Of a stretch of 49,551 bases of DNA, positions 1 through 49,551 are shown piece by piece. Each line of letters opens with the position of its first letter. Positions within the stretch are counted from its first letter, which is position 1. Origin of the DNA: Candidatus Cloacimonadota bacterium (lineage in GTDB: Bacteria; Cloacimonadota; Cloacimonadia; Cloacimonadales; Cloacimonadaceae); assembly GCA_020532085.1 (NCBI GenBank), contig JAJBAV010000019.1:1-49551 (forward strand), given 5' to 3'. The translations under genes and the position numbers were made by a program. Below the pieces are notes generated by a model. The model had not been told where the DNA came from. It made no database searches and worked only from the letters and a program-made list of their open reading frames with translations.

Positions 1-160
1 TCTCACTACCCCCGCCCTGTCATTCCGGGGAAGGGGCCCCGGAATCCAGTCATCATCTCACTACCCCCGCCCTGTCATTCCGGGGAAGGGGCCCCGGAAT
101 CCAGTCATCATCTCACTACCCCCGCCCTGTCATTCCGGGGAAGGGGCCCCGGAATCCAGA
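1..160. repeat. 55-bp tandem repeat, about three copies
   Basis: The same 55-base unit starts at 1, 56 and 111; the third copy diverges after about 50 bases. Each unit contains the palindromic block CATTCCGGGG...CCCCGGAATCCAG, the same family that recurs through 2900-5000. The window begins inside this array, so it may extend further left. No coding potential is apparent; open frames here are repeat translations. Confidence 0.9.
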
Positions 161-289
161 CCATAACCGCCGCGCCCCAAACCTGCGCCCTGGAGTCCAG
201 CGAGCCTGCGAGCATGGACTACAGGACCTCCCTCACCCCGCCCCGAAGCGTCATTCCGGAACGCAGTGATGACGTGGGTGTGGGTCTTG

Positions 290-398
290 GATTCCGGGGC
301 CCCAGGGGTTGAAACCCCTTCCCCGGAATGACAGCGCGGCGTAGCGCAGGATTCCGATCCTGCGAATGGCCCCGTAGCGCAGGATTCCGATCCTGCGA
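290..398. repeat. Palindromic block and two copies of a 20-bp inverted repeat
   Basis: A long palindrome of the GGATTCCGGGGCCCC / CCCCGGAATGAC type lies at about 290-332. It is followed by two copies (about 341-367 and 372-398) of a unit whose core, CGCAGGATTCCGATCCTGCG, is itself an inverted repeat. Both would form stable hairpins in RNA or single-stranded DNA. Their role is unknown. Confidence 0.8.
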
Positions 399-537
399 AA
401 AACCCAAACTCAGCATTGGCATGCTGCGCCACGGCCCCGTCACCCCGTCACCCCGCCACCCCGCCAGCCTCTTAAACCCCTCTTTTATAAGCCTTTATTA
501 CCACCGCAAAATACGTCAGCCAAAGTCCATTTTTATG

Positions 538-565
538 TTGACAGGATACCCCCTGCCGCTATTTT
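538..565 (+). promoter_or_regulatory. Sigma70-type promoter for the DUF3987 gene
   Basis: TTGACA at 538-543 and TATTTT at 560-565 are separated by 16 bases, the best -35/-10 match in this part of the window. A start near 572 would give a leader of about 220 nt before the ATG at 793. The leader contains GC-rich inverted repeats (for example around 714-731), so leader-based control is possible but not demonstrated. Confidence 0.5.
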
Positions 566-792
566 GGTCACGTAATTAACGCTCAGGAACTCAAAGCTTC
601 AGCCAAGGGGGGCTTGACCGCTCCCAACCGTCTGTCCAGGGTCTGGAAACAGGGTCTGACTCCAGCGCTTGATCTCCCGGCATTTGGCCTTGAACCCATT
701 CGCAATCAGGCCCCGGCGCCAGCCGGGATCACAACCCCGTCATACTTGCCATCCCCCCCGGGGGAAATAACGGAAAAGGAGGAAAATTCATT

Positions 793-2148
793 ATGAACCA
801 AGCCTTGCTGGAACTCTTTGGCAAACGTCCGTCTGTGCCGCTCAAGCTGGACAGCCTCCCCGATTTCATGCGCGAATACCTGGAGCTCGTCTCCCAGGGC
901 ACCGATTGCCGTCCCGGCATCCTGCTCACCGCCTGGCTGCCCTATCTGGCCGCCAATCTGGGCAACCGCGTCTATGCCGAGGTGGGCTCCCTGAGGATCT
1001 ACCCGAACATCTGGGCCTGCGTGATCGGCCCCAGCTCGATCAGCCGCAAAACCACCGCCCTCCGCTATGCCGGCCTCACCCACAAGCCCTATCAGGACGA
1101 GCTGAGCAAATCCGACCCCGCCAGTTATGAACTGCTCACCCTCGTCCTCAACGGCACCACGGCCTCCAAACTGCTCTCGCTGATGCACCTGAACCCCTGC
1201 CGCCTTTTCGTGCACAACGAATTCTCGGGCTGGCTGGCCGACATGCAGCAGAGCTACAATAAGAACTACAAGCAGTCGCTCACCGAGATCTACGACGGCG
1301 TTACGCGCAACTACATGAACCAGGAACGCAGCGAACTGATCGAGGAGCCGGCCCTCAGCGTGATCGGCGCCTCCACCCAGGACTGGTTCTACGCTACCAT
1401 CACGAACCGCGACCAGCTGGTCGGTTTCCTCCAGCGCATCCTTTACTGCGTGGTGCGCAAAGAGGACCTTACGCAGCTCGAACTCTCGTCCGCCAACCGC
1501 GCCAACAGCCTCGGGGAAAGCCTCGCCGCCTACGACGCCCGCTTCTACCGCGCCTGGCGCGCCCTGCCCGGAAGACACGAACTCAAGATGGACGCCGCGG
1601 CCGCCGACGCCCGCGACCAGTACTACGCCCAGGCCTATCACAAGATCAGCGCCTACAACTCCGACAACCTGATGAGCTACTTCACCCGGGTTTACGACGG
1701 CTACTTCTATAAATTCGCGCTTATCATCCACATGGCCAAATGCTGGCGCCAAGTGAACGAAGCCATCCGCCTCCACACCGAGGACGCCTGGTTCCGAAAC
1801 ACCCGGATCGAACTGGAAACCATCGTCGAAGCCGCCTACCTTTGCGACTTCTACATGGAACACATTTTCTCGATCCTGGACATCATGGACGAAAGGGACA
1901 GCCTGGCCACCGAACGCAAACTCGTGGACCTGCTGGTGAACCGCTTCGGCGGAAAAGCCACCCATTCAGAACTGATGAACGCCTCCCGCCAAAAAAAGCG
2001 CGACTTCAAGGACGCCACCGAATCGCTCATCGATCGCGGCGCCATCACGGTGGAAACCGGAGTGGCGGCCAATAACAAACCCACCCGGCTTTACCTGCTG
2101 GACCGGGATCTTCTGAGTTCCTGGAACAACAGGCCGGGTAAAAAGTAA
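793..2148 (+). CDS. DUF3987-like P-loop NTPase (primase/helicase-associated type)
   Basis: This 451-aa protein has a strong AAAGGAGG site just before the ATG. It resembles DUF3987 proteins, P-loop ATPases often found near primases and in mobile elements, whose role in the host is poorly defined. Visible features are a Walker A-like GPSSISRKTT at residues 79-88, which has one residue more than GxxxxGKT and Ser-Arg in place of the last Gly, and a hydrophobic strand ending in Asn-Glu (LFVHNEFSG, about 138-146) in the Walker B position. A C-terminal segment (about 365-435) looks like a winged helix. There is no signal peptide, so it should be cytosolic. It has its own promoter and terminator and sits alone between two repeat fields. 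The family call is moderately sure; the function is unknown. Confidence 0.7.
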   Translation: MNQALLELFGKRPSVPLKLDSLPDFMREYLELVSQGTDCRPGILLTAWLPYLAANLGNRVYAEVGSLRIYPNIWACVIGPSSISRKTTALRYAGLTHKPYQDELSKSDPASYELLTLVLNGTTASKLLSLMHLNPCRLFVHNEFSGWLADMQQSYNKNYKQSLTEIYDGVTRNYMNQERSELIEEPALSVIGASTQDWFYATITNRDQLVGFLQRILYCVVRKEDLTQLELSSANRANSLGESLAAYDARFYRAWRALPGRHELKMDAAAADARDQYYAQAYHKISAYNSDNLMSYFTRVYDGYFYKFALIIHMAKCWRQVNEAIRLHTEDAWFRNTRIELETIVEAAYLCDFYMEHIFSILDIMDERDSLATERKLVDLLVNRFGGKATHSELMNASRQKKRDFKDATESLIDRGAITVETGVAANNKPTRLYLLDRDLLSSWNNRPGKK

Positions 2149-2165
2149 TCAAGAAAAGAGATACA

Positions 2166-2197
2166 GGGGGTGGCTCAGGCTACCCCCTTGTCTGTTT
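2166..2197 (+). terminator. Rho-independent terminator after the DUF3987 gene
   Basis: A 9-bp stem (2166-2174 with 2179-2187, one G-U pair) with a TCAG loop is followed by a T-rich tract. It lies 17 bases after the stop codon. Confidence 0.75.
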
Positions 2198-2276
2198 AGG
2201 CAGCTGATGTTCAACGGAGGGGGTCAAGCCCGCGGGGCGCGAGGTCGGGAGCTTACAGCTGCTCTCAAATGATCAT

Positions 2277-2698
2277 AATTATCTCAGATTCTCAGGGCCC
2301 TGTAACTTGCCAACCCGCACTGCCAAAGGGTTTGGGGGTCAGATTCGCAAAATAACAGCACCCCCGCCCCCCTGGCGGCACGGGCACACCTGCTTGATGC
2401 AACCTGCATCAACACTGATGCTATCATCTAATGATATATACATATATACTAATATATTATTATATAATTTTATATTTATGTTATATTTATATCTATGGTA
2501 TAAAGAGCATTCCCTTACCCTGCCTGGCCTCTCTTTCCACCGCTCCCGTACCTGGCCTGTTTCCTTCTTCCCGGTCCCGGTACCTGGCCTGTTTCCCTCC
2601 TCCGGGGGTGGGGGTGCTGTTATTTTGCGAATCTGACCCCCAAACCCTGAACTGATGCGGGTTGGCAAGTTACAGGGCCCTGAGAATCTGAGATAATT
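2277..2698. mobile_element. 422-bp inverted-repeat element with AT-rich core
   Basis: The outer 43 bases (from 2277) are the exact reverse complement of the last 43 bases (to 2698). Similarity continues inward, with small interruptions, to about 2368 on the left and 2607 on the right, giving arms of about 92 bp. The core is strikingly AT-rich (about 2420-2510) in a GC-rich region and is followed by three copies of a GTACCTGGCCTGTTTCC-like unit (about 2540-2600). No transposase frame is present. The architecture suits a MITE-like non-autonomous element or a very large hairpin. No clear target-site duplication was seen. Confidence 0.6.
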
Positions 2699-2737
2699 TG
2701 CGGTAATTTGATGGCGGAGGGCTATACCAATTTTTAG

Positions 2738-2819
2738 CCGGCGGTTGAAACCGCCGGAGATCGTATCCCCCTGGCCGCTGATACCGAGGAACGGTGGCTG
2801 AAGCCACCGCCTTCCGTCT
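2738..2819 (+). repeat. Truncated copy of the 202-bp inverted-repeat element
   Basis: This matches the right-hand 82 bases of the complete elements at 3374-3575 and 4240-4441, including the whole right terminal repeat. The left part is missing. Confidence 0.75.
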
Positions 2820-2901
2820 CCTGTCCTGGCGGCTTTGGGCATCTTGGCGTTATAGCCGGCAGGCGTTCCCGGCGTTGTCAATTCAAACACCCACTGTGTG
2901 T

Positions 2902-3112
2902 CATTCCGGGGTGGGGGTTTTAACCCCCGGGGTCCCGGAATCCAGACCTTACGGGTAATGCCCTGTTGGCACATCCCCCACTCCGCCCCGAATTGTCATT
3001 CCGGGGTGGGGGTTTTAACCCCCGGGGTCCCGGAATCCAGCCATATCATCCACATAGCCCCGCCCTGTCATTCCGGGGTGGGGGTTTTAATCCCCGGGGT
3101 CCCGGAATCCAG
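2902..3112. repeat. Array of three 44-bp palindromes with repeated spacers
   Basis: Copies at 2902-2945, 2997-3040 and 3069-3112 share CATTCCGGGGTGGGGG, a short variable centre and CCCCCGGGGTCCCGGAATCCAG. They are separated by spacer A (about 51 bp, 2946-2996) and spacer B (28 bp, 3041-3068). The same spacers recur later, so this is a duplicated composite array and not unique spacers. Confidence 0.85.
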
Positions 3113-3577
3113 ACCTTACGGGTAATGCCCTCAGAGGGTGTCGATGCAGACCGCGTCTGGATCGACCCCGCCTTGACCCGGGACCGGGACTGGCTATTCC
3201 CGCCAAACCTGGATTCCGGGGCCCCGCGTGCTGGCGCACGCCTCCCCGGAATGACAGGCGTTTGGAACGGGGTGGGTGAGGGACAAGCCTTGGCGGAGGG
3301 GTAAACCGGTTTTAAACGGCGCGGGAATATCGGCGATGGCCTCAGCCACAATGCAGCCAGACCCCTCGCGCCAAGACGGAAGGCGGTGGCTTCAGCCACC
3401 GTACCCCAAAACACCGGAGCCAGAAAAAGACGATGTCCGGTCGGCTTCAGCCACCGGAGTTGGGACCGGCCTGACCTGGCAGCGGAAAACAGACCGGCGG
3501 TTGAAACCGCCGGAGATCGTATCTCCCTGGCCGCTGATACCCAGGAACGGTGGCTGAAGCCACCGCCTTCCGTCTCC
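3105..3577. repeat. Segmental duplication, first copy
   Basis: About 470 bases are repeated almost identically at 3971-4443, a constant offset of 866. The block includes an inverted-orientation palindrome at about 3210-3255 and the complete 202-bp element at 3374-3575. A shortened third copy of its left part occurs at about 4974-5085. Confidence 0.85.
3374..3575 (+). mobile_element. 202-bp terminal-inverted-repeat element, copy 1
   Basis: The 29-base ends are exact inverted repeats: the left end begins AGACGGAAGGCGGTGGCTTC and the right end is its complement (3547-3575). Internal hairpins include CCGGCGGTTGAAACCGCCGG. The length is exactly the same as the copies at 4240 and 19945. It encodes no protein, so if mobile it would need a transposase supplied elsewhere. 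Confidence 0.7.
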
Positions 3578-3657
3578 TGTCCTGGCGGCTTTGGGCATCT
3601 TGGCGTTATAGCCGGCAGGCGTCCCCGGCGTTGTCAATTCAAGTACCCACTGTGTGT

Positions 3658-3978
3658 CATTCCGGGGTGGGGGTTTTAACCCCCGGGGCCCCGGAATCCA
3701 GCCATATCATCCACATAGCCCCGCCCAGTCATTCCGGGGTGGGGGCGTCAGCCCCCGGGGTCCCGGAATCCAGACGTTCAGGGTAATGCCCTGTTGGCAC
3801 ATCCCCCACTCCGCCCCGAATTGTCATTCCGGGGCGGGGGGTTTCAACCCCCGGGTCCCGGAATCCAGCCATATCATCCACATAGCCCCGCCCTGTCATT
3901 CCGGGGATTAAAACATGAAGGCCCGACCTCGTTGTCATTCCGGGGTGGGGGTTTAACACCCGGGGTCCCGGAATCCAG
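3658..3978. repeat. Second array of 44-bp palindromes
   Basis: Copies lie at 3658-3701, 3730-3773, 3825-3868 and 3936-3978, with a truncated one at 3897. Spacer B recurs between the first two and after the third; spacer A recurs at about 3774-3824. Palindrome centres vary (TTTTAA, CGTCAG, TTTCAA) while the arms are kept, as expected if selection or copying acts on the hairpin. Confidence 0.85.
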
Positions 3979-4443
3979 ACCTTACGGGTAATGCCCTCAG
4001 AGGGTGTCGATGCAGACTGCGTCTGTATCGACCCCGCCTTGACCTGGGACCGGGACTGGCTATTCCCGCCAAACCTGGATTCCGGGGCCCCGCGTGCTGG
4101 CGCACGCCTCCCCGGAATGACAGGCGTTTGGAACGGGGTGGGTGAGGGACAAGCCTTGGCGGAGGGGTAAACCGGTTTTAAACGGCGCGGGAATATCGGC
4201 GATGGCCTCAGCCACAATGCAGCCAGACCCCTCGCGCCAAGACGGAAGGCGGTGGCTTCAGCCACCGTACCCCAAAACACCGGAGCCAGAAAAAGACGAT
4301 GTCCGGTCGGCTTCAGCCACCGGAGTTGGGACCGGCCTGACCTGGCAGCGGAAAACAGACCGGCGGTTGAAACCGCCGGAGATCGTATCTCCCTGGCCGC
4401 TGATACCGAGGAACGGTGGCTGAAGCCACCGCCTTCCGTCTTG
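3971..4443. repeat. Segmental duplication, second copy
   Basis: This is the repeat of 3105-3577 shifted by 866 bases, with only scattered substitutions (for example the two changed bases near 4018 and 4026). It carries copy 2 of the 202-bp element. Confidence 0.85.
4240..4441 (+). mobile_element. 202-bp terminal-inverted-repeat element, copy 2
   Basis: Same orientation, length and 29-base inverted ends as copy 1. It probably arose by the segmental duplication and not by independent insertion, because the flanking sequence on the left is also duplicated. Confidence 0.7.
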
Positions 4444-4585
4444 TCCCCGGGAAAACCGTTTCTCGAACCCCCCAGCTACCCCTTTCGCGAAGCTCCCGGA
4501 AAACCGTTTCTCGAACCCCCGGGAAAACAGGTACGCGAAGCTCCCGGAAAACCGTTTCGCGAAGCTCCCGGAAAACCCCGGATCC
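4444..4585. repeat. About six imperfect 22-25-bp tandem repeats
   Basis: The unit is GCTCCCGGAAAACCGTTTCG followed by CGAA, with variants. It follows directly on the right end of the second 202-bp element and is not found elsewhere in the window. No function can be assigned. Confidence 0.75.
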
Positions 4586-5402
4586 GCCCCAAGCCTCATC
4601 CCCTTCACATCCCATTTACTTCCCGTTTACTTCCCGTTGGCTGGGCGGGAACTCAGGGGGAGGTGAACAGGAAGCTGGCAGGTTGGGCCTCGGGGCCAGG
4701 CAGACGGGGGTGGCGGACGTTTGCGCTGACCGCAAAAATGGAGTGGCAGGCCTCCCCGCCATTTATCCCGCCAACTCCGCCCCGCCATTCACCCCACCAA
4801 CTCCGCCCCGCCATTTATCCCACCCGCCCCGTCCCAGCCTGTCATTCCGGGGTGGGGGTTTTAACCCCCGGGGTCCCGGAATCCAGACCTTACGGGTAAT
4901 GCCCTGTTGGCACATCCCCCACTCCGCCCCGAATTGTCATTCCGGGGAGGGGGTTTCAACCCCCAGGGTCCCGGAATCCAGACCTTACGAGTAATGCCCT
5001 CAGAGGGTGTCGATGCAGACTGCGTCTGTATCGACCCCGCCTTGACCTGGGACCGGGACTGGCTATTCCCGCCAAGTCTGGATTCGATTCACCCCACCGG
5101 CCAACAAGTTGTCCGGCGAGGACCCCGACGGACCTCCGGCGCTGAAGCACCTGCGTCCGGAATGACGTGCGTTCGGGGCGGGGGGTGGTGGATGGTTTCT
5201 GGATTCCGGGGTCAAGCCCGGAATGACGTGCGTTCGGGGCGGGGTGGTGGATGGTTTCTTGATTCCGGGTCAAGCCCGGAATGACGTGGGTTTGGGGCGG
5301 AAAGGTTGCAGGTTCTGCTGGAGTCGATGCCCGTGACTCGCTCGACTCCAGCGTGGAGGGGCTATTCCCGCCCACACGATTTGCAAGAGATTCCAAAAAA
5401 AA
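4586..5402. repeat. Non-coding repeat field
   Basis: Contents are short CCATTTATCCCGCCAACTCC-type repeats (about 4757-4832), 44-bp palindromes at 4843-4886 and 4938-4981, a partial copy of the duplicated block (about 4974-5085), and two plus a fraction copies of a ~60-bp tandem unit (5158-5303) containing GGATTCCGGGGTCAAGCCCG. No frame here looks like a gene; codon use follows the repeats. Confidence 0.75.
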
Positions 5403-5438
5403 CGGGCGGACCGAAGGTGATCCGCCCGCCATCGTTTT
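5395..5438 (-). terminator. Terminator of the lipoprotein operon, possibly bidirectional
   Basis: An 8-bp perfect stem (5403-5410 with 5421-5428) is flanked by eight A on its left, which become the U-run for minus-strand transcripts, and by a T-rich tract on its right. It lies about 70 bases beyond the stop codon of the minus-strand gene at 5509. Confidence 0.75.
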
Positions 5439-5508
5439 TCTTTCCGGAGGCCGCCCCAGCTTTGGGCCAGGCGTGGTTGGCGGCGGTCCCGGAGCCAAAT
5501 TCAGGTTT

Positions 5509-5961
5509 TCAGGGTTCCAGCAGTTCCCCCATTTTGCTCAGTTCCTCCGCCGCGGCGTTGTTCAGCAGGGCGGGGGTGCCGTAGGTGTTGGTTCCGTAGA
5601 GGATGAGGGCGCTGGCCCCGTCGGAGGCGTATTCGCCTTTGAGGGGGATCAGCACGCGCTCGAGGCGGTCTTTGGCGCCGAAGGGCAGGGTCACGGTCAG
5701 GGTGTCCGGCCAGATGATCTCGAGGGCTGTACCTGAGGCCTTCAGAGAGTCGATGAGGTCGGGGCTGACGATCAGCCGCGCTTCGTCGTCGGCGGTTTGC
5801 AGCAGTTTGAGGGCGCTTTGGGCCAGGGAGTCCGCCTGTTCGCAGGGCCGGGCTTCGCCGTCGCTCCAGAGCAGGGCTTTGATGCCCGGCTCATCGGTGG
5901 TGGCGATGCAGCAGCCCGTTAGCAGGGCGATCAATCCGACCACGGCCATGAGGCGTTTCAC
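5509..5961 (-). CDS. Small lipoprotein, unknown function
   Basis: The 150-aa protein begins VKRLMAVVGLIALLTGC, a short lipoprotein signal with lipobox Leu-Thr-Gly-Cys, so it should be lipidated and face the periplasm. The GTG at 5961 is preferred: it lies 7 bases after the stop of the upstream gene with GAGG in front. The open frame extends further upstream, but only inside that gene. The mature part is mixed alpha/beta with no domain I recognise. The tight spacing means co-translation with the clan CD peptidase-like lipoprotein, so it may be a partner, inhibitor or chaperone of it; that is inference only. Confidence 0.75.
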   Translation of the reverse strand: MKRLMAVVGLIALLTGCCIATTDEPGIKALLWSDGEARPCEQADSLAQSALKLLQTADDEARLIVSPDLIDSLKASGTALEIIWPDTLTVTLPFGAKDRLERVLIPLKGEYASDGASALILYGTNTYGTPALLNNAAAEELSKMGELLEP

Positions 5962-5968
5962 GCGATCC

Positions 5969-8251
5969 TCAATAGATGGTGATCTCGTCCAGGAGGGCGG
6001 CGGAGTCGTAGATGCTGTCGCCCACGTCGCCGATGGCAATTCTGAGGCGCACCACCTGGCCGCGGTAGGCGCTGATGTCGGCCAGGAAAGTTCTCCAGCC
6101 GGTCATGTAGCAGCCGCCCTGGTCGAAGGAGATGGGCGGGGTGCAGCTGGTGAGCCCGTAGTCCACGAAGGAATCGGTGCTTTCATAGAAGAGGACGTGT
6201 TCCACCCCGAGGCTGTCGGTGAGCGTGAAGGTGAGGTAGTCCTGATACACGGAGCCCACCCATTCCATGAATTCCTCGGAGATGTAGTTCCACTTGATGC
6301 TGAGGTTGGTAACGGAATCGGGGACCTTGAAGGGCTGGGAGATGGAGCCGCTGCTGGTGGTGTAGCCGAGGCCGGTGGAGATGATGCCCATGTAGGATCC
6401 CTGAGGTGGCGCCTGGTCTCCCAAAACGGTGATCACGCGGCCGTCGCCGTCGCGGAACCAGCCGTTGAGGTTGCCCATTTCGAAGTCGCCGTTGATGAGG
6501 TCGTAGGAATAGTGGAGTTCGTTGGTGGTGGAGTTCATGGTGAAGGTGGCGTGGTGGCTGATGGGGTCGGTTTGACCGGCAACGAAGGCCTGGCCGTTGT
6601 TTTTGAGGTCCACGGCCATTTTCTGGAAGATCTCGTCGGTTTTGGCCTTGCAGAAGCTGGTGGAGACGATCTTGCTAAAGCCGAAATAGGCCTTGGCGCC
6701 TTTGCCCAGGAAAGCTGTGGAGAGGTTGGCGGTTTTGGAGCTTTCGCAGGAGCCGTTGAAGATCAGGCTGTTCGGCATGGTGCCGGCCAGGGAGGCGATG
6801 TAGGCGCTGCGGACGCTGAAGACGGTGCCCTTTTGAACAAAGCCGCCCACGTTGGAGTAGGTGACGTTTTGAAAATAGCCGATCTCGTCGTTGAGGATCT
6901 GGAGGATGTAGTCCCAGATGTTGTCGTCGGTCATCAGTTCGCCGGTGAGGATGTGTTCGCCGCCGGAGCCGTGGGTGTCGAAGATCACGGTGCCGAATTC
7001 GGCGAGGTTGGTAAGGGAGGCGATGGTGCATTGCTGGTTGGTGAGGGAAACGACGTTGAGGCCGAGGTCGCTGTCGGCAAAGATGGTTTCCAGGCTGGGG
7101 CGCATGTCGATGCCGAAGGCGTTTTCAAAGGGGGCCCAGATCAGCACATCCTTGTCCTGAATGGCGTTGGGGTCCAGTTCTTTGGCCCTGTTCCAGTTCA
7201 GGTTGGCGATGGCGCCCTCGAGGGTGTTTTGCCCTCTGGTCTGTTTGCGCAGGGGGATGTTGGCGTTGGCGCGCGTGGGGGTGGCGGAGCCGCCCTTGGT
7301 GGTGATGAAGCCGTCCTCGTCGGTTTCGGAGAAGATCACGCCGCCCTTGATCCCGGTGTCGTAGGTCACCTCGAGGTAGCCGTCCACCATTTCCGCCTTG
7401 GTCACTCCAGGTTGGTCTTCAAACCAGGTTTTCAGCTCCTGGGCGCCTTCCTCGAGGGTGTTGGCGTCGGTGGCGTTGAGCGCGGCGGCGATGCCTTCAT
7501 GGTTGTTTACCATCTGGTCCATCTGGGTCTCGGTGATCTCTTCATGCACGGAAACCATGTACAGGGGCGAATAGTTCGCCACCTTGGCGTCGGAATAGGC
7601 CACGATGCGGTAATAGCGGTCTCCGGGAAGGTCTTCGATGATGCCGGGATAACCGGACCAGACGCCGTCGCCGAGGATCTCGTCGTGATGGTCGTAGAGG
7701 TTGCCGTCGTCATAGATCTGGCCGATCTCTTCGATCACGGCGAAGGTGGAATCCACCCGGGCCACCTTGGCCTCGGTGATCCCGCGGGTGGTGGCGGCCA
7801 GGCTTTGGCGCACCACGGTGTAGCCGGTCTGGCCGGCGAAAAAGCTGCTCTGGCTGAAGTAGGGATGGCCGGTGAACTCGACGTCCGTGTTCCGGGTGAC
7901 GATGAAGGTGGCGGTGCCGGAGTTGCCCTTCTTGTCCTTGGCCTCGCAGACGATGATGTTGTCGCCCATGGCCAGGGCGATATCGGTCAGGCTCCAGCTG
8001 GTGGTTCCGGTGGCCGCCACGGGAGCCGCGTCGTTGACCTTGATGGTGACGGATTTGATCTCTTTGTTGTCAAAAGCCGTTCCGGCCAGGTCGAGCGTGG
8101 CCTGGGTGGTGGCATAGGAAAAGTAGTTGGTGGGGGATGAGATCTGTATGACCGGGTTTTCGTCATCCTTGGGCAGGAGCCAGGCGCAGGCCCCCAGCAA
8201 AAACAGCAAACCGATCAACAGGACTGGCGCCAGTCTTGTCAAGCTTTTCAT
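5969..8251 (-). CDS. Lipoprotein with clan CD cysteine peptidase-like domain
   Basis: This 760-aa protein has an AAGGAGG site before the ATG at 8251 and a lipoprotein signal ending LLGAC. Domains in order: an Ig-like domain (about 35-120), a module of unknown type (about 125-330), a core with TVIFDTHGSGGE (His about 427) and LIFNGSCESSK (Cys about 502), and a C-terminal beta-rich domain (about 580-760) beginning NGDFEMGNLNGW, like the attachment domains of secreted proteins. The spaced His-Gly and small-Cys motifs after hydrophobic strands are the pattern of clan CD enzymes (caspase, gingipain, clostripain, CHAT). It is probably a surface or periplasmic protease. The substrate is unknown, and activity is inferred from the motifs only. 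Confidence 0.7.
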   Translation of the reverse strand: MKSLTRLAPVLLIGLLFLLGACAWLLPKDDENPVIQISSPTNYFSYATTQATLDLAGTAFDNKEIKSVTIKVNDAAPVAATGTTSWSLTDIALAMGDNIIVCEAKDKKGNSGTATFIVTRNTDVEFTGHPYFSQSSFFAGQTGYTVVRQSLAATTRGITEAKVARVDSTFAVIEEIGQIYDDGNLYDHHDEILGDGVWSGYPGIIEDLPGDRYYRIVAYSDAKVANYSPLYMVSVHEEITETQMDQMVNNHEGIAAALNATDANTLEEGAQELKTWFEDQPGVTKAEMVDGYLEVTYDTGIKGGVIFSETDEDGFITTKGGSATPTRANANIPLRKQTRGQNTLEGAIANLNWNRAKELDPNAIQDKDVLIWAPFENAFGIDMRPSLETIFADSDLGLNVVSLTNQQCTIASLTNLAEFGTVIFDTHGSGGEHILTGELMTDDNIWDYILQILNDEIGYFQNVTYSNVGGFVQKGTVFSVRSAYIASLAGTMPNSLIFNGSCESSKTANLSTAFLGKGAKAYFGFSKIVSTSFCKAKTDEIFQKMAVDLKNNGQAFVAGQTDPISHHATFTMNSTTNELHYSYDLINGDFEMGNLNGWFRDGDGRVITVLGDQAPPQGSYMGIISTGLGYTTSSGSISQPFKVPDSVTNLSIKWNYISEEFMEWVGSVYQDYLTFTLTDSLGVEHVLFYESTDSFVDYGLTSCTPPISFDQGGCYMTGWRTFLADISAYRGQVVRLRIAIGDVGDSIYDSAALLDEITIY

Positions 8252-8328
8252 AAGTTCCTCCTTCAAGGACGCATAATGTTTGGCGATGATCCTCCCCCGC
8301 GCTGGCGGTGGGCGAACCCTTTTTGCGC

Positions 8329-8356
8329 AGAATATTCACCAACAAATAGCTGTCAA
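8329..8356 (-). promoter_or_regulatory. Promoter for the peptidase-like lipoprotein operon
   Basis: On the minus strand TTGACA (8356-8351) and TATTCT (8334-8329) are 16 bases apart, giving a leader of about 70 nt before the ATG at 8251. This is one of the best promoter matches in the window. Confidence 0.55.
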
Positions 8357-8538
8357 GTGAAAAATCGCGGGTTATCGCGGGAGCGTGCTTGTTTGAGGTC
8401 TCAGCATTAGGGTACGATGGGCCGGAGCTTTGGCCTCAATTCCTTTTCAGACAAAGGTTTGGGGTGGACGTGGCCTGGGCTTCGCTGAGGAAAAATTTCC
8501 ACAGGGGGATTGACGGATAAAGCTGCCGTATTGCTGGA

Positions 8539-9540
8539 TCAGGGAAAGACCAAGGATTTGACGATCAGCATGATCACAAGGCCGATCAGGATAACCAGGA
8601 GGAAGGTTCCGCAACTGGCCCAGAATCCTGTGGGTTTGTCTGCGGTCACATGTTCCTCATCCTGGTCGGAGTCGTTTTCCTCCCCGCCGCCATTTGGCCC
8701 GGAGTAGTCCTCGTAATCCGCATCGCCGGTGAAAAGTTCTTCAAAGCTGGAAGGCCGGTCACCCCGGTCTTTGGCTGTCATCCACCCCACCAGGTCCACG
8801 ATGTCGCCCGAGATGTGGGGATAGATCGCGCGGGGATCGGGAATGGGTTCGTTCACGATCTTGGTTTGCACGACGAAATCGCTGTCGGTGTCGGAGGAGA
8901 AGGGCAATTGGCCGCTGAGCATCTCGTAGAGGACCACACCGGTGGAGTAGATGTCGGAGCGGCGATCGATGTCCTTTTCGGCGCGGACCTGTTCCGGGCT
9001 CATGTAATAGATGGTCCCCATCCGTGTTCCGGTGCGGGTGAGGTGACCTTCTCCCAGCAGCCGCGCGATCCCGAAATCCATCACTTTCACGGCATCGTTG
9101 CGCTCGGGATCCACCATCACGTTGGAGGGCTTTACATCACGGTGGATGATACCTCCGGCATGGGCATGGGCGAGGGCGTCGGCCAGCTGTTCAAAGATGC
9201 GCAGGGAGCGCCTTTCGGGGATGGGCCCGGTTCGGTTGATCAGCTCGCGGAGCGTGATGCCCCTGGCGTACTCCAGCACCATGAAATAGTTACCCGCCTC
9301 TTCAAAGAAGGCGTAGAGGCTGACGATGTTCGAGTGGGTGAGTTTGGCCTGGATCCGGGCTTCAGTGCGGAAGCGTTCGGCAAACTGGGGGTCTGCGGTG
9401 AGCTGGGGATTGAGGCATTTGATGGCCACTTCGCGGTCCAGATGGATGTCCCGGGCCAGCCAAACCTCGCCCATCCCGCCTTCGCCAAGTTGGCTGATGA
9501 TCTCGTAGTTGTGAAGTGTGTAGCCTGGTTTGAGTTGCAT
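8539..9540 (-). CDS. Hanks-type Ser/Thr protein kinase with C-terminal membrane anchor
   Basis: This 333-aa eukaryotic-like kinase should be active, since all key motifs are present: glycine loop GEGGMGEV (19-26), ATP-binding Lys41, HRDVKPSN (133-140), DFG (155-157) and the SPEQ/SDIYSTG substrate lobe. The catalytic domain ends near 270. An acidic linker (about 275-300) follows, then one membrane helix (about 312-327) and almost no extracytoplasmic tail, so it lacks a visible sensor domain such as PASTA. RBS is AAGGAG. It lies 20 bases after the nucleoside phosphorylase and likely shares its transcript. It is a close paralogue in its kinase domain to the one at 44437-45888. Targets are unknown. 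Confidence 0.9.
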   Translation of the reverse strand: MQLKPGYTLHNYEIISQLGEGGMGEVWLARDIHLDREVAIKCLNPQLTADPQFAERFRTEARIQAKLTHSNIVSLYAFFEEAGNYFMVLEYARGITLRELINRTGPIPERRSLRIFEQLADALAHAHAGGIIHRDVKPSNVMVDPERNDAVKVMDFGIARLLGEGHLTRTGTRMGTIYYMSPEQVRAEKDIDRRSDIYSTGVVLYEMLSGQLPFSSDTDSDFVVQTKIVNEPIPDPRAIYPHISGDIVDLVGWMTAKDRGDRPSSFEELFTGDADYEDYSGPNGGGEENDSDQDEEHVTADKPTGFWASCGTFLLVILIGLVIMLIVKSLVFP

Positions 9541-9560
9541 AGTTGCTCCTTGATATATGC

Positions 9561-10862
9561 TCAGATGCTGTCGAGGATCAGGTCTTCCCTGGGCACGGAT
9601 TCGGGGCTGAGAGTGTAAGCCGCGCGGATGAGGCGGGCGACTTCTTCAGCCTGGGCGGGGTCGTTGGCATGGACCTCGCCGAGGGGTTCGCCGGCTTCCA
9701 GGAAATCGCCGACCTTGGGGATGAGCAGGGCTCCGGCGCCGTAGTCCAGGGTGTCGGTCAGCTTCATCCGGCCGGCTTTGATCCGCACCAGGGCGTAGCC
9801 GATGGCGCGGGCGTCGATGGCTTGCACCCAGCCGGCGGTTTCGGCCAGGATGGGGATTTTCACGGAACTGGTTCCCAGCAGGCTGTAATCCTCCAGCGCG
9901 CGGGGATCGCCGCCCTGGGCGATGATGATCTCCTCCAGCTTGGCCAGGGCCCGGCCGCCGGACACGGCAGCCTTGATCATCTCCACGGCCTGGGTTTCGC
10001 TTTGGGCCAGGCCTCCGCTCAGCAGCAGGCGGGAGGTGAGTTCGGTGGTGAGGGTGCAGGTGTCGGCCAGGGGATTGCCCTTCAGGTATTCGATCGCCTC
10101 CACCATCTCCAAGGCGTTGCCCACAGCCAGACCGAGGGGGGAGTTCATATTGGAAAAGACCACCCGGACCTTCTGGCCGAAGCTGGCGCCGGTGGAGACA
10201 AGCAGTTCCGCCAGTTCGCGGGCCCTGTCCAGATCGGGCATGAAGGCGCCGCTGCCGATCTTGAGGTCGATCACGAGGTGTTCGGCGCCCTCGGCGATCT
10301 TTTTGCTCATGATGCTGGCAGTGATGAGGCCGGGGCTTTCCACGGTGGCGGTCACGTCGCGCAGGGAGTAGATCCGCTTGTCGGCGGGCACCAGTTCCTC
10401 GGACTGGCCCACGAGGGCGCAGCCGTGTTTTTCCACCAGGGCCTTGAATTCGTCCGGGCCGTATTGGGTGCGGAATCCGGGGATGGATTCCAGCTTGTCC
10501 AGGGTTCCGCCGGTGTGGCCGAGGCCGCGTCCGGAGATCATCGGCACGCTGAGGCCCAGGGAAGCCGCGATGGGGGCGAGCATGAGGCTGATCTTGTCGC
10601 CCACGCCGCCGGTGGAATGTTTGTCCGCGACGATCAGTTCCGCGGGAAAAGCGATGGTCTGGCCGCTGCGGATGTAGCTTTGGGTGAGGGCGGCGATCTC
10701 TTCCGGGTTCAGGCCTTGGAAAAATATGGCCATCAGCAGGGCGCTCATCTGGTATTCGGGGATGGAGCCCTCCAGAAAACCGGTGATGAAGGCGGCAATA
10801 TCAGCTGGGGAAAGGGTTTTGCCTTCGCGCTTGGCGAGGATGAGTTCCACGGGATTCTGCAT
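9561..10862 (-). CDS. deoA: Thymidine / pyrimidine-nucleoside phosphorylase
   Basis: This 433-aa cytosolic enzyme performs phosphorolysis of (deoxy)thymidine and perhaps uridine to base plus (deoxy)ribose 1-phosphate, in pyrimidine salvage. The family signature SGRGLGHTGGTLDKLE (about 110-125) is intact, as are the phosphate loop KHSTGG (81-86) and Arg168, Ser183 and Lys187, which sit at the residue numbers known for bacterial pyrimidine-nucleoside phosphorylase. The length equals that family, so pdp is an equally good symbol. RBS is AAGGAA. It lies 15 bases after the phnE-like gene and 20 before the kinase, so the three form one operon whose common purpose is not obvious. Confidence 0.92.
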   Translation of the reverse strand: MQNPVELILAKREGKTLSPADIAAFITGFLEGSIPEYQMSALLMAIFFQGLNPEEIAALTQSYIRSGQTIAFPAELIVADKHSTGGVGDKISLMLAPIAASLGLSVPMISGRGLGHTGGTLDKLESIPGFRTQYGPDEFKALVEKHGCALVGQSEELVPADKRIYSLRDVTATVESPGLITASIMSKKIAEGAEHLVIDLKIGSGAFMPDLDRARELAELLVSTGASFGQKVRVVFSNMNSPLGLAVGNALEMVEAIEYLKGNPLADTCTLTTELTSRLLLSGGLAQSETQAVEMIKAAVSGGRALAKLEEIIIAQGGDPRALEDYSLLGTSSVKIPILAETAGWVQAIDARAIGYALVRIKAGRMKLTDTLDYGAGALLIPKVGDFLEAGEPLGEVHANDPAQAEEVARLIRAAYTLSPESVPREDLILDSI

Positions 10863-10877
10863 GAATGTGTTCCTTTT

Positions 10878-11858
10878 TTAGGTGGAGACCAGTTTTTCGC
10901 GGATGTAGCCGCTGAAGATGTCCATCACCCAGACCACGATGGCGATCAGCCACATGATGAGGCCCACGTTCCGCCAGGCCAGCATTTGCTGCTGCTGGTT
11001 GAGGGCGAGGCCGATCCCGCCGCCGCCCACGAAACCGACGATGGTGGCCATGCGCACATTGATGTCCCAGCGGTAGATGGTGAAAGCCAGGTAGGGGGCC
11101 AGGATCTGGGGGGTGACGGCATAGCGCCAGACCTGGAGGGTGGAGGCGCCGGTGGCCTTGATGGCCTCCACGGGGCCGGGATCGATGTTTTCGATCTGTT
11201 CGGAATAGAGCTTCACCAGCGCGGCGATGGAATGGATCCACAGCGCCAGCATGCCGGCAAAGGGCCCGATCCCCACCCAGACGCAGAAGATGATGGCCCA
11301 AACGATGGCCTCGATGGAGCGGAAAATGGTGGAAACGGTGCGGATCACGACGTAGGCGATCTTGCCCTGGGTGGAGCCGTACATGAGGTTCTTGGCGGCG
11401 AAAAAGCTGAGCAGAAAGGCGAAGGGAATGGCGAAAACCGTGGCCAGCAAAGCCAGATAGATGGTTTCCATGAGGGCGGCAAGCATCGGCATCAGTTCCC
11501 GCAGATTGGGGTTGAAGATGCCCTTGATGATGTTCTGGGCGTTGCCCGCCTGGGTGAGGAAAGCCAGCGGCTTCACCTCCACGATCACCCAGCCCACCAC
11601 GAAACTGATCAGGACGGCCAGGCCCAGCTCCGCTTGCCAAAGCTGGAACCGGGGCTTTTCCCCGGAAACGGCCACCAGCCGGCCCAAGCTTCCGGGCATT
11701 GATCCTGCCAGCAGAGCAAAGGCCACCGGCAGGCACAGCAACAGCCAGGCCGGGGCAGGCGTGGAATAGGCCCCCAAACGGAACAGCAGCCAGGCCAGGC
11801 AGCCCAGGATGTAGAGCCAGAGCAGATATTCGATCGCGCTTGCTTTGAGATACTTCAT
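10878..11858 (-). CDS. phnE: PhnE-like ABC transporter permease
   Basis: This 326-aa membrane protein has the PhnE-type permease domain (about residues 120-326), including METIYLALLATVFAIPFAFL and the EAA-type cytoplasmic loop (EAIKATGAS, about 235-243) that contacts the ATPase. Phosphonate-type systems import phosphonates, phosphite or related oxyanions. The N-terminal 100 residues add about three more helices, so it is longer than the usual 260-280 residues. No phnC ATPase or phnD binding protein is adjacent, which is unusual. The ATG at 11858 is chosen because the protein starts cleanly there (MKYLKASAIEYLLW); the ribosome site is weak. Substrate is uncertain. Confidence 0.8.
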   Translation of the reverse strand: MKYLKASAIEYLLWLYILGCLAWLLFRLGAYSTPAPAWLLLCLPVAFALLAGSMPGSLGRLVAVSGEKPRFQLWQAELGLAVLISFVVGWVIVEVKPLAFLTQAGNAQNIIKGIFNPNLRELMPMLAALMETIYLALLATVFAIPFAFLLSFFAAKNLMYGSTQGKIAYVVIRTVSTIFRSIEAIVWAIIFCVWVGIGPFAGMLALWIHSIAALVKLYSEQIENIDPGPVEAIKATGASTLQVWRYAVTPQILAPYLAFTIYRWDINVRMATIVGFVGGGGIGLALNQQQQMLAWRNVGLIMWLIAIVVWVMDIFSGYIREKLVST

Positions 11859-12008
11859 GGAGTGGTACGCTGAAAAAGGGGGCGGAAAAGTCAAGCAGTT
11901 TTTGTTCCGCCGCCCGTGAACCGGCGGCGCGCAAAAAAAGATTGACACAAAGCCAAGCCTCGCGAGCATCGCCACCTTGGCAGATATCTTCTCAGGCAAG
12001 GAGAAAGC

Positions 12009-12599
12009 ATGGAAAAGCAAAACCATCAACAGTCCGGCTCAACGGTGCTTCTGGTGGCGATCCTGGTGGCCCTGATCATCCTGATCGGACTGGCTGTGTT
12101 CTTCATTTTGAAGCAGAACAAGGAAAAGACGGCGCCCCCGCCGGCGGTGGCGGCGGCACCTGCCAGCCGGGAGATCAGCACTCCCCAGGGCTCGGCCGAA
12201 CCGATCAACGCCCAGACGGAGATTGACGAGGGCGAGATCAGGAACTTTCTGGACCGCTGGGTTACCGCTTGGTCCAACAAGGACATCAGCACCTACAGCT
12301 CCATGTACGATCCGGACAAGTTTGTGGGCTACAGCGTTTCCTCGAAGAAAGCCCGCCGGGAACTCCGCTACGAAGAGTGGATGGATGACAAGTACCAAAA
12401 ATTCTATGAGGCAGGCTACATCAGCATCGAACTGGAAAACATCATCATCAAATACATGGGCAACAATACGGTGGAAGTGAAATTCGACCAATATTACTAC
12501 ACCGAGGGATACCAGGACCAGGGCAAAAAGATCCTGCGCCTGGTGACATCGAACTACGGCTGGCGGATCATCTTTGAAGACTTCCAGCTCTACAACTGA
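12009..12599 (+). CDS. Membrane-anchored NTF2/SnoaL-like domain protein
   Basis: The 196-aa protein has one N-terminal membrane helix (about 12-34), an Ala/Pro-rich linker (about 40-70), and a C-terminal domain starting EIRNFLDRWVTAWSNKDISTYSSMY, the beginning typical of SnoaL/NTF2-like folds, ending in LVTSNYGWRIIFEDF. Such domains occur as binding or assembly modules in cell-envelope proteins and need not be enzymes. It is predicted to be anchored in the inner membrane with the domain outside. RBS is AAGGAG. It is 53 bases before the carboxypeptidase gene, so a joint envelope role is plausible but inferred. Confidence 0.75.
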   Translation: MEKQNHQQSGSTVLLVAILVALIILIGLAVFFILKQNKEKTAPPPAVAAAPASREISTPQGSAEPINAQTEIDEGEIRNFLDRWVTAWSNKDISTYSSMYDPDKFVGYSVSSKKARRELRYEEWMDDKYQKFYEAGYISIELENIIIKYMGNNTVEVKFDQYYYTEGYQDQGKKILRLVTSNYGWRIIFEDFQLYN

Positions 12600-12652
12600 G
12601 CACGGTTTCGGAGGAAGAGGTTTTCCCAAAAAGCGGGGTTCGGGGTCCAGAA

Positions 12653-13483
12653 ATGAATAGGAGCGCGGCAAACCTCATTCGGCTGGGCACGGCCCTGCTG
12701 GTGCTGGCGCTGGGGGCATGTTCCTGCCGGGCCAGGCTGGACCAGGCGTCCCTTGAAACCGGCCCGGCGGAGGCCTCCGAACAGCCGGCGAAGCAAACCG
12801 GAACTGAAGCTTCCGCGCCCACCCCAGGCGCGCCCTTTCTCGAACCCGGAAAATCCTTCCAGGGCAGGGAGATAACCGTGCACCGCTTCGCGGGCAGCGG
12901 GTCCAGGAAGATCCTCATCGTGGGCGGCATTCACGGCAACGAACCGGAAAGCGAGATCTTCGCCAGCGCTCTGGTGCAGCATCTGCGCGGTTTGGAGCCC
13001 GGCAGCCTCAGCAAAAGCCTGGTCGTGGTGCCGCTGCTCAATCCGGACGGCAGGATCGCCAATACCCGCAAGAACGCCCGCGGCGTCGATCCCAACCGCA
13101 ATTTCCCCACCCGGGACTTCAGCGTGGGTGACCCCAGGCACAAGTATTACGGCGGCGCGCAGGCGGGCTCGGAGCCCGAGACGCAATTCCTGATCGCCTT
13201 GATGGAGCGCGAAAAACCGGAGCTGCTGGTGATGCTGCACACCCCCTACGACTTCATCAACAGCGACGGCGACACCCAGGGCCTGGGGCCCGGCCTGGCC
13301 AAAACCCTGGGCATGGAGTACCACGCCTCGATGGATTATCCCACCCCCGGCTCCGTTGGCACCTACTTTGGCAAGGAACGCGGCGTGCCGGTGATCACGG
13401 TGGAGTTTCCGTCCCGGGCGGACGTCTGGGCCAGATACGGGGAAAAAATGCTGAAGTTCTTGCTGGAGGCAGGAGGGGACTGA
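12653..13483 (+). CDS. M14-family zinc carboxypeptidase lipoprotein (MpaA-like)
   Basis: The 276-aa protein has a lipoprotein signal ending LALGAC and a short variable linker to about residue 65. It resembles murein peptide amidase A and related M14 peptidases that trim peptidoglycan peptides. The zinc ligands appear as His94 and Glu97 (HGNE) and His196 (LHTPYD). Substrate-binding Arg134 (NPDGR) and Asn148-Arg149 (PNRN) are present, and the catalytic Glu251 lies in ITVEFPS. Unlike cytosolic MpaA this one would act in the envelope. The ribosome site before the ATG is poor. Function is good at family level; the exact substrate is open. Confidence 0.85.
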   Translation: MNRSAANLIRLGTALLVLALGACSCRARLDQASLETGPAEASEQPAKQTGTEASAPTPGAPFLEPGKSFQGREITVHRFAGSGSRKILIVGGIHGNEPESEIFASALVQHLRGLEPGSLSKSLVVVPLLNPDGRIANTRKNARGVDPNRNFPTRDFSVGDPRHKYYGGAQAGSEPETQFLIALMEREKPELLVMLHTPYDFINSDGDTQGLGPGLAKTLGMEYHASMDYPTPGSVGTYFGKERGVPVITVEFPSRADVWARYGEKMLKFLLEAGGD

Positions 13484-13700
13484 GCAGCGACCAAAGCCGC
13501 GACACCCACCATTGTTGGACGGGTGTCATTCCAGGGTGGGGTCTTGTTTGACTATTCCCGCCAGGCCTGGATTCCGGGGCCCCTTCCCCGGAATGACAGA
13601 AAGGTGGGGTTTTGTTTGACTATTCCCGCCAGGCTTGGATTCCATCTCTTCGCGCCGAAAGCGCTCCGTTCCGGAATGACAAAATGAAAAATTCCTTGCC
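13484..13700. repeat. Short intergenic palindromes and a 40-bp direct repeat
   Basis: A unit reading GGTGGGGTCTTGTTTGACTA then TTCCCGCCAGGCCTGGATTCC occurs at about 13535-13575 and again at about 13603-13643. It is interleaved with CATTCC...GGAATGAC palindromes of the family seen at 2900-5000. It precedes the start of the sorting-domain gene by about 60 bases. Confidence 0.75.
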
Positions 13701-13761
13701 AAGATCGGCAGGGATGATAAATGTGGTTTTTAGCCTTAAATTCCCACAAGGAGAAACGATA

Positions 13762-15189
13762 ATGAAAACCAAGCTTTCGCTTTGCAAGCGGCTGGCCGGC
13801 ACCCTGATGCTGGTGCTGATGGCCGGATTGCTTTCCGCGCAAACCCCTTTGTTTACTTTTAACGTGGATGACCTCGAAGCCACCGAACGCAACACGGTCT
13901 GGCTCTTCGATTTTGACAGCCCTTCCTTTCCCACCCATGACGGGGACTGGTACAGCTTCGGCGACACCCCGCTATATCTCGCTTATCCCTTTTTGCACTA
14001 CTACGCCGAGGACATCGTGCGCATGGGCAATCCCACCAACGAAGGCGGGCTGACCGTGATCACCTGCGGCCAGGAAAGCATTCCCTTCACCGACGACCCC
14101 AGCCAGATCGGCATCACCTTCTCACCTTTTGGGCTCATCGATCTGGACCAGGTGAATCTGGTGAATCCGGGCAATCCCTGGCAAACCCCGGGCGAATCTG
14201 GAGACATCCGCACCTATTCCGGCTCCAGCGGCTACATCACTTTTGGAGGTGAAAACAAACTCCGCATCCTGGATCTGGAATATGTGATCACCACCCCCTA
14301 TCCCACCGGACAGGAAATCCACGACTTCATTCAAACCCTTCCCTACTCCCTGCCCTACGGCTGGGGCACAACCGAAAATATCGGTCCCGGGATCTTTTAC
14401 GGCCAGACCGGCTACGGCACCGGAATTGTGGATGTGTTCAACAGCGATCCCGCCTGGGCGGCGCTGTTCGAGGACGTGGGCCATGTGGTCACCATCGAGA
14501 TGCGGAACATCGTTTCCCGCACCACCCTGAACTCCACCTACCACGATTTTGACATGCTGCTCTATGCCGGCACCGAGCCCAACGTCCCCGTGGTGTTGAG
14601 CGGCTTCACCGCCGCGGTCAACGCCGCCAACCAGCCGGTGTTGAACTGGAACACCGCCTCCGAGAACGACCTGGTCGGCTTCCGGGTGCTGGGCTCCACC
14701 GCTTCGGCCATGGCTGACGCCATCAACCTCACCCCAGTCCTGATCCCGGCCCAAAACTGCAGCTGCGGCGCTGACTACAGCTTCACCGCCTGGGAATTTG
14801 ACACTCCCGGCACCTACTGGTTCTGGCTGGAAAGCCTGGACATGGTGGGGACAAGCGACTTCTTCGGCCCCGTCTCCGTGACCGTTGGCGCCACCCAGAC
14901 CCCCGCCCTGCCGGAGCGCAGCAGCCTGGGCAGCGTCTATCCCAACCCCTTCGCCGGCGGCGCCACGGCCAGCATCCCCGTCGAGATCAAAGCCGGCGAC
15001 AGCGGCGAGCTAAGCATCTACAACCTCTCCGGCCAGCGCGTGGCCTCCTTCCCAGTGCAGCAGGGCAGCCAAACCCTCTCCTGGAATGGCCTGGACCTCA
15101 GCGGCAAAGCCTGCGCCAGCGGCATCTATTTCTACCGCCTGAGCGCCGGCAATCACCAGGAAACCAAAAAACTCATCATCCTTAAATAA
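13762..15189 (+). CDS. Secreted protein with type IX (Por) C-terminal sorting domain
   Basis: The 475-aa protein starts at the ATG preceded by AAGGAG (13749-13754); the frame is open upstream but through repeats. A signal peptide (about 1-27, ending LLSAQ) precedes a beta-rich central region of unknown family. A fibronectin-like stretch (about 275-375, VVLSGFTAAVN...NWNTASENDLVGFRV) follows, then a C-terminal domain from about 390 (SLGSVYPNPF, LSIYNLSGQRV, SGIYFYRLSAG, ending KKLIILK). That ending is the standard type A sorting signal for export by the type IX system and surface attachment. Function of the passenger is unknown. A strong terminator follows. Confidence 0.85.
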   Translation: MKTKLSLCKRLAGTLMLVLMAGLLSAQTPLFTFNVDDLEATERNTVWLFDFDSPSFPTHDGDWYSFGDTPLYLAYPFLHYYAEDIVRMGNPTNEGGLTVITCGQESIPFTDDPSQIGITFSPFGLIDLDQVNLVNPGNPWQTPGESGDIRTYSGSSGYITFGGENKLRILDLEYVITTPYPTGQEIHDFIQTLPYSLPYGWGTTENIGPGIFYGQTGYGTGIVDVFNSDPAWAALFEDVGHVVTIEMRNIVSRTTLNSTYHDFDMLLYAGTEPNVPVVLSGFTAAVNAANQPVLNWNTASENDLVGFRVLGSTASAMADAINLTPVLIPAQNCSCGADYSFTAWEFDTPGTYWFWLESLDMVGTSDFFGPVSVTVGATQTPALPERSSLGSVYPNPFAGGATASIPVEIKAGDSGELSIYNLSGQRVASFPVQQGSQTLSWNGLDLSGKACASGIYFYRLSAGNHQETKKLIILK

Positions 15190-15215
15190 TACCGTCTTCC
15201 ATTCAGATAGAAGGA

Positions 15216-15240
15216 CCCGGCCCCAGCGGCCGGGTTTTTT
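15216..15240 (+). terminator. Rho-independent terminator
   Basis: Stem CCCGGCC/GGCCGGG (15216-15222 with 15228-15234), five-base loop, then six T. It ends the sorting-domain gene. Confidence 0.85.
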
Positions 15241-15262
15241 CCTGCCATGAAAAAAGCCTCTC

Positions 15263-15402
15263 TTTCAAACTGGGTGGGTAAAGCTCGGAAGGTCGACGTC
15301 CCCGTCGACCAAAAGCCCCAGGGCTTTGCTACCTCCTACGAACCAACTGCCTGGAGAAAGCCAGCTCCTGCGGAGCTTGGTCGACGAGGACGTCGACCTT
15401 CC
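15263..15402. repeat. Junction of two inverted-repeat families
   Basis: Bases 15263-15285 match, with three changes, the terminal repeat of the 275-bp element at 49001-49275. Immediately after lies an independent inverted repeat: 15287-15312 pairs with 15377-15402 with one mismatch (begins GGAAGGTCGACGTCC) around a 64-bp centre. It is probably an insertion of one element into a remnant of another. Confidence 0.6.
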
Positions 15403-15410
15403 ATTCCTCA

Positions 15411-15445
15411 AAGAAAAAGCCCCTGCCAAAATGGGGCAGGGGCTT
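15411..15445 (-). terminator. Terminator of the 70-aa gene
   Basis: An 11-bp stem (15417-15427 with 15435-15445) carries AAGCCCCTGCC and its complement. On the minus strand it is followed by CTTTTTCTTT. It lies 24 bases after the stop codon at 15469. Confidence 0.8.
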
Positions 15446-15468
15446 CAAATGGAGATCGGATCAGCCTG

Positions 15469-15681
15469 TCAGGCTTTCTTCCAGTGGAATTCCTTTTCCA
15501 GATAGAGGTAGAAGTTTTCCCGGTTGTGGGGCTTGTAGCTGTCTCCGGCTTTGTAATCCTTGCATTTTTGCTTGATGTCGGCCAGGTTGGCGTCGGTTTT
15601 TTCGCGACCATAAACCTTGAGGATATGAGCCATTTCGTGTTCCTGTTCGCAGGCAACGAGGTTCGCGTCTTGGTTTGCCAT
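15469..15681 (-). CDS. Small hydrophilic protein, unknown function
   Basis: This 70-aa protein has a good AAGGAG site 8 bases before its ATG, an AT-rich upstream region and a strong terminator, so it looks like a real monocistronic gene. The sequence is charged and His-containing (EHEMAHILKVYG) with two Cys (near 11 and 40) and aromatic residues near the C-terminus (NFYLYLEKEFHW). There is no membrane helix or signal. I do not recognise the family. The His/Glu/Cys content could bind a metal, but that is only a suggestion. Confidence 0.65.
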   Translation of the reverse strand: MANQDANLVACEQEHEMAHILKVYGREKTDANLADIKQKCKDYKAGDSYKPHNRENFYLYLEKEFHWKKA

Positions 15682-15781
15682 GTTTTACTCCTTGTTATTA
15701 TATTGTTTGATAATATACTAATCCGCTTGGCTGGCGCTGGCAACTTTCCCGGTCATTTTGCGGCGCGGACGAGGGCTCACT

Positions 15782-16648
15782 TCACCAGGCGGTAAGTGGG
15801 ATAAGCCAGATCGATTTTTCCTCGGCGCCAAAGCGGGTGAGGATCTGTTCCCAGATCTTCTCCGCGCCGCCCCTTCTTTTTCTGATCTCGGTCAGATACC
15901 TGATCGTGAGCATTACGCCGCTGTCTTCCACGGAGGTGTAAACAATGGGCGTGATGCTGCGGTAATAGATCAGGAATTTCCTGGCTGAGGCGATTATCTC
16001 CTGCTCGGCCTCCTTGATCATGGGGCCGGAATGCTCGTCGATGATGCTTTGCAATATGGCCTTGGCTTTCTGCCAATCGCTTTCAAAGGTGATCAATACC
16101 GGGATCTCGTTCCAGATGTATTTGAAACCCATGTCGAAATTGCACAGGGCCTGCTCGAACACCTTGCCGTTGGGGATGTGGATGATCCTGCCTGTGCTCT
16201 GGTCTGCCTGCACCCAGTTGCCGATCTCCAGGATGGAAAACTGAAAGACCCGGATGTCGATCACGTCTCCGGCATGCTCACCAACCTGGATGCGGTTTCC
16301 CACCACAAAAGGCTTTCTCCACAGGATAAAGATCCAGGCCACAAAATTGACCAGGGGGTCCCTCAGGGCGATGGCGATGCCGGCGCTCAGCAAACCCAGG
16401 AAAGTCGCGGCGGATTCGAAAGCCTGAAACCAGATCCTGCCCACCACCAGGATCCCCAGGGTCACCAACACATAGCCGATCGTCTTTTTGAGGTTGTAGC
16501 GCGTTTTGGGGTCTTCCACCCGCCGGTGCGTAATGCTCACCAGCAGCCAGTGGATCAGCCAAAACAGGGCGATAACCGCCACCGAACCAAGGATCTTGCG
16601 GATCATGGGATCCTGGATGAAGGGGATCAGGTCGTTCAGTTTTTCCAT
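15782..16648 (-). CDS. MscS-family mechanosensitive channel
   Basis: The 288-aa small-conductance mechanosensitive channel relieves osmotic pressure by opening a pore in the inner membrane. Three to four helices lie in the first 115 residues. The pore helix TM3 is Gly/Ala-rich (ATFLGLLSAGIAIALRDPL, about 81-99), followed by the beta domain with FVVGNRIQVGEHAGDV and the family motif PNGKVFEQALCNF (about 158-170). The C-terminal cytosolic vestibule appears complete. No sensor extension is present, so this is the compact MscS type. It has TTGACA on the minus strand near 16714, and is monocistronic. Confidence 0.9.
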   Translation of the reverse strand: MEKLNDLIPFIQDPMIRKILGSVAVIALFWLIHWLLVSITHRRVEDPKTRYNLKKTIGYVLVTLGILVVGRIWFQAFESAATFLGLLSAGIAIALRDPLVNFVAWIFILWRKPFVVGNRIQVGEHAGDVIDIRVFQFSILEIGNWVQADQSTGRIIHIPNGKVFEQALCNFDMGFKYIWNEIPVLITFESDWQKAKAILQSIIDEHSGPMIKEAEQEIIASARKFLIYYRSITPIVYTSVEDSGVMLTIRYLTEIRKRRGGAEKIWEQILTRFGAEEKSIWLIPLTAW

Positions 16649-16881
16649 ATCTTTTCCTGCCTTGTTTTAGGCTTTGGATTCCACACTTCTCACAGAGATC
16701 ATCCCTGTCAAGATTTCTCTCACGGCCCGTCTTTGCCTGGGCTTGTATCCCGTTCTCCACTGGCTTTGGGGCCTTTTCCCGGTTTTTTTGCTTGACAGCA
16801 CCGGGGCGTGACATTTTTGGGTCATTTTATCGCATAAAATCAAGCGATCCCGCTTTTTGGGATAAAGACAAGGTGACACCG

Positions 16882-19530
16882 ATGGAGATCAGCAAAACCT
16901 ACGCAGCAACTCAGATCGAGCCGAAATGGTATCGCTTCTGGGAGGATAAAGGCTATTTCAAGCCGGGCGGAGACGCGTCCAAACCGCCTTTCACCATTTT
17001 GATACCGCCGCCCAACGTGACCGGCATCCTGCACATCGGCCACGTGCTCAACAACACCCTGCAGGATGTGGTGGTGCGCTATCACAGGATGCTGGGCGAA
17101 CCCACGCTCTGGCTGCCGGGCGTCGATCACGCCGGCATCGCCACCCAGAACATGGTGGAAAAGGAACTGGCCAAATCCGGCCAATCCCGCCACGACGTGG
17201 GCCGCGAGAAACTGCTGGAACTCATCTGGGCCTGGAAACAGGAAAAAGGCGACCGCATCATCGACCAGCTCAAGCTGCTGGGCTCTTCCTGCGATTGGGA
17301 GCGGCTGCGCTTCACCATGGACGACCAGCTTTCCCGCGCCGTGAAAGAGGTCTTCGTGAGCCTTTACGAGCAAGGCCTGATCTACAAGGGAAAATACATC
17401 ATCAACTGGTGCCCGCGCTGCGTGACCGCCCTGGCCAACGACGAGGTGGAGCACGCCGACGAAACCGGCAAACTCTGGCATATCCGCTATCCCTTTGCCG
17501 ACGGCAGCGGCCATCTGGTGGTGGCCACCACCCGGCCGGAAACCATGCTGGGCGATACCGCCGTGGCGGTGAATCCCAAGGATGAACGCTTTCAAAACCT
17601 GATCGGCAGGGAAGTGCGGCTGCCCCTCACCGGCAGAACCATCCCCGTGATCCCGGATGAGTATGTGGAGATGGAATTCGGCACCGGCTGCGTGAAAGTG
17701 ACCCCCGCCCACGACCCCAACGACTTTGAGATCGGCCGCCGCCACGACCTGCCCCAGCTGCTGGTGATGGACGAGCACGGCGTGATGAACGCCGCCGCCG
17801 GGGCTGATTTTGAGGGTCTGGACCGCTTTGCCTGCCGGGAAAAGGTGGTGCAGCTGCTCACCGCGCAGGGCCTGCTGGAAAAGATCGAGAACCACGAGCA
17901 CGCCGTGGGCCACTGCTACCGCTGCGACACGGCGATCGAGCCCTATCTTTCGGACCAGTGGTTCGTGAAGATGAAGCCTCTGGCCGGCCGCGCCATCGAG
18001 GTGGTGGAAAAGGGCGAAGTGCGCTTCCAGCCGGAACGCTGGACCAAAGTTTACATGCACTGGATGAACAACATCCGCGACTGGTGCATCTCCCGCCAGA
18101 TCTGGTGGGGCCACCGCATCCCGGCCTATTACTGCCTGGAATGCGGCGCCATGGTGGTGGCGAAAGAGGCTCCGGCCGCCTGTCCGGATTGCGGCCACAC
18201 GGCTTTCCGCCAGGATGAGGACGTGCTGGACACCTGGTTCTCCAGCTGGCTCTGGCCTTTCTCCACCCTCGGCTGGCCCGGCGAAACCGCGGACCTGAAA
18301 CGCTTCCTGCCCACCCAGGTGCTGATCACCGCCCCGGAGATCATCTACCTCTGGGTGGCCCGCATGATCATGAGCACCCTGCATTTCAGGGATGTGATCC
18401 CCTTCGACACCGTCCTGCTGCACGGCACTGTGCGCGACGAACTGGGCCGCAAGATGAGCAAATCGCTGGGCAATTCGCCCGATCCCATCGACATCATCAA
18501 CCAGGTGGGGGCCGACGCCCTCCGCTTTTCCATGGTCTTCGGCACCCCCAAAGGCGCCGATGTCATCTATTCCGACGCCATCCTGGAAACCGGGCGCAAC
18601 TTCGCCAACAAGATCTGGAACGCCTACCGCTTCATCATGATGAACGTGGCCGAGGGCGAGAAGCTGCCGGCCAAAGAGGATCTGCGGCTGGAACTGGCCG
18701 ACCGCTGGATCTACTCCCGGCTGAACGAAACCGCCCGCGAAGCCGCCGGACACTATCAGAACCTGAGGCTCAACGACGCCGGGCAGTGCGTGTTCCAGTT
18801 CATCTGGGACGAATTCTGCTCCTGGTATATCGAGCTGTCCAAAGACCGCCTCAATTCCGAGGATCCCGCCGCCCGCGGCACCGCGCTGTATATCCTGCTC
18901 GACGTGATGCAGTCCGCCATGCGCCTGCTGCATCCCATCATGCCCTTCATCACGGAAGAGATCTGGCAAAGCGTGAGTTGTGTGTTTCCCCAGCCGGAGG
19001 AGGCCCTCATCGTGGCCGCTTTCCCGGTCTGTGACGAAGCTTTGGTGGATCCCGCCATCGCCGATGACATGGCCTTCATGCAGCAGGCCATCTCCGCCGC
19101 CCGCAACCTGCGCAAGCAGATCAACCTCAACCCCGGTGCCAGGATCAACCTTGCCATCAGGGTCACTGCTGAGGAGCAGAAAGACCTCTTTGCCAGCTAC
19201 GCAGCCTATTTCGGCAAACTGGCCAAGGTGGACGAACTCGAGGTGGCCACCGATCTGGCCAAACCGCCGGCCTCCATCGCCGCCGTGGTGCGCAACATCG
19301 AGATCTTCCTGCCCCTGACAGGGCTCATCGACCTCGAGGCGGAACGCGCCCGCCTGGGCAAACAGATCGAAAAAATGGAGAAGGAACTCGCCGGCGTGAA
19401 CGCCAAACTCCAGAACCAGAACTTCCTGGCCAACGCCAAAGCCGAGGTGGTGGCCAATGAACGCCAGCGCTTTGCCGACCTCGGCACTAAACTGGACTTG
19501 ACAAAAGAGCTGCTTAAGGATTTGAGGTAA
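16882..19530 (+). CDS. valS: Valyl-tRNA synthetase
   Basis: This 882-aa class I synthetase charges tRNA-Val and edits threonine. The catalytic motifs HIGH (51-54, in PPPNVTGILHIGH) and KMSKS (524-528) are both perfect, the editing domain lies between them, and the Val-specific C-terminal coiled coil (about 815-882) is present. Two Cys clusters, CYRC and the CLEC...CPDC insertion (about 350-450), suggest a bound zinc. The start at 16882 is preferred over the longer frame because of AAGGTG 8 bases upstream and because the family begins with this KTY...IEPKWY segment. It is followed by a tRNA gene. Confidence 0.97.
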   Translation: MEISKTYAATQIEPKWYRFWEDKGYFKPGGDASKPPFTILIPPPNVTGILHIGHVLNNTLQDVVVRYHRMLGEPTLWLPGVDHAGIATQNMVEKELAKSGQSRHDVGREKLLELIWAWKQEKGDRIIDQLKLLGSSCDWERLRFTMDDQLSRAVKEVFVSLYEQGLIYKGKYIINWCPRCVTALANDEVEHADETGKLWHIRYPFADGSGHLVVATTRPETMLGDTAVAVNPKDERFQNLIGREVRLPLTGRTIPVIPDEYVEMEFGTGCVKVTPAHDPNDFEIGRRHDLPQLLVMDEHGVMNAAAGADFEGLDRFACREKVVQLLTAQGLLEKIENHEHAVGHCYRCDTAIEPYLSDQWFVKMKPLAGRAIEVVEKGEVRFQPERWTKVYMHWMNNIRDWCISRQIWWGHRIPAYYCLECGAMVVAKEAPAACPDCGHTAFRQDEDVLDTWFSSWLWPFSTLGWPGETADLKRFLPTQVLITAPEIIYLWVARMIMSTLHFRDVIPFDTVLLHGTVRDELGRKMSKSLGNSPDPIDIINQVGADALRFSMVFGTPKGADVIYSDAILETGRNFANKIWNAYRFIMMNVAEGEKLPAKEDLRLELADRWIYSRLNETAREAAGHYQNLRLNDAGQCVFQFIWDEFCSWYIELSKDRLNSEDPAARGTALYILLDVMQSAMRLLHPIMPFITEEIWQSVSCVFPQPEEALIVAAFPVCDEALVDPAIADDMAFMQQAISAARNLRKQINLNPGARINLAIRVTAEEQKDLFASYAAYFGKLAKVDELEVATDLAKPPASIAAVVRNIEIFLPLTGLIDLEAERARLGKQIEKMEKELAGVNAKLQNQNFLANAKAEVVANERQRFADLGTKLDLTKELLKDLR

Positions 19531-19604
19531 CCAGCAAACATTTTCCCGGCCCTTCCCAAAGGCCGGCACCGCGGCCCTGAAAGCCGCTTACAGCGATAGA
19601 GAGT

Positions 19605-19680
19605 GGGGCTATAGCTCAGTTGGGAGAGCGGAACGTTCGCAATGTTCAGGCCAGGGGTTCGAATCCCCTTAGCTCCACCA
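19605..19680 (+). tRNA. tRNA-Ala (anticodon CGC)
   Basis: A complete cloverleaf with encoded CCA. Acceptor GGGGCTA/TAGCTCC contains the G3-U70 pair that defines alanine tRNAs. Anticodon stem GAACG/TGTTC, loop TTCGCAA (anticodon CGC, reading GCG), T loop TTCGAAT. It sits 74 bases after valS. Confidence 0.95.
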
Positions 19681-19757
19681 CTCTTGCTTTCGCCGCCGGT
19701 TATTCCAGACCCCCTTTTTCCCACCCTCCCAGGCAAAAATCCAACATCGCCCCCAAT

Positions 19758-19828
19758 ATCAATACGGTATCAATACGGAATCAATACGGATTTCATCCGT
19801 AATGATTCCGTATTGATACCGTATTGAT
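19758..19828. repeat. 71-bp palindromic iteron repeat, left copy
   Basis: Three 11-base units ATCAATACGG(T/A) are followed by a TTTC centre and three inverted units, so the whole forms one long hairpin. It is the exact reverse complement of 31621-31691; identity continues about 7 bases on one side. It lies 78 bases after the tRNA gene and upstream of the glycan operon. Confidence 0.9.
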
Positions 19829-19944
19829 GCTTGGGGCCCAACCGTGGAAAATCAGATTGATCTGCCCCTGTTTATACTGATCGAAACCCTGAATGATACC
19901 CTGACTGATACTCTGAATGATGCCCCGTTTTACCCTGATGTGAA

Positions 19945-20146
19945 AGACGGAAGGCGGTGGCTTCAGCCACCGTTCCCGGGCATCAGCGGCCAAGGAGATA
20001 CGATCTCCGGCGGTTTTAACCACCGGCTTGTTTTACCGCTTAGGGGCAGGCCGATACCAGTTCCGGTGGCTGAAGCCGACCGGACATCGTCTTTCTCATG
20101 CTCCGGTGTTTCGGAGCACGGTGGCTGAAGCCACCGCCTTCCGTCT
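19945..20146 (-). mobile_element. 202-bp terminal-inverted-repeat element, copy 3, inverted
   Basis: It has the same length and 29-base ends as the copies at 3374 and 4240, but the interior reads in the opposite direction and is more diverged (scattered substitutions across the core). Located 15 kb from the others, this copy shows that the element moves or has been dispersed as a discrete unit. Confidence 0.7.
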
Positions 20147-20338
20147 TTCTACCAGGGACTAACTCTCCCTCACCATAACCTGTAACGCTCCGGGCCACAC
20201 CTCCACAACAAATCTTCACTGAGAGCCGAGCTGACCGAAGCGCAGCAAATGATGACAGACAGGCCCGAACATGGGGAAATGCCAGCAATTTTGTGCTTGA
20301 CAGAAGCGGCGCCGCGGATGAGGTTGCGAAATAGGATC

Positions 20339-22801
20339 ATGCGAAGATTTTCGGCTTTCCTTCTGCTCGCGGCGCTGCTGATTGCGGCTCCCGCCCTGGC
20401 GCGGGCAAAAACCCCGCAGAGGGTGGTGCTGAAAGTTTTTGAGCTGCCGGATCCCCGCAAAACGGATGCCTATTCGCGGGCCAATCTGGCGGTGGTGGAG
20501 GCCTTCCGCGAGCGGTTCCCCCACATTGAGCTCAGGGCCTTTTCCGGCATCCAGATCGAAAACATGGACCTCGACGCCGGGCCGCTGATGGCCATCGCCG
20601 GAGGGGTGGCGCCGGATATCCTCTATGTGAATTTCCGCCAGAGCGACACCTATATCCAGAACAATTTCCTCTATCCGCTGGACGGATTTCTGGCTTCCGA
20701 AGACCCTGAAGCGCTGTCTCTGCGGGTGGAAAAGCCTGTCTGGCAGGTGATCCGCCGCGCGCGCAAGGGTGAACAGGCGCAAAAGACCTGGATGCTGCCC
20801 TACGAGACGCTGGTGCGGGTGCTGATGTACCGCAGGGACGTGTTTCGCCGGGCAGGGCTGGACCCGGACAAACCTCCCCGCACCTGGGACGAGTTTTATG
20901 CGTACGCGCGCCGGCTTACCGATCCGGAGCAGGGGGCCTGGGGCACGGTCTTGGCCTCCGGGCCTCAGGCTGCCTACGATTGGCTGCCTTTCTTGTGGGG
21001 CGCGGGCGGTGACGCGGTCACCTACGATCCCCAAATGCAGGAATGGCGGGCTTCTTTTGCCGGTCCCGAGGGTGTTCGGGCTCTGGAATTCTACCTGCGG
21101 CTCGTGGCCACCAAATGGCGTGACAACCAGGGCCGGGAACAGACCGGTTTCGCGCTGCGCGAAGGAGATTGGGGCTATCTCTGGCAGGAAGGCAAGATCG
21201 GCATGCGGATGGACTATCTTTCCCAGCAAAACCTTGGCGGAGCCTACGATCCGAACCTCTATGGCTTCGCGCCCGCCCCGGCCGGGCCTTCCGGACGCGG
21301 CGGCAGCGAGATCAACTGCCGCATGATGGGCATCTTTTCCGGGGCCGGGATCAGCAACAACTCCGGCCTGGGCGACCGCGATCCCGAGGCAGTGCGCCAG
21401 GCCGCCTGGGAATACATCCGCTTTTACGATTCCGAGCAGGCGCGCCGGATCCGCACGAAGGTGATGGTGGACAGCGGCTATGGGCGCATGCAAAACCCTG
21501 TGTTTCTTAAGCGTTACGGCTATGATGAATATCTGCGCTACGCGCCCGCTGGCTGGCTGGAAACCTTCGAGACCGCCATGCGCGAAGGGCGTCCGGAACC
21601 CTTTGGCGACAACTGCCAGAAGGTGTACGAATACATGACACATCCCCTTGAGGAGCTGGTGGCGCGGGACCTTAAGGGCAGGCTGCCACAGGACCAGGAG
21701 CAGCGGCGGAAGCAGATCGCGTCCGTGCTGAGCCAGGGTGAAGCGCGCACCAACCAGGAAATGATAGGCCGGATCCCGCCCGAGACCCAAGCCTTTCGGG
21801 AACGGCTGGCGATGCTGATCGCCAGCGTGATCCTGCTGGCCTTCTGCTTCACCCTCTGGCGGGTTTGGAAACTCCTCACCCCGGAAGCGAAAAGCTCTGC
21901 CAAATTGAGATTTAACCACCGCTTTTGGGTGGTGTTGCTGCTCGCCCCGGCGGTGCTTGCCGTTCTGGTCTGGAAATATCTGCCCATGGTTTCGGGCTCG
22001 GTGATGGCCTTTCAGGATTACCATATCGTGGGGGCCAGCCCCTGGATCGGTTTTGGCAATTTCGCCGCGGTGCTGTTTGATCCGGCCTGGTGGGCGGCTG
22101 TGGGTAAAACACTGTATTACATGGCCTTGCTGCTGGGGCTGGGGTTCCTGCCGCCGCTGGGCCTGGCCATTTTACTGCAGGAGGTTTCGCGGGGGAAAAT
22201 GCTCTACCGGGTGATCTACTATCTGCCCGCGGTGATCAGCGGCGTGATCGTGATCTATCTCTGGAAGCTGCTTTACGACCCCTCCGACGCCGGCATCCTG
22301 AACCAGCTTCTGCTGGCCCTGGGCCTGCCCAAAAGCATGTGGATCAAAGACGAAACGCTGGCCATGCTCTGCGTGGTGTTGCCCACCGTCTGGGCGGGCG
22401 CGGGGCCGGGTTCGCTGATCTATCTGGCCGCGCTGAAAAACATCCCCCACGAGCTCTATGAGGCCGCGGACATCGATGGCGCCGGCTTCCGGGCCAAACT
22501 CCGCCACATCGTGCTGCCCAGCCTGAAAGGGCTGATCATCATCCAGTTCATCTCCGCCTTCATCGTGGCGGCGCAAAGCAGCGATTTCATTCTGGTGATG
22601 ACCTTTGGCGGCCCGAATGAGGCCACCCGGGTGGCAGACCTGATGATCTTTGAGAAGGCCTATCTCTACCTCCGTTTTGGCTTGGCCACGGCGATGGCCT
22701 GGATCCTCAGCCTGCTGCTGATGGGCTTCACCGTCTGGCAGATCAAATATCTGTCCCGCATGGAGTTCCGCACCGCCAGAGATGACCGGGAGGCCGCATG
22801 A
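20339..22801 (+). CDS. Fused sugar-binding protein and ABC permease
   Basis: This 820-aa fusion combines two normally separate parts of a sugar importer. Residues 1-23 are a signal sequence (MRRFSAFLLLAALLIAAPAL). Residues 25-480 are a family 1 (UgpB/MalE-type) solute-binding protein with WDEFYAYARRLTDPEQGAWGT and a late GRMQNPV segment. A linking helix (about 488-507) enters the membrane, and residues 525-810 form a MalF/UgpA-type permease with the EAA loop EAADIDGAGF (about 707-716). The binding protein would thus be tethered outside the membrane to its own channel. The ATG at 20339 is chosen for the signal; the site is weak and 20318 is possible. No ATPase gene is nearby, so a shared MsmX-type ATPase is expected. 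Confidence 0.85.
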   Translation: MRRFSAFLLLAALLIAAPALARAKTPQRVVLKVFELPDPRKTDAYSRANLAVVEAFRERFPHIELRAFSGIQIENMDLDAGPLMAIAGGVAPDILYVNFRQSDTYIQNNFLYPLDGFLASEDPEALSLRVEKPVWQVIRRARKGEQAQKTWMLPYETLVRVLMYRRDVFRRAGLDPDKPPRTWDEFYAYARRLTDPEQGAWGTVLASGPQAAYDWLPFLWGAGGDAVTYDPQMQEWRASFAGPEGVRALEFYLRLVATKWRDNQGREQTGFALREGDWGYLWQEGKIGMRMDYLSQQNLGGAYDPNLYGFAPAPAGPSGRGGSEINCRMMGIFSGAGISNNSGLGDRDPEAVRQAAWEYIRFYDSEQARRIRTKVMVDSGYGRMQNPVFLKRYGYDEYLRYAPAGWLETFETAMREGRPEPFGDNCQKVYEYMTHPLEELVARDLKGRLPQDQEQRRKQIASVLSQGEARTNQEMIGRIPPETQAFRERLAMLIASVILLAFCFTLWRVWKLLTPEAKSSAKLRFNHRFWVVLLLAPAVLAVLVWKYLPMVSGSVMAFQDYHIVGASPWIGFGNFAAVLFDPAWWAAVGKTLYYMALLLGLGFLPPLGLAILLQEVSRGKMLYRVIYYLPAVISGVIVIYLWKLLYDPSDAGILNQLLLALGLPKSMWIKDETLAMLCVVLPTVWAGAGPGSLIYLAALKNIPHELYEAADIDGAGFRAKLRHIVLPSLKGLIIIQFISAFIVAAQSSDFILVMTFGGPNEATRVADLMIFEKAYLYLRFGLATAMAWILSLLLMGFTVWQIKYLSRMEFRTARDDREAA

Positions 22802-25092
22802 GCATCATTGGCAAAGTGGGGCGGCGCTCAACCAAGGTCCGGGCGCTGAACCTGAGCATCCACCTGGTGCTGCTCCTCGGCGCCATTACCATGGTCTATC
22901 CCTTTCTGCTGATGATCTCGGCCTCGCTGCGCAGCAACGTGGACAGCGGCCGCCTCAGCCTGCTGCCACAATATCTGCACAACGACGAGGCGCTGTTCCA
23001 GAAATACTTGGAATCCCGCTACAATGAAGAAAGCAGCCGTCTGGCGGACAACCATGCCGGACGCTGGCTCTCCTTTGCCGAGTCGCGTTTGCCTCAGAAG
23101 CTGCATCCCTCTCTGCTGAAGGATTGGCAGGAATTCCTGGCTGCCCGGCCGCAGTCAGTTTACGATTACTACGTGGCCGAACATTACGGAAGAGGGGTCT
23201 ATCCGCTCAACCAGCGCCGCTACCGCAAACTGCTCCGGCAGGAAAACGGCAACGACCTTACCGCTTTCAACCGGCGCTACAACACCGGCGCCCAGAACTG
23301 GGAACAGATCGTGGTGGAGGAAAAGGAGATCCTGGGCCGCAACTACGTGAGCGTGAACGACGGCTATCTGGGCCGTTTCCAGGCTTTCAAGAAAGACGTC
23401 GGAGAGCGCCACCGCAACCATGTGAACCTCGACGGCGCCTTTGTGCAGATGGAGCTGGCCCCCGCTTACGGCGGCGATCTGGCCGCCTTCAACGCCGCCA
23501 GCGGTTTGGAGCTGAACTCTTGGCAGGAAGTGGTTTTGAGCGAGTTCTGCCCCGCGGAGGGAGATCCTCTGCGACCCGCCTGGCTACACTATGTGCGGGA
23601 AGCCCTGAACATCCATCACATCAGCCTTGATGCCTCTGCAGACCCCGCCTTTCAAGCCATGCTGCGGGAAAAATACGCCAGCATCTCGCTGCTCAACTCC
23701 ACCTGGCACACAAGCTATGCGGATTTTAGCGCGGTGCGCGTCCCCAGGCAGATCCCGGACAGCGGCGCCATGGTGGAGGACCTCACCTGGTTCGTGGAAA
23801 ACGCCACCGCGCCGGAACATCTGCGGGTGCGCAACCTGGGCAACGAATTCCGGGCCTGGCTGCGGGAAAAATACACGAACGTGGCGGCCCTTAACGCCTC
23901 CTGGGAGCAGGGTTTTGACCGCTGGGAGGAGATTCCGCTCCCGGCCACCACTCCGACGGATAATCTAGCCTGGCAAAGCGACTGGCTGGAATTTGCCCAG
24001 GGCCCGGGCCAAAGCTGGCTGGAATTGCTGCCCAGCGCTCAAAGCGAGTGGCTGCTTTTGCTTGCGCAGCGTTTCCCCGGGCAGGGCGGTAAACTGGATT
24101 TGGGGAAGGTAAACCAATATTTGGGAAGCAATTACAGATCCGAAGAAGATATCTATCCCAGTCCCCGCCTGCCCCGCGATCCCCACCCGGCAGAGCTTTG
24201 GCGGGAATTTGTGGCCCAGCGTTCCACTCCCCATCAGTTGAAGTTTTCGCCCGCAAAGGAAGCGGTGCAGACCTGGCGGGAATTTTTGCGGGCAAGATAC
24301 GCTGCCACAGATAGCTTGAACCGCGCCTGGCATCTGGTCCCGACAAGCTTTGAGGATATCCCGCTACCCGTCCGGCAGATCGAGGCGCAAACCTTCCTGA
24401 AGCACAAAAGCGAGATCAAAAGGGAGTTTCTCACCCGCAATTACGCCATGGTGCTGGACCAGATGTTCAACGACGCCCGCTCCCTGCGCAACACTGCCAT
24501 CTATACCCTGCTGGCCATCCTGCTGGCCGTTACCGTCAATCCCCTCGCGGCCTACGCCCTCAGCCGCTTCAAGCCCCGGCTCAGCTATCAGATCATCCTG
24601 CTGTTCATGCTCACCATGGCTTTCCCGGCGATGGTGATGGGCATTCCGAACTTCCTGATGCTAAAGCGTTTGAACCTGCTCAACACCTTTTGGGCGCTGG
24701 TGCTTCCCGCCGCCGCGGACGGATATTTCATCTTCCTGCTAAAAGGCTTTTTCGACAGCCTGCCGCGCGAGCTCTATGAAAGCGCCAGCCTCGACGGGGC
24801 CGGGGAATTCCGCCTCTTCTGGCAGTTCACGCTCTATCTTTCCAAACCCATCCTGGCCGTGATCGCCCTCGGAGCCTTCAACGCCGCCTACCGCAATTTC
24901 CTCTTCGCCTTCATCGTTTGCCAGGACCAAAGCATGTGGACCCTGATGGTGCACATCTACGAACTGATGCAGCGGGCCAGCCTCTCGGTGGGCTACGCGG
25001 CCCTGGTGATCGCCGCCATCCCCACTTTGGCGGTCTTCGTCTTCTTCCAGAATATCATCATCAAGGGGATCGTGATCCCGATGGAAAAATAA
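22798..25092 (+). CDS. MalG-type sugar permease with ~500-residue extracytoplasmic insertion
   Basis: The 764-aa second permease overlaps the fusion gene by ATGA. TM1 (about 20-42) is followed by an unusual ~510-residue loop (about 48-555) before the normal core (about 560-764), which has the EAA loop ESASLDGAGEF (about 660-670) and ends KGIVIPMEK. MalG-like proteins usually have about 280 residues and a short first loop. The loop holds roughly six degenerate repeats of the type FxxWLRxKYxxxxxLNxxWxxxxxxWxxIxLP; the clearest are at about 285-320, 350-385 and 494-530. These look like the KYG...LN..WGT segments I know from GH42-like glycosidases. The loop is probably a substrate-capture domain; this is inference. 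Confidence 0.85.
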   Translation: MSIIGKVGRRSTKVRALNLSIHLVLLLGAITMVYPFLLMISASLRSNVDSGRLSLLPQYLHNDEALFQKYLESRYNEESSRLADNHAGRWLSFAESRLPQKLHPSLLKDWQEFLAARPQSVYDYYVAEHYGRGVYPLNQRRYRKLLRQENGNDLTAFNRRYNTGAQNWEQIVVEEKEILGRNYVSVNDGYLGRFQAFKKDVGERHRNHVNLDGAFVQMELAPAYGGDLAAFNAASGLELNSWQEVVLSEFCPAEGDPLRPAWLHYVREALNIHHISLDASADPAFQAMLREKYASISLLNSTWHTSYADFSAVRVPRQIPDSGAMVEDLTWFVENATAPEHLRVRNLGNEFRAWLREKYTNVAALNASWEQGFDRWEEIPLPATTPTDNLAWQSDWLEFAQGPGQSWLELLPSAQSEWLLLLAQRFPGQGGKLDLGKVNQYLGSNYRSEEDIYPSPRLPRDPHPAELWREFVAQRSTPHQLKFSPAKEAVQTWREFLRARYAATDSLNRAWHLVPTSFEDIPLPVRQIEAQTFLKHKSEIKREFLTRNYAMVLDQMFNDARSLRNTAIYTLLAILLAVTVNPLAAYALSRFKPRLSYQIILLFMLTMAFPAMVMGIPNFLMLKRLNLLNTFWALVLPAAADGYFIFLLKGFFDSLPRELYESASLDGAGEFRLFWQFTLYLSKPILAVIALGAFNAAYRNFLFAFIVCQDQSMWTLMVHIYELMQRASLSVGYAALVIAAIPTLAVFVFFQNIIIKGIVIPMEK

Positions 25093-25103
25093 AGAGGTTT
25101 CAG

Positions 25104-28100
25104 ATGCACAACGAAAAGATCCACCTCACCCGGATCAAACGCCTGCTGGAGCGGCAGAAACCGCTTCTGATCAAGGACAAGCTGCCCCTCGAGGCCGGAT
25201 TTTCCGCCACCGGCGGGGATTTTCAGCCCCTGGCGCTCAACGCTGTCTGGGGCAAGCCTTGGCAGACCGGCTGGTTCCGGATCAGCGGCAGGATACCGGA
25301 AAGCTTTGCGGGCCAGGATTACAGGCTGCTCTTCGACTGCGACGGCGAGGCCTGCTTGCTGCTGGATGGAGTTCCATACCAGGGTTTCACGCCCAAGGTG
25401 GACTGGTATCACAAGGCCGCCAAGAATCTGCTGCCCCTGGCCTCCATCCGCAAGCCCGGAGAGGATCTCAGCCTGCTGATCGACGCCTCCGCCAACGACC
25501 TCTTCGGCGCGCAGAAAGAGGAATACCGCCTGCGCGAGTGCGCCCTTGTTACCTTTGATGAGCCTCTGTATCAAAGCTTGCTGGACATCGCCCTGCTGCT
25601 GGATCTGGCGGAAGCATTGCCCGAAAAAACTGTCCGCCGCCAGCGTCTGATCTTTGGCCTGGACCAGGTTTGCAATGCCTGGAACAGCGATCAGGAGAGG
25701 GTGAATGCCATCCTGGGCGACCTGCTGTCCGCGCCCGCCCATGCCAGCGCGCTCACCGCCTTCAGCGTGGGGCACGCGCATCTCGATCTGGCCTGGCTGT
25801 GGCCACTGAGAGAAACCCGGCGCAAGGGTGCCCGCACCTTCGCCAACGCGCTGAGGCTGCTGGAGCAATATCCCAGCTACGTATTCGGCGCTTCCCAGGC
25901 CCAGCTGTACCAGTGGATCAAAGCAGACCATCCCGCCCTTTACGCTCAGGTCAAGGAGCGGGTGAAAGAAGGCCGCTGGGAGATCCAGGGCGCTTCCTGG
26001 GTGGAGTTTGACACCAATCTCATCTCCGCGGAATCGATAATCCGCCAGTTCATGTATGGCAAACGCTTCTTCGAGAGCGAGTTCGGCCAGGCCCCCCGCG
26101 TTTTGTGGCTGCCCGACTGCTTCGGCTTTTCCGGCAATCTGCCCCAGTTCCTCAAAGGTTGCGGCGTGGATTGGTTCATCACCCAGAAACTAAGCTGGAA
26201 CGAGACCAACACCTTTCCCCACCACCTCTTCGTTTGGGAGGGGATCGACGGTTCGCGGGTGCTGGCGCATCAGCTTCCCACCAACGATTACAACTTCTCG
26301 AACAACCCCTCCTCTTTTCTGGAAACGGAAAAACGCTATGCCCAGAGCGAGCTCTGCGACGCCTTTCTGAACCTCTACGGGATTGGCGACGGCGGCGGCG
26401 GGCCCACCCGCGACCACATCGAATATGGCCTGCGCCAGCAAAGCCTCGAGGGCGTGAGCAAATTCCGCAGCGCCAGCTCGGCGGATTTCTTCGCCCACCT
26501 CTCCGGGCTGGATCCCAGCCAGCTGCCGGTGGCCTATGGCGAGCTCTATCTGGAATTTCACCGCGGCACCTACACCACCCAGGCCCGCATGAAACAGGAT
26601 AACCGCGGCAGCGAGAAGCTCCTGGCCGCGGCTGAGTTCATGGCCGTGCTGGCCGGACATGCCTATCCGGAACCGCTGCGGCGAATCTGGCAGGACACCC
26701 TGCTGCTGCAATTCCACGACATCATCCCCGGTTCTTCGATCACGCCGGTTTACGAGGATGCCCACACCATCAGCGCCGCCAATCACGCGCAGCTGAAGGA
26801 CTACCTGGCCGCTACGGCGCGCGAGCTTGCGGATAGCGGAACACCTTGCCAGGAAGCCAGTTATCTGGTGTTCAACCCTTCCAACCAGGAACTGGATGAA
26901 TGGCACGCCTTCCCCCAAGAACTCCAGGGCCTGGTGCCGCTGAATGAATACAGCACCGAACTGGCCTCTCTGGAAACGGAAAACGCCCTGTTGGCCAGGA
27001 TCCGGGTACCGGCCTGGGGTTGCCTGCTGCTGCAATTCTCCCCAAACGGCTATCTGCCCAAAACCGAGGCCAGTACAGCTTCCCTGACCCTGGAGAACCG
27101 CTTTCTCAAGGCGGAATTGACCGAGACCGGCGGCATCAGATCCATCTGGGATAAAGAACTGGAGCGCGAACTGCTGATTTCGGAATCCAACCTGCTCCTG
27201 CTCTGGGAAGACGAGCCCAACAACTGGGGCGCCTGGGACATCAATCATTTCTATCGCGACACGGCACCCCAAACAGCCGGCGGCGCAACTTTAAACCAAG
27301 CCCTCAGTTTCACGCTGGAAGGGGAGTTCAGCCGCGTGGTGCAGGATATCCGCATCGGCAAATCCAGCCTGCGCCAGACCATCGAATTGCGCTGTGATGA
27401 CCGCCTGCTGCGCGTCAGCCACGAGATCGCCTGGCAGGAAAAGCACAAAATGCTGCGCACGCATTGGTTCACCGCGGTGCACAATGGCATCGCCAGCTAC
27501 GGCATCCAGGCCGGCGTGATCAAGCGCAGCAGCAAGCCTAAAAGCGCGGTCGAGGCAGCCCAGTTTGAGGTTCCCGCCCAACGCTTTGCGGACCTTTCCC
27601 AGCCGGATCACGGCTGCGCGCTGCTCTGCGACGTCAAATTCGGCTACCGCATCATGGACGGCCAGATGGAATTGAACCTCCTGCGCAGCCCCGCCGACGT
27701 CGATCCCACCGCCGATATCCACAGCCACAGCTACAGCTACGCCTTTTATCCCCACAGCGGCGATTACGAACACAGCGATGTTTTCCGCCAGGCCGAGCGC
27801 CTGGCCCACAGCCTGATCGTGGTGCCGCTGCAAACCCTGCCCGAAAAGTTGCCGCAGCCCCTGTTCCGCTTGGACAGCGACCACGTGAACCTGGATACGG
27901 TCAAGCCCGCGGAGGACGGCGGCGGCATCATCCTGCGCTTCCACGAATACAAGGGCCAAAGCGGCACCGCGCTGCTTTACTGCGCCCAAACCCAGTCCCA
28001 GGCAAGAGTTACCGACCTGCTGGAGCAACCGCTGGAAGCGGATCCGATCCAACTCGACCCCTACTATCCGCTCAGCCTGGAATTCCGGCCTTTCGAGGTG

Positions 28101-28130
28101 AAAACCATCCGTTTGGAGGAACTGCCATGA
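25104..28130 (+). CDS. GH38 alpha-mannosidase
   Basis: This 1008-aa cytosolic enzyme (no signal peptide) hydrolyses terminal alpha-linked mannose. The zinc site is visible as HAHLD (His226 and Asp228 likely ligands), and the nucleophile as Asp338 in WLPDCFGFSGNLPQ. The middle domain contains RGTYTTQARMK and ILPGSSI-like HDIIPGSSI, both usual in the family, and the C-terminal beta-sandwich runs to residue 1008. The N-terminal ~200 residues are a jelly-roll seen in the bacterial type. RBS is AAGAGG, 11 bases after the permease stop. With GH20 and GH130 it suits removal of mannose from N-glycan fragments inside the cell. Confidence 0.95.
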   Translation: MHNEKIHLTRIKRLLERQKPLLIKDKLPLEAGFSATGGDFQPLALNAVWGKPWQTGWFRISGRIPESFAGQDYRLLFDCDGEACLLLDGVPYQGFTPKVDWYHKAAKNLLPLASIRKPGEDLSLLIDASANDLFGAQKEEYRLRECALVTFDEPLYQSLLDIALLLDLAEALPEKTVRRQRLIFGLDQVCNAWNSDQERVNAILGDLLSAPAHASALTAFSVGHAHLDLAWLWPLRETRRKGARTFANALRLLEQYPSYVFGASQAQLYQWIKADHPALYAQVKERVKEGRWEIQGASWVEFDTNLISAESIIRQFMYGKRFFESEFGQAPRVLWLPDCFGFSGNLPQFLKGCGVDWFITQKLSWNETNTFPHHLFVWEGIDGSRVLAHQLPTNDYNFSNNPSSFLETEKRYAQSELCDAFLNLYGIGDGGGGPTRDHIEYGLRQQSLEGVSKFRSASSADFFAHLSGLDPSQLPVAYGELYLEFHRGTYTTQARMKQDNRGSEKLLAAAEFMAVLAGHAYPEPLRRIWQDTLLLQFHDIIPGSSITPVYEDAHTISAANHAQLKDYLAATARELADSGTPCQEASYLVFNPSNQELDEWHAFPQELQGLVPLNEYSTELASLETENALLARIRVPAWGCLLLQFSPNGYLPKTEASTASLTLENRFLKAELTETGGIRSIWDKELERELLISESNLLLLWEDEPNNWGAWDINHFYRDTAPQTAGGATLNQALSFTLEGEFSRVVQDIRIGKSSLRQTIELRCDDRLLRVSHEIAWQEKHKMLRTHWFTAVHNGIASYGIQAGVIKRSSKPKSAVEAAQFEVPAQRFADLSQPDHGCALLCDVKFGYRIMDGQMELNLLRSPADVDPTADIHSHSYSYAFYPHSGDYEHSDVFRQAERLAHSLIVVPLQTLPEKLPQPLFRLDSDHVNLDTVKPAEDGGGIILRFHEYKGQSGTALLYCAQTQSQARVTDLLEQPLEADPIQLDPYYPLSLEFRPFEVKTIRLEELP

Positions 28131-29593
28131 TCCCCCGTCCAAAACAAATGCGCGTGTTCAAAAAGCGCTTCTGGATGACCTCCAGGATCGATTACCAGCG
28201 CAACGCGGAGCTGCCTGAGAAGCTCTTCCGCTTTCTCGCGGCGGACCTCGACGCTTACTATCACAAGCTGATCGGCGTGGGTTTCCTCGACGACGACCAC
28301 AGCACGAGCGTCAGGTTCACCCTCGCCCCCTTCACCAGGAAAGTGCCGCCCGAATATTATTTCCTGAAGGTGGACACCCTGGACATCCAGATCCAGGCTG
28401 AATCGCCAAGCGGCCTCGTCCACGCGTTGCAAACCCTGAAACAGCACCTGTACCTGGCCTATTATTACGTCCAGGACGAGTTTGGCGAACCCGGCGACCT
28501 GCCCTGCCTGGAGATCCGGGACTGGCCCAGCTATCCCTGGCGGGGGCTGCATCTGGACGTGAGCCGACATTTCTTTGACTTCAGGTTCGTGCAGCGTTAT
28601 CTGGACTGGATGTCGCGGTCCAAGCTGAACAAGTTTCACTGGCATCTTTCCGATGACCAGGGCTGGCGCCTCGAAAGCCGGAAATTCCCCCGCCTGCATG
28701 AAATCGGCGCCTGGCGCAAAGAGGCTGACGGCAGCGTCCACGGCGGCTGGTACACCCGCCGCCAGGTGCAGGCGGTGCTGGATCACGCGGCCCTGCGCGG
28801 GATCGAGGTGATCCCCGAGATCGACATCCCCGGCCACGCCATGGCGATACTGGCCGCCTATCCTGAACTGGCCTGCGTTCCGCGGGATTTCGAGGTCCCC
28901 TGCGTCTGGGGCATTTTCGAAGACATCCTCTGCGCCGGCAAGGATGAGGTGATCGATTTTTTGAAAGAGCTGTTCAGCGAAGTGGCGGAACTCTTTCCCG
29001 GCCAGTATGTGCATCTGGGCGGCGACGAAGCTCCCAAGCAGCGTTGGAAAGACTGCCCCCACTGCCAGGCCCGGATCAAAAACCAAGGCCTCGCCGGTGA
29101 GGAAGAGCTGCAGGGCTGGCTGGTGAAAACCCTCGCCCGGCACCTGCGGGGCCTGGGCAAAACGGTGATCGGATGGGACGAGATCCTGGACGGCCAACCG
29201 TGCCAGGATCCAGTGGTGATGGCCTGGCGCGGTGACGGGATCGACGCCGCCCGCAAAGCTCACGACAACGGCAACCGCTACATCCTCTGCCCCTACACCA
29301 AGCTCTATTTCGACGCCCGCAACAATGAGTACGAAACCATCGGCACCGACCAGATCATCCTTTGGGGCGATGTGCTCAAATTCCGGTTCCAGGACTACAG
29401 CTTTCAACGCAAGGAACTCCTGCTGGGAGCCCAGGCCAACGTCTGGACCGAACATCTGGCCAATAAAGCAGACCTGAAGGAAAAGGTTACCCATCGCCTT
29501 CGTCCCCTGGCGGAAATTCTCTGGAATGGCGAACCCGTCGAAGACGTCCGGGAATTCTGGGATCGCTGGAGAGATCTGAATTTCACGCTATGA
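28127..29593 (+). CDS. GH20 beta-N-acetylhexosaminidase
   Basis: The 488-aa enzyme removes terminal beta-GlcNAc or GalNAc using substrate-assisted catalysis. The catalytic Asp300-Glu301 pair lies in YVHLGGDEAPK, preceded by the family strands RGLHLDVSRHFF, LNKFHWHLSDDQGWR (about 165-180) and EIDIPGHA. It has the small N-terminal domain and the TIM barrel but no signal peptide, so it acts in the cytosol, unlike many GH20 enzymes, which are exported. Start overlaps the GH38 stop by ATGA, so translation is coupled. Confidence 0.95.
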   Translation: MIPRPKQMRVFKKRFWMTSRIDYQRNAELPEKLFRFLAADLDAYYHKLIGVGFLDDDHSTSVRFTLAPFTRKVPPEYYFLKVDTLDIQIQAESPSGLVHALQTLKQHLYLAYYYVQDEFGEPGDLPCLEIRDWPSYPWRGLHLDVSRHFFDFRFVQRYLDWMSRSKLNKFHWHLSDDQGWRLESRKFPRLHEIGAWRKEADGSVHGGWYTRRQVQAVLDHAALRGIEVIPEIDIPGHAMAILAAYPELACVPRDFEVPCVWGIFEDILCAGKDEVIDFLKELFSEVAELFPGQYVHLGGDEAPKQRWKDCPHCQARIKNQGLAGEEELQGWLVKTLARHLRGLGKTVIGWDEILDGQPCQDPVVMAWRGDGIDAARKAHDNGNRYILCPYTKLYFDARNNEYETIGTDQIILWGDVLKFRFQDYSFQRKELLLGAQANVWTEHLANKADLKEKVTHRLRPLAEILWNGEPVEDVREFWDRWRDLNFTL

Positions 29594-30552
29594 AACGCCA
29601 CCCCGGCAATCCGCTGATCACCAGGCGGGACATCGTTTCCAGCCATCCCGCCCTGCGCGACGTTTCCTCGGTCTTCAATCCCGGCGGCACTTGGTTCGAG
29701 GGGCAAATCCTCCTCCTGCTGCGGGTGCAGAACCGCGCCCGGGAAACCTTGTTCGTGAAAGCCTGGTCGGAAAATGGCGTGGAATTCCGCGTTGAGGGGG
29801 AACCGCTGCCGCTGCTGGGCTTGGAAGCCTGTCCCCACCTGATTTACCACGTTTACGATCCCCGCATCACCCATCTGGAAGGTATTTACCACGTGATCTG
29901 CGCCCTGGATACCGATCAGGGCTGCTGCCTGGGCTGGTTTTCCACTCCGGATTTTGCCGCTTTGGATTTTCGCGGCCTGGTTTCGGCTGCCGACACCCGC
30001 AACGGCGTCCTCTTCCCGGAGCGGATAGGCGGGCGCTATCTGAGGTTCGAACGCCCCAACACCACGATGATGGCCGACGGAGTTAAAACCGGGTCCCGCA
30101 TAGTCTGCTCCTCATCGGAAGACCTGCTGAACTGGTCTGCCCAAGAGGAGGTGTTTTCCGGCCGGCCCCACTTTTGGGATGAACTGGTCGGTTCCGGTCC
30201 GCCGCCGCTGAAAACCGCGCAGGGTTGGCTGCACCTCTATCACGGCGTGGCCACCCATTTCGGAGCCGCAAATATCTATCAGGCAGGCGTTTCCCTGCAT
30301 GATCTCAAGCGACCCTGGCTCACCCTCGCGAGGGGTAGATACAATGTTCTGGAACCCCGCGAAAGCCATGAACTCTGCGGCCAGGTGCCCAACGTGGTTT
30401 TCCCCACCGCCGCCCTGGCACTGCAAACCGACAGCCGCGGTTTTGTGGACCCAAGCTCCGATATATACGTTTATTACGGCGCGGCCGATACCTGCGTCTG
30501 CCTCGCCACCACCAACGTTGAAAAACTTTTGGAGGCCGTCCATGCGCCCTAA
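29590..30552 (+). CDS. GH130 beta-mannoside phosphorylase
   Basis: The 320-aa five-bladed beta-propeller enzyme uses phosphate to release mannose 1-phosphate from beta-mannosides. Family markers are the RHPGNPLIT start, YDPRIT with the proposed acid Asp90, NGVLFPERIGGRYLRFERPN (about 136-155) and a final YYGAADTCVCLATT. GH130 includes enzymes for mannosyl-glucose, mannooligosaccharides and mannosyl-N-acetylglucosamine. The neighbouring GH38 and GH20 favour Man-GlcNAc, the core left by N-glycan trimming, but the subfamily cannot be fixed from sequence alone. It overlaps the GH20 stop by ATGA. Confidence 0.93.
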   Translation: MKRHPGNPLITRRDIVSSHPALRDVSSVFNPGGTWFEGQILLLLRVQNRARETLFVKAWSENGVEFRVEGEPLPLLGLEACPHLIYHVYDPRITHLEGIYHVICALDTDQGCCLGWFSTPDFAALDFRGLVSAADTRNGVLFPERIGGRYLRFERPNTTMMADGVKTGSRIVCSSSEDLLNWSAQEEVFSGRPHFWDELVGSGPPPLKTAQGWLHLYHGVATHFGAANIYQAGVSLHDLKRPWLTLARGRYNVLEPRESHELCGQVPNVVFPTAALALQTDSRGFVDPSSDIYVYYGAADTCVCLATTNVEKLLEAVHAP

Positions 30553-31621
30553 AACACTTGCCGCATTGTTGTTAACGCTCTGCGGAACCCTGTTCGCGGA
30601 GACTTTTCCCGTTCCGGGCCTGCCCTTCGCTCCGCTTTCCTATCCCTGTTTTCCAGCCCCTGAAACCCCGCGCATCGATGGCTGGATCGATGACCCCGCC
30701 TGGTCCGCCGCCCCTTGGAGCGCCAGCTTCACCGATATTGAGGGCAGCCTAAAACCCTCTCCCCACTTGGATACCAGGTTTAAAATGCTCTGGGACGGCG
30801 AGGGCCTCTACATCGCCGCCAGGCTGGAGGAACCGCAGCTCTGGGCCACCCTCACCGAGCACGACGCCGTGATCTTTTGGGACAACGACTTCGAGGTTTT
30901 CCTCGATCCGAACGGCGACACCCACCACTACTTCGAGCTGGAGATCAACGCCCTGAACACGCTTTGGGACCTCTTTCTGGTGCAGCCCTACCGCGACGAA
31001 CACAGCTCCCTAAACGGCTGGGAAGCCCACGGCGCCAAAACCGCGGTCGGCCTCGAGGGCACCCTGAACGATCCTTCGGACCTCGACACAGCCTGGAACT
31101 TGGAGATCTTCCTGCCCTGGCAGGCTGTGGCTGAATTGGCTGGAACGTCCTGCCCGCCGCGCTCAGGCGACTACTGGCGGATCAATATCTCGCGGGTGCA
31201 GTGGACCACTGAAGTGGCGGAGGGCAACTATCGCAAAGTGGCCGGAATTCCTGAATTCAACTGGGTTTGGAGCCCTCAGGGCCTCATCAACATGCACTAT
31301 CCGGAACGCTGGGGCCTGGTTTGGTTTATGGACGCCCCCAGTCCAGACCGCGCTTGGGAACCTTCCCTGCCCGAGATCCTGCCCGCGGAAGAATACCTGC
31401 GCCAGGTGTATTACGCCCAAAAACAACACCTGCTGGATCACGGCAGCTATTCCATCTCCACTTCTGAACTGGGCCTGGCTCCTTTTCACCACCGGGGAAA
31501 GATCCACCTGCCCCGGCTGGAAGCCACTTCCCGCTCCTTCTGCGCCACCCTGGAAACCGGGGACCTTCCCACCCTGGTCATCACGCAATCCGGACGCCTG
31601 ATCCGGCTTCCGCTCCGGTGA
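30542..31621 (+). CDS. Secreted CBM9-like carbohydrate-binding protein
   Basis: The 359-aa protein has a signal peptide (about 1-19, ending LFAETF). It is followed by a family 9 carbohydrate-binding-like domain (about 40-250): PRIDGWIDDPAW, YIAARLEEPQLWA, DNDFEVFLDPNGDTHHYFELEINALNT and WNLEIFLPW are the usual landmarks. The remaining ~100 residues are unassigned. It starts inside the 3' end of the GH130 gene with GGAGG 6 bases upstream, so it belongs to the operon and is its only fully exported product. It may bind the glycan outside the cell. The final base of its TGA is the first base of the 71-bp palindrome. Confidence 0.85.
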   Translation: MRPKTLAALLLTLCGTLFAETFPVPGLPFAPLSYPCFPAPETPRIDGWIDDPAWSAAPWSASFTDIEGSLKPSPHLDTRFKMLWDGEGLYIAARLEEPQLWATLTEHDAVIFWDNDFEVFLDPNGDTHHYFELEINALNTLWDLFLVQPYRDEHSSLNGWEAHGAKTAVGLEGTLNDPSDLDTAWNLEIFLPWQAVAELAGTSCPPRSGDYWRINISRVQWTTEVAEGNYRKVAGIPEFNWVWSPQGLINMHYPERWGLVWFMDAPSPDRAWEPSLPEILPAEEYLRQVYYAQKQHLLDHGSYSISTSELGLAPFHHRGKIHLPRLEATSRSFCATLETGDLPTLVITQSGRLIRLPLR

Positions 31622-31691
31622 TCAATACGGTATCAATACGGAATCATTACGGATGAAATCCGTATTGATTCCGTATTGATACCGTATTGAT
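31621..31691. repeat. 71-bp palindromic iteron repeat, right copy
   Basis: Exact reverse complement of 19758-19828 over all 71 bases. It lies between the end of the glycan operon and the convergent lipoprotein gene. As a long hairpin it could also end transcription from both sides, though it lacks a clear T-run. Confidence 0.9.
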
Positions 31692-31721
31692 ATTGGGAGC
31701 CGTGCAGGATTAGGTGCTAAT

Positions 31722-32543
31722 TCAGCTCTGTTTTTCCTGGCCGTCGTCCGGAGGAAGGGGGGATTCTTCTGGCGGCCAGCTGCTTTGCAGGGATTTTTGC
31801 TCGGGTGGCCAGTCTGCTTCCGGCGGTGCCTGATCCACAGCCTGGGGCTGCGGTTTCTTTTTACGCAGCAGGAAATAGAGGGCAACGCCCAACCCGGCAA
31901 GCAGAGGGAGCACCCAGAGCAGGGAACCGAGCTTTTTCGCCGCGGCCGCAGCGGGGCTGGGGACTTTGTATTGCAGATAGATTGAATCGCCCTCGGCGCC
32001 TTCGAATTCCCAACTGTAAACTCCCAGGGTGTCGTTCCGGACCTTGGCGTTGGTGCTCACCACCTCGAACGGGACTTTCCAGGTGACCTTGTTTTCCACT
32101 GCATTCGCCAGCATCACATCCTTTTCATCTTGCGGCGCGTTGTCGCCAGCTCTCCAAACTTTGAACACATCGGGTTTATAGGATATGGTAAACAAGCTGT
32201 GGCCGGTGGTCTTTTCCTCCCTCACCACAGACGGCAGAGGAGCTTTGGTGGTGTCCGCGAGCAAGGGAAACTCATTTAAATCTGATATCCGGGCGAAATG
32301 TTTTTCGGATTTGGAGCCCTTTGTCTGCTCATCCTCATAGGCAGTTGTTACCAAGCCATATTTGGCAAATCTGACCGAGTCCTCTTTGACAGTTGCAATA
32401 TGGTCATCAGCATAGTACTCTTTGGTCACTTTGGTAATGAAGCTAAAATCCACGGAATTATCCTTGTTGACGGTGAACACGGATTCGGTGAAGACGCACC
32501 CCGCCAGCAGCAACGCGGCGCAGAGAACAAGGGTCAGGCGCAT
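31722..32543 (-). CDS. Dual-anchored lipoprotein, LppM-like
   Basis: The 273-aa protein has a lipoprotein signal (MRLTLVLCAALLLAGC) with AAAGGAGG ahead of the ATG. A ~180-residue beta-rich ectodomain starts VFTESVFTVNKDNSVDFSF. Near the C-terminus is a membrane helix (about 208-227, LLWVLPLLAGLGVALYFLL), then a basic KKK stop and a proline-rich tail with two WPPE motifs. The order lipobox, domain, C-terminal helix resembles the LppM/DUF3153 type; that match is by general pattern only. Both anchors should hold it in the inner membrane with the tail in the cytoplasm. TTGACG lies upstream at about 32613. Confidence 0.75.
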   Translation of the reverse strand: MRLTLVLCAALLLAGCVFTESVFTVNKDNSVDFSFITKVTKEYYADDHIATVKEDSVRFAKYGLVTTAYEDEQTKGSKSEKHFARISDLNEFPLLADTTKAPLPSVVREEKTTGHSLFTISYKPDVFKVWRAGDNAPQDEKDVMLANAVENKVTWKVPFEVVSTNAKVRNDTLGVYSWEFEGAEGDSIYLQYKVPSPAAAAAKKLGSLLWVLPLLAGLGVALYFLLRKKKPQPQAVDQAPPEADWPPEQKSLQSSWPPEESPLPPDDGQEKQS

Positions 32544-32718
32544 GAAACCTCCTTTGGTTTGAACCCTGATGGATTGTTTCATCCCTAGCAGGCGGCTGTG
32601 GACCGTCAAGCAAAAATTTCCTTGACGCCTGCAGGTTTGTGATAAAGGTTGGACGCAGGCGCTGGACGTGAGATATTTTCGGGAAGCGCAGACATAAGGT
32701 GCCACGAGCAAATAGATC

Positions 32719-35700
32719 ATGAAATACATTCCGCCCTTCATCATCGCCAAGCTGCGGCGCGGGAAACTGCGCGGGCGGTTGTATGCCTATATCCTGGTTT
32801 GCGAACTGGCCAATCTCGGGCAGTTGACCGCTGGTTTTAAGGCCAGAGGCAAAAAGGGCGCGAAGGATTTAGCCCGGTGGCTGGACGAACTTTGGATGGA
32901 GCCGCTGGAGGAAGTTGAGCGGCGGGGCGGCCTGATCGCCAGATGGCAGGGAGATTCACTGTGGGCGCTGTTTCCCCAGGCCAGGCCGCGGGAGACGGTG
33001 GCGGCGCTGGAGTTCATCAGATCCACGTTCAGGCAGACCACCCTCAAGCGCGAAAAGCTGGGTGGACCGGTACCCCGGATCAAGCTGCTGGTCGGTTGCG
33101 GCCGCGTGGATTGGCAGATATTTTCCAATCAGTTGCAGCATGAATACACATTTTCTGGCCGGGAAGTGGACGCTCTGGAGCTGCTTCCGCGAGGGCGAAA
33201 ACAATTGCTGCTTACGCCCGCGGCCTCAGCCAAACTGGGCGCGGCGGGTCTGCTGGACTGCAGAGGAAACCCGGTTCGAGGGATCAAGCCGAAATCCGCT
33301 GACCAGCCCAAATTGATTTCAGATGAGAACCTCGCCCTTCTGAGCAAGTTCGAGCATCCCCGCTTCCGCGACTGGGGTCCCGGAACAGATTTCCGCCAAG
33401 TGGCTTGCTGCCAGATCAAACTCAGGTGGGATGATCCCTCCGCCGTGGACCAACTGATCCAGGATATGGAACTGCTCGCCATCACCTTCGGCGCTTTCGT
33501 GCGCGGCGTTCACAGAAGCGGCAACGAATATACCGCCATAGCCTGGTTCGGTGTGCCCCGCATAGACAGCAAAGCGACTTACAACTCCTGCCGCGTGGCA
33601 CTGGAAGCCAGCAAAAAATACCCCGCCATCAGGCACGGGATCGCTGTGGGGAAGGTGTTTGCGGGAAAAGTGGGGGGAGAGGATTTCAGCCGTTACGCTG
33701 TTTTTGGAGCGGTGGAAGAGCAGGCGCGGAAGTTGTGCGCGATGACTCAGCCAGGTGAAACGATCACCGACCAACAGATCCAGGCGGAATTGAGCGATCA
33801 GTTCAATTTCCTGCCTCTGGCGAAGTCCGGTCGTTCGCGTAAATCCGGTGACCCCCAAGTTTTCAAACTTGCCGGCATGCCCACTCCTGTCAAGACCAGA
33901 GGCATCTTTGTGGGCCGGAAAAAAGAACTGGCTGATTTGAAGACCCTCATCCGGCAGAGCCTGAAATGTGGAAACAACCTGTGCGTCCACATCTGCGGAA
34001 CCCCGGGAATAGGCAAAACCCGGCTTTCCGAAGAATTGATCGCTTCCCTGAAGAATGATGCCGTCAATGTTTTCAAGCTGTGGTGCGATCCGGATCAGCC
34101 CCCGCTGGATCTGCTGAGCCAGCTGTTGAAGCAGCTCTTTCCCATCAGCGAAGATCCCGCCAGGGCCGGGGAGGAATTCAGCGCCCTCTGGCAAAACTGG
34201 GCCGGGAAAGACACGGATCTGCGGAGTCACAAAGCGTTCATAGGCAATCTGTTGGGCCTGCATTGGCCGGGTTCGGAGCTGGAACTGACGCCACCGGAAC
34301 TGCGTGTGGCCAGGATCATGGACTCCTGCGCGCTGGTGCTGCGTGAAGCAGCCTCCCGCCAGCCGCTGCTCATCCAGATCGATGACCTGCAGTGGATCGA
34401 CGGCCACTCCCGGGAGATCTTTGAACGCCTGGGCCAGGCAGGCATCAGACGCACCTGCATTATGGCCACGTCCCGCTATCTGGAGGATGGCTCCGTCCCC
34501 GAGCTGCGGGCCGAAAACTTCACTTCCCACAGGCTGGACCTTGGCCCGCTGAACCGACAGGACACCCTGGACCTGCACAAAACCTTGCTGGGGGTGGAAG
34601 CGCTGCCTCCCGCCACCGTTGAGATAATCAACCAGAAATCTGACGGCAATCCCTTCCTGGTGGAACAGGTGATCGCCCTGTGCCTGGAACTGGGGTTGGT
34701 GAACGCGCGGGGCGAACTGGACCTGCCGGAGGATTGGGAAAAATATGGCCTGACCGACATTCTGCTGCTGCGCATCGATCGCCTGGCCGCCAAAACCCGC
34801 GCCTGCCTTTTCAACGCCAGCGTTCTGGGCATGCGCTTCAATGTCCGGGTGTTGTCGCGGATGCTGAATTCCGACCCGCGTCGGGAATTGGCCGGAGGCG
34901 CCCAAAACCACATCTGGCAGGACCTCGGCGAGGTTCTGTACATCTTTTCCCACGTTCTCATCCAAGAAGCCGCCTACGCCCGCATCCAGGGCAAAGAACT
35001 GCCCCGCCTGCATCTCAGCGCCGCCCAGGCCATGGAATATGTGTTTGAACTGGAACTGGACGAACATGCCGCCGAGATCGCTCAGCACTATGAAAAAGCG
35101 GGCCATCGGGCCAAAGCCGCCGCCTACTACGACCGCGCCGCGGACCACGCCTGGGACAGCAGTTTTCTGGATCGCGCCGAAACGCTCTACTCCAGGGCGG
35201 TCGCCCTCAGCGCCGCCGCGGAAGGCAAAACCAGCGCCAACCACTGCGAGTACACCTTCCATCTGGCCCTGCTTTACCACTACATGCTGCGCCATAAGGA
35301 AGCGGAACCGCTCTATCTGGAAGTGAGGCGCCTGGCGCGCCGCATCCACGGCGAAGGATCCCCCGCCCTCAGTCCCTATCTGAACAACCTCGGCCGCTTC
35401 TATAAAGACACCGGGCGCTTTGCCGAGGGCGAAAAACTGCTGCGGCGCTCCCTGGCCATGGAGCGGGAAATGAACCCTGTGAGCTCCAATGTGGCGGACA
35501 GGATAAACAACCTGGGGCACATGCACGGAATTCGGAAGCAGTTTGACCAAGCCGAAAAACTATTTTTGGAAGCCCTGGAAATCATGGAAAAAAACTACTC
35601 TCCGGAGCATTTCTTCACCGGCACCTTATGCGGCAACCTGGGCGGGGTTTATTACCAACTGGGACGGCTGGAAGAAGCGCTCCCGCTGCTGGAACGGGCG

Positions 35701-35979
35701 GTGGAGATCACGCGCAAGAACCATGGTCCCGACCATCCGGTGACGGCCATCTATCTTAGCAATCTGGCCAAAGTGCATCTCGCCTTGAAAAACTTCGGGC
35801 AGGCTGAAACGCTCTTTCTCAAAGCCCTGGAAAACATCCTCGGACCCTTTGGGGAACTGCATCCCAAAACCCTGGTCGTGGTGGAACTGCTACAGGCTTT
35901 GTACACGGAAATGGGCGATCCGGCCCAGGCGAAATTTTACTCCCGCTGGCTGGGCCGGGGAAAACCGGTTGACGTTTGA
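32719..35979 (+). CDS. Cyclase-like / ATPase / TPR signalling protein
   Basis: This 1086-aa cytosolic protein has two class III cyclase-like domains (about 20-185 and 225-380), a STAND-type ATPase (Walker A GTPGIGKT 427-434; Walker B LLIQIDDLQWID with Asp555-Asp556) and a C-terminal set of tetratricopeptide repeats (about 800-1080), recognised by LNNLGRFYKDTGRFAEGEKLL and its repeats. The architecture is that of AfsR/LuxR-like adenylate-cyclase ATPases. Both cyclase domains look degenerate: the first metal Asp is Cys-Glu in ILVCEL, and the second domain has SGNEY where GDxxx is expected. Nucleotide cyclisation is therefore doubtful; a sensory or scaffold role is more likely. Divergent from the lipoprotein gene. 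Confidence 0.8.
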   Translation: MKYIPPFIIAKLRRGKLRGRLYAYILVCELANLGQLTAGFKARGKKGAKDLARWLDELWMEPLEEVERRGGLIARWQGDSLWALFPQARPRETVAALEFIRSTFRQTTLKREKLGGPVPRIKLLVGCGRVDWQIFSNQLQHEYTFSGREVDALELLPRGRKQLLLTPAASAKLGAAGLLDCRGNPVRGIKPKSADQPKLISDENLALLSKFEHPRFRDWGPGTDFRQVACCQIKLRWDDPSAVDQLIQDMELLAITFGAFVRGVHRSGNEYTAIAWFGVPRIDSKATYNSCRVALEASKKYPAIRHGIAVGKVFAGKVGGEDFSRYAVFGAVEEQARKLCAMTQPGETITDQQIQAELSDQFNFLPLAKSGRSRKSGDPQVFKLAGMPTPVKTRGIFVGRKKELADLKTLIRQSLKCGNNLCVHICGTPGIGKTRLSEELIASLKNDAVNVFKLWCDPDQPPLDLLSQLLKQLFPISEDPARAGEEFSALWQNWAGKDTDLRSHKAFIGNLLGLHWPGSELELTPPELRVARIMDSCALVLREAASRQPLLIQIDDLQWIDGHSREIFERLGQAGIRRTCIMATSRYLEDGSVPELRAENFTSHRLDLGPLNRQDTLDLHKTLLGVEALPPATVEIINQKSDGNPFLVEQVIALCLELGLVNARGELDLPEDWEKYGLTDILLLRIDRLAAKTRACLFNASVLGMRFNVRVLSRMLNSDPRRELAGGAQNHIWQDLGEVLYIFSHVLIQEAAYARIQGKELPRLHLSAAQAMEYVFELELDEHAAEIAQHYEKAGHRAKAAAYYDRAADHAWDSSFLDRAETLYSRAVALSAAAEGKTSANHCEYTFHLALLYHYMLRHKEAEPLYLEVRRLARRIHGEGSPALSPYLNNLGRFYKDTGRFAEGEKLLRRSLAMEREMNPVSSNVADRINNLGHMHGIRKQFDQAEKLFLEALEIMEKNYSPEHFFTGTLCGNLGGVYYQLGRLEEALPLLERAVEITRKNHGPDHPVTAIYLSNLAKVHLALKNFGQAETLFLKALENILGPFGELHPKTLVVVELLQALYTEMGDPAQAKFYSRWLGRGKPVDV

Positions 35980-36159
35980 GCCGAGGCGCGCCACCAGATT
36001 ATCCGTTCCCTTAATATTTTTCAATTTCGCAACCTGGAGATTTAATCTCCTGACAAACAGGAGGTTAGAGCATATTATCCACAACTCCCCCAGCCGGTTG
36101 AACCAAAAATAGGGAAGATTTAGCTTGACAAAAAACACCTCCCTCTGAATATTGCAACC

Positions 36160-36228
36160 ACAGACCCTACATAGAATGCCCTCCGAGTCCGTGGGGACGC
36201 CGCCCGGCGATCCCCACGGTTTTTTTAT
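36160..36228 (+). ncRNA. Candidate small RNA or transcribed leader
   Basis: TTGACA at 36125-36130 and AATATT at 36148-36153 (17-base spacing) are followed at 36191-36228 by a perfect terminator, CCGTGGGGA/TCCCCACGG plus seven T. The start near 36160 is predicted, giving about 70 nt. No frame or known RNA family is recognised. It could instead be an attenuator ahead of the pirin gene. Confidence 0.35.
36191..36228 (+). terminator. Strong Rho-independent terminator
   Basis: A 9-bp perfect stem (36191-36199 with 36213-36221), a 13-base GC-rich loop and T7. It lies 210 bases after the large signalling gene and 200 before the pirin gene. Confidence 0.8.
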
Positions 36229-36424
36229 CTGCCCGGAAAGGGCTTTCTTCCTCCAGCCCCCTGCCTTGGTGCCGCTTTTCCAAATCAATTCCGGCCCCAC
36301 CAGAAGACCAGCTGAGCCGAAACTGTTGCCTTTGGCCCGGTTCGGGATAGATTGTTTAACAGCCAGGGCGCCTGCCGGGCAGGTATTTTTCCCAGGCAGC
36401 AAGCCATGCAAGGAGCAAACCCAG

Positions 36425-37258
36425 ATGCGCAAGATCAGATTGATAAAAAATGCCAGGCCCAGTATCGACGGCGCGGGAGTACACCTCTTCCGGGCCTTCG
36501 GCTTTGGCGACGAACGCCTGTTCGATCCCTTTTTGATGCTGGACGACTTTCGCAACGACGACACCCGCAACTATTTGCCGGGCTTTCCCTGGCATCCGCA
36601 CCGGGGCATCGAGACCATCACCTACATGCTGGAAGGCAGCGCCGAACACTCCGACAGCATGGGCAACAGTGGCGTGATCGGCAAAGGCGACGTGCAGTGG
36701 ATGACCGCCGGTAAGGGCGTCATTCATCAGGAAATGCCCAAACCGAATTCCCTGGGCCGGATGTATGGGTTTCAGCTCTGGACCAACCTGCCCAAGACAA
36801 AAAAGATGATGCCGCCCCGCTACCGCGACATCAAGGCGGCGGACATACCCCTGGTGAAAACAGCCTCCGGCGCCGAAGTGAAGGTGATCTGCGGCACCTA
36901 TGAAGGCGTGAACGGCCCCACGCGCGACATCATCATCGAGCCCCAGTACTGGGATGTGTACGTCCCGCCCAGCACCCAGCTGGTGCTGCCCGCTCCCAGC
37001 GGCGAAACCTGTTTCCTCTATGCGTACGAAGGCGAGGCCAGCATCGGCGAACAGCCGGTGCGAAACCGCCAGACCGCCCTGCTGGACGACGGTGACGAGG
37101 TGGAGATCAATGCCTCCGGAGCCGGTTTCCGCATGCTCTTCCTGCGCGGCAAACCGCTAAACGAATCCATCTCCTGGCGCGGATCCATCGTGATGAACAC
37201 CCGCGAGGAGATCGAAACCGCCTTCCGCGAATTGGAGAAAGGCACTTTTCTGAAGTGA
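36425..37258 (+). CDS. Pirin-family cupin protein
   Basis: The 277-aa bicupin has iron-binding residues His57, His59, His101 and Glu103 (PWHPHRG and GVIHQE), which match the pirin iron site almost number for number. Pirins are variously reported as quercetinase-like or as redox-sensing regulators; the cellular role is not fixed by sequence. The start at 36425 has AAGGAG 11 bases upstream, and the family begins at this point. It appears monocistronic. Confidence 0.9.
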   Translation: MRKIRLIKNARPSIDGAGVHLFRAFGFGDERLFDPFLMLDDFRNDDTRNYLPGFPWHPHRGIETITYMLEGSAEHSDSMGNSGVIGKGDVQWMTAGKGVIHQEMPKPNSLGRMYGFQLWTNLPKTKKMMPPRYRDIKAADIPLVKTASGAEVKVICGTYEGVNGPTRDIIIEPQYWDVYVPPSTQLVLPAPSGETCFLYAYEGEASIGEQPVRNRQTALLDDGDEVEINASGAGFRMLFLRGKPLNESISWRGSIVMNTREEIETAFRELEKGTFLK

Positions 37259-37435
37259 TCCTTGGCCGCGGCCTGCCTCCGCTGCGGAGAAGGGCTGCGG
37301 GTCCGATAGCGTGAAACCGCTGCGGCAGAATGTGGGTTGGGGACGTTTTTTTGGCTTCGGTTCCGCCAAAGGTTTTCATTGACACAAAAGCGGCACCAGC
37401 CAGATTGGAGCCGATGATTCAACAAGGGAGTTCAC

Positions 37436-38008
37436 ATGAAGAACAACAGCTCAGGCTGGGCGCCAACCATCACTCTGGCAAAGCTTTTTGAAGAGCAGAA
37501 CCAGTTTTTTGACGCCCTGTCCGCCTATGAAATGATCAGCCAGACCGATTCTTCGGCGGCCGTGCGGGAAAGCATCGAAGCGCTGCACCAGCGCATTCTG
37601 AACGATCCCGCGAGCCGCTATGACCCCCGCATCGAGAAACTTTTCACTCCGGAGGAGCTGGCCTATCTGAGAATCCTGGACCACCAGGGGTTCGAAAATT
37701 TGGCCCGGGCCCGGGAAAAGCTGAATGAAGGCTCTTTGGGCGCGGACATCTATATTGAGGAAGACGAGGACTGGATGGACGGGGATGAGTTCGAGACGGA
37801 CGCTCTGGCGCAGATCCTGCAGGAGATCGAGCAGCAGACCCAGTTGAACCTGGCCGAGGCGGTTCCCGACGCCCGGGAATTCACGGTGAAGGATCTGCTG
37901 ATGGCGCTGCTGAGCAGATTTGACAAAGATCAGAGGCTCACCGACGTCCGGCTTAGCGATCTGGTGGCCGTGATCCTGGAGATGCAGGGACCCAAAGACA
38001 GATCCTGA
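37436..38008 (+). CDS. Acidic helical protein, unknown function
   Basis: The 190-aa protein starts after AAGGGAG with a TPR-like helix pair (TITLAKLFEEQNQFFDALSAYEMI), then helices, a very acidic loop (IYIEEDEDWMDGDEFETD, about 102-119) and a final helical region. It has no membrane segment. It is the first gene of an overlapping group with the zinc-ribbon protein and rsmD, so a link to ribosome assembly or translation is conceivable. Family not recognised. Confidence 0.7.
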   Translation: MKNNSSGWAPTITLAKLFEEQNQFFDALSAYEMISQTDSSAAVRESIEALHQRILNDPASRYDPRIEKLFTPEELAYLRILDHQGFENLARAREKLNEGSLGADIYIEEDEDWMDGDEFETDALAQILQEIEQQTQLNLAEAVPDAREFTVKDLLMALLSRFDKDQRLTDVRLSDLVAVILEMQGPKDRS

Positions 38009-38181
38009 TGCCGGCCAAAGCTGAACCCAAATACAACAAGCTGTGCCAGCGCTGCCGGAAAAAATGCAAACAGGCCCAGAGCGTTACCGTGGTTTCCTGT
38101 CCGCATTTTGAGGCCAAGCCTGTGCAAATGGAGATCCCGCTCAAGTTTCCGCGCGGCCGCCCCAAGAAACTTCGCCCCTGA
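38008..38181 (+). CDS. 57-aa zinc-ribbon-like protein
   Basis: A short gene overlapping the previous stop as TGATG and ending 7 bases before rsmD. The product has Cys13, Cys16, Cys20, Cys31 and His33 (CQRC, KKC and SCPHF), arranged like a small zinc-binding module, and a basic C-terminus (RGRPKKLRP) like an AT-hook or nucleic-acid-binding tail. Placement between two coupled genes and uninterrupted overlaps make it likely to be real despite its size. Function unknown; RNA or DNA binding is a reasonable guess. Confidence 0.65.
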   Translation: MPAKAEPKYNKLCQRCRKKCKQAQSVTVVSCPHFEAKPVQMEIPLKFPRGRPKKLRP

Positions 38182-38188
38182 GGCCAGC

Positions 38189-38728
38189 ATGCGCGTGATC
38201 ACCGGCAAATACAAAGGCCGCAATCTCTTTTCCGTGGAAGGCAAAACCACCCGGCCCACCACCGCTTACAACCGGGCCATGATTTTCAGCGTGTACCCGG
38301 ACCTGGAGGGGAAAAAGGTGCTTGACCTCTTTGCCGGAACCGGCTCCTATGGTCTGGAAGCCCTGTCACGGGGCGCGATTTGGGCGGATCTGGTGGAATT
38401 TGCCACCCCGGCGGTGGCGGTGATCCTCAAAAATGTGGCCCTGTTGGGTTGCGGAGCTGATTGCCACGTCTGGCGCAAACGCGCCGAGGCTTTTCTGAAG
38501 GGCACCAAAGACAGTTGGGACGTTATCTTTCTGGACCCCCCCTATGCCAAGGATCTGCTCAATCCCTGTCTGGACCTGATCTATCAGCGCCGGTTGCTGC
38601 TGCCTGGCGGAGTGGCCATTGCTGAACACAGTCCCCGGGAACCGGTGGCCGAAGCGCATCAAGGGCTGATCCTGACGGCCAAAACCGGCCGCACCAGCTG
38701 TTTCACGCTGCTCCGGGCTGAAGAATAG
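38189..38728 (+). CDS. rsmD: 16S rRNA (guanine-N2)-methyltransferase RsmD
   Basis: The 179-aa enzyme methylates G966 of 16S rRNA in the small subunit, using S-adenosylmethionine. It starts MRVITGKYKGRNL, has the AdoMet site DLFAGTGSYGLEALSRGA (46-63) and the catalytic DPPY (116-119). Length and layout are standard. coaD, a frequent neighbour in other bacteria, is absent. GAGG precedes the ATG at 38189. Confidence 0.93.
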   Translation: MRVITGKYKGRNLFSVEGKTTRPTTAYNRAMIFSVYPDLEGKKVLDLFAGTGSYGLEALSRGAIWADLVEFATPAVAVILKNVALLGCGADCHVWRKRAEAFLKGTKDSWDVIFLDPPYAKDLLNPCLDLIYQRRLLLPGGVAIAEHSPREPVAEAHQGLILTAKTGRTSCFTLLRAEE

Positions 38729-38768
38729 CCGAAACCCCAGCCATCGGCCATACCCCCCGTTCGGGTAC

Positions 38769-40142
38769 TTAAAACTTCGTTTCCAGCCAGACTTGCACAC
38801 GGGTTTGCACCCGGGCTTTCTGATCCTCGGACAACCTTTTCTCTAGCTTTTCCCGGTAGGATTGCGCTGTGTCGTTGCCGTTGGCTTCGGCCAGGGTGAA
38901 CCAGAAGCTGGCTTCCTCATAATCGCGATCCACGCCTTCGCCGTTGGCATAGCAGACGCCCAGGTTGCTTTGGGCCATGGCGTGATCCTGTTGCGCGGCC
39001 AGCCGGTACCATTTCACCGCCTCCGCGAAGTCCTTCTTGACCCCGGTGCCGTTCTTGTAGCAGACCCCAATGGTGTTTTGCGCCTTGGGATAGCCCACTT
39101 CCGCGGCCAGCATGTACCAGCGCGCTGCTTCCGTCACATCCTTGGCCACGCCGCGTCCGTTCAGGTAAGCCACCCCCAGTCCGTACAAAGCCCGCGGATC
39201 GCCCTCTTCAGCCGCCATCAGCCACCAGCGCACGGCTTCCGTTTCGTCTTGGGACACCCCTTCACCCTTGTAATATTGCTCACCTATGTCGTACATCTCG
39301 CTGAAATTCTGTTCCCAAGTGGGTTTGGTGCGTTCCGGAAGGAATTGCGGGCTTGATTCCTCCGCCACGCTTTCCTCCTCCGGCTCATCCAAAGGCCACT
39401 GGCGAGGCGCCTGATCGTCTTCCGGTATGGCCCCGGGCATCGCCAGGATGCCTCTTCCGGGATCGGGAAGACTTGGCTGCGCGCCGGTTTCAGCCGCGAG
39501 GCGGTACCATCTGGCCGCTTCCCGGAAATCCTGGGTGACACCGTACCCGTTGTCGTAGCAGATGCCCAGATTGTACATGGCGCTGGAGTTTCCCTGCTCG
39601 GCGGCCAGGGTCCACCAGCGCACGGCCTCGGCGAGATCCTGGGTGACGCCCTCGCCCAGATAGTAGCAATAGCCAAGGTTGCACTGGGCGTTGGGATTGC
39701 CTTTGCGGGCGGATTCGCGGTACCACTTGAAGGCTTCCAGCTTGTTTTGGGGCAGGCCGAAACCGTTGTCGTAACACCAGCCCAGATTGTACTGCGCGAA
39801 GGCGTTGCCCTTCCGGGCCGAGATCCGCCACCATCTGGCGGCCTCACTGTCGTCTTTGGCCACACCTTCGCCTCTGTAATAACACCAGCCCAGATTGCAC
39901 TGGGCGTCCGCGTGACCCTGATCTGCGGCTAGGGCGTACCATCTCACCGCTTCCCGCAGGTCACGCACCACGCCTTCGCCGTGATAGTAGCTCCAACCCA
40001 GCGAGTACTGGGCATCCGCGTTGCCGTTGAGCGCATCGCGCATCAGTTGGCTGCTGTAGGTAGCCTGGGCAAAGAGGGCAGCGGCCATGGCCAAGAGAGC
40101 CAGGACCAGGATCGTTTTTCGTGATATCAAGCTTCCAAACAT
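38769..40142 (-). CDS. Exported Sel1-repeat protein
   Basis: The 457-aa protein has a signal sequence (about 1-26, ILVLALLAMAAALFAQA) and nine Sel1-like repeats of 36 residues (AQYNLGWCYDNGFGLPQNKLEAFKWY type) in two blocks, five then four. They are split by an acidic, proline-rich linker (about 215-280). Sel1 repeats form helical scaffolds that bind other proteins; such proteins often take part in envelope or signalling assemblies. Start chosen at the signal peptide; there is no good ribosome site, and the frame is open upstream. TTGACA lies on the minus strand near 40187. Confidence 0.85.
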   Translation of the reverse strand: MFGSLISRKTILVLALLAMAAALFAQATYSSQLMRDALNGNADAQYSLGWSYYHGEGVVRDLREAVRWYALAADQGHADAQCNLGWCYYRGEGVAKDDSEAARWWRISARKGNAFAQYNLGWCYDNGFGLPQNKLEAFKWYRESARKGNPNAQCNLGYCYYLGEGVTQDLAEAVRWWTLAAEQGNSSAMYNLGICYDNGYGVTQDFREAARWYRLAAETGAQPSLPDPGRGILAMPGAIPEDDQAPRQWPLDEPEEESVAEESSPQFLPERTKPTWEQNFSEMYDIGEQYYKGEGVSQDETEAVRWWLMAAEEGDPRALYGLGVAYLNGRGVAKDVTEAARWYMLAAEVGYPKAQNTIGVCYKNGTGVKKDFAEAVKWYRLAAQQDHAMAQSNLGVCYANGEGVDRDYEEASFWFTLAEANGNDTAQSYREKLEKRLSEDQKARVQTRVQVWLETKF

Positions 40143-40215
40143 AAGAAATAAACCAAATCCAAGCTTTGCTTTTGTGTCAAGCAGAAAATTTTGCAGGGCT
40201 TCAGAAGGAAACATC

Positions 40216-40248
40216 TTGACAGAAATCGTATCTTGTAAAACAAGATAC
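40216..40248 (+). promoter_or_regulatory. Promoter with 21-bp perfect palindromic operator
   Basis: TTGACA at 40216-40221 is followed by a perfect inverted repeat at 40228-40248 (GTATCTTGT-AAA-ACAAGATAC), in the spacer/-10 position. This is the usual place for a dimeric winged-helix regulator to block RNA polymerase. It lies 22 bases ahead of the regulator gene, so autoregulation is likely. Confidence 0.6.
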
Positions 40249-40269
40249 CTTGTCTGACAAATATTTACT

Positions 40270-40758
40270 ATGGCTTTGTCAAAGAAGGAGTTGGGATTGA
40301 AAGTGAATGCCAGGTTCACACTGGAAGTGATCTCCAAGCTGGACCCTCTACTGAATAATCCAGCTCGCCTGCAAGTGGTCTGGTTGCTTGCCCGCGGCGG
40401 GAGCATGGACTATCTGGACCTGATGCGGCTGACCGGTCTGAGCTCCGGCAATATCACCACCCATCTGCAGAAGCTGGTTCGGGCTTCATATATTCTGCAA
40501 ACCAAGAGTTTTGTGGAAAACAGGCCACGGACCACTTTGCGCCTTACAGACATGGGCAAGGCGGCTTATGAAGCCTGGGGACGGCGTATCCTATACGCGC
40601 TGCCAGCCAGCCTTCAAAGAGAGCTTCTGCCCGGGCATCAGCATCTGTGGACGCTGACGGGAAAGCATTGGGACCCGGATGCTCACAATCGTTACTGTTA
40701 CATCAATCTGGATAAAGGACTGAATCTCTGGCCGCCCATCACATGGTTCAGTCAATGA
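40270..40758 (+). CDS. Winged-helix transcriptional regulator (ArsR/MarR-like)
   Basis: The 162-aa protein has a winged helix at about 18-100: LLNNPARLQVVWLLARG, the recognition helix region TGLSSGNITTHLQKLVRASYI and the wing VENRPRTTLRLTDMGKAAYEAW. This is the pattern of winged-helix proteins that act as dimers. The ~60-residue C-terminal part with several aromatic residues is not recognised. Start: ATG 40270 lacks a ribosome site, whereas AAGGAG (40285-40290) suits a TTG at 40297, giving 153 aa; both are possible. It precedes tldD by 32 bases, and probably controls the operon through the 21-bp palindrome. Confidence 0.8.
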   Translation: MALSKKELGLKVNARFTLEVISKLDPLLNNPARLQVVWLLARGGSMDYLDLMRLTGLSSGNITTHLQKLVRASYILQTKSFVENRPRTTLRLTDMGKAAYEAWGRRILYALPASLQRELLPGHQHLWTLTGKHWDPDAHNRYCYINLDKGLNLWPPITWFSQ

Positions 40759-40790
40759 GTTACACCAACACCAACAAACAAGGAGTTGCC

Positions 40791-42155
40791 ATGATCGAGA
40801 CCATGAAAGCGATGCTCGGCAAGGTTGAGGCCGATTACGCCGACCTGCGCTACGAGACCAAAAGGGTCCAGCGCGTGGTGCTGAGCAAAAAAGAGGTCCG
40901 GAGTTACGGATCGAACTCCGGCGACGGCTATGTGCTGCGGGTGCTGCGCCAGGGCGGTTTTGCCACCGTCTGTTTCACCAAGCCGGAGCAGGCGGAGGAG
41001 GCCATCCGCAAGGCCGTGGAAAACGCCGATATTCTTAGCGCGCATCAGCTGAAAAAGAAACAGCTGGCCCCGGCCCCGGTGATCCGGGAAAGCGTGAAAG
41101 CCACGCTGCGGGAGGACCCGCGCCATATCCCTCTGGAGGAAAAGCTGGCATTGGTGAAGCACTATTCCGAGCTGCTTTTCGCCCAGCCGGACATCGCCAA
41201 TGTTGAGCTGGAATACTACGATGTCCATCGCGACAAGTTTTTCATCAACAGCGAAGGCAGCGAGATCAACGAGGAACTGGTCACCACCAAACTGGGCGGC
41301 TCCATCATCAGCCAGGCTGGCGACCTCACCCAGACGGTGCGCATGGCTTTTGGCGGCAGCGACGGGTTTCAAAAAGTTCGCGACCGCGAGGATGAAGCCC
41401 TGCAGCGCGCAAAGATAGCCTCCGATCTGCTGAAGGCGGAGCCGGTGAAGGCCGGCACCTACAACATGGTGCTCAATCCCGGCATCGCGGGTGTCTTTAC
41501 CCATGAGGCTTTCGGCCACTTTTCCGAAGCCGACATCGTGCGCAACCTGCCGGCCATGCGGGCCAAGATGCAGTTGGGAACAAAGATCGGCACGGATATC
41601 CTGAACATCACCGACAACGCCACCCTGGCCAACCAACTGGGATATTACAAATATGACGATGAGGGCGTGGCTGTGCGCGAAGTGAAGCTGATGACCGCGG
41701 GCGTGCTTACTGGCAGGCTGCATGACCGGTTCACGGCAGCCGAAATGGGCGAGCCCATCTCCGGGCACGCCATCGCTGAGGATTTTCGCTACGCCCCGAT
41801 CGTGCGCATGGGAAACATCTTCATCGAACCAGGCGCTGCCAGCCTGGAAGAGCTGCTCGCCGCCCTCGGCGACGGGCTTTACATCTGCGACGCCATGGGC
41901 GGCCAGACCTCCGGCGAAAACTTCACTTTCGGCGCCAACCACGGCTACATCGTGAAGGGCGGCAAACTGGCCGGCATGATCCGCGACATCAACATCGTGG
42001 GCAACCTCTACCACACCCTGAACAGCGTGAAGCTGATCGGCAGCGACTTCGTGCTCAACGAATCAGGCGGCTGTGGCAAAGGCCAGACCAACATCCGCTC
42101 CTGCCTCGGCGGACCCAGCGTGCTGTTTGAAAATCTCACCGTAGGAGGCAAATGA
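40791..42155 (+). CDS. tldD: TldD-like metalloprotease subunit
   Basis: The 454-aa zinc-dependent protease subunit forms a heterodimer with TldE that digests unfolded peptides in the cytosol and, in some bacteria, matures peptide antibiotics. The zinc motif HEAFGH (238-243) is intact, followed by the family segments GYYKYDDEGV, GEPISGHAIAEDFRYAP and GGQTSGENFTFGA. AAGGAG lies 6 bases before the ATG. It sits between the regulator and tldE, with which it overlaps. Confidence 0.93.
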   Translation: MIETMKAMLGKVEADYADLRYETKRVQRVVLSKKEVRSYGSNSGDGYVLRVLRQGGFATVCFTKPEQAEEAIRKAVENADILSAHQLKKKQLAPAPVIRESVKATLREDPRHIPLEEKLALVKHYSELLFAQPDIANVELEYYDVHRDKFFINSEGSEINEELVTTKLGGSIISQAGDLTQTVRMAFGGSDGFQKVRDREDEALQRAKIASDLLKAEPVKAGTYNMVLNPGIAGVFTHEAFGHFSEADIVRNLPAMRAKMQLGTKIGTDILNITDNATLANQLGYYKYDDEGVAVREVKLMTAGVLTGRLHDRFTAAEMGEPISGHAIAEDFRYAPIVRMGNIFIEPGAASLEELLAALGDGLYICDAMGGQTSGENFTFGANHGYIVKGGKLAGMIRDINIVGNLYHTLNSVKLIGSDFVLNESGGCGKGQTNIRSCLGGPSVLFENLTVGGK

Positions 42156-43444
42156 TGGACAAGCTGCTCAAACTCGCGTCCCTGGCCGCCGATCAGGCCG
42201 AAGTCTATTATCAGGAAGAAACAGTGGACAGCCTCGCCTTCAGCGATGGTAAACTCGACAACTGCGACAGCGCCCTCAGTTCCGGCATCGCCCTGCGCGT
42301 GATCAAAAACGGCAAAATGGGCCTGGCCCACACCCGCAACTTACTCAACCGCGAAGCCCTGGTGAAGCAGGCCCTGCTGAGCGCGGAGAACGGCGTGGAA
42401 GTGGACTTCCTGTTCCCCCACACCCAGGACCCGCCCCGTCTCGAGCTTTACAGACCAAGCATCGAAACAATCAGCAAGGAGAACCTGATCGAGAAAGGCA
42501 ACCGGATCATCGACTACGTTCGCGCCCGGATCGAAGGCCAGATCAACGTCAGTTTCGGCTATGGGACCGGCAGCAGCGGGATCCTCAACAGCGCCGGCAC
42601 CGAACTGAGTGCCAGGTTCTCAGGATTTTCCACCCAGGCCATGCTGGTCTTTCCCGGCACCGGCAGCGGGCTCTTCACCTTTAAAACCGGGCGCGACCTG
42701 CTGGAACTGCAAGAGGCCGATCTGGACGAACTGATCGAACTCTTCCAGCTCAGCCAGAACGAGATCGTGCCGCCCACCAAGAAGTTGCCCGTGATCTTCA
42801 CCCCCATCTCGCTGTTCGCGCTGCTCTCCAGATTCAGCGCCGCGTCGTCACCGGTGAACATCTACAACCGGGTTTCGCCCCTCTGCGGCAAACTCGGCGA
42901 ACAGATCGTCTCCGAAAAACTCAGCCTCAACCGCGAACCTTTCGATCTGGAACTGGGATCTGCCGCTAGTTTTGACGACGAGGGCACTCCCACCCGCCGG
43001 CTCACGCTCATCGACCGCGGCGTCTTCAGCGCCTTTCCCACCGACCTGAATTACGCTGCCAAAATGAATCTGGAACCCAACGGCTGCGCGGTTCGCCAGT
43101 CTGTGGAATCACTCCCGATGGCCCATGCCGGCAATCTGGCGCTGGCCCCAGGCGATGCAAGCATGGCGGAGATGATCTCCGGCATCAAAGAGGGAATCCT
43201 GGTCCAGTTCCTGATGGGGGCGCATTCCGGCAACGTTCTCTACGGCGATTATTCCGTCGGCGTTTCCACCGGCTTCATGGTAGAAAACGGCCGCATCACA
43301 GGCCGGGTGAAGGATTGCCTGCTCTCCGGCAATGCCTATGAAACCCTCTCCAACGTGGAGGCAGTGGAAAACAAGGCCCTGAACCTCGGTTCTCACAAAC
43401 TCCCGTCCCTGCTCTGCAAGGACGTGAGCGTGGCGGGAAAATAA
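42152..43444 (+). CDS. pmbA: TldE/PmbA-like protease subunit
   Basis: The 430-aa partner of TldD lacks the HExxxH motif, as expected, and carries GTPTRRLTLIDRGVFSAFPTDL and the final GRITGRVKDCLLSGNAYETL seen in PmbA. The start overlaps the tldD stop in ATGATG, so either of two adjacent ATGs may be used. A terminator hairpin shared with the convergent gene follows at 43463. Peptide substrate is unknown, and no RiPP precursor was seen next to it. Confidence 0.92.
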   Translation: MMDKLLKLASLAADQAEVYYQEETVDSLAFSDGKLDNCDSALSSGIALRVIKNGKMGLAHTRNLLNREALVKQALLSAENGVEVDFLFPHTQDPPRLELYRPSIETISKENLIEKGNRIIDYVRARIEGQINVSFGYGTGSSGILNSAGTELSARFSGFSTQAMLVFPGTGSGLFTFKTGRDLLELQEADLDELIELFQLSQNEIVPPTKKLPVIFTPISLFALLSRFSAASSPVNIYNRVSPLCGKLGEQIVSEKLSLNREPFDLELGSAASFDDEGTPTRRLTLIDRGVFSAFPTDLNYAAKMNLEPNGCAVRQSVESLPMAHAGNLALAPGDASMAEMISGIKEGILVQFLMGAHSGNVLYGDYSVGVSTGFMVENGRITGRVKDCLLSGNAYETLSNVEAVENKALNLGSHKLPSLLCKDVSVAGK

Positions 43445-43462
43445 TGCTGTAACCTAATCTCT

Positions 43463-43489
43463 GAAGGGGTGCCATACCGGTGCCCCTTC
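43463..43489. terminator. Bidirectional terminator hairpin
   Basis: GAAGGGG...CCCCTTC with inner G-U pairs closes an 11-bp stem around ATACC. It lies between the convergent tldE and amidotransferase genes, and reaches the stop codon of the latter. Confidence 0.6.
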
Positions 43490-44178
43490 TATGTTTTGGC
43501 CAGTTCCGCCAGAAATTCGAACACCGGCCGGCCCACCGCGGGGTCAGCAATCCTCTCCGGATGCCACTGAATGCCCAAAACCATCTGTTCTGAGCTGTAT
43601 TCCAGCGCTTCCACCATCCCGTCCCCAGTCCGCGCAACTATTTCCAAACCCGCTCCCACGCGCTGGGGATCGACGGCCTGATGGTGATTCGAATTCACCA
43701 GTATCCTTTCTTTTCCAAAGATCCGGGGTAGCCAGCGTCCGCCCAGGATCTCCACCTGATGGTACTTTTCACCGTAATGGTCATCAAGTTCAGGGATGTG
43801 CTGGATCAAGCCCCCGCCAAAATGGACGTTGAGCAGCTGCATCCCGGCGCAGATGCCCAGCAGCGGTTTTTTCAGCTCCAGCGCGGTTTCCAGCAGGGCC
43901 AGATCGCCTTTCACGCGGCGTTCGTGGGCCTCCTCAGTTTGGGGATGGGGGTTTTCGCCATACAAAGCCGGCGGATAATCCATCCCGCCAATGATGATCA
44001 CCGCGCCCAGGGGCTCCAGATACTGGCGCAGCGCGACTTTATCGTCTGTGCAGGGCAGGGGGCAGGGCAGCGCCCCGGCGGCAACCACCGCGTCTATGTA
44101 CTTGTCGCGCACGTGAAACTGATGATAGCTGCCCAACTGCATATAGTTCATGCTCAGGCCGATCAGGGGTCGTGGCAT
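43489..44178 (-). CDS. Class I glutamine amidotransferase-like hydrolase (PuuD type)
   Basis: The 229-aa enzyme belongs to peptidase family C26. The nucleophile elbow GICAGMQ holds Cys110, and the His206/Glu208 pair is in GIQWHPER. The motif GGMDYPPALYGE is typical of gamma-glutamyl-GABA hydrolase-like proteins, which cut gamma-glutamyl bonds in polyamine or amino-acid catabolism. No puuA, puuB or puuC genes are near, so the substrate is open. GAGG precedes the ATG; TTGACA (44238-44233, minus) with TATGGG gives a possible promoter. Confidence 0.88.
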   Translation of the reverse strand: MPRPLIGLSMNYMQLGSYHQFHVRDKYIDAVVAAGALPCPLPCTDDKVALRQYLEPLGAVIIIGGMDYPPALYGENPHPQTEEAHERRVKGDLALLETALELKKPLLGICAGMQLLNVHFGGGLIQHIPELDDHYGEKYHQVEILGGRWLPRIFGKERILVNSNHHQAVDPQRVGAGLEIVARTGDGMVEALEYSSEQMVLGIQWHPERIADPAVGRPVFEFLAELAKT

Positions 44179-44436
44179 GGGATACCTCGCGTTCGTTGTT
44201 TGTCTCGCTCACCCATACTGCAGGGCCTAACCTGTCAAGCTGATTCTCGCCGAAAACACAATGTTTTGCCCTCTAAATCCTTAATCGCCCCGGTCAGGAC
44301 GGTAAGGGTTGATATCCATGGCCAGGCAGGATCATGCTGTCGAAAAGTCAGGCGAAGATGGATAAGTGGCTAACAAACTAAACTTTAGGGCGTTTTATCG
44401 GGAGATAATTTGCAGAAAACAAAAGAGGGGCCAAAC

Positions 44437-45884
<1,448 letters not shown>

Positions 45885-45888
<4 letters not shown>

Positions 45889-47030
45889 TTGAGGACGCGG
45901 CCGCCTTTTTTCGCGCTGTCGGTTTTCACGGCGGCCACCTCAGCCTTGATGGAGTTCAGGGAATCGTAAACTCCCTCAAGGTTGCCCAGCGCCGTGTCGT
46001 AGTCGCTGAGGGCCTGGTCCACCGAGCTGTCTATGGTCTCATCTGTCTTCAGACTGTCCAGGGGTGATTTATCGCCCGTGTTGCCAAATTCTTTGAGTAG
46101 GTCTATCCCCTGCTTCACGAAATCCTTGGCCTCCGGAGCCTTGCTGGCCAGCTCCAGTTCGTTCTCGCGCAGCTTCAATTCAACCTTGGCCTGGGTCAGT
46201 TGCATCTCCGCCTCGCTGATCCGGGCCAGATGCTCCGGCTGGCTCTGCAAATATTCGTAGCGAGAGTTGAAGTCCTTTTCCGTGATGCTGGTGCTGGCGG
46301 TGCGCAGGATCTTTCCGGCTTCGTTGCCGGTGGATGGCAGGGTCTGCGGTTCGCCCACCTTCACGTCCAGCAGGCAATAGGCCTGAAGCTGGGACATATC
46401 CTTGCCAAACACAGACGGAGCCTTGGCCAGCAGGTCCTCCAGCGTTTCCAGCTGGGACCGGCGTGAAGACATTTCGGGTTCTTCCACGGATTTGATGCTG
46501 TAGGTGTATTCTGTTTGGATGTTGAAGGTTTCGCCGCTGCCGGCGGAAATGTCGTCCCAGAAGAGAAAGTAAGCTCCGGTGAGCAGACCGGCCACGCCCA
46601 GTACGATGAGGCTGATCAGCAGCGCGGGCGGGAATTTTTTGGGTTTGGGCGCCTCCTGCTGATAGAAGACCGGGGCCGGACGGGGATAGGTGCCGGACGG
46701 GGTTCCGGAAAAGGCGGCAACAACTGAGTTCCAGTCCAGTTCAGCGATCCCGCCCAGGGAAACTCTGTCGCCGGGACGGACCAACGCGCTGGTAACCCTC
46801 TGTCCGTTCACCTGGATGCCGTTTAGCGAGTTCTGGTCTGTGATCCGGTACTGCGAGCCCTCGCGGGTGATCACGGCGTGCAGCCGCGAGATGCGTTCGT
46901 GGTTCACAACGATGTCGTTTCCAGCGTCACGGCCGATCCGCAGCTGCCGGGAAGGGTTGACAGGTTTGCCGCAGACAACGCAGAAGCTGCTGTCCGCCTC
47001 GATCTCCGCTCCGCAATTGATGCACTTCAT
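45885..47030 (-). CDS. Zinc ribbon - FHA - membrane protein
   Basis: The 381-aa protein starts with a zinc ribbon (Cys3, Cys6, Cys17, Cys20). An FHA domain (about 29-105) follows, whose phosphothreonine-binding residues appear as IGRDAGN (Arg34), RISRLHA (Ser48, Arg49, His51) and NSLNGIQVNG. One membrane helix (about 136-158) leads to an extracytoplasmic region with a long coiled coil (about 255-310). FHA domains recognise phosphorylated threonine, so it is the expected binding partner of the kinase encoded downstream; the phosphatase is encoded 26 bases upstream. Confidence 0.88.
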
Positions 47031-47056
47031 GGTTCTGATCTCTCCGTTTTGTGTGG

Positions 47057-48565
47057 TCAGGCTTTGTTCAGGCTGATGCCGTAGGGCCCCAGCAGGATGC
47101 GGCCGCGCAGGCGGGCAAAGCGTTCGGGTTTGTTGAAGAGTTGGTCGGCGTTGGCCGCGTCGTATTTTTTGTAGAGCTCGCGCGCGGCAGACCAGGTCTG
47201 GTCGTCCACCGGGGAAGTGCCGGAGGCGATGAATTTGCTTTCCCAGCCTTCTTTGGCCAGGTTGAATTTGCCGGAGGAGCGCAGCACGGCGATGGCCATC
47301 AAGGCGGTGATGTCTTCGGCTTTGAGGTTGGGCACATATTGATAAGCCAGCTTGGCATAGTCCAGATAGATGGTCTGGCCGGGAACGATGTAGATCACCT
47401 GGTTGGCTTCGGATTTGCCGATGAATTGGAGGTTTTTGGCCTGGGCGGTTTTATTGCTCATGGCGTTAAATGCTTCCAGATAGGGGTTTTGCGCCGCGTA
47501 AGGCCCCAGCCGGCTGGCGATGGTGGCTTCGTCCACCACCAGTTTGGGATCGATGGCCTTCTCAGGAGTCTCCTTGCCCTTGTTCTTCTGTTCCTCTTTG
47601 AGGCGTTTCTTTTCCTCTTTGGCCAGGCGTTTGGCCTCGGCCTTGGCCGCTTTCAGGGAATCGCGGGCCGCCGCCACTTCTGGAGAGGGCGGCACCTGGA
47701 TGGACCTGGCATACCAGAACACGGCGCCCAGAAACACCATCAATGTGGCAATCAGGGCCAGAGGCGGCAGGATCTTTTTCTTGCGCGGGACGGGAAGCTC
47801 CTCGCTGAGCGTGAAGGGCGAGCATTGCTGCACCTGCACGATCTGGATGGTGATGTTGTCGCTTCCGCCGCGGTCGTTGGCCATTTCCACCAGGTTCTGG
47901 CAGGCGATCTGGGGTTCCTCTTCCATCTGCTGCTGCAGTTCGCTGTCTTTCACATACTCCGTGAGGCCGTCCGAGCAGAGCAGGAAAACGTCATCCTGCT
48001 GAAGGATGTGAGGCCCGGAGATGTCCGGCGCGAAGCTGGTGTGGCCGATGGCCTTGGTGATGAAATTGCGGCGGGGATGGGTGGCGGCCTGTTCCTGCGT
48101 GATGATGCCGCTTTCCACCATCATCTGCACTTCGGAGTGGTCTTTGGTGAGCTGAATGATCGAGCCGCCGCGGCTGAGGTATATCCGGCTGTCACCGCAG
48201 TGGGCGATGTAATAGCTAACGCCGTGGATCAGCAGCAGCACCAGCGTGGTGCCCATGCCCGTGAGCTCCGGCTCCAGCTCCACCCGCTCGTTGATCTTTT
48301 GCTGGGCGAAATCTATGCCCTGGGCAATCACGGTCAGCTCTTCGCCGGGAATGTAATTGGTCTCGAAATATTTGCGGATGCTCTCCACGGCCAGGCGCGA
48401 CGCGACTTCGCCGCCCTCGTGGCCGCCCATGCCGTCACAGACCAGGAAAAGGTCGCCGAATTCGCCCTGAAAATGGCCAAAATAGTCTTCGTTCTTGGTG
48501 CGGGCCGGATTTCTGCCAATATCCGAGATGTTCGCGTTCCGAAGGCGGACGGTGTTCTTTTGCAT
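47057..48565 (-). CDS. PP2C-type protein phosphatase with membrane anchor
   Basis: The 502-aa Ser/Thr phosphatase has the PPM metal-binding motifs: KNEDYFG, CDGMGGHEGGE (Asp44), HCGDSRIYL and GGSDNITIQIV. The catalytic domain is about 1-245 and cytosolic. A membrane helix (about 265-287), a Lys/Glu-rich coiled segment (about 300-340) and a ~150-residue extracytoplasmic domain without known family follow. It should reverse phosphorylation by the kinase at the end of the operon. GGAGTG precedes the ATG at 48565. Confidence 0.92.
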   Translation of the reverse strand: MQKNTVRLRNANISDIGRNPARTKNEDYFGHFQGEFGDLFLVCDGMGGHEGGEVASRLAVESIRKYFETNYIPGEELTVIAQGIDFAQQKINERVELEPELTGMGTTLVLLLIHGVSYYIAHCGDSRIYLSRGGSIIQLTKDHSEVQMMVESGIITQEQAATHPRRNFITKAIGHTSFAPDISGPHILQQDDVFLLCSDGLTEYVKDSELQQQMEEEPQIACQNLVEMANDRGGSDNITIQIVQVQQCSPFTLSEELPVPRKKKILPPLALIATLMVFLGAVFWYARSIQVPPSPEVAAARDSLKAAKAEAKRLAKEEKKRLKEEQKNKGKETPEKAIDPKLVVDEATIASRLGPYAAQNPYLEAFNAMSNKTAQAKNLQFIGKSEANQVIYIVPGQTIYLDYAKLAYQYVPNLKAEDITALMAIAVLRSSGKFNLAKEGWESKFIASGTSPVDDQTWSAARELYKKYDAANADQLFNKPERFARLRGRILLGPYGISLNKA

Positions 48566-49551
48566 AAGTCACTCCCTGCGTATTCAATTCTCCATGCGGA
48601 GGGGTTTTTCCATGTCAATTCACACGGCCACACATTCCGCAATATGTCAAGTTTTTATTTTGGCCGGGCCAGTTCTGGCGGCCTGAGCCCGGTTTAGCAG
48701 GCAGGGCAGGCTGGATAACGGCCATGGAGAGTAAGTAAAAACTTCAATTTGGCTCATCGAAAACTTCAAATGGCCATATCCTGGCAATAATCTACCGGCA
48801 ACCATGAATTGCGCAAGGCATAGAGCGTTGCAATCAAAGCGTAATGTGAATACATCGTTATGGAGGGTTGTTTCCACGGGTTACGTCCAGGTGCTTTGAT
48901 AAACTCCCATAACTGAAGTCTGTGATAATCCCAACACCTCTGGAATGGTCTGATTTAGTCGATGTCCAAGCCCGAAGCGATATCATTTTAACTGGCTCTC
49001 TTTCAAATCGGGTGGGTAAAGCCCAGATGCGGAATACGATAGCGTGAGGGTGAAGTGGCCGGGGACCCTGCGAAGAAGCGAAACGGTGCCCTCTGGCCAT
49101 AAAGGCCATTTCCCGGGTCCCGGACGCGCCTCCCGCCTGATAGCCGCGTTTGATGCGATGATCAAGCGGGGAGCGTGGGAGGGGGATGGAAGCGAGCGCT
49201 CAAGGCGTGACTGACAGGACATAGAGGTGGGTAAGCATTTCTGTCGCCTCCAGGCTTTACCCACCCGGTTTGAAAAAGTGCCTTATAACTACGTACTAAA
49301 TACTGCAATATCACCAAATGTCCAAGTGAGCTAAGTTAGAGGTTTTGAATGACTCTTTGCATCGGTAAAAGAGCTCTCTGTTGAGTCCCAAATGTTGGTG
49401 TAAATTCCAACTCATTGTTTCTCCGGTTGTTTGAGGGCATCTGATATCCCTCGTTACTCACAATCTATGTAAGGCCAAGCGACCAATTGCATTGTTTTCA
49501 TCTTGTAGATCCAAGTCAAGTTCTTTTTCATAAATAATCTACCTTGCTGCG
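48566..49551. other. Gene-poor right end, lower GC
   Basis: Nearly 1 kb with no convincing gene. TTGACA boxes lie on the minus strand at about 48618-48646, likely serving the phosphatase operon. From about 48720 the sequence is noticeably richer in A and T than the rest of the window. A 34-aa frame on the minus strand (49415-49311) has GGAG in front but matches nothing I recognise. The 275-bp element below lies in the middle. Confidence 0.5.
49001..49275. mobile_element. 275-bp terminal-inverted-repeat element
   Basis: Ends 49001-49023 and 49253-49275 are inverted repeats over 23 bases with one mismatch (TTTCAAATCGGGTGGGTAAA...). The inside contains further inverted segments around CCCGGGTCCCGG and has no frame. 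A related end is found at 15263-15285, so it belongs to a dispersed family. Its GC content is much higher than its surroundings. Confidence 0.6.

Follow-up and report, generated by a model that had tools for sequence, protein, structure and literature searches.

A six-gene operon at the locus

The window, i.e. the whole 49,551-nucleotide stretch of Cloacimonadota DNA that was analysed, contains six co-directional genes at positions 20339-31621. They encode a fusion of a binding protein (SBP) and a permease, a MalG-type permease, GH38, GH20, GH130, and an exported CBM9 protein. The computed gene content and domain families are as follows.

20339..22801, + strand: SBP-permease fusion (starts with the ATG at 20339; the open frame reaches back to 20249)
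20339..21808, + strand: SBP_bac_1 domain, exported or membrane-tethered, N-terminal half of the fusion (Pfam 7e-24; boundary approximate)
21884..22801, + strand: MalF/UgpA-type CUT1 permease domain, C-terminal half of the fusion (BPD_transp_1 4e-11)
22798..25092, + strand: MalG/UgpE-type CUT1 permease with a large periplasmic insert (BPD_transp_1 2e-10)
23101..24369 (residues 102-524), + strand: six tandem modules inside the MalG-type insert (AlphaFold2 model, module HMM)
25104..28130, + strand: GH38 alpha-mannosidase of Ams1 type, cytosolic (Pfam GH38N, mid, and C; GH38N 2e-87)
28127..29593, + strand: GH20 beta-N-acetylhexosaminidase, cytosolic (Pfam 3e-100; GGDE catalytic pair)
29590..30552, + strand: GH130 of an uncharacterised clade sister to GH130_2 (Pfam 5e-37; tree; residues)
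30542..31621, + strand: CBM9-fold protein, exported, with a pilin-like C-terminal head (ATG at 30542; CBM9_1 2e-11)

Orthologues of the fusion have an ATG at the position equivalent to 20339, and the GH38 start at 25104 is the first in-frame ATG past the permease. Four of the junctions are overlaps and the remaining one is an 11-bp gap. The coordinates and Pfam domains agree with the first-pass annotation, which had described six genes overlapping or nearly touching. It had also stated that the three enzymes lack signal peptides and that the operon has no ATPase, SusCD, or endoglycosidase. Both statements stand: reading the sequence by eye reveals no hydrophobic leader at the enzyme starts, and none of the latter three is among the operon genes. 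Nor was a SusC/SusD pair seen among the flanking window ORFs inspected, the flanks being judged by eye and scanned only in part. Scanning the operon for a promoter and a terminator gave results no better than shuffles. The next gene, at 31722-32750, lies on the opposite strand.

The computed gene order is conserved. It was found again in about 17 Cloacimonadota genomes, and hence the arrangement is not a matter of chance. All 37 genomes with a window-type GH130 also have the importer, which occurs in 45 of 124 genomes (hypergeometric 4e-24, uncorrected for relatedness), and in some genomes the importer is present without an adjacent window-type GH130, GH38, or GH20. GH38 is part of every complete operon. 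Individual loci deviate from the common layout: GH20 and GH130 are fused in one reading frame in G050, a gene for a secreted GH18 chitinase is inserted into the operon in G024 (same genus), and a GH130_2-type enzyme adjoins the importer in G064.

Architecture of the importer and its probable ATPase

The SBP, the two BPD_transp_1 permeases, and a UgpC/MalK-type ATPase, which is encoded elsewhere and presumably pairs with them, make up a CUT1 type I ABC importer. The MalF-type domain scores 86 bits against NCBIfam UgpA, under that model's cut-off. The best structural matches of the binding domain are generic sugar-binding proteins; it has no close relative in the PDB, and NgtS is absent from the matches at E 1e-6. 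The second permease has an insert of about 500 residues, a feature overlooked in the first-pass annotation. In an alignment of 28 homologues, the insert follows the first predicted TM helix and precedes the remainder of the protein. Its computed architecture is modular, with six copies here and four in several relatives as counted with the module HMM. Each module has ~65-70 residues arranged as helix-strand-helix-helix, and the pLDDT of the AlphaFold2 model is mostly 80-95. Pfam finds three GH42 stretches in this permease (E 2e-15), and Foldseek returns weak matches of the modules to GH50, GH42, and GH14 fragments, which show no more than a likeness of the module to a portion of those barrels. 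The model of the whole permease gave no significant Foldseek match (best E 0.16). The literature searched contains no other example of an SBP-MalF fusion or of a six-module MalG insert.

The single UgpC/MalK-type ATPase found in the window genome is an orphan gene (G000:C4:51233-52357), which scores 483 bits as UgpC-type against a cut-off of 432. The other long ABC ATPases are not of the MalK type and were rejected as partners. Sharing of one CUT1 ATPase among importers has a precedent (PMC11212667). As the only UgpC/MalK-type ATPase found is an orphan encoded elsewhere, the operon is not self-contained, contrary to the first-pass annotation. Family searches of the window genome, which is 99% complete, covered PNGase F, GH18, and GH85 and detected none of the three; they likewise gave no NagB and no NagA above the cut-off. 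Two further permease loci were rejected as sugar or glycan systems. The permease at 10878-12029 of the window is PhnE-like and adjoins a nucleoside phosphorylase-like gene, and another pair of CUT1 permeases, at G000:C42, adjoins an aminotransferase-like gene and not glycan genes.

GH38, GH20, and the CBM9 protein

GH38 has the N-terminal, middle, and C-terminal domains of its family as well as the metal-binding His/Asp motif (HAHLD) and the motif with the nucleophile Asp (PDCFG), and its best PDB match is yeast Ams1 (5e-132). The GH20 catalytic domain has the Asp-Glu pair, with GGDEAP in the sequence, and matches 6q63 best (4e-98). The CBM9 protein begins at 30542 with a signal-peptide-like segment and ends with a type IV pilin-like head (about 31376-31609). 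Its model has a pLDDT of 90 and is matched by Foldseek to 4jpq and CBM9s, and in the C-terminal part to pilins. Alignment shows this protein to be homologous across phyla.

Active site of GH130

The window GH130 scores 127.9 bits against a Pfam cut-off of 26, and D90 is invariant. Its best PDB match is TM1225 (2e-41), and the GH130_1 matches (4e-23) are far under those of the GH130_2 enzymes. In the computed tree, the window clade is the sister of GH130_2 (TM1225, Uhgb_MP, and RaMP2) and not inside it; both clades have 100% ultrafast bootstrap, and the sister relationship has a support of 100/99. The first-pass annotation had read the enzyme as acting on a Man-GlcNAc core and named grouping with mannosyl-glucose enzymes as a refutation. 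No such grouping was seen, in a tree built without GH130_1 and BT1033. The clade has the signature WDEL[IV]GxGPPP and occurs in a dozen little-known, mostly uncultured phyla; we found no characterised member.

The window enzyme shares the Tyr-Asp signature with GH130_1/2, and the residues of the RNG, RPN, and YHG motifs are invariant in the clade. Seven GH130 structures (1vkd, 4udg, 5ayd, 5b0p, 9fj8, 7fip, and 9eqq) have a Lys or Arg beside the IG/VG motif, and this basic residue is missing from the window enzyme. The clade mostly has Leu at this position, or else Phe, Asn, Tyr, Met, Trp, or Ile; among 108 readable loci, eight have Arg and none has Lys. Glu198 of the WDE motif was considered as a new catalytic base, an idea weakened because this WDE also occurs in GH130 proteins of G055 and G060, which keep the Lys (WDEMK). 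Given the sister-clade position and the lost basic residue, phosphorolysis to mannose 1-phosphate is plausible but unproven. It is possible, though we doubt it, that N-glycan uptake is the right reading and GH130 acts as an inverting hydrolase (beta-1,4-mannosidase) that saves no energy, as loss of basic phosphate ligands goes with hydrolysis in other GH130 enzymes (PMC4599007) and most of this clade has lost its Lys/Arg. Against hydrolysis, the RNG, RPN, and YHG residues are retained, the catalytic Asp has beside it the Tyr of GH130_1/2 and not the Glu of BT3780-type hydrolases, and a glutamate pair like that of BT3780 was not identified. In addition, the invariant R192 and H194 near the site could stand in for the lost ligand.

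Genomic neighbourhood of the GH130 clade

In many phyla, the GH130 clade is co-located with families that demannosylate N-glycans or alpha-mannan. Outside Cloacimonadota, 54 loci have as neighbours the SSS symporter (27) and the CBM9 protein (26), the two most frequent companions, followed by GH94 (18), GH38 (15), PNGase F-like (9), GH125 (8), GH92 (6), and GH20 (4). GH99 and GH47 are also among the neighbours in other phyla. The GH94 neighbours could be assigned neither as cellobiose nor as chitobiose phosphorylases. The PNGase F-like identity comes from Pfam and PDB 3ks7/PNGF-II. Within Cloacimonadota, the MAG of 'Ca. Tenebribacter davisii' combines within 13 kb a window-type GH130, the CBM9 protein, the importer, and a PNGase F-like gene whose start is signal-like. 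This computed linkage to PNGase F-like and demannosylating families supports the earlier reading of N-glycan catabolism after import.

Proposed function

We consider it probable that the operon serves the use of N-glycans in the cytosol. In the scheme that we infer, which covers substrate, transport direction, reaction order, and ATPase partner, free N-glycan fragments of high-mannose, paucimannose, or trimmed complex type would be set free extracellularly, a step that for the window genome is probably left to other organisms. The fragments would traverse the outer membrane, be captured by the SBP domain fused to the MalF-type permease, and be imported by this fusion together with the MalG-type permease, powered by the shared UgpC/MsmX-type ATPase encoded elsewhere. 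The MalG-type insert would project into the periplasm and probably help hold or guide a large branched glycan, and the exported CBM9/pilin-like protein probably binds glycan outside the cytoplasm. In the cytosol, GH38 would strip alpha-mannose and GH130 would cleave Man-beta-1,4-GlcNAc(2) by phosphorolysis or possibly hydrolysis. GH20 would remove beta-GlcNAc, either terminal antenna residues or, after PNGase-type release, the second GlcNAc of chitobiose.

Several observations go against the N-glycan reading, namely the failure to find PNGase F, GH18, GH85, NagB, or an above-cut-off NagA, the chitinase insertion in G024, the lost basic residue of GH130, the importer sometimes standing alone, and an SBP whose best structural matches are generic sugar-binding proteins and not NgtS. 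The substrate might be another mannose/HexNAc glycan, such as a surface polysaccharide of bacteria or archaea or pieces of alpha-mannan, and the missing PNGase F, GH18, and GH85 would fit this, as would the action of GH38, GH92, GH125, and GH99 on yeast alpha-mannan (PMC10154615). We find this improbable: the PNGases characterised so far are N-glycan-specific (PMC10154615), and PNGase F-like genes are cluster-linked in nine loci of other phyla and in one importer-bearing Cloacimonadota cluster. Chitobiose is often a substrate of GH20 enzymes, and the operon could be centred on GH20 and process chitin oligosaccharides or beta-mannan, the activities of GH38 and GH130 being secondary. We regard this as very unlikely even with the G024 chitinase and the GH130_2-type enzyme of G064, as the chitinase insertion was seen in a single one of the operons examined, GH38 is never missing from a complete one, and no mannanase family is among the 25 commonest Pfam families of the neighbours.

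Returning to the N-glycan system, we tentatively propose, as a bolder version that may well prove wrong, that the GH130 clade is a distinct class of N-glycan-core beta-mannosidases/phosphorylases whose anion site has been rebuilt. Its supply in Cloacimonadota would come from an importer of unprecedented build, with a fused SBP and a solenoid of glycosidase-like modules that jointly handle large branched glycans. If N-glycan use is true, scavenging of eukaryotic glycoprotein glycans, so far known mainly from host-associated bacteria, would belong to the ecology of Cloacimonadota and of many anaerobic candidate phyla that live in digesters, sediments, and groundwater, and a poorly studied, mostly uncultured phylum would gain a testable substrate. 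The GH130 clade may then serve to make or cut Man-beta-1,4-GlcNAc, and the permease architecture could reveal how an ABC importer copes with large branched oligosaccharides.

Comparison with known systems

The first-pass annotation had set the ABC importer against the SusCD route. No SusCD is seen here, but the contrast overstates the novelty because an N-glycan ABC importer, NgtS/NgtP1/NgtP2, is already described in Streptococcus pneumoniae along with GH38, GH20, GH92, and GH125 (PMC5215778). As in the window operon, that system has an SBP with two permeases, which import Man1-5GlcNAc fragments, intracellular alpha-mannosidase and hexosaminidase genes, and no ATPase listed with the permeases. 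In contrast to the fused SBP here, NgtS is a separate lipoprotein, and the importer and the GH20-ROK-GH38-GH125-GH92-GH29 enzymes are in two loci instead of one operon. There EndoD (GH85) frees the glycan, GH130 is absent, and a tandem-module insert is not reported; the window operon has a GH130, and its GH38 is of the Ams1 type.

Cleavage of Man-beta-1,4-GlcNAc by GH130 is established in N-glycan catabolism (PMC10154615; PMC10619541). The known GH130 of this context shares with the window enzyme the Tyr-Asp-Pro-Arg motif with the catalytic Asp and RNGVLFP, whereas the window enzyme is outside GH130_2 and has no Lys before IGAGP. The PNGase F-GH38-GH130-CBM9-SSS clusters that we found in Zixibacteria, Latescibacterota, Eisenbacteria, and others have a GH130 of the same clade, a homologous CBM9 protein, an Ams1-type GH38, and in some cases GH20. 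They differ in having a sodium:solute symporter in place of the Cloacimonadota ABC importer and a PNGase F-like gene, which the window operon lacks. Finally, in shared-ATPase CUT1 importers of the MsmK/MsmX type (PMC11212667, PMC7658222, and PMC5730181), the ATPase is likewise encoded away from the permeases, and the window genome resembles these cases in that its two pairs of CUT1 permeases are accompanied by just one UgpC/MalK-type ATPase, encoded elsewhere. What sets the Cloacimonadota importer apart from them is the SBP fused to the MalF-type subunit and the six-module insert in the MalG-type subunit.

Organization and conservation of the operon

The window genome, a member of Cloacimonadota in which the window itself is contig C19, is 2.81 Mb in size and 99% complete. 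Six co-directional genes occupy positions 20339-31621, with four overlaps and one 11-bp gap as junctions.

20339-22801, binding protein (SBP_bac_1) and permease (BPD_transp_1) in one chain
22798-25092, second BPD_transp_1 permease
25104-28130, GH38
28127-29593, GH20
29590-30552, GH130
30542-31621, CBM9 protein

Gene coordinates and domain searches bear out the six overlapping or nearly touching genes and the domain set of the first-pass annotation, which had also described the three enzymes as lacking signal peptides. Indeed, a hydrophobic leader can be read in the binding protein fusion and the CBM9 protein and is absent from GH38, GH20, and GH130. The roles of these proteins are those predicted from sequence. 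Between tRNA-Ala (19605-19680) and the operon lies a 43-nt inverted repeat (19749-19837; 91% complementary, 3-nt loop) composed of repeated TCAATACGG units. A MITE-like element, with inverted ends that are perfect over 32 nt at 19942-20149, is also seen at 3381-3568 and 4247-4434, with a single copy at 2793. The window contains 7 instances of its 20-nt core GGTGGCTGAAGCCACCGCCT where 0.01 would be expected; most of them form inverted pairs at a fixed spacing. The large protein encoded at 32719-35979 has an AAA_16 ATPase domain, TPR repeats, and weak cyclase-like matches, and is possibly a signalling protein.

Searching relatives with the six proteins by tblastn, we found the gene order kept in about 17 genomes from several genera. 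Two genomes (G027 and G032) have the importer on one contig and the enzymes on another, and two others (G102 and G103) have importer, GH38, and GH20 at one site and GH130 and CBM9 at another. Among 124 Cloacimonadota genomes, the importer is present in 45 and GH130 of the window type in 37, all of which fall within the 45 (hypergeometric p 4e-24, a value inflated by relatedness of the genomes). Because the loci are split in some genomes, this co-occurrence exceeds simple linkage. In G050, GH20 and GH130 share a single 813-residue reading frame (L084 14644-17085), a possible natural fusion. In G024, of the same genus as the window genome, a secreted GH18 chitinase gene (L069 12157-13950) sits between GH130 and CBM9. 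Several Cloacimonadota from a different family carry GHL10-like putative glycosyl hydrolases immediately next to GH130 or the CBM9 protein (L085 1360-2328; L086 7182-8168; L092 3756-4709).

Importer and ATPase

The binding domain of the first chain is joined to a MalF/UgpA-type permease. The second chain is of MalG/UgpE type, but an insert of about 500 residues separates its first predicted transmembrane helix from the remainder; Pfam marks three GH42 stretches in this insert (2e-15). An AlphaFold2 model built from 28 homologues is confident for the insert (pLDDT mostly 80-95) and poor for the membrane part. The insert is modelled as six repeated units, each a helix, a short strand, and two further helices, and a module HMM counts six or four such units depending on the lineage. 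Across relatives, the transmembrane part is 70-99% identical versus 34-82% for the insert (in four-module relatives, for the shared part). This contrast fits a periplasmic domain that diversifies beside a conserved pore. The insert may help hold a large glycan.

No ATPase gene was found near the operon, as the first-pass annotation had noted. The only UgpC/MalK-type ATPase found in the genome is an orphan on contig C4 (G000:C4:51233-52357), conserved in 109 of the 124 genomes. A second CUT1 permease pair is encoded on contig C42. The CUT1 importers of A. bescii appear to use one common ATPase (PMC11212667), and by this analogy the C4 ATPase probably serves both the operon importer and the C42 pair.

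CBM9 protein

The model of the CBM9 protein (pLDDT 90) shows a CBM9 fold (best match 4jpq, E 3e-11), after which come a long helix and a small sheet. This C-terminal part (residues 279-356; 31376-31609) matches the type IV pilin heads 6xxd and 4noa with probability 1.0, although E is 0.03-0.05.

GH130 chemistry

Maximum-likelihood analysis recovers the window-type clade (38 rows) with support 100/99 and places it as sister to the GH130_2 enzymes TM1225, Uhgb_MP, and RaMP2 (support 96/93). The clade and GH130_2 have in common a Tyr beside the catalytic Asp (YDPR) and RNGVLFP, whereas beta-1,2 GH130 enzymes have ED and NKD instead. Seven structural references all have Lys or Arg before the IG/VG motif. 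The window-type clade lacks this feature, having mostly Leu, with Arg in 8 and Lys in none of 108 readable loci (some duplicates; WDE in one of two search patterns was a selected feature, the residue after it unselected). Hydrolysis by GH130 accompanies loss of basic phosphate ligands (PMC4599007). Since the basic residue is lost, yet other candidate phosphate ligands are kept and compensating carboxylates are not obvious, the mannose 1-phosphate step proposed in the first-pass annotation is possible for this enzyme. Other GH130 types of Cloacimonadota adjoin glycosyltransferase-like genes (L198 2738-3673; L199 1424-2353; L200 3914-4852), which suggests mannoside synthesis or turnover.

Evidence for N-glycans as the probable substrate

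Conserved parts of GH130 were scanned against genomes of 84,980 species, which gave 150 confirmed relatives. We fetched 80 loci, 54 of them outside Cloacimonadota. Window-type GH130 occurs there in Ignavibacteriota, Zixibacteria, Latescibacterota, Eisenbacteria, Aminicenantes, KSB1, Calditrichota, Neomarinimicrobiota, Acidobacteriota, Planctomycetota, Lentisphaerota, Gemmatimonadota, and others. The neighbours of GH130 at the 54 loci were clustered.

Neighbours of GH130 at 54 loci outside Cloacimonadota
SSS symporter, 27
CBM9 protein, 26
GH94, 18
GH38, 15
PNGase F-like, 9
GH125, 8
ROK, 8
GH3, 7
GH92, 6
GH20, 4

The remaining neighbours include GH99, GH47, and TonB receptors. The CBM9-pilin-like protein is, alongside the SSS symporter, the commonest partner of the clade, which it accompanies across many phyla. 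The PNGase F identity was verified by Pfam and PDB (3ks7, PNGF-II, 1pnf), and all PNGases characterised to date act on N-glycans exclusively (PMC10154615). A PNGase F-like gene is present in 14 of the 124 Cloacimonadota genomes; in 'Ca. Tenebribacter davisii' (G093) it lies upstream of GH130, the CBM9 protein, and the importer within one 13-kb cluster. Where a GH94 phosphorylase gene is present (L173 7513-9996 and 17 similar loci, in many phyla), it usually lies directly upstream of window-type GH130. If specific for chitobiose, GH94 would stand in for GH20, and core breakdown would be phosphorolytic.

The absence of an endoglycosidase was described earlier for the operon; searches of the whole genome for PNGase F, GH18, and GH85 likewise found none. 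Glycan release is therefore probably left to other organisms or done by another family. The genome has one ROK-family gene; neither NagA above cut-off nor NagB was found in it.

Comparison with known systems

In pneumococcus, an N-glycan ABC importer is accompanied by GH38, GH20, GH92, and GH125 (PMC5215778), and a Man-GlcNAc phosphorylase is known from Bacteroides (PMC10619541). Judged from its genes, the window operon would unite ABC import of the pneumococcal type with Man-GlcNAc cleavage of the Bacteroides type. It differs from both systems in that its importer is of different build and its GH130 belongs to an unstudied clade.

Follow-up and report, generated by a model that had tools for sequence, protein, structure and literature searches.

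The P2 domain of MalF, which has an Ig-like fold and about 180 residues, is a large periplasmic domain of a CUT1 permease; in the E. coli MalFGK2 importer it stands next to a diffusible binding protein. P2 lies between TM3 and TM4 of MalF (PMC2246101) and, according to papers cited in PMC8134467, it communicates substrate availability. On the MalG side, Noll et al. 2008 (PMC2246101) described a region of ~500 hydrophilic residues, of unknown function, between TM1 and TM2 of MalG1 and MalG2 of Thermotogales, where MalE is encoded by a separate gene. Fusion of the binding domain to the permease is seen in OpuA and GlnPQ, which belong to other transporter families (PMC11065425 and PMC8025302). 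As to cargo, the ABC-NG/NgtS importer of S. pneumoniae takes up mannose oligosaccharides of the N-glycan type, and the abstract of that publication describes no arm (PMC5215778).

The window, i.e. the whole stretch of DNA analysed (49,551 nucleotides), is contig C19 of a 2.8-Mb genome, which its named relatives assign to Candidatus Cloacimonadota. A single frame without internal stops, 22798-25092(+), encodes a 764-aa permease and is part of an apparent operon, 20339-31621(+), in which the fused binding protein/MalF-like gene and the arm permease gene are followed by genes for GH38, GH20, GH130 and CBM9-like proteins:

20339..22801, + strand: partner with signal peptide, substrate-binding domain (SBP_bac_1, E 7e-24), extra TM and MalF/UgpA-like permease (PF00528, E 4e-11; UgpA/MalF models)
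22798..25092, + strand: MalG/UgpE-type permease with a TM1-TM2 repeat insert (ORF; Pfam/NCBIfam; AF2 model)
22831..22926, + strand: TM1, residues 12-43 (AF2-model helix; N-terminus conserved family-wide)
22996..23220, + strand: repeat 1, residues 67-141 (repeat HMM)
23221..23448, + strand: repeat 2, residues 142-217 (repeat HMM)
23449..23649, + strand: repeat 3, residues ~218-284 (repeat HMM)
23650..23847, + strand: repeat 4, residues 285-350 (repeat HMM)
23848..24048, + strand: repeat 5, residues 351-417, the strongest GH42-like unit (HMM E 2.2e-15; Pfam GH42 at 342-401)
24049..24273, + strand: repeat 6, residues ~418-492 (repeat HMM)
24274..24441, + strand: repeat 7, residues 493-548, continuing into the pre-TM2 helix (repeat HMM; AF2 helices 525-535 and 537-558)
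24475..25089, + strand: permease core, residues 560-764, TM2 onward (PF00528 at 583-758; MalG/AlgM2 fold match)
25101..28130, + strand: GH38 alpha-mannosidase, no obvious signal peptide (Pfam E 2e-87)
28127..29593, + strand: GH20 beta-N-acetylhexosaminidase, no obvious signal peptide (Pfam E 3e-100)
29590..30552, + strand: GH130 mannoside phosphorylase (Pfam E 5e-37)
30542..31621, + strand: CBM9-like protein with an apparent signal peptide, start inferred (Pfam CBM9_1 E 2e-11)

The initial annotation, made from the DNA alone, described this protein as a normal ABC permease core whose first two TM helices are held apart by a very large extramembrane insertion, and in these respects it was right. 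The Pfam domain BPD_transp_1 (PF00528) is found at residues 583-758 (E 2e-10), the protein having one such core; residues ~540-760 resemble MalG, UgpE, SugB and AlgM2 by family models and by sequence matches to PDB entries (AlgM2, MalG and SugB); and Foldseek, given the whole protein, returns MalG-type cores (3rlf_G and 4xtc_N, E about 1e-6). The EAA coupling loop is present at residues ~657-688, as placed by eye on the MalG alignment (ELYESASLDGAGEFRLFWQ, aligned to LEEAAALDGATPWQAFR of MalG), and is conserved in the family. The gene is best explained as encoding one permease of an oligosaccharide ABC importer of type I (CUT1), the one on the MalG side. One OB_MalK gene is located elsewhere in the same genome, and at a related locus, L053, a MalK-type ATPase gene is adjacent. 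In the AlphaFold2 model TM1 spans residues 12-43 and the next membrane helix residues 560-591, which leaves ~516 residues in between; from permease topology, this arm would be periplasmic.

Two statements of the initial annotation have to be corrected here. It held that the large loop of MalF is in a different place. MalF TM3-TM4 corresponds to MalG TM1-TM2, however, and the TM2 region of our protein (residue 545 on) aligns to MalF from residue 294 on, at about MalF TM4; the insert thus occupies the loop equivalent to P2, on the sister subunit. Judged by position, no functional analogue is closer than MalF P2, but it belongs to MalF and has no repeats, whereas the arm described here is a solenoid of GH42-type units on the MalG side. 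The insertion was also said to have no described counterpart, whereas the Thermotogales MalG1 and MalG2, published in 2008, likewise carry a large hydrophilic TM1-TM2 region and constitute the closest architectural precedent, although their binding protein is encoded separately and not fused as at our locus. An 873-aa MalG encoded beside a MalF-like gene (genome G464, contig C16, L139:4897-7515), probably from a member of the Thermotogota, fits the published description, with a ~600-residue, coiled-coil-looking insert between TM1 and TM2. Our repeat HMM found no match in this one insert, so that the two types of insertion at the same site are, on sequence grounds, probably independent. The MalG-side periplasmic loop would then be a recurrent site of large insertions, in parallel to P2 on MalF.

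The insert consists of seven repeats of ~70 residues, helix-helix-turn-helix-strand, with the motif FRxWLxxKY..LNxxW..F.EIxLP..P...DW..F and the unit consensus FRKFLKEKYGDLEALNRAYGTSYTSFDEIPLPEEEPIENLALREDWEEFVRERLE; the units begin near residues 67, 142, 220, 285, 351, 422 and 493. A repeated unit of this kind had been read from the DNA, and its reality was confirmed: when an HMM was built from repeats of the 45 family members that lie outside the Cloacimonadota/Delongbacteria set, aligned with a general repeat model, it recovers all seven units (E 1.8e-6 to 2.2e-15; matches start at residues 67, 142, 224, 285, 351, 434 and 493), while none was recovered in 1000 shuffled inserts, the top score being 7.8 bits. 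AlphaFold2 confidently predicts a folded, helix-rich repeat solenoid, both in the full protein (69 sequences; mean pLDDT 90, pTM 0.84, with 93-96 across much of the insert) and in the insert alone (pLDDT 93.0, pTM 0.88), each unit being made of a strand, a helix of 12-15 residues, a helix of 8, a short turn, a helix of 11 and a strand. An unfolded loop is ruled out by this model, and the Ig-like fold of P2 was not found in the insert. With the insert alone as query, no PDB entry matched at E 0.001 or better and MalF was absent from the matches listed; the top local matches were single units in GH50, GH42 and GH167 enzymes (e.g. 9whd over 39 columns at 1.0 A, probability 0.99), and the viral structure library gave no match. 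The array is therefore an assembly absent from solved structures, built of a known small element.

The kinship with GH42 enzymes noticed in the initial annotation also held. The GH42 model PF02449 matches the permease in three stretches (E 1.9e-15), of which the best, residues 342-401, spans profile positions 145-210 of 376 only, and the unit profile matches GH42 structures (4oif 172-230 and 1kwg 159-196) just past the acid/base region. Each repeat is, by profile comparison, homologous to one non-catalytic stretch of ~40-60 residues of GH42 beta-galactosidases and other GH-A enzymes. Unlike these enzymes, the insert carries the unit in tandem and shows neither a catalytic TIM barrel nor the acid/base and nucleophile glutamates; the short span of the Pfam match, the solenoid model and the lack of a whole-fold match rule out a catalytic domain in the loop. 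When ten genomes were searched with the unit profile, the readable multi-copy carriers were permeases of the insert-bearing family, and the single-copy carriers that were read were large glycosidase-like proteins, such as a GH42-type enzyme in the distant genome G128 (identified by eye); in the window's own genome, at E 1e-4, nothing matched beyond the 764-aa permease gene. The simplest history would be that a GH42-type fragment was captured and duplicated in tandem, after which the family spread. Amplification of a piece of a sugar-cutting enzyme could in this way give a transporter a new repeat fold. A literature search, confined to papers outside subscription, found no published GH42-permease architecture.

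Frames of the full 764 aa occur in seven other genomes of the same genus (71-87% identity), and similar long frames in many other families. A frameshift or gene fusion artefact, which the initial annotation had named as a possible refutation, is thereby ruled out. The relatives, found at 80 or more loci in a family that is probably larger, come from Cloacimonadota, Delongbacteria, Lentisphaerota (including Victivallis vadensis DSM 14823), Kiritimatiellota, Verrucomicrobiota, Planctomycetota and Elusimicrobiota, and from G128. At least four repeats were detected in 90 of the 91 members analysed, over at least seven phyla. Repeat-arm permeases are thus a real, widespread and undescribed family, a large one that reaches at least seven phyla and includes the cultured V. 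vadensis. The TM1-TM2 loop (equivalent of residues 60 to 540) varies from 218 to 635 residues, clustered near whole-repeat steps; five repeats were detected in 40 proteins, seven in 37, six in 10 and other numbers in few, these counts being HMM detections, with some long proteins containing degenerate or undetected units. The 622-aa forms of Cloacimonadota are shorter by 142 residues, which equals two repeats with the register kept, and since they nest among forms with 6-7 repeats in the core tree, loss is likelier than gain. One five-repeat branch (L036) falls outside this nested group, and thus the repeat number changed more than once. Such a natural series of arm lengths offers a way to learn how, in type I importers, the periplasmic loops function together with a tethered binding domain. 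Unusual members are the G128 homologue (L045:5972-7483), the shortest with 503 aa and two detected units, and a very divergent 837-aa member (L098:10001-12511), on a long branch and with a long loop, in which only five repeats were recognised. A paralogue, L173 (genome G525, contig C50), has three or more repeats, and ~45 additional residues lie within its permease core.

Successive genes of the operon overlap or directly adjoin one another, suggesting that their translation is coupled. Enzymes of families GH38, GH20 and GH130 that lack an obvious signal peptide are also encoded in other Cloacimonadota operons, and their genes are found at 14-16 of the 52 loci from the genome collection that have 5 kb or more of downstream DNA. 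We infer from such enzymes that an oligosaccharide of the N-glycan type is imported and digested in the cytoplasm; the cargo of the window's importer is probably an N-glycan-type manno-oligosaccharide, the same class as that of ABC-NG/NgtS. Other loci have other enzymes, a PL8 lyase at a Phycisphaerae locus and SGSH-type sulfatases with a GH123-like gene at an Elusimicrobiota locus, so that the arm is not associated with a single sugar. A Delongbacteria locus adds a MalK-type ATPase, GH130 and GH38. Host-type glycans could plausibly be what the annotated loci have in common, and the importers to which the family is linked would take up fragments of N-glycans and, probably, of glycosaminoglycans.

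The last 4 bases of the partner gene are shared with the permease gene; the partner's start at 20339 is inferred, the ORF being open from 20249. The substrate-binding domain is tethered at the N-terminus of its product, whose own MalF-type loop is short. OpuA and GlnPQ are not known to have a repeat arm. That the insert-bearing permease stands beside a tethered binding protein is borne out at 64 of the 66 loci that offer 2.4 kb or more of upstream DNA, where the fused gene is present; at the other two the binding protein and the MalF-like protein are in separate frames, and at none is the partner absent. Whether homologues always have this neighbour has thus to be answered with a qualification, since there are these two loci and since in G128 the arm permease and the fused partner are both present but unlinked (the probable partner, L147:3408-5813, being on another contig than L045). 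Across 148 relatives the two mostly co-occur in the same genomes. The converse rule, that a fused binding protein needs an arm, is ruled out by fused SBP-permeases of 762-763 aa encoded beside an ordinary 278-aa MalG in a genome of the same order (G067) and one of the same class (G113). Tethering does not require the arm, which is a trait of one transporter lineage. Such pairs, seen at L144:949-4703 and L145:2118-5261, make up a second transporter type, with a tethered binding protein and without an arm.

The divergence of the insert is best accounted for by that of the binding domain: when both permease cores are controlled for, the partial r is 0.73 among seven-repeat forms (n=15) and 0.36 among five-repeat forms (n=24), in species that are few and related and with both regions evolving faster than the cores. 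At the 15 loci that have all the genes, it is 0.57 for the binding domain, -0.04 for GH38 and 0.25 for GH20, although these two enzymes diverge about as fast as the insert. This co-divergence is suggestive of contact or a shared function of the two regions.

We propose, by analogy with MalF and with about an even chance of being right, that the arm is a P2-like dock on which an importer of complex glycans positions its tethered binding protein. A ~70-residue non-catalytic element, present once in GH42/GH-A glycosidases, would have been multiplied in tandem within the first periplasmic loop, enlarging it to a rigid, helix-rich solenoid next to the mouth of the pore; this arm, like P2, would hold and orient the binding domain above the entrance, perhaps also signalling when the domain is loaded, and the imported manno-oligosaccharide would be cut in the cytoplasm by GH38, GH20 and GH130. 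Docking is favoured by the P2-equivalent loop, the confident model of the insert, the linkage to the partner, the co-divergence, an insert dN/dS of about 0.2 (see below), the occurrence of the readable repeat arrays in permeases, the variety of enzymes encoded nearby and the signalling reported for MalF P2. It is disfavoured by the variation in repeat number (mostly 5 or 7), unexpected under a strict docking geometry, by the existence of fused systems with an ordinary MalG and by the difference in fold between the arm and P2. The data fit it somewhat better than the capture or filtering device suggested in the initial annotation.

A form of the latter idea, which we consider unlikely, is that the glycosidase-derived repeats offer a surface that weakly binds oligosaccharides and feeds them to the binding domain or excludes wrong ones. 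The unit is indeed related to sugar-active enzymes, several neighbourhoods are devoted to glycan degradation, and a shared cargo would also make insert and binding domain diverge together. But the same shared cargo predicts that GH38 and GH20 track the insert, and both do so less than the binding domain; moreover, what the repeats borrow from the enzymes is a short stretch and not the catalytic barrel, and the conserved KY, LN, W, P and DW..F look structural. A fusion of the two readings, in our judgement a doubtful one, is that the dock moved from MalF to MalG, built from the duplicated GH42-type fragment, and that the arm contacts long or branched glycans, with the repeat number tuning cargo size; if so, ABC importers of Cloacimonadota, Lentisphaerota and their relatives would have a modular, enzyme-derived, glycan-guiding arm.

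Another possibility is that the arm is a lineage-specific expansion, a folded but dispensable loop of little importance for transport. In eight same-genus genes the insert has a median dN/dS of ~0.20, compared with 0.05 for the core (mean dN 0.287 vs 0.041); it is under purifying selection and evolves faster than the core. The faster rate, the tolerated changes in length and the apparently unrelated inserts at the same site would all suit a dispensable loop, but such a dN/dS and the retention of the repeats in nearly all members over so many phyla make it improbable. Least probable is a periplasmic spacer or bridge to the cell wall, the outer membrane or a glycan porin, for direct glycan passage between the membranes and with a reach set by repeat number: extended inner-membrane proteins do span the periplasm in other systems and the solenoid varies by whole units, but the annotated neighbourhoods showed no recognisable conserved outer-membrane gene and the array returns to TM2, which anchors the arm to the membrane at both ends.

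Some further observations concern single loci. At L110:15453-16742 a separate soluble binding protein gene lies near the fused SBP-permease, and this importer may be served by two binding proteins. At L017 (G066), L044 (G042), L071 and L103 the permease or its partner is split by in-frame stops or frame changes, which may reflect assembly error or decay. Elsewhere in the window, 13612-15189 encodes a secreted protein whose C-terminus forms a sorting-type domain (YPNPF...GIYFYRL...KKLIILK).
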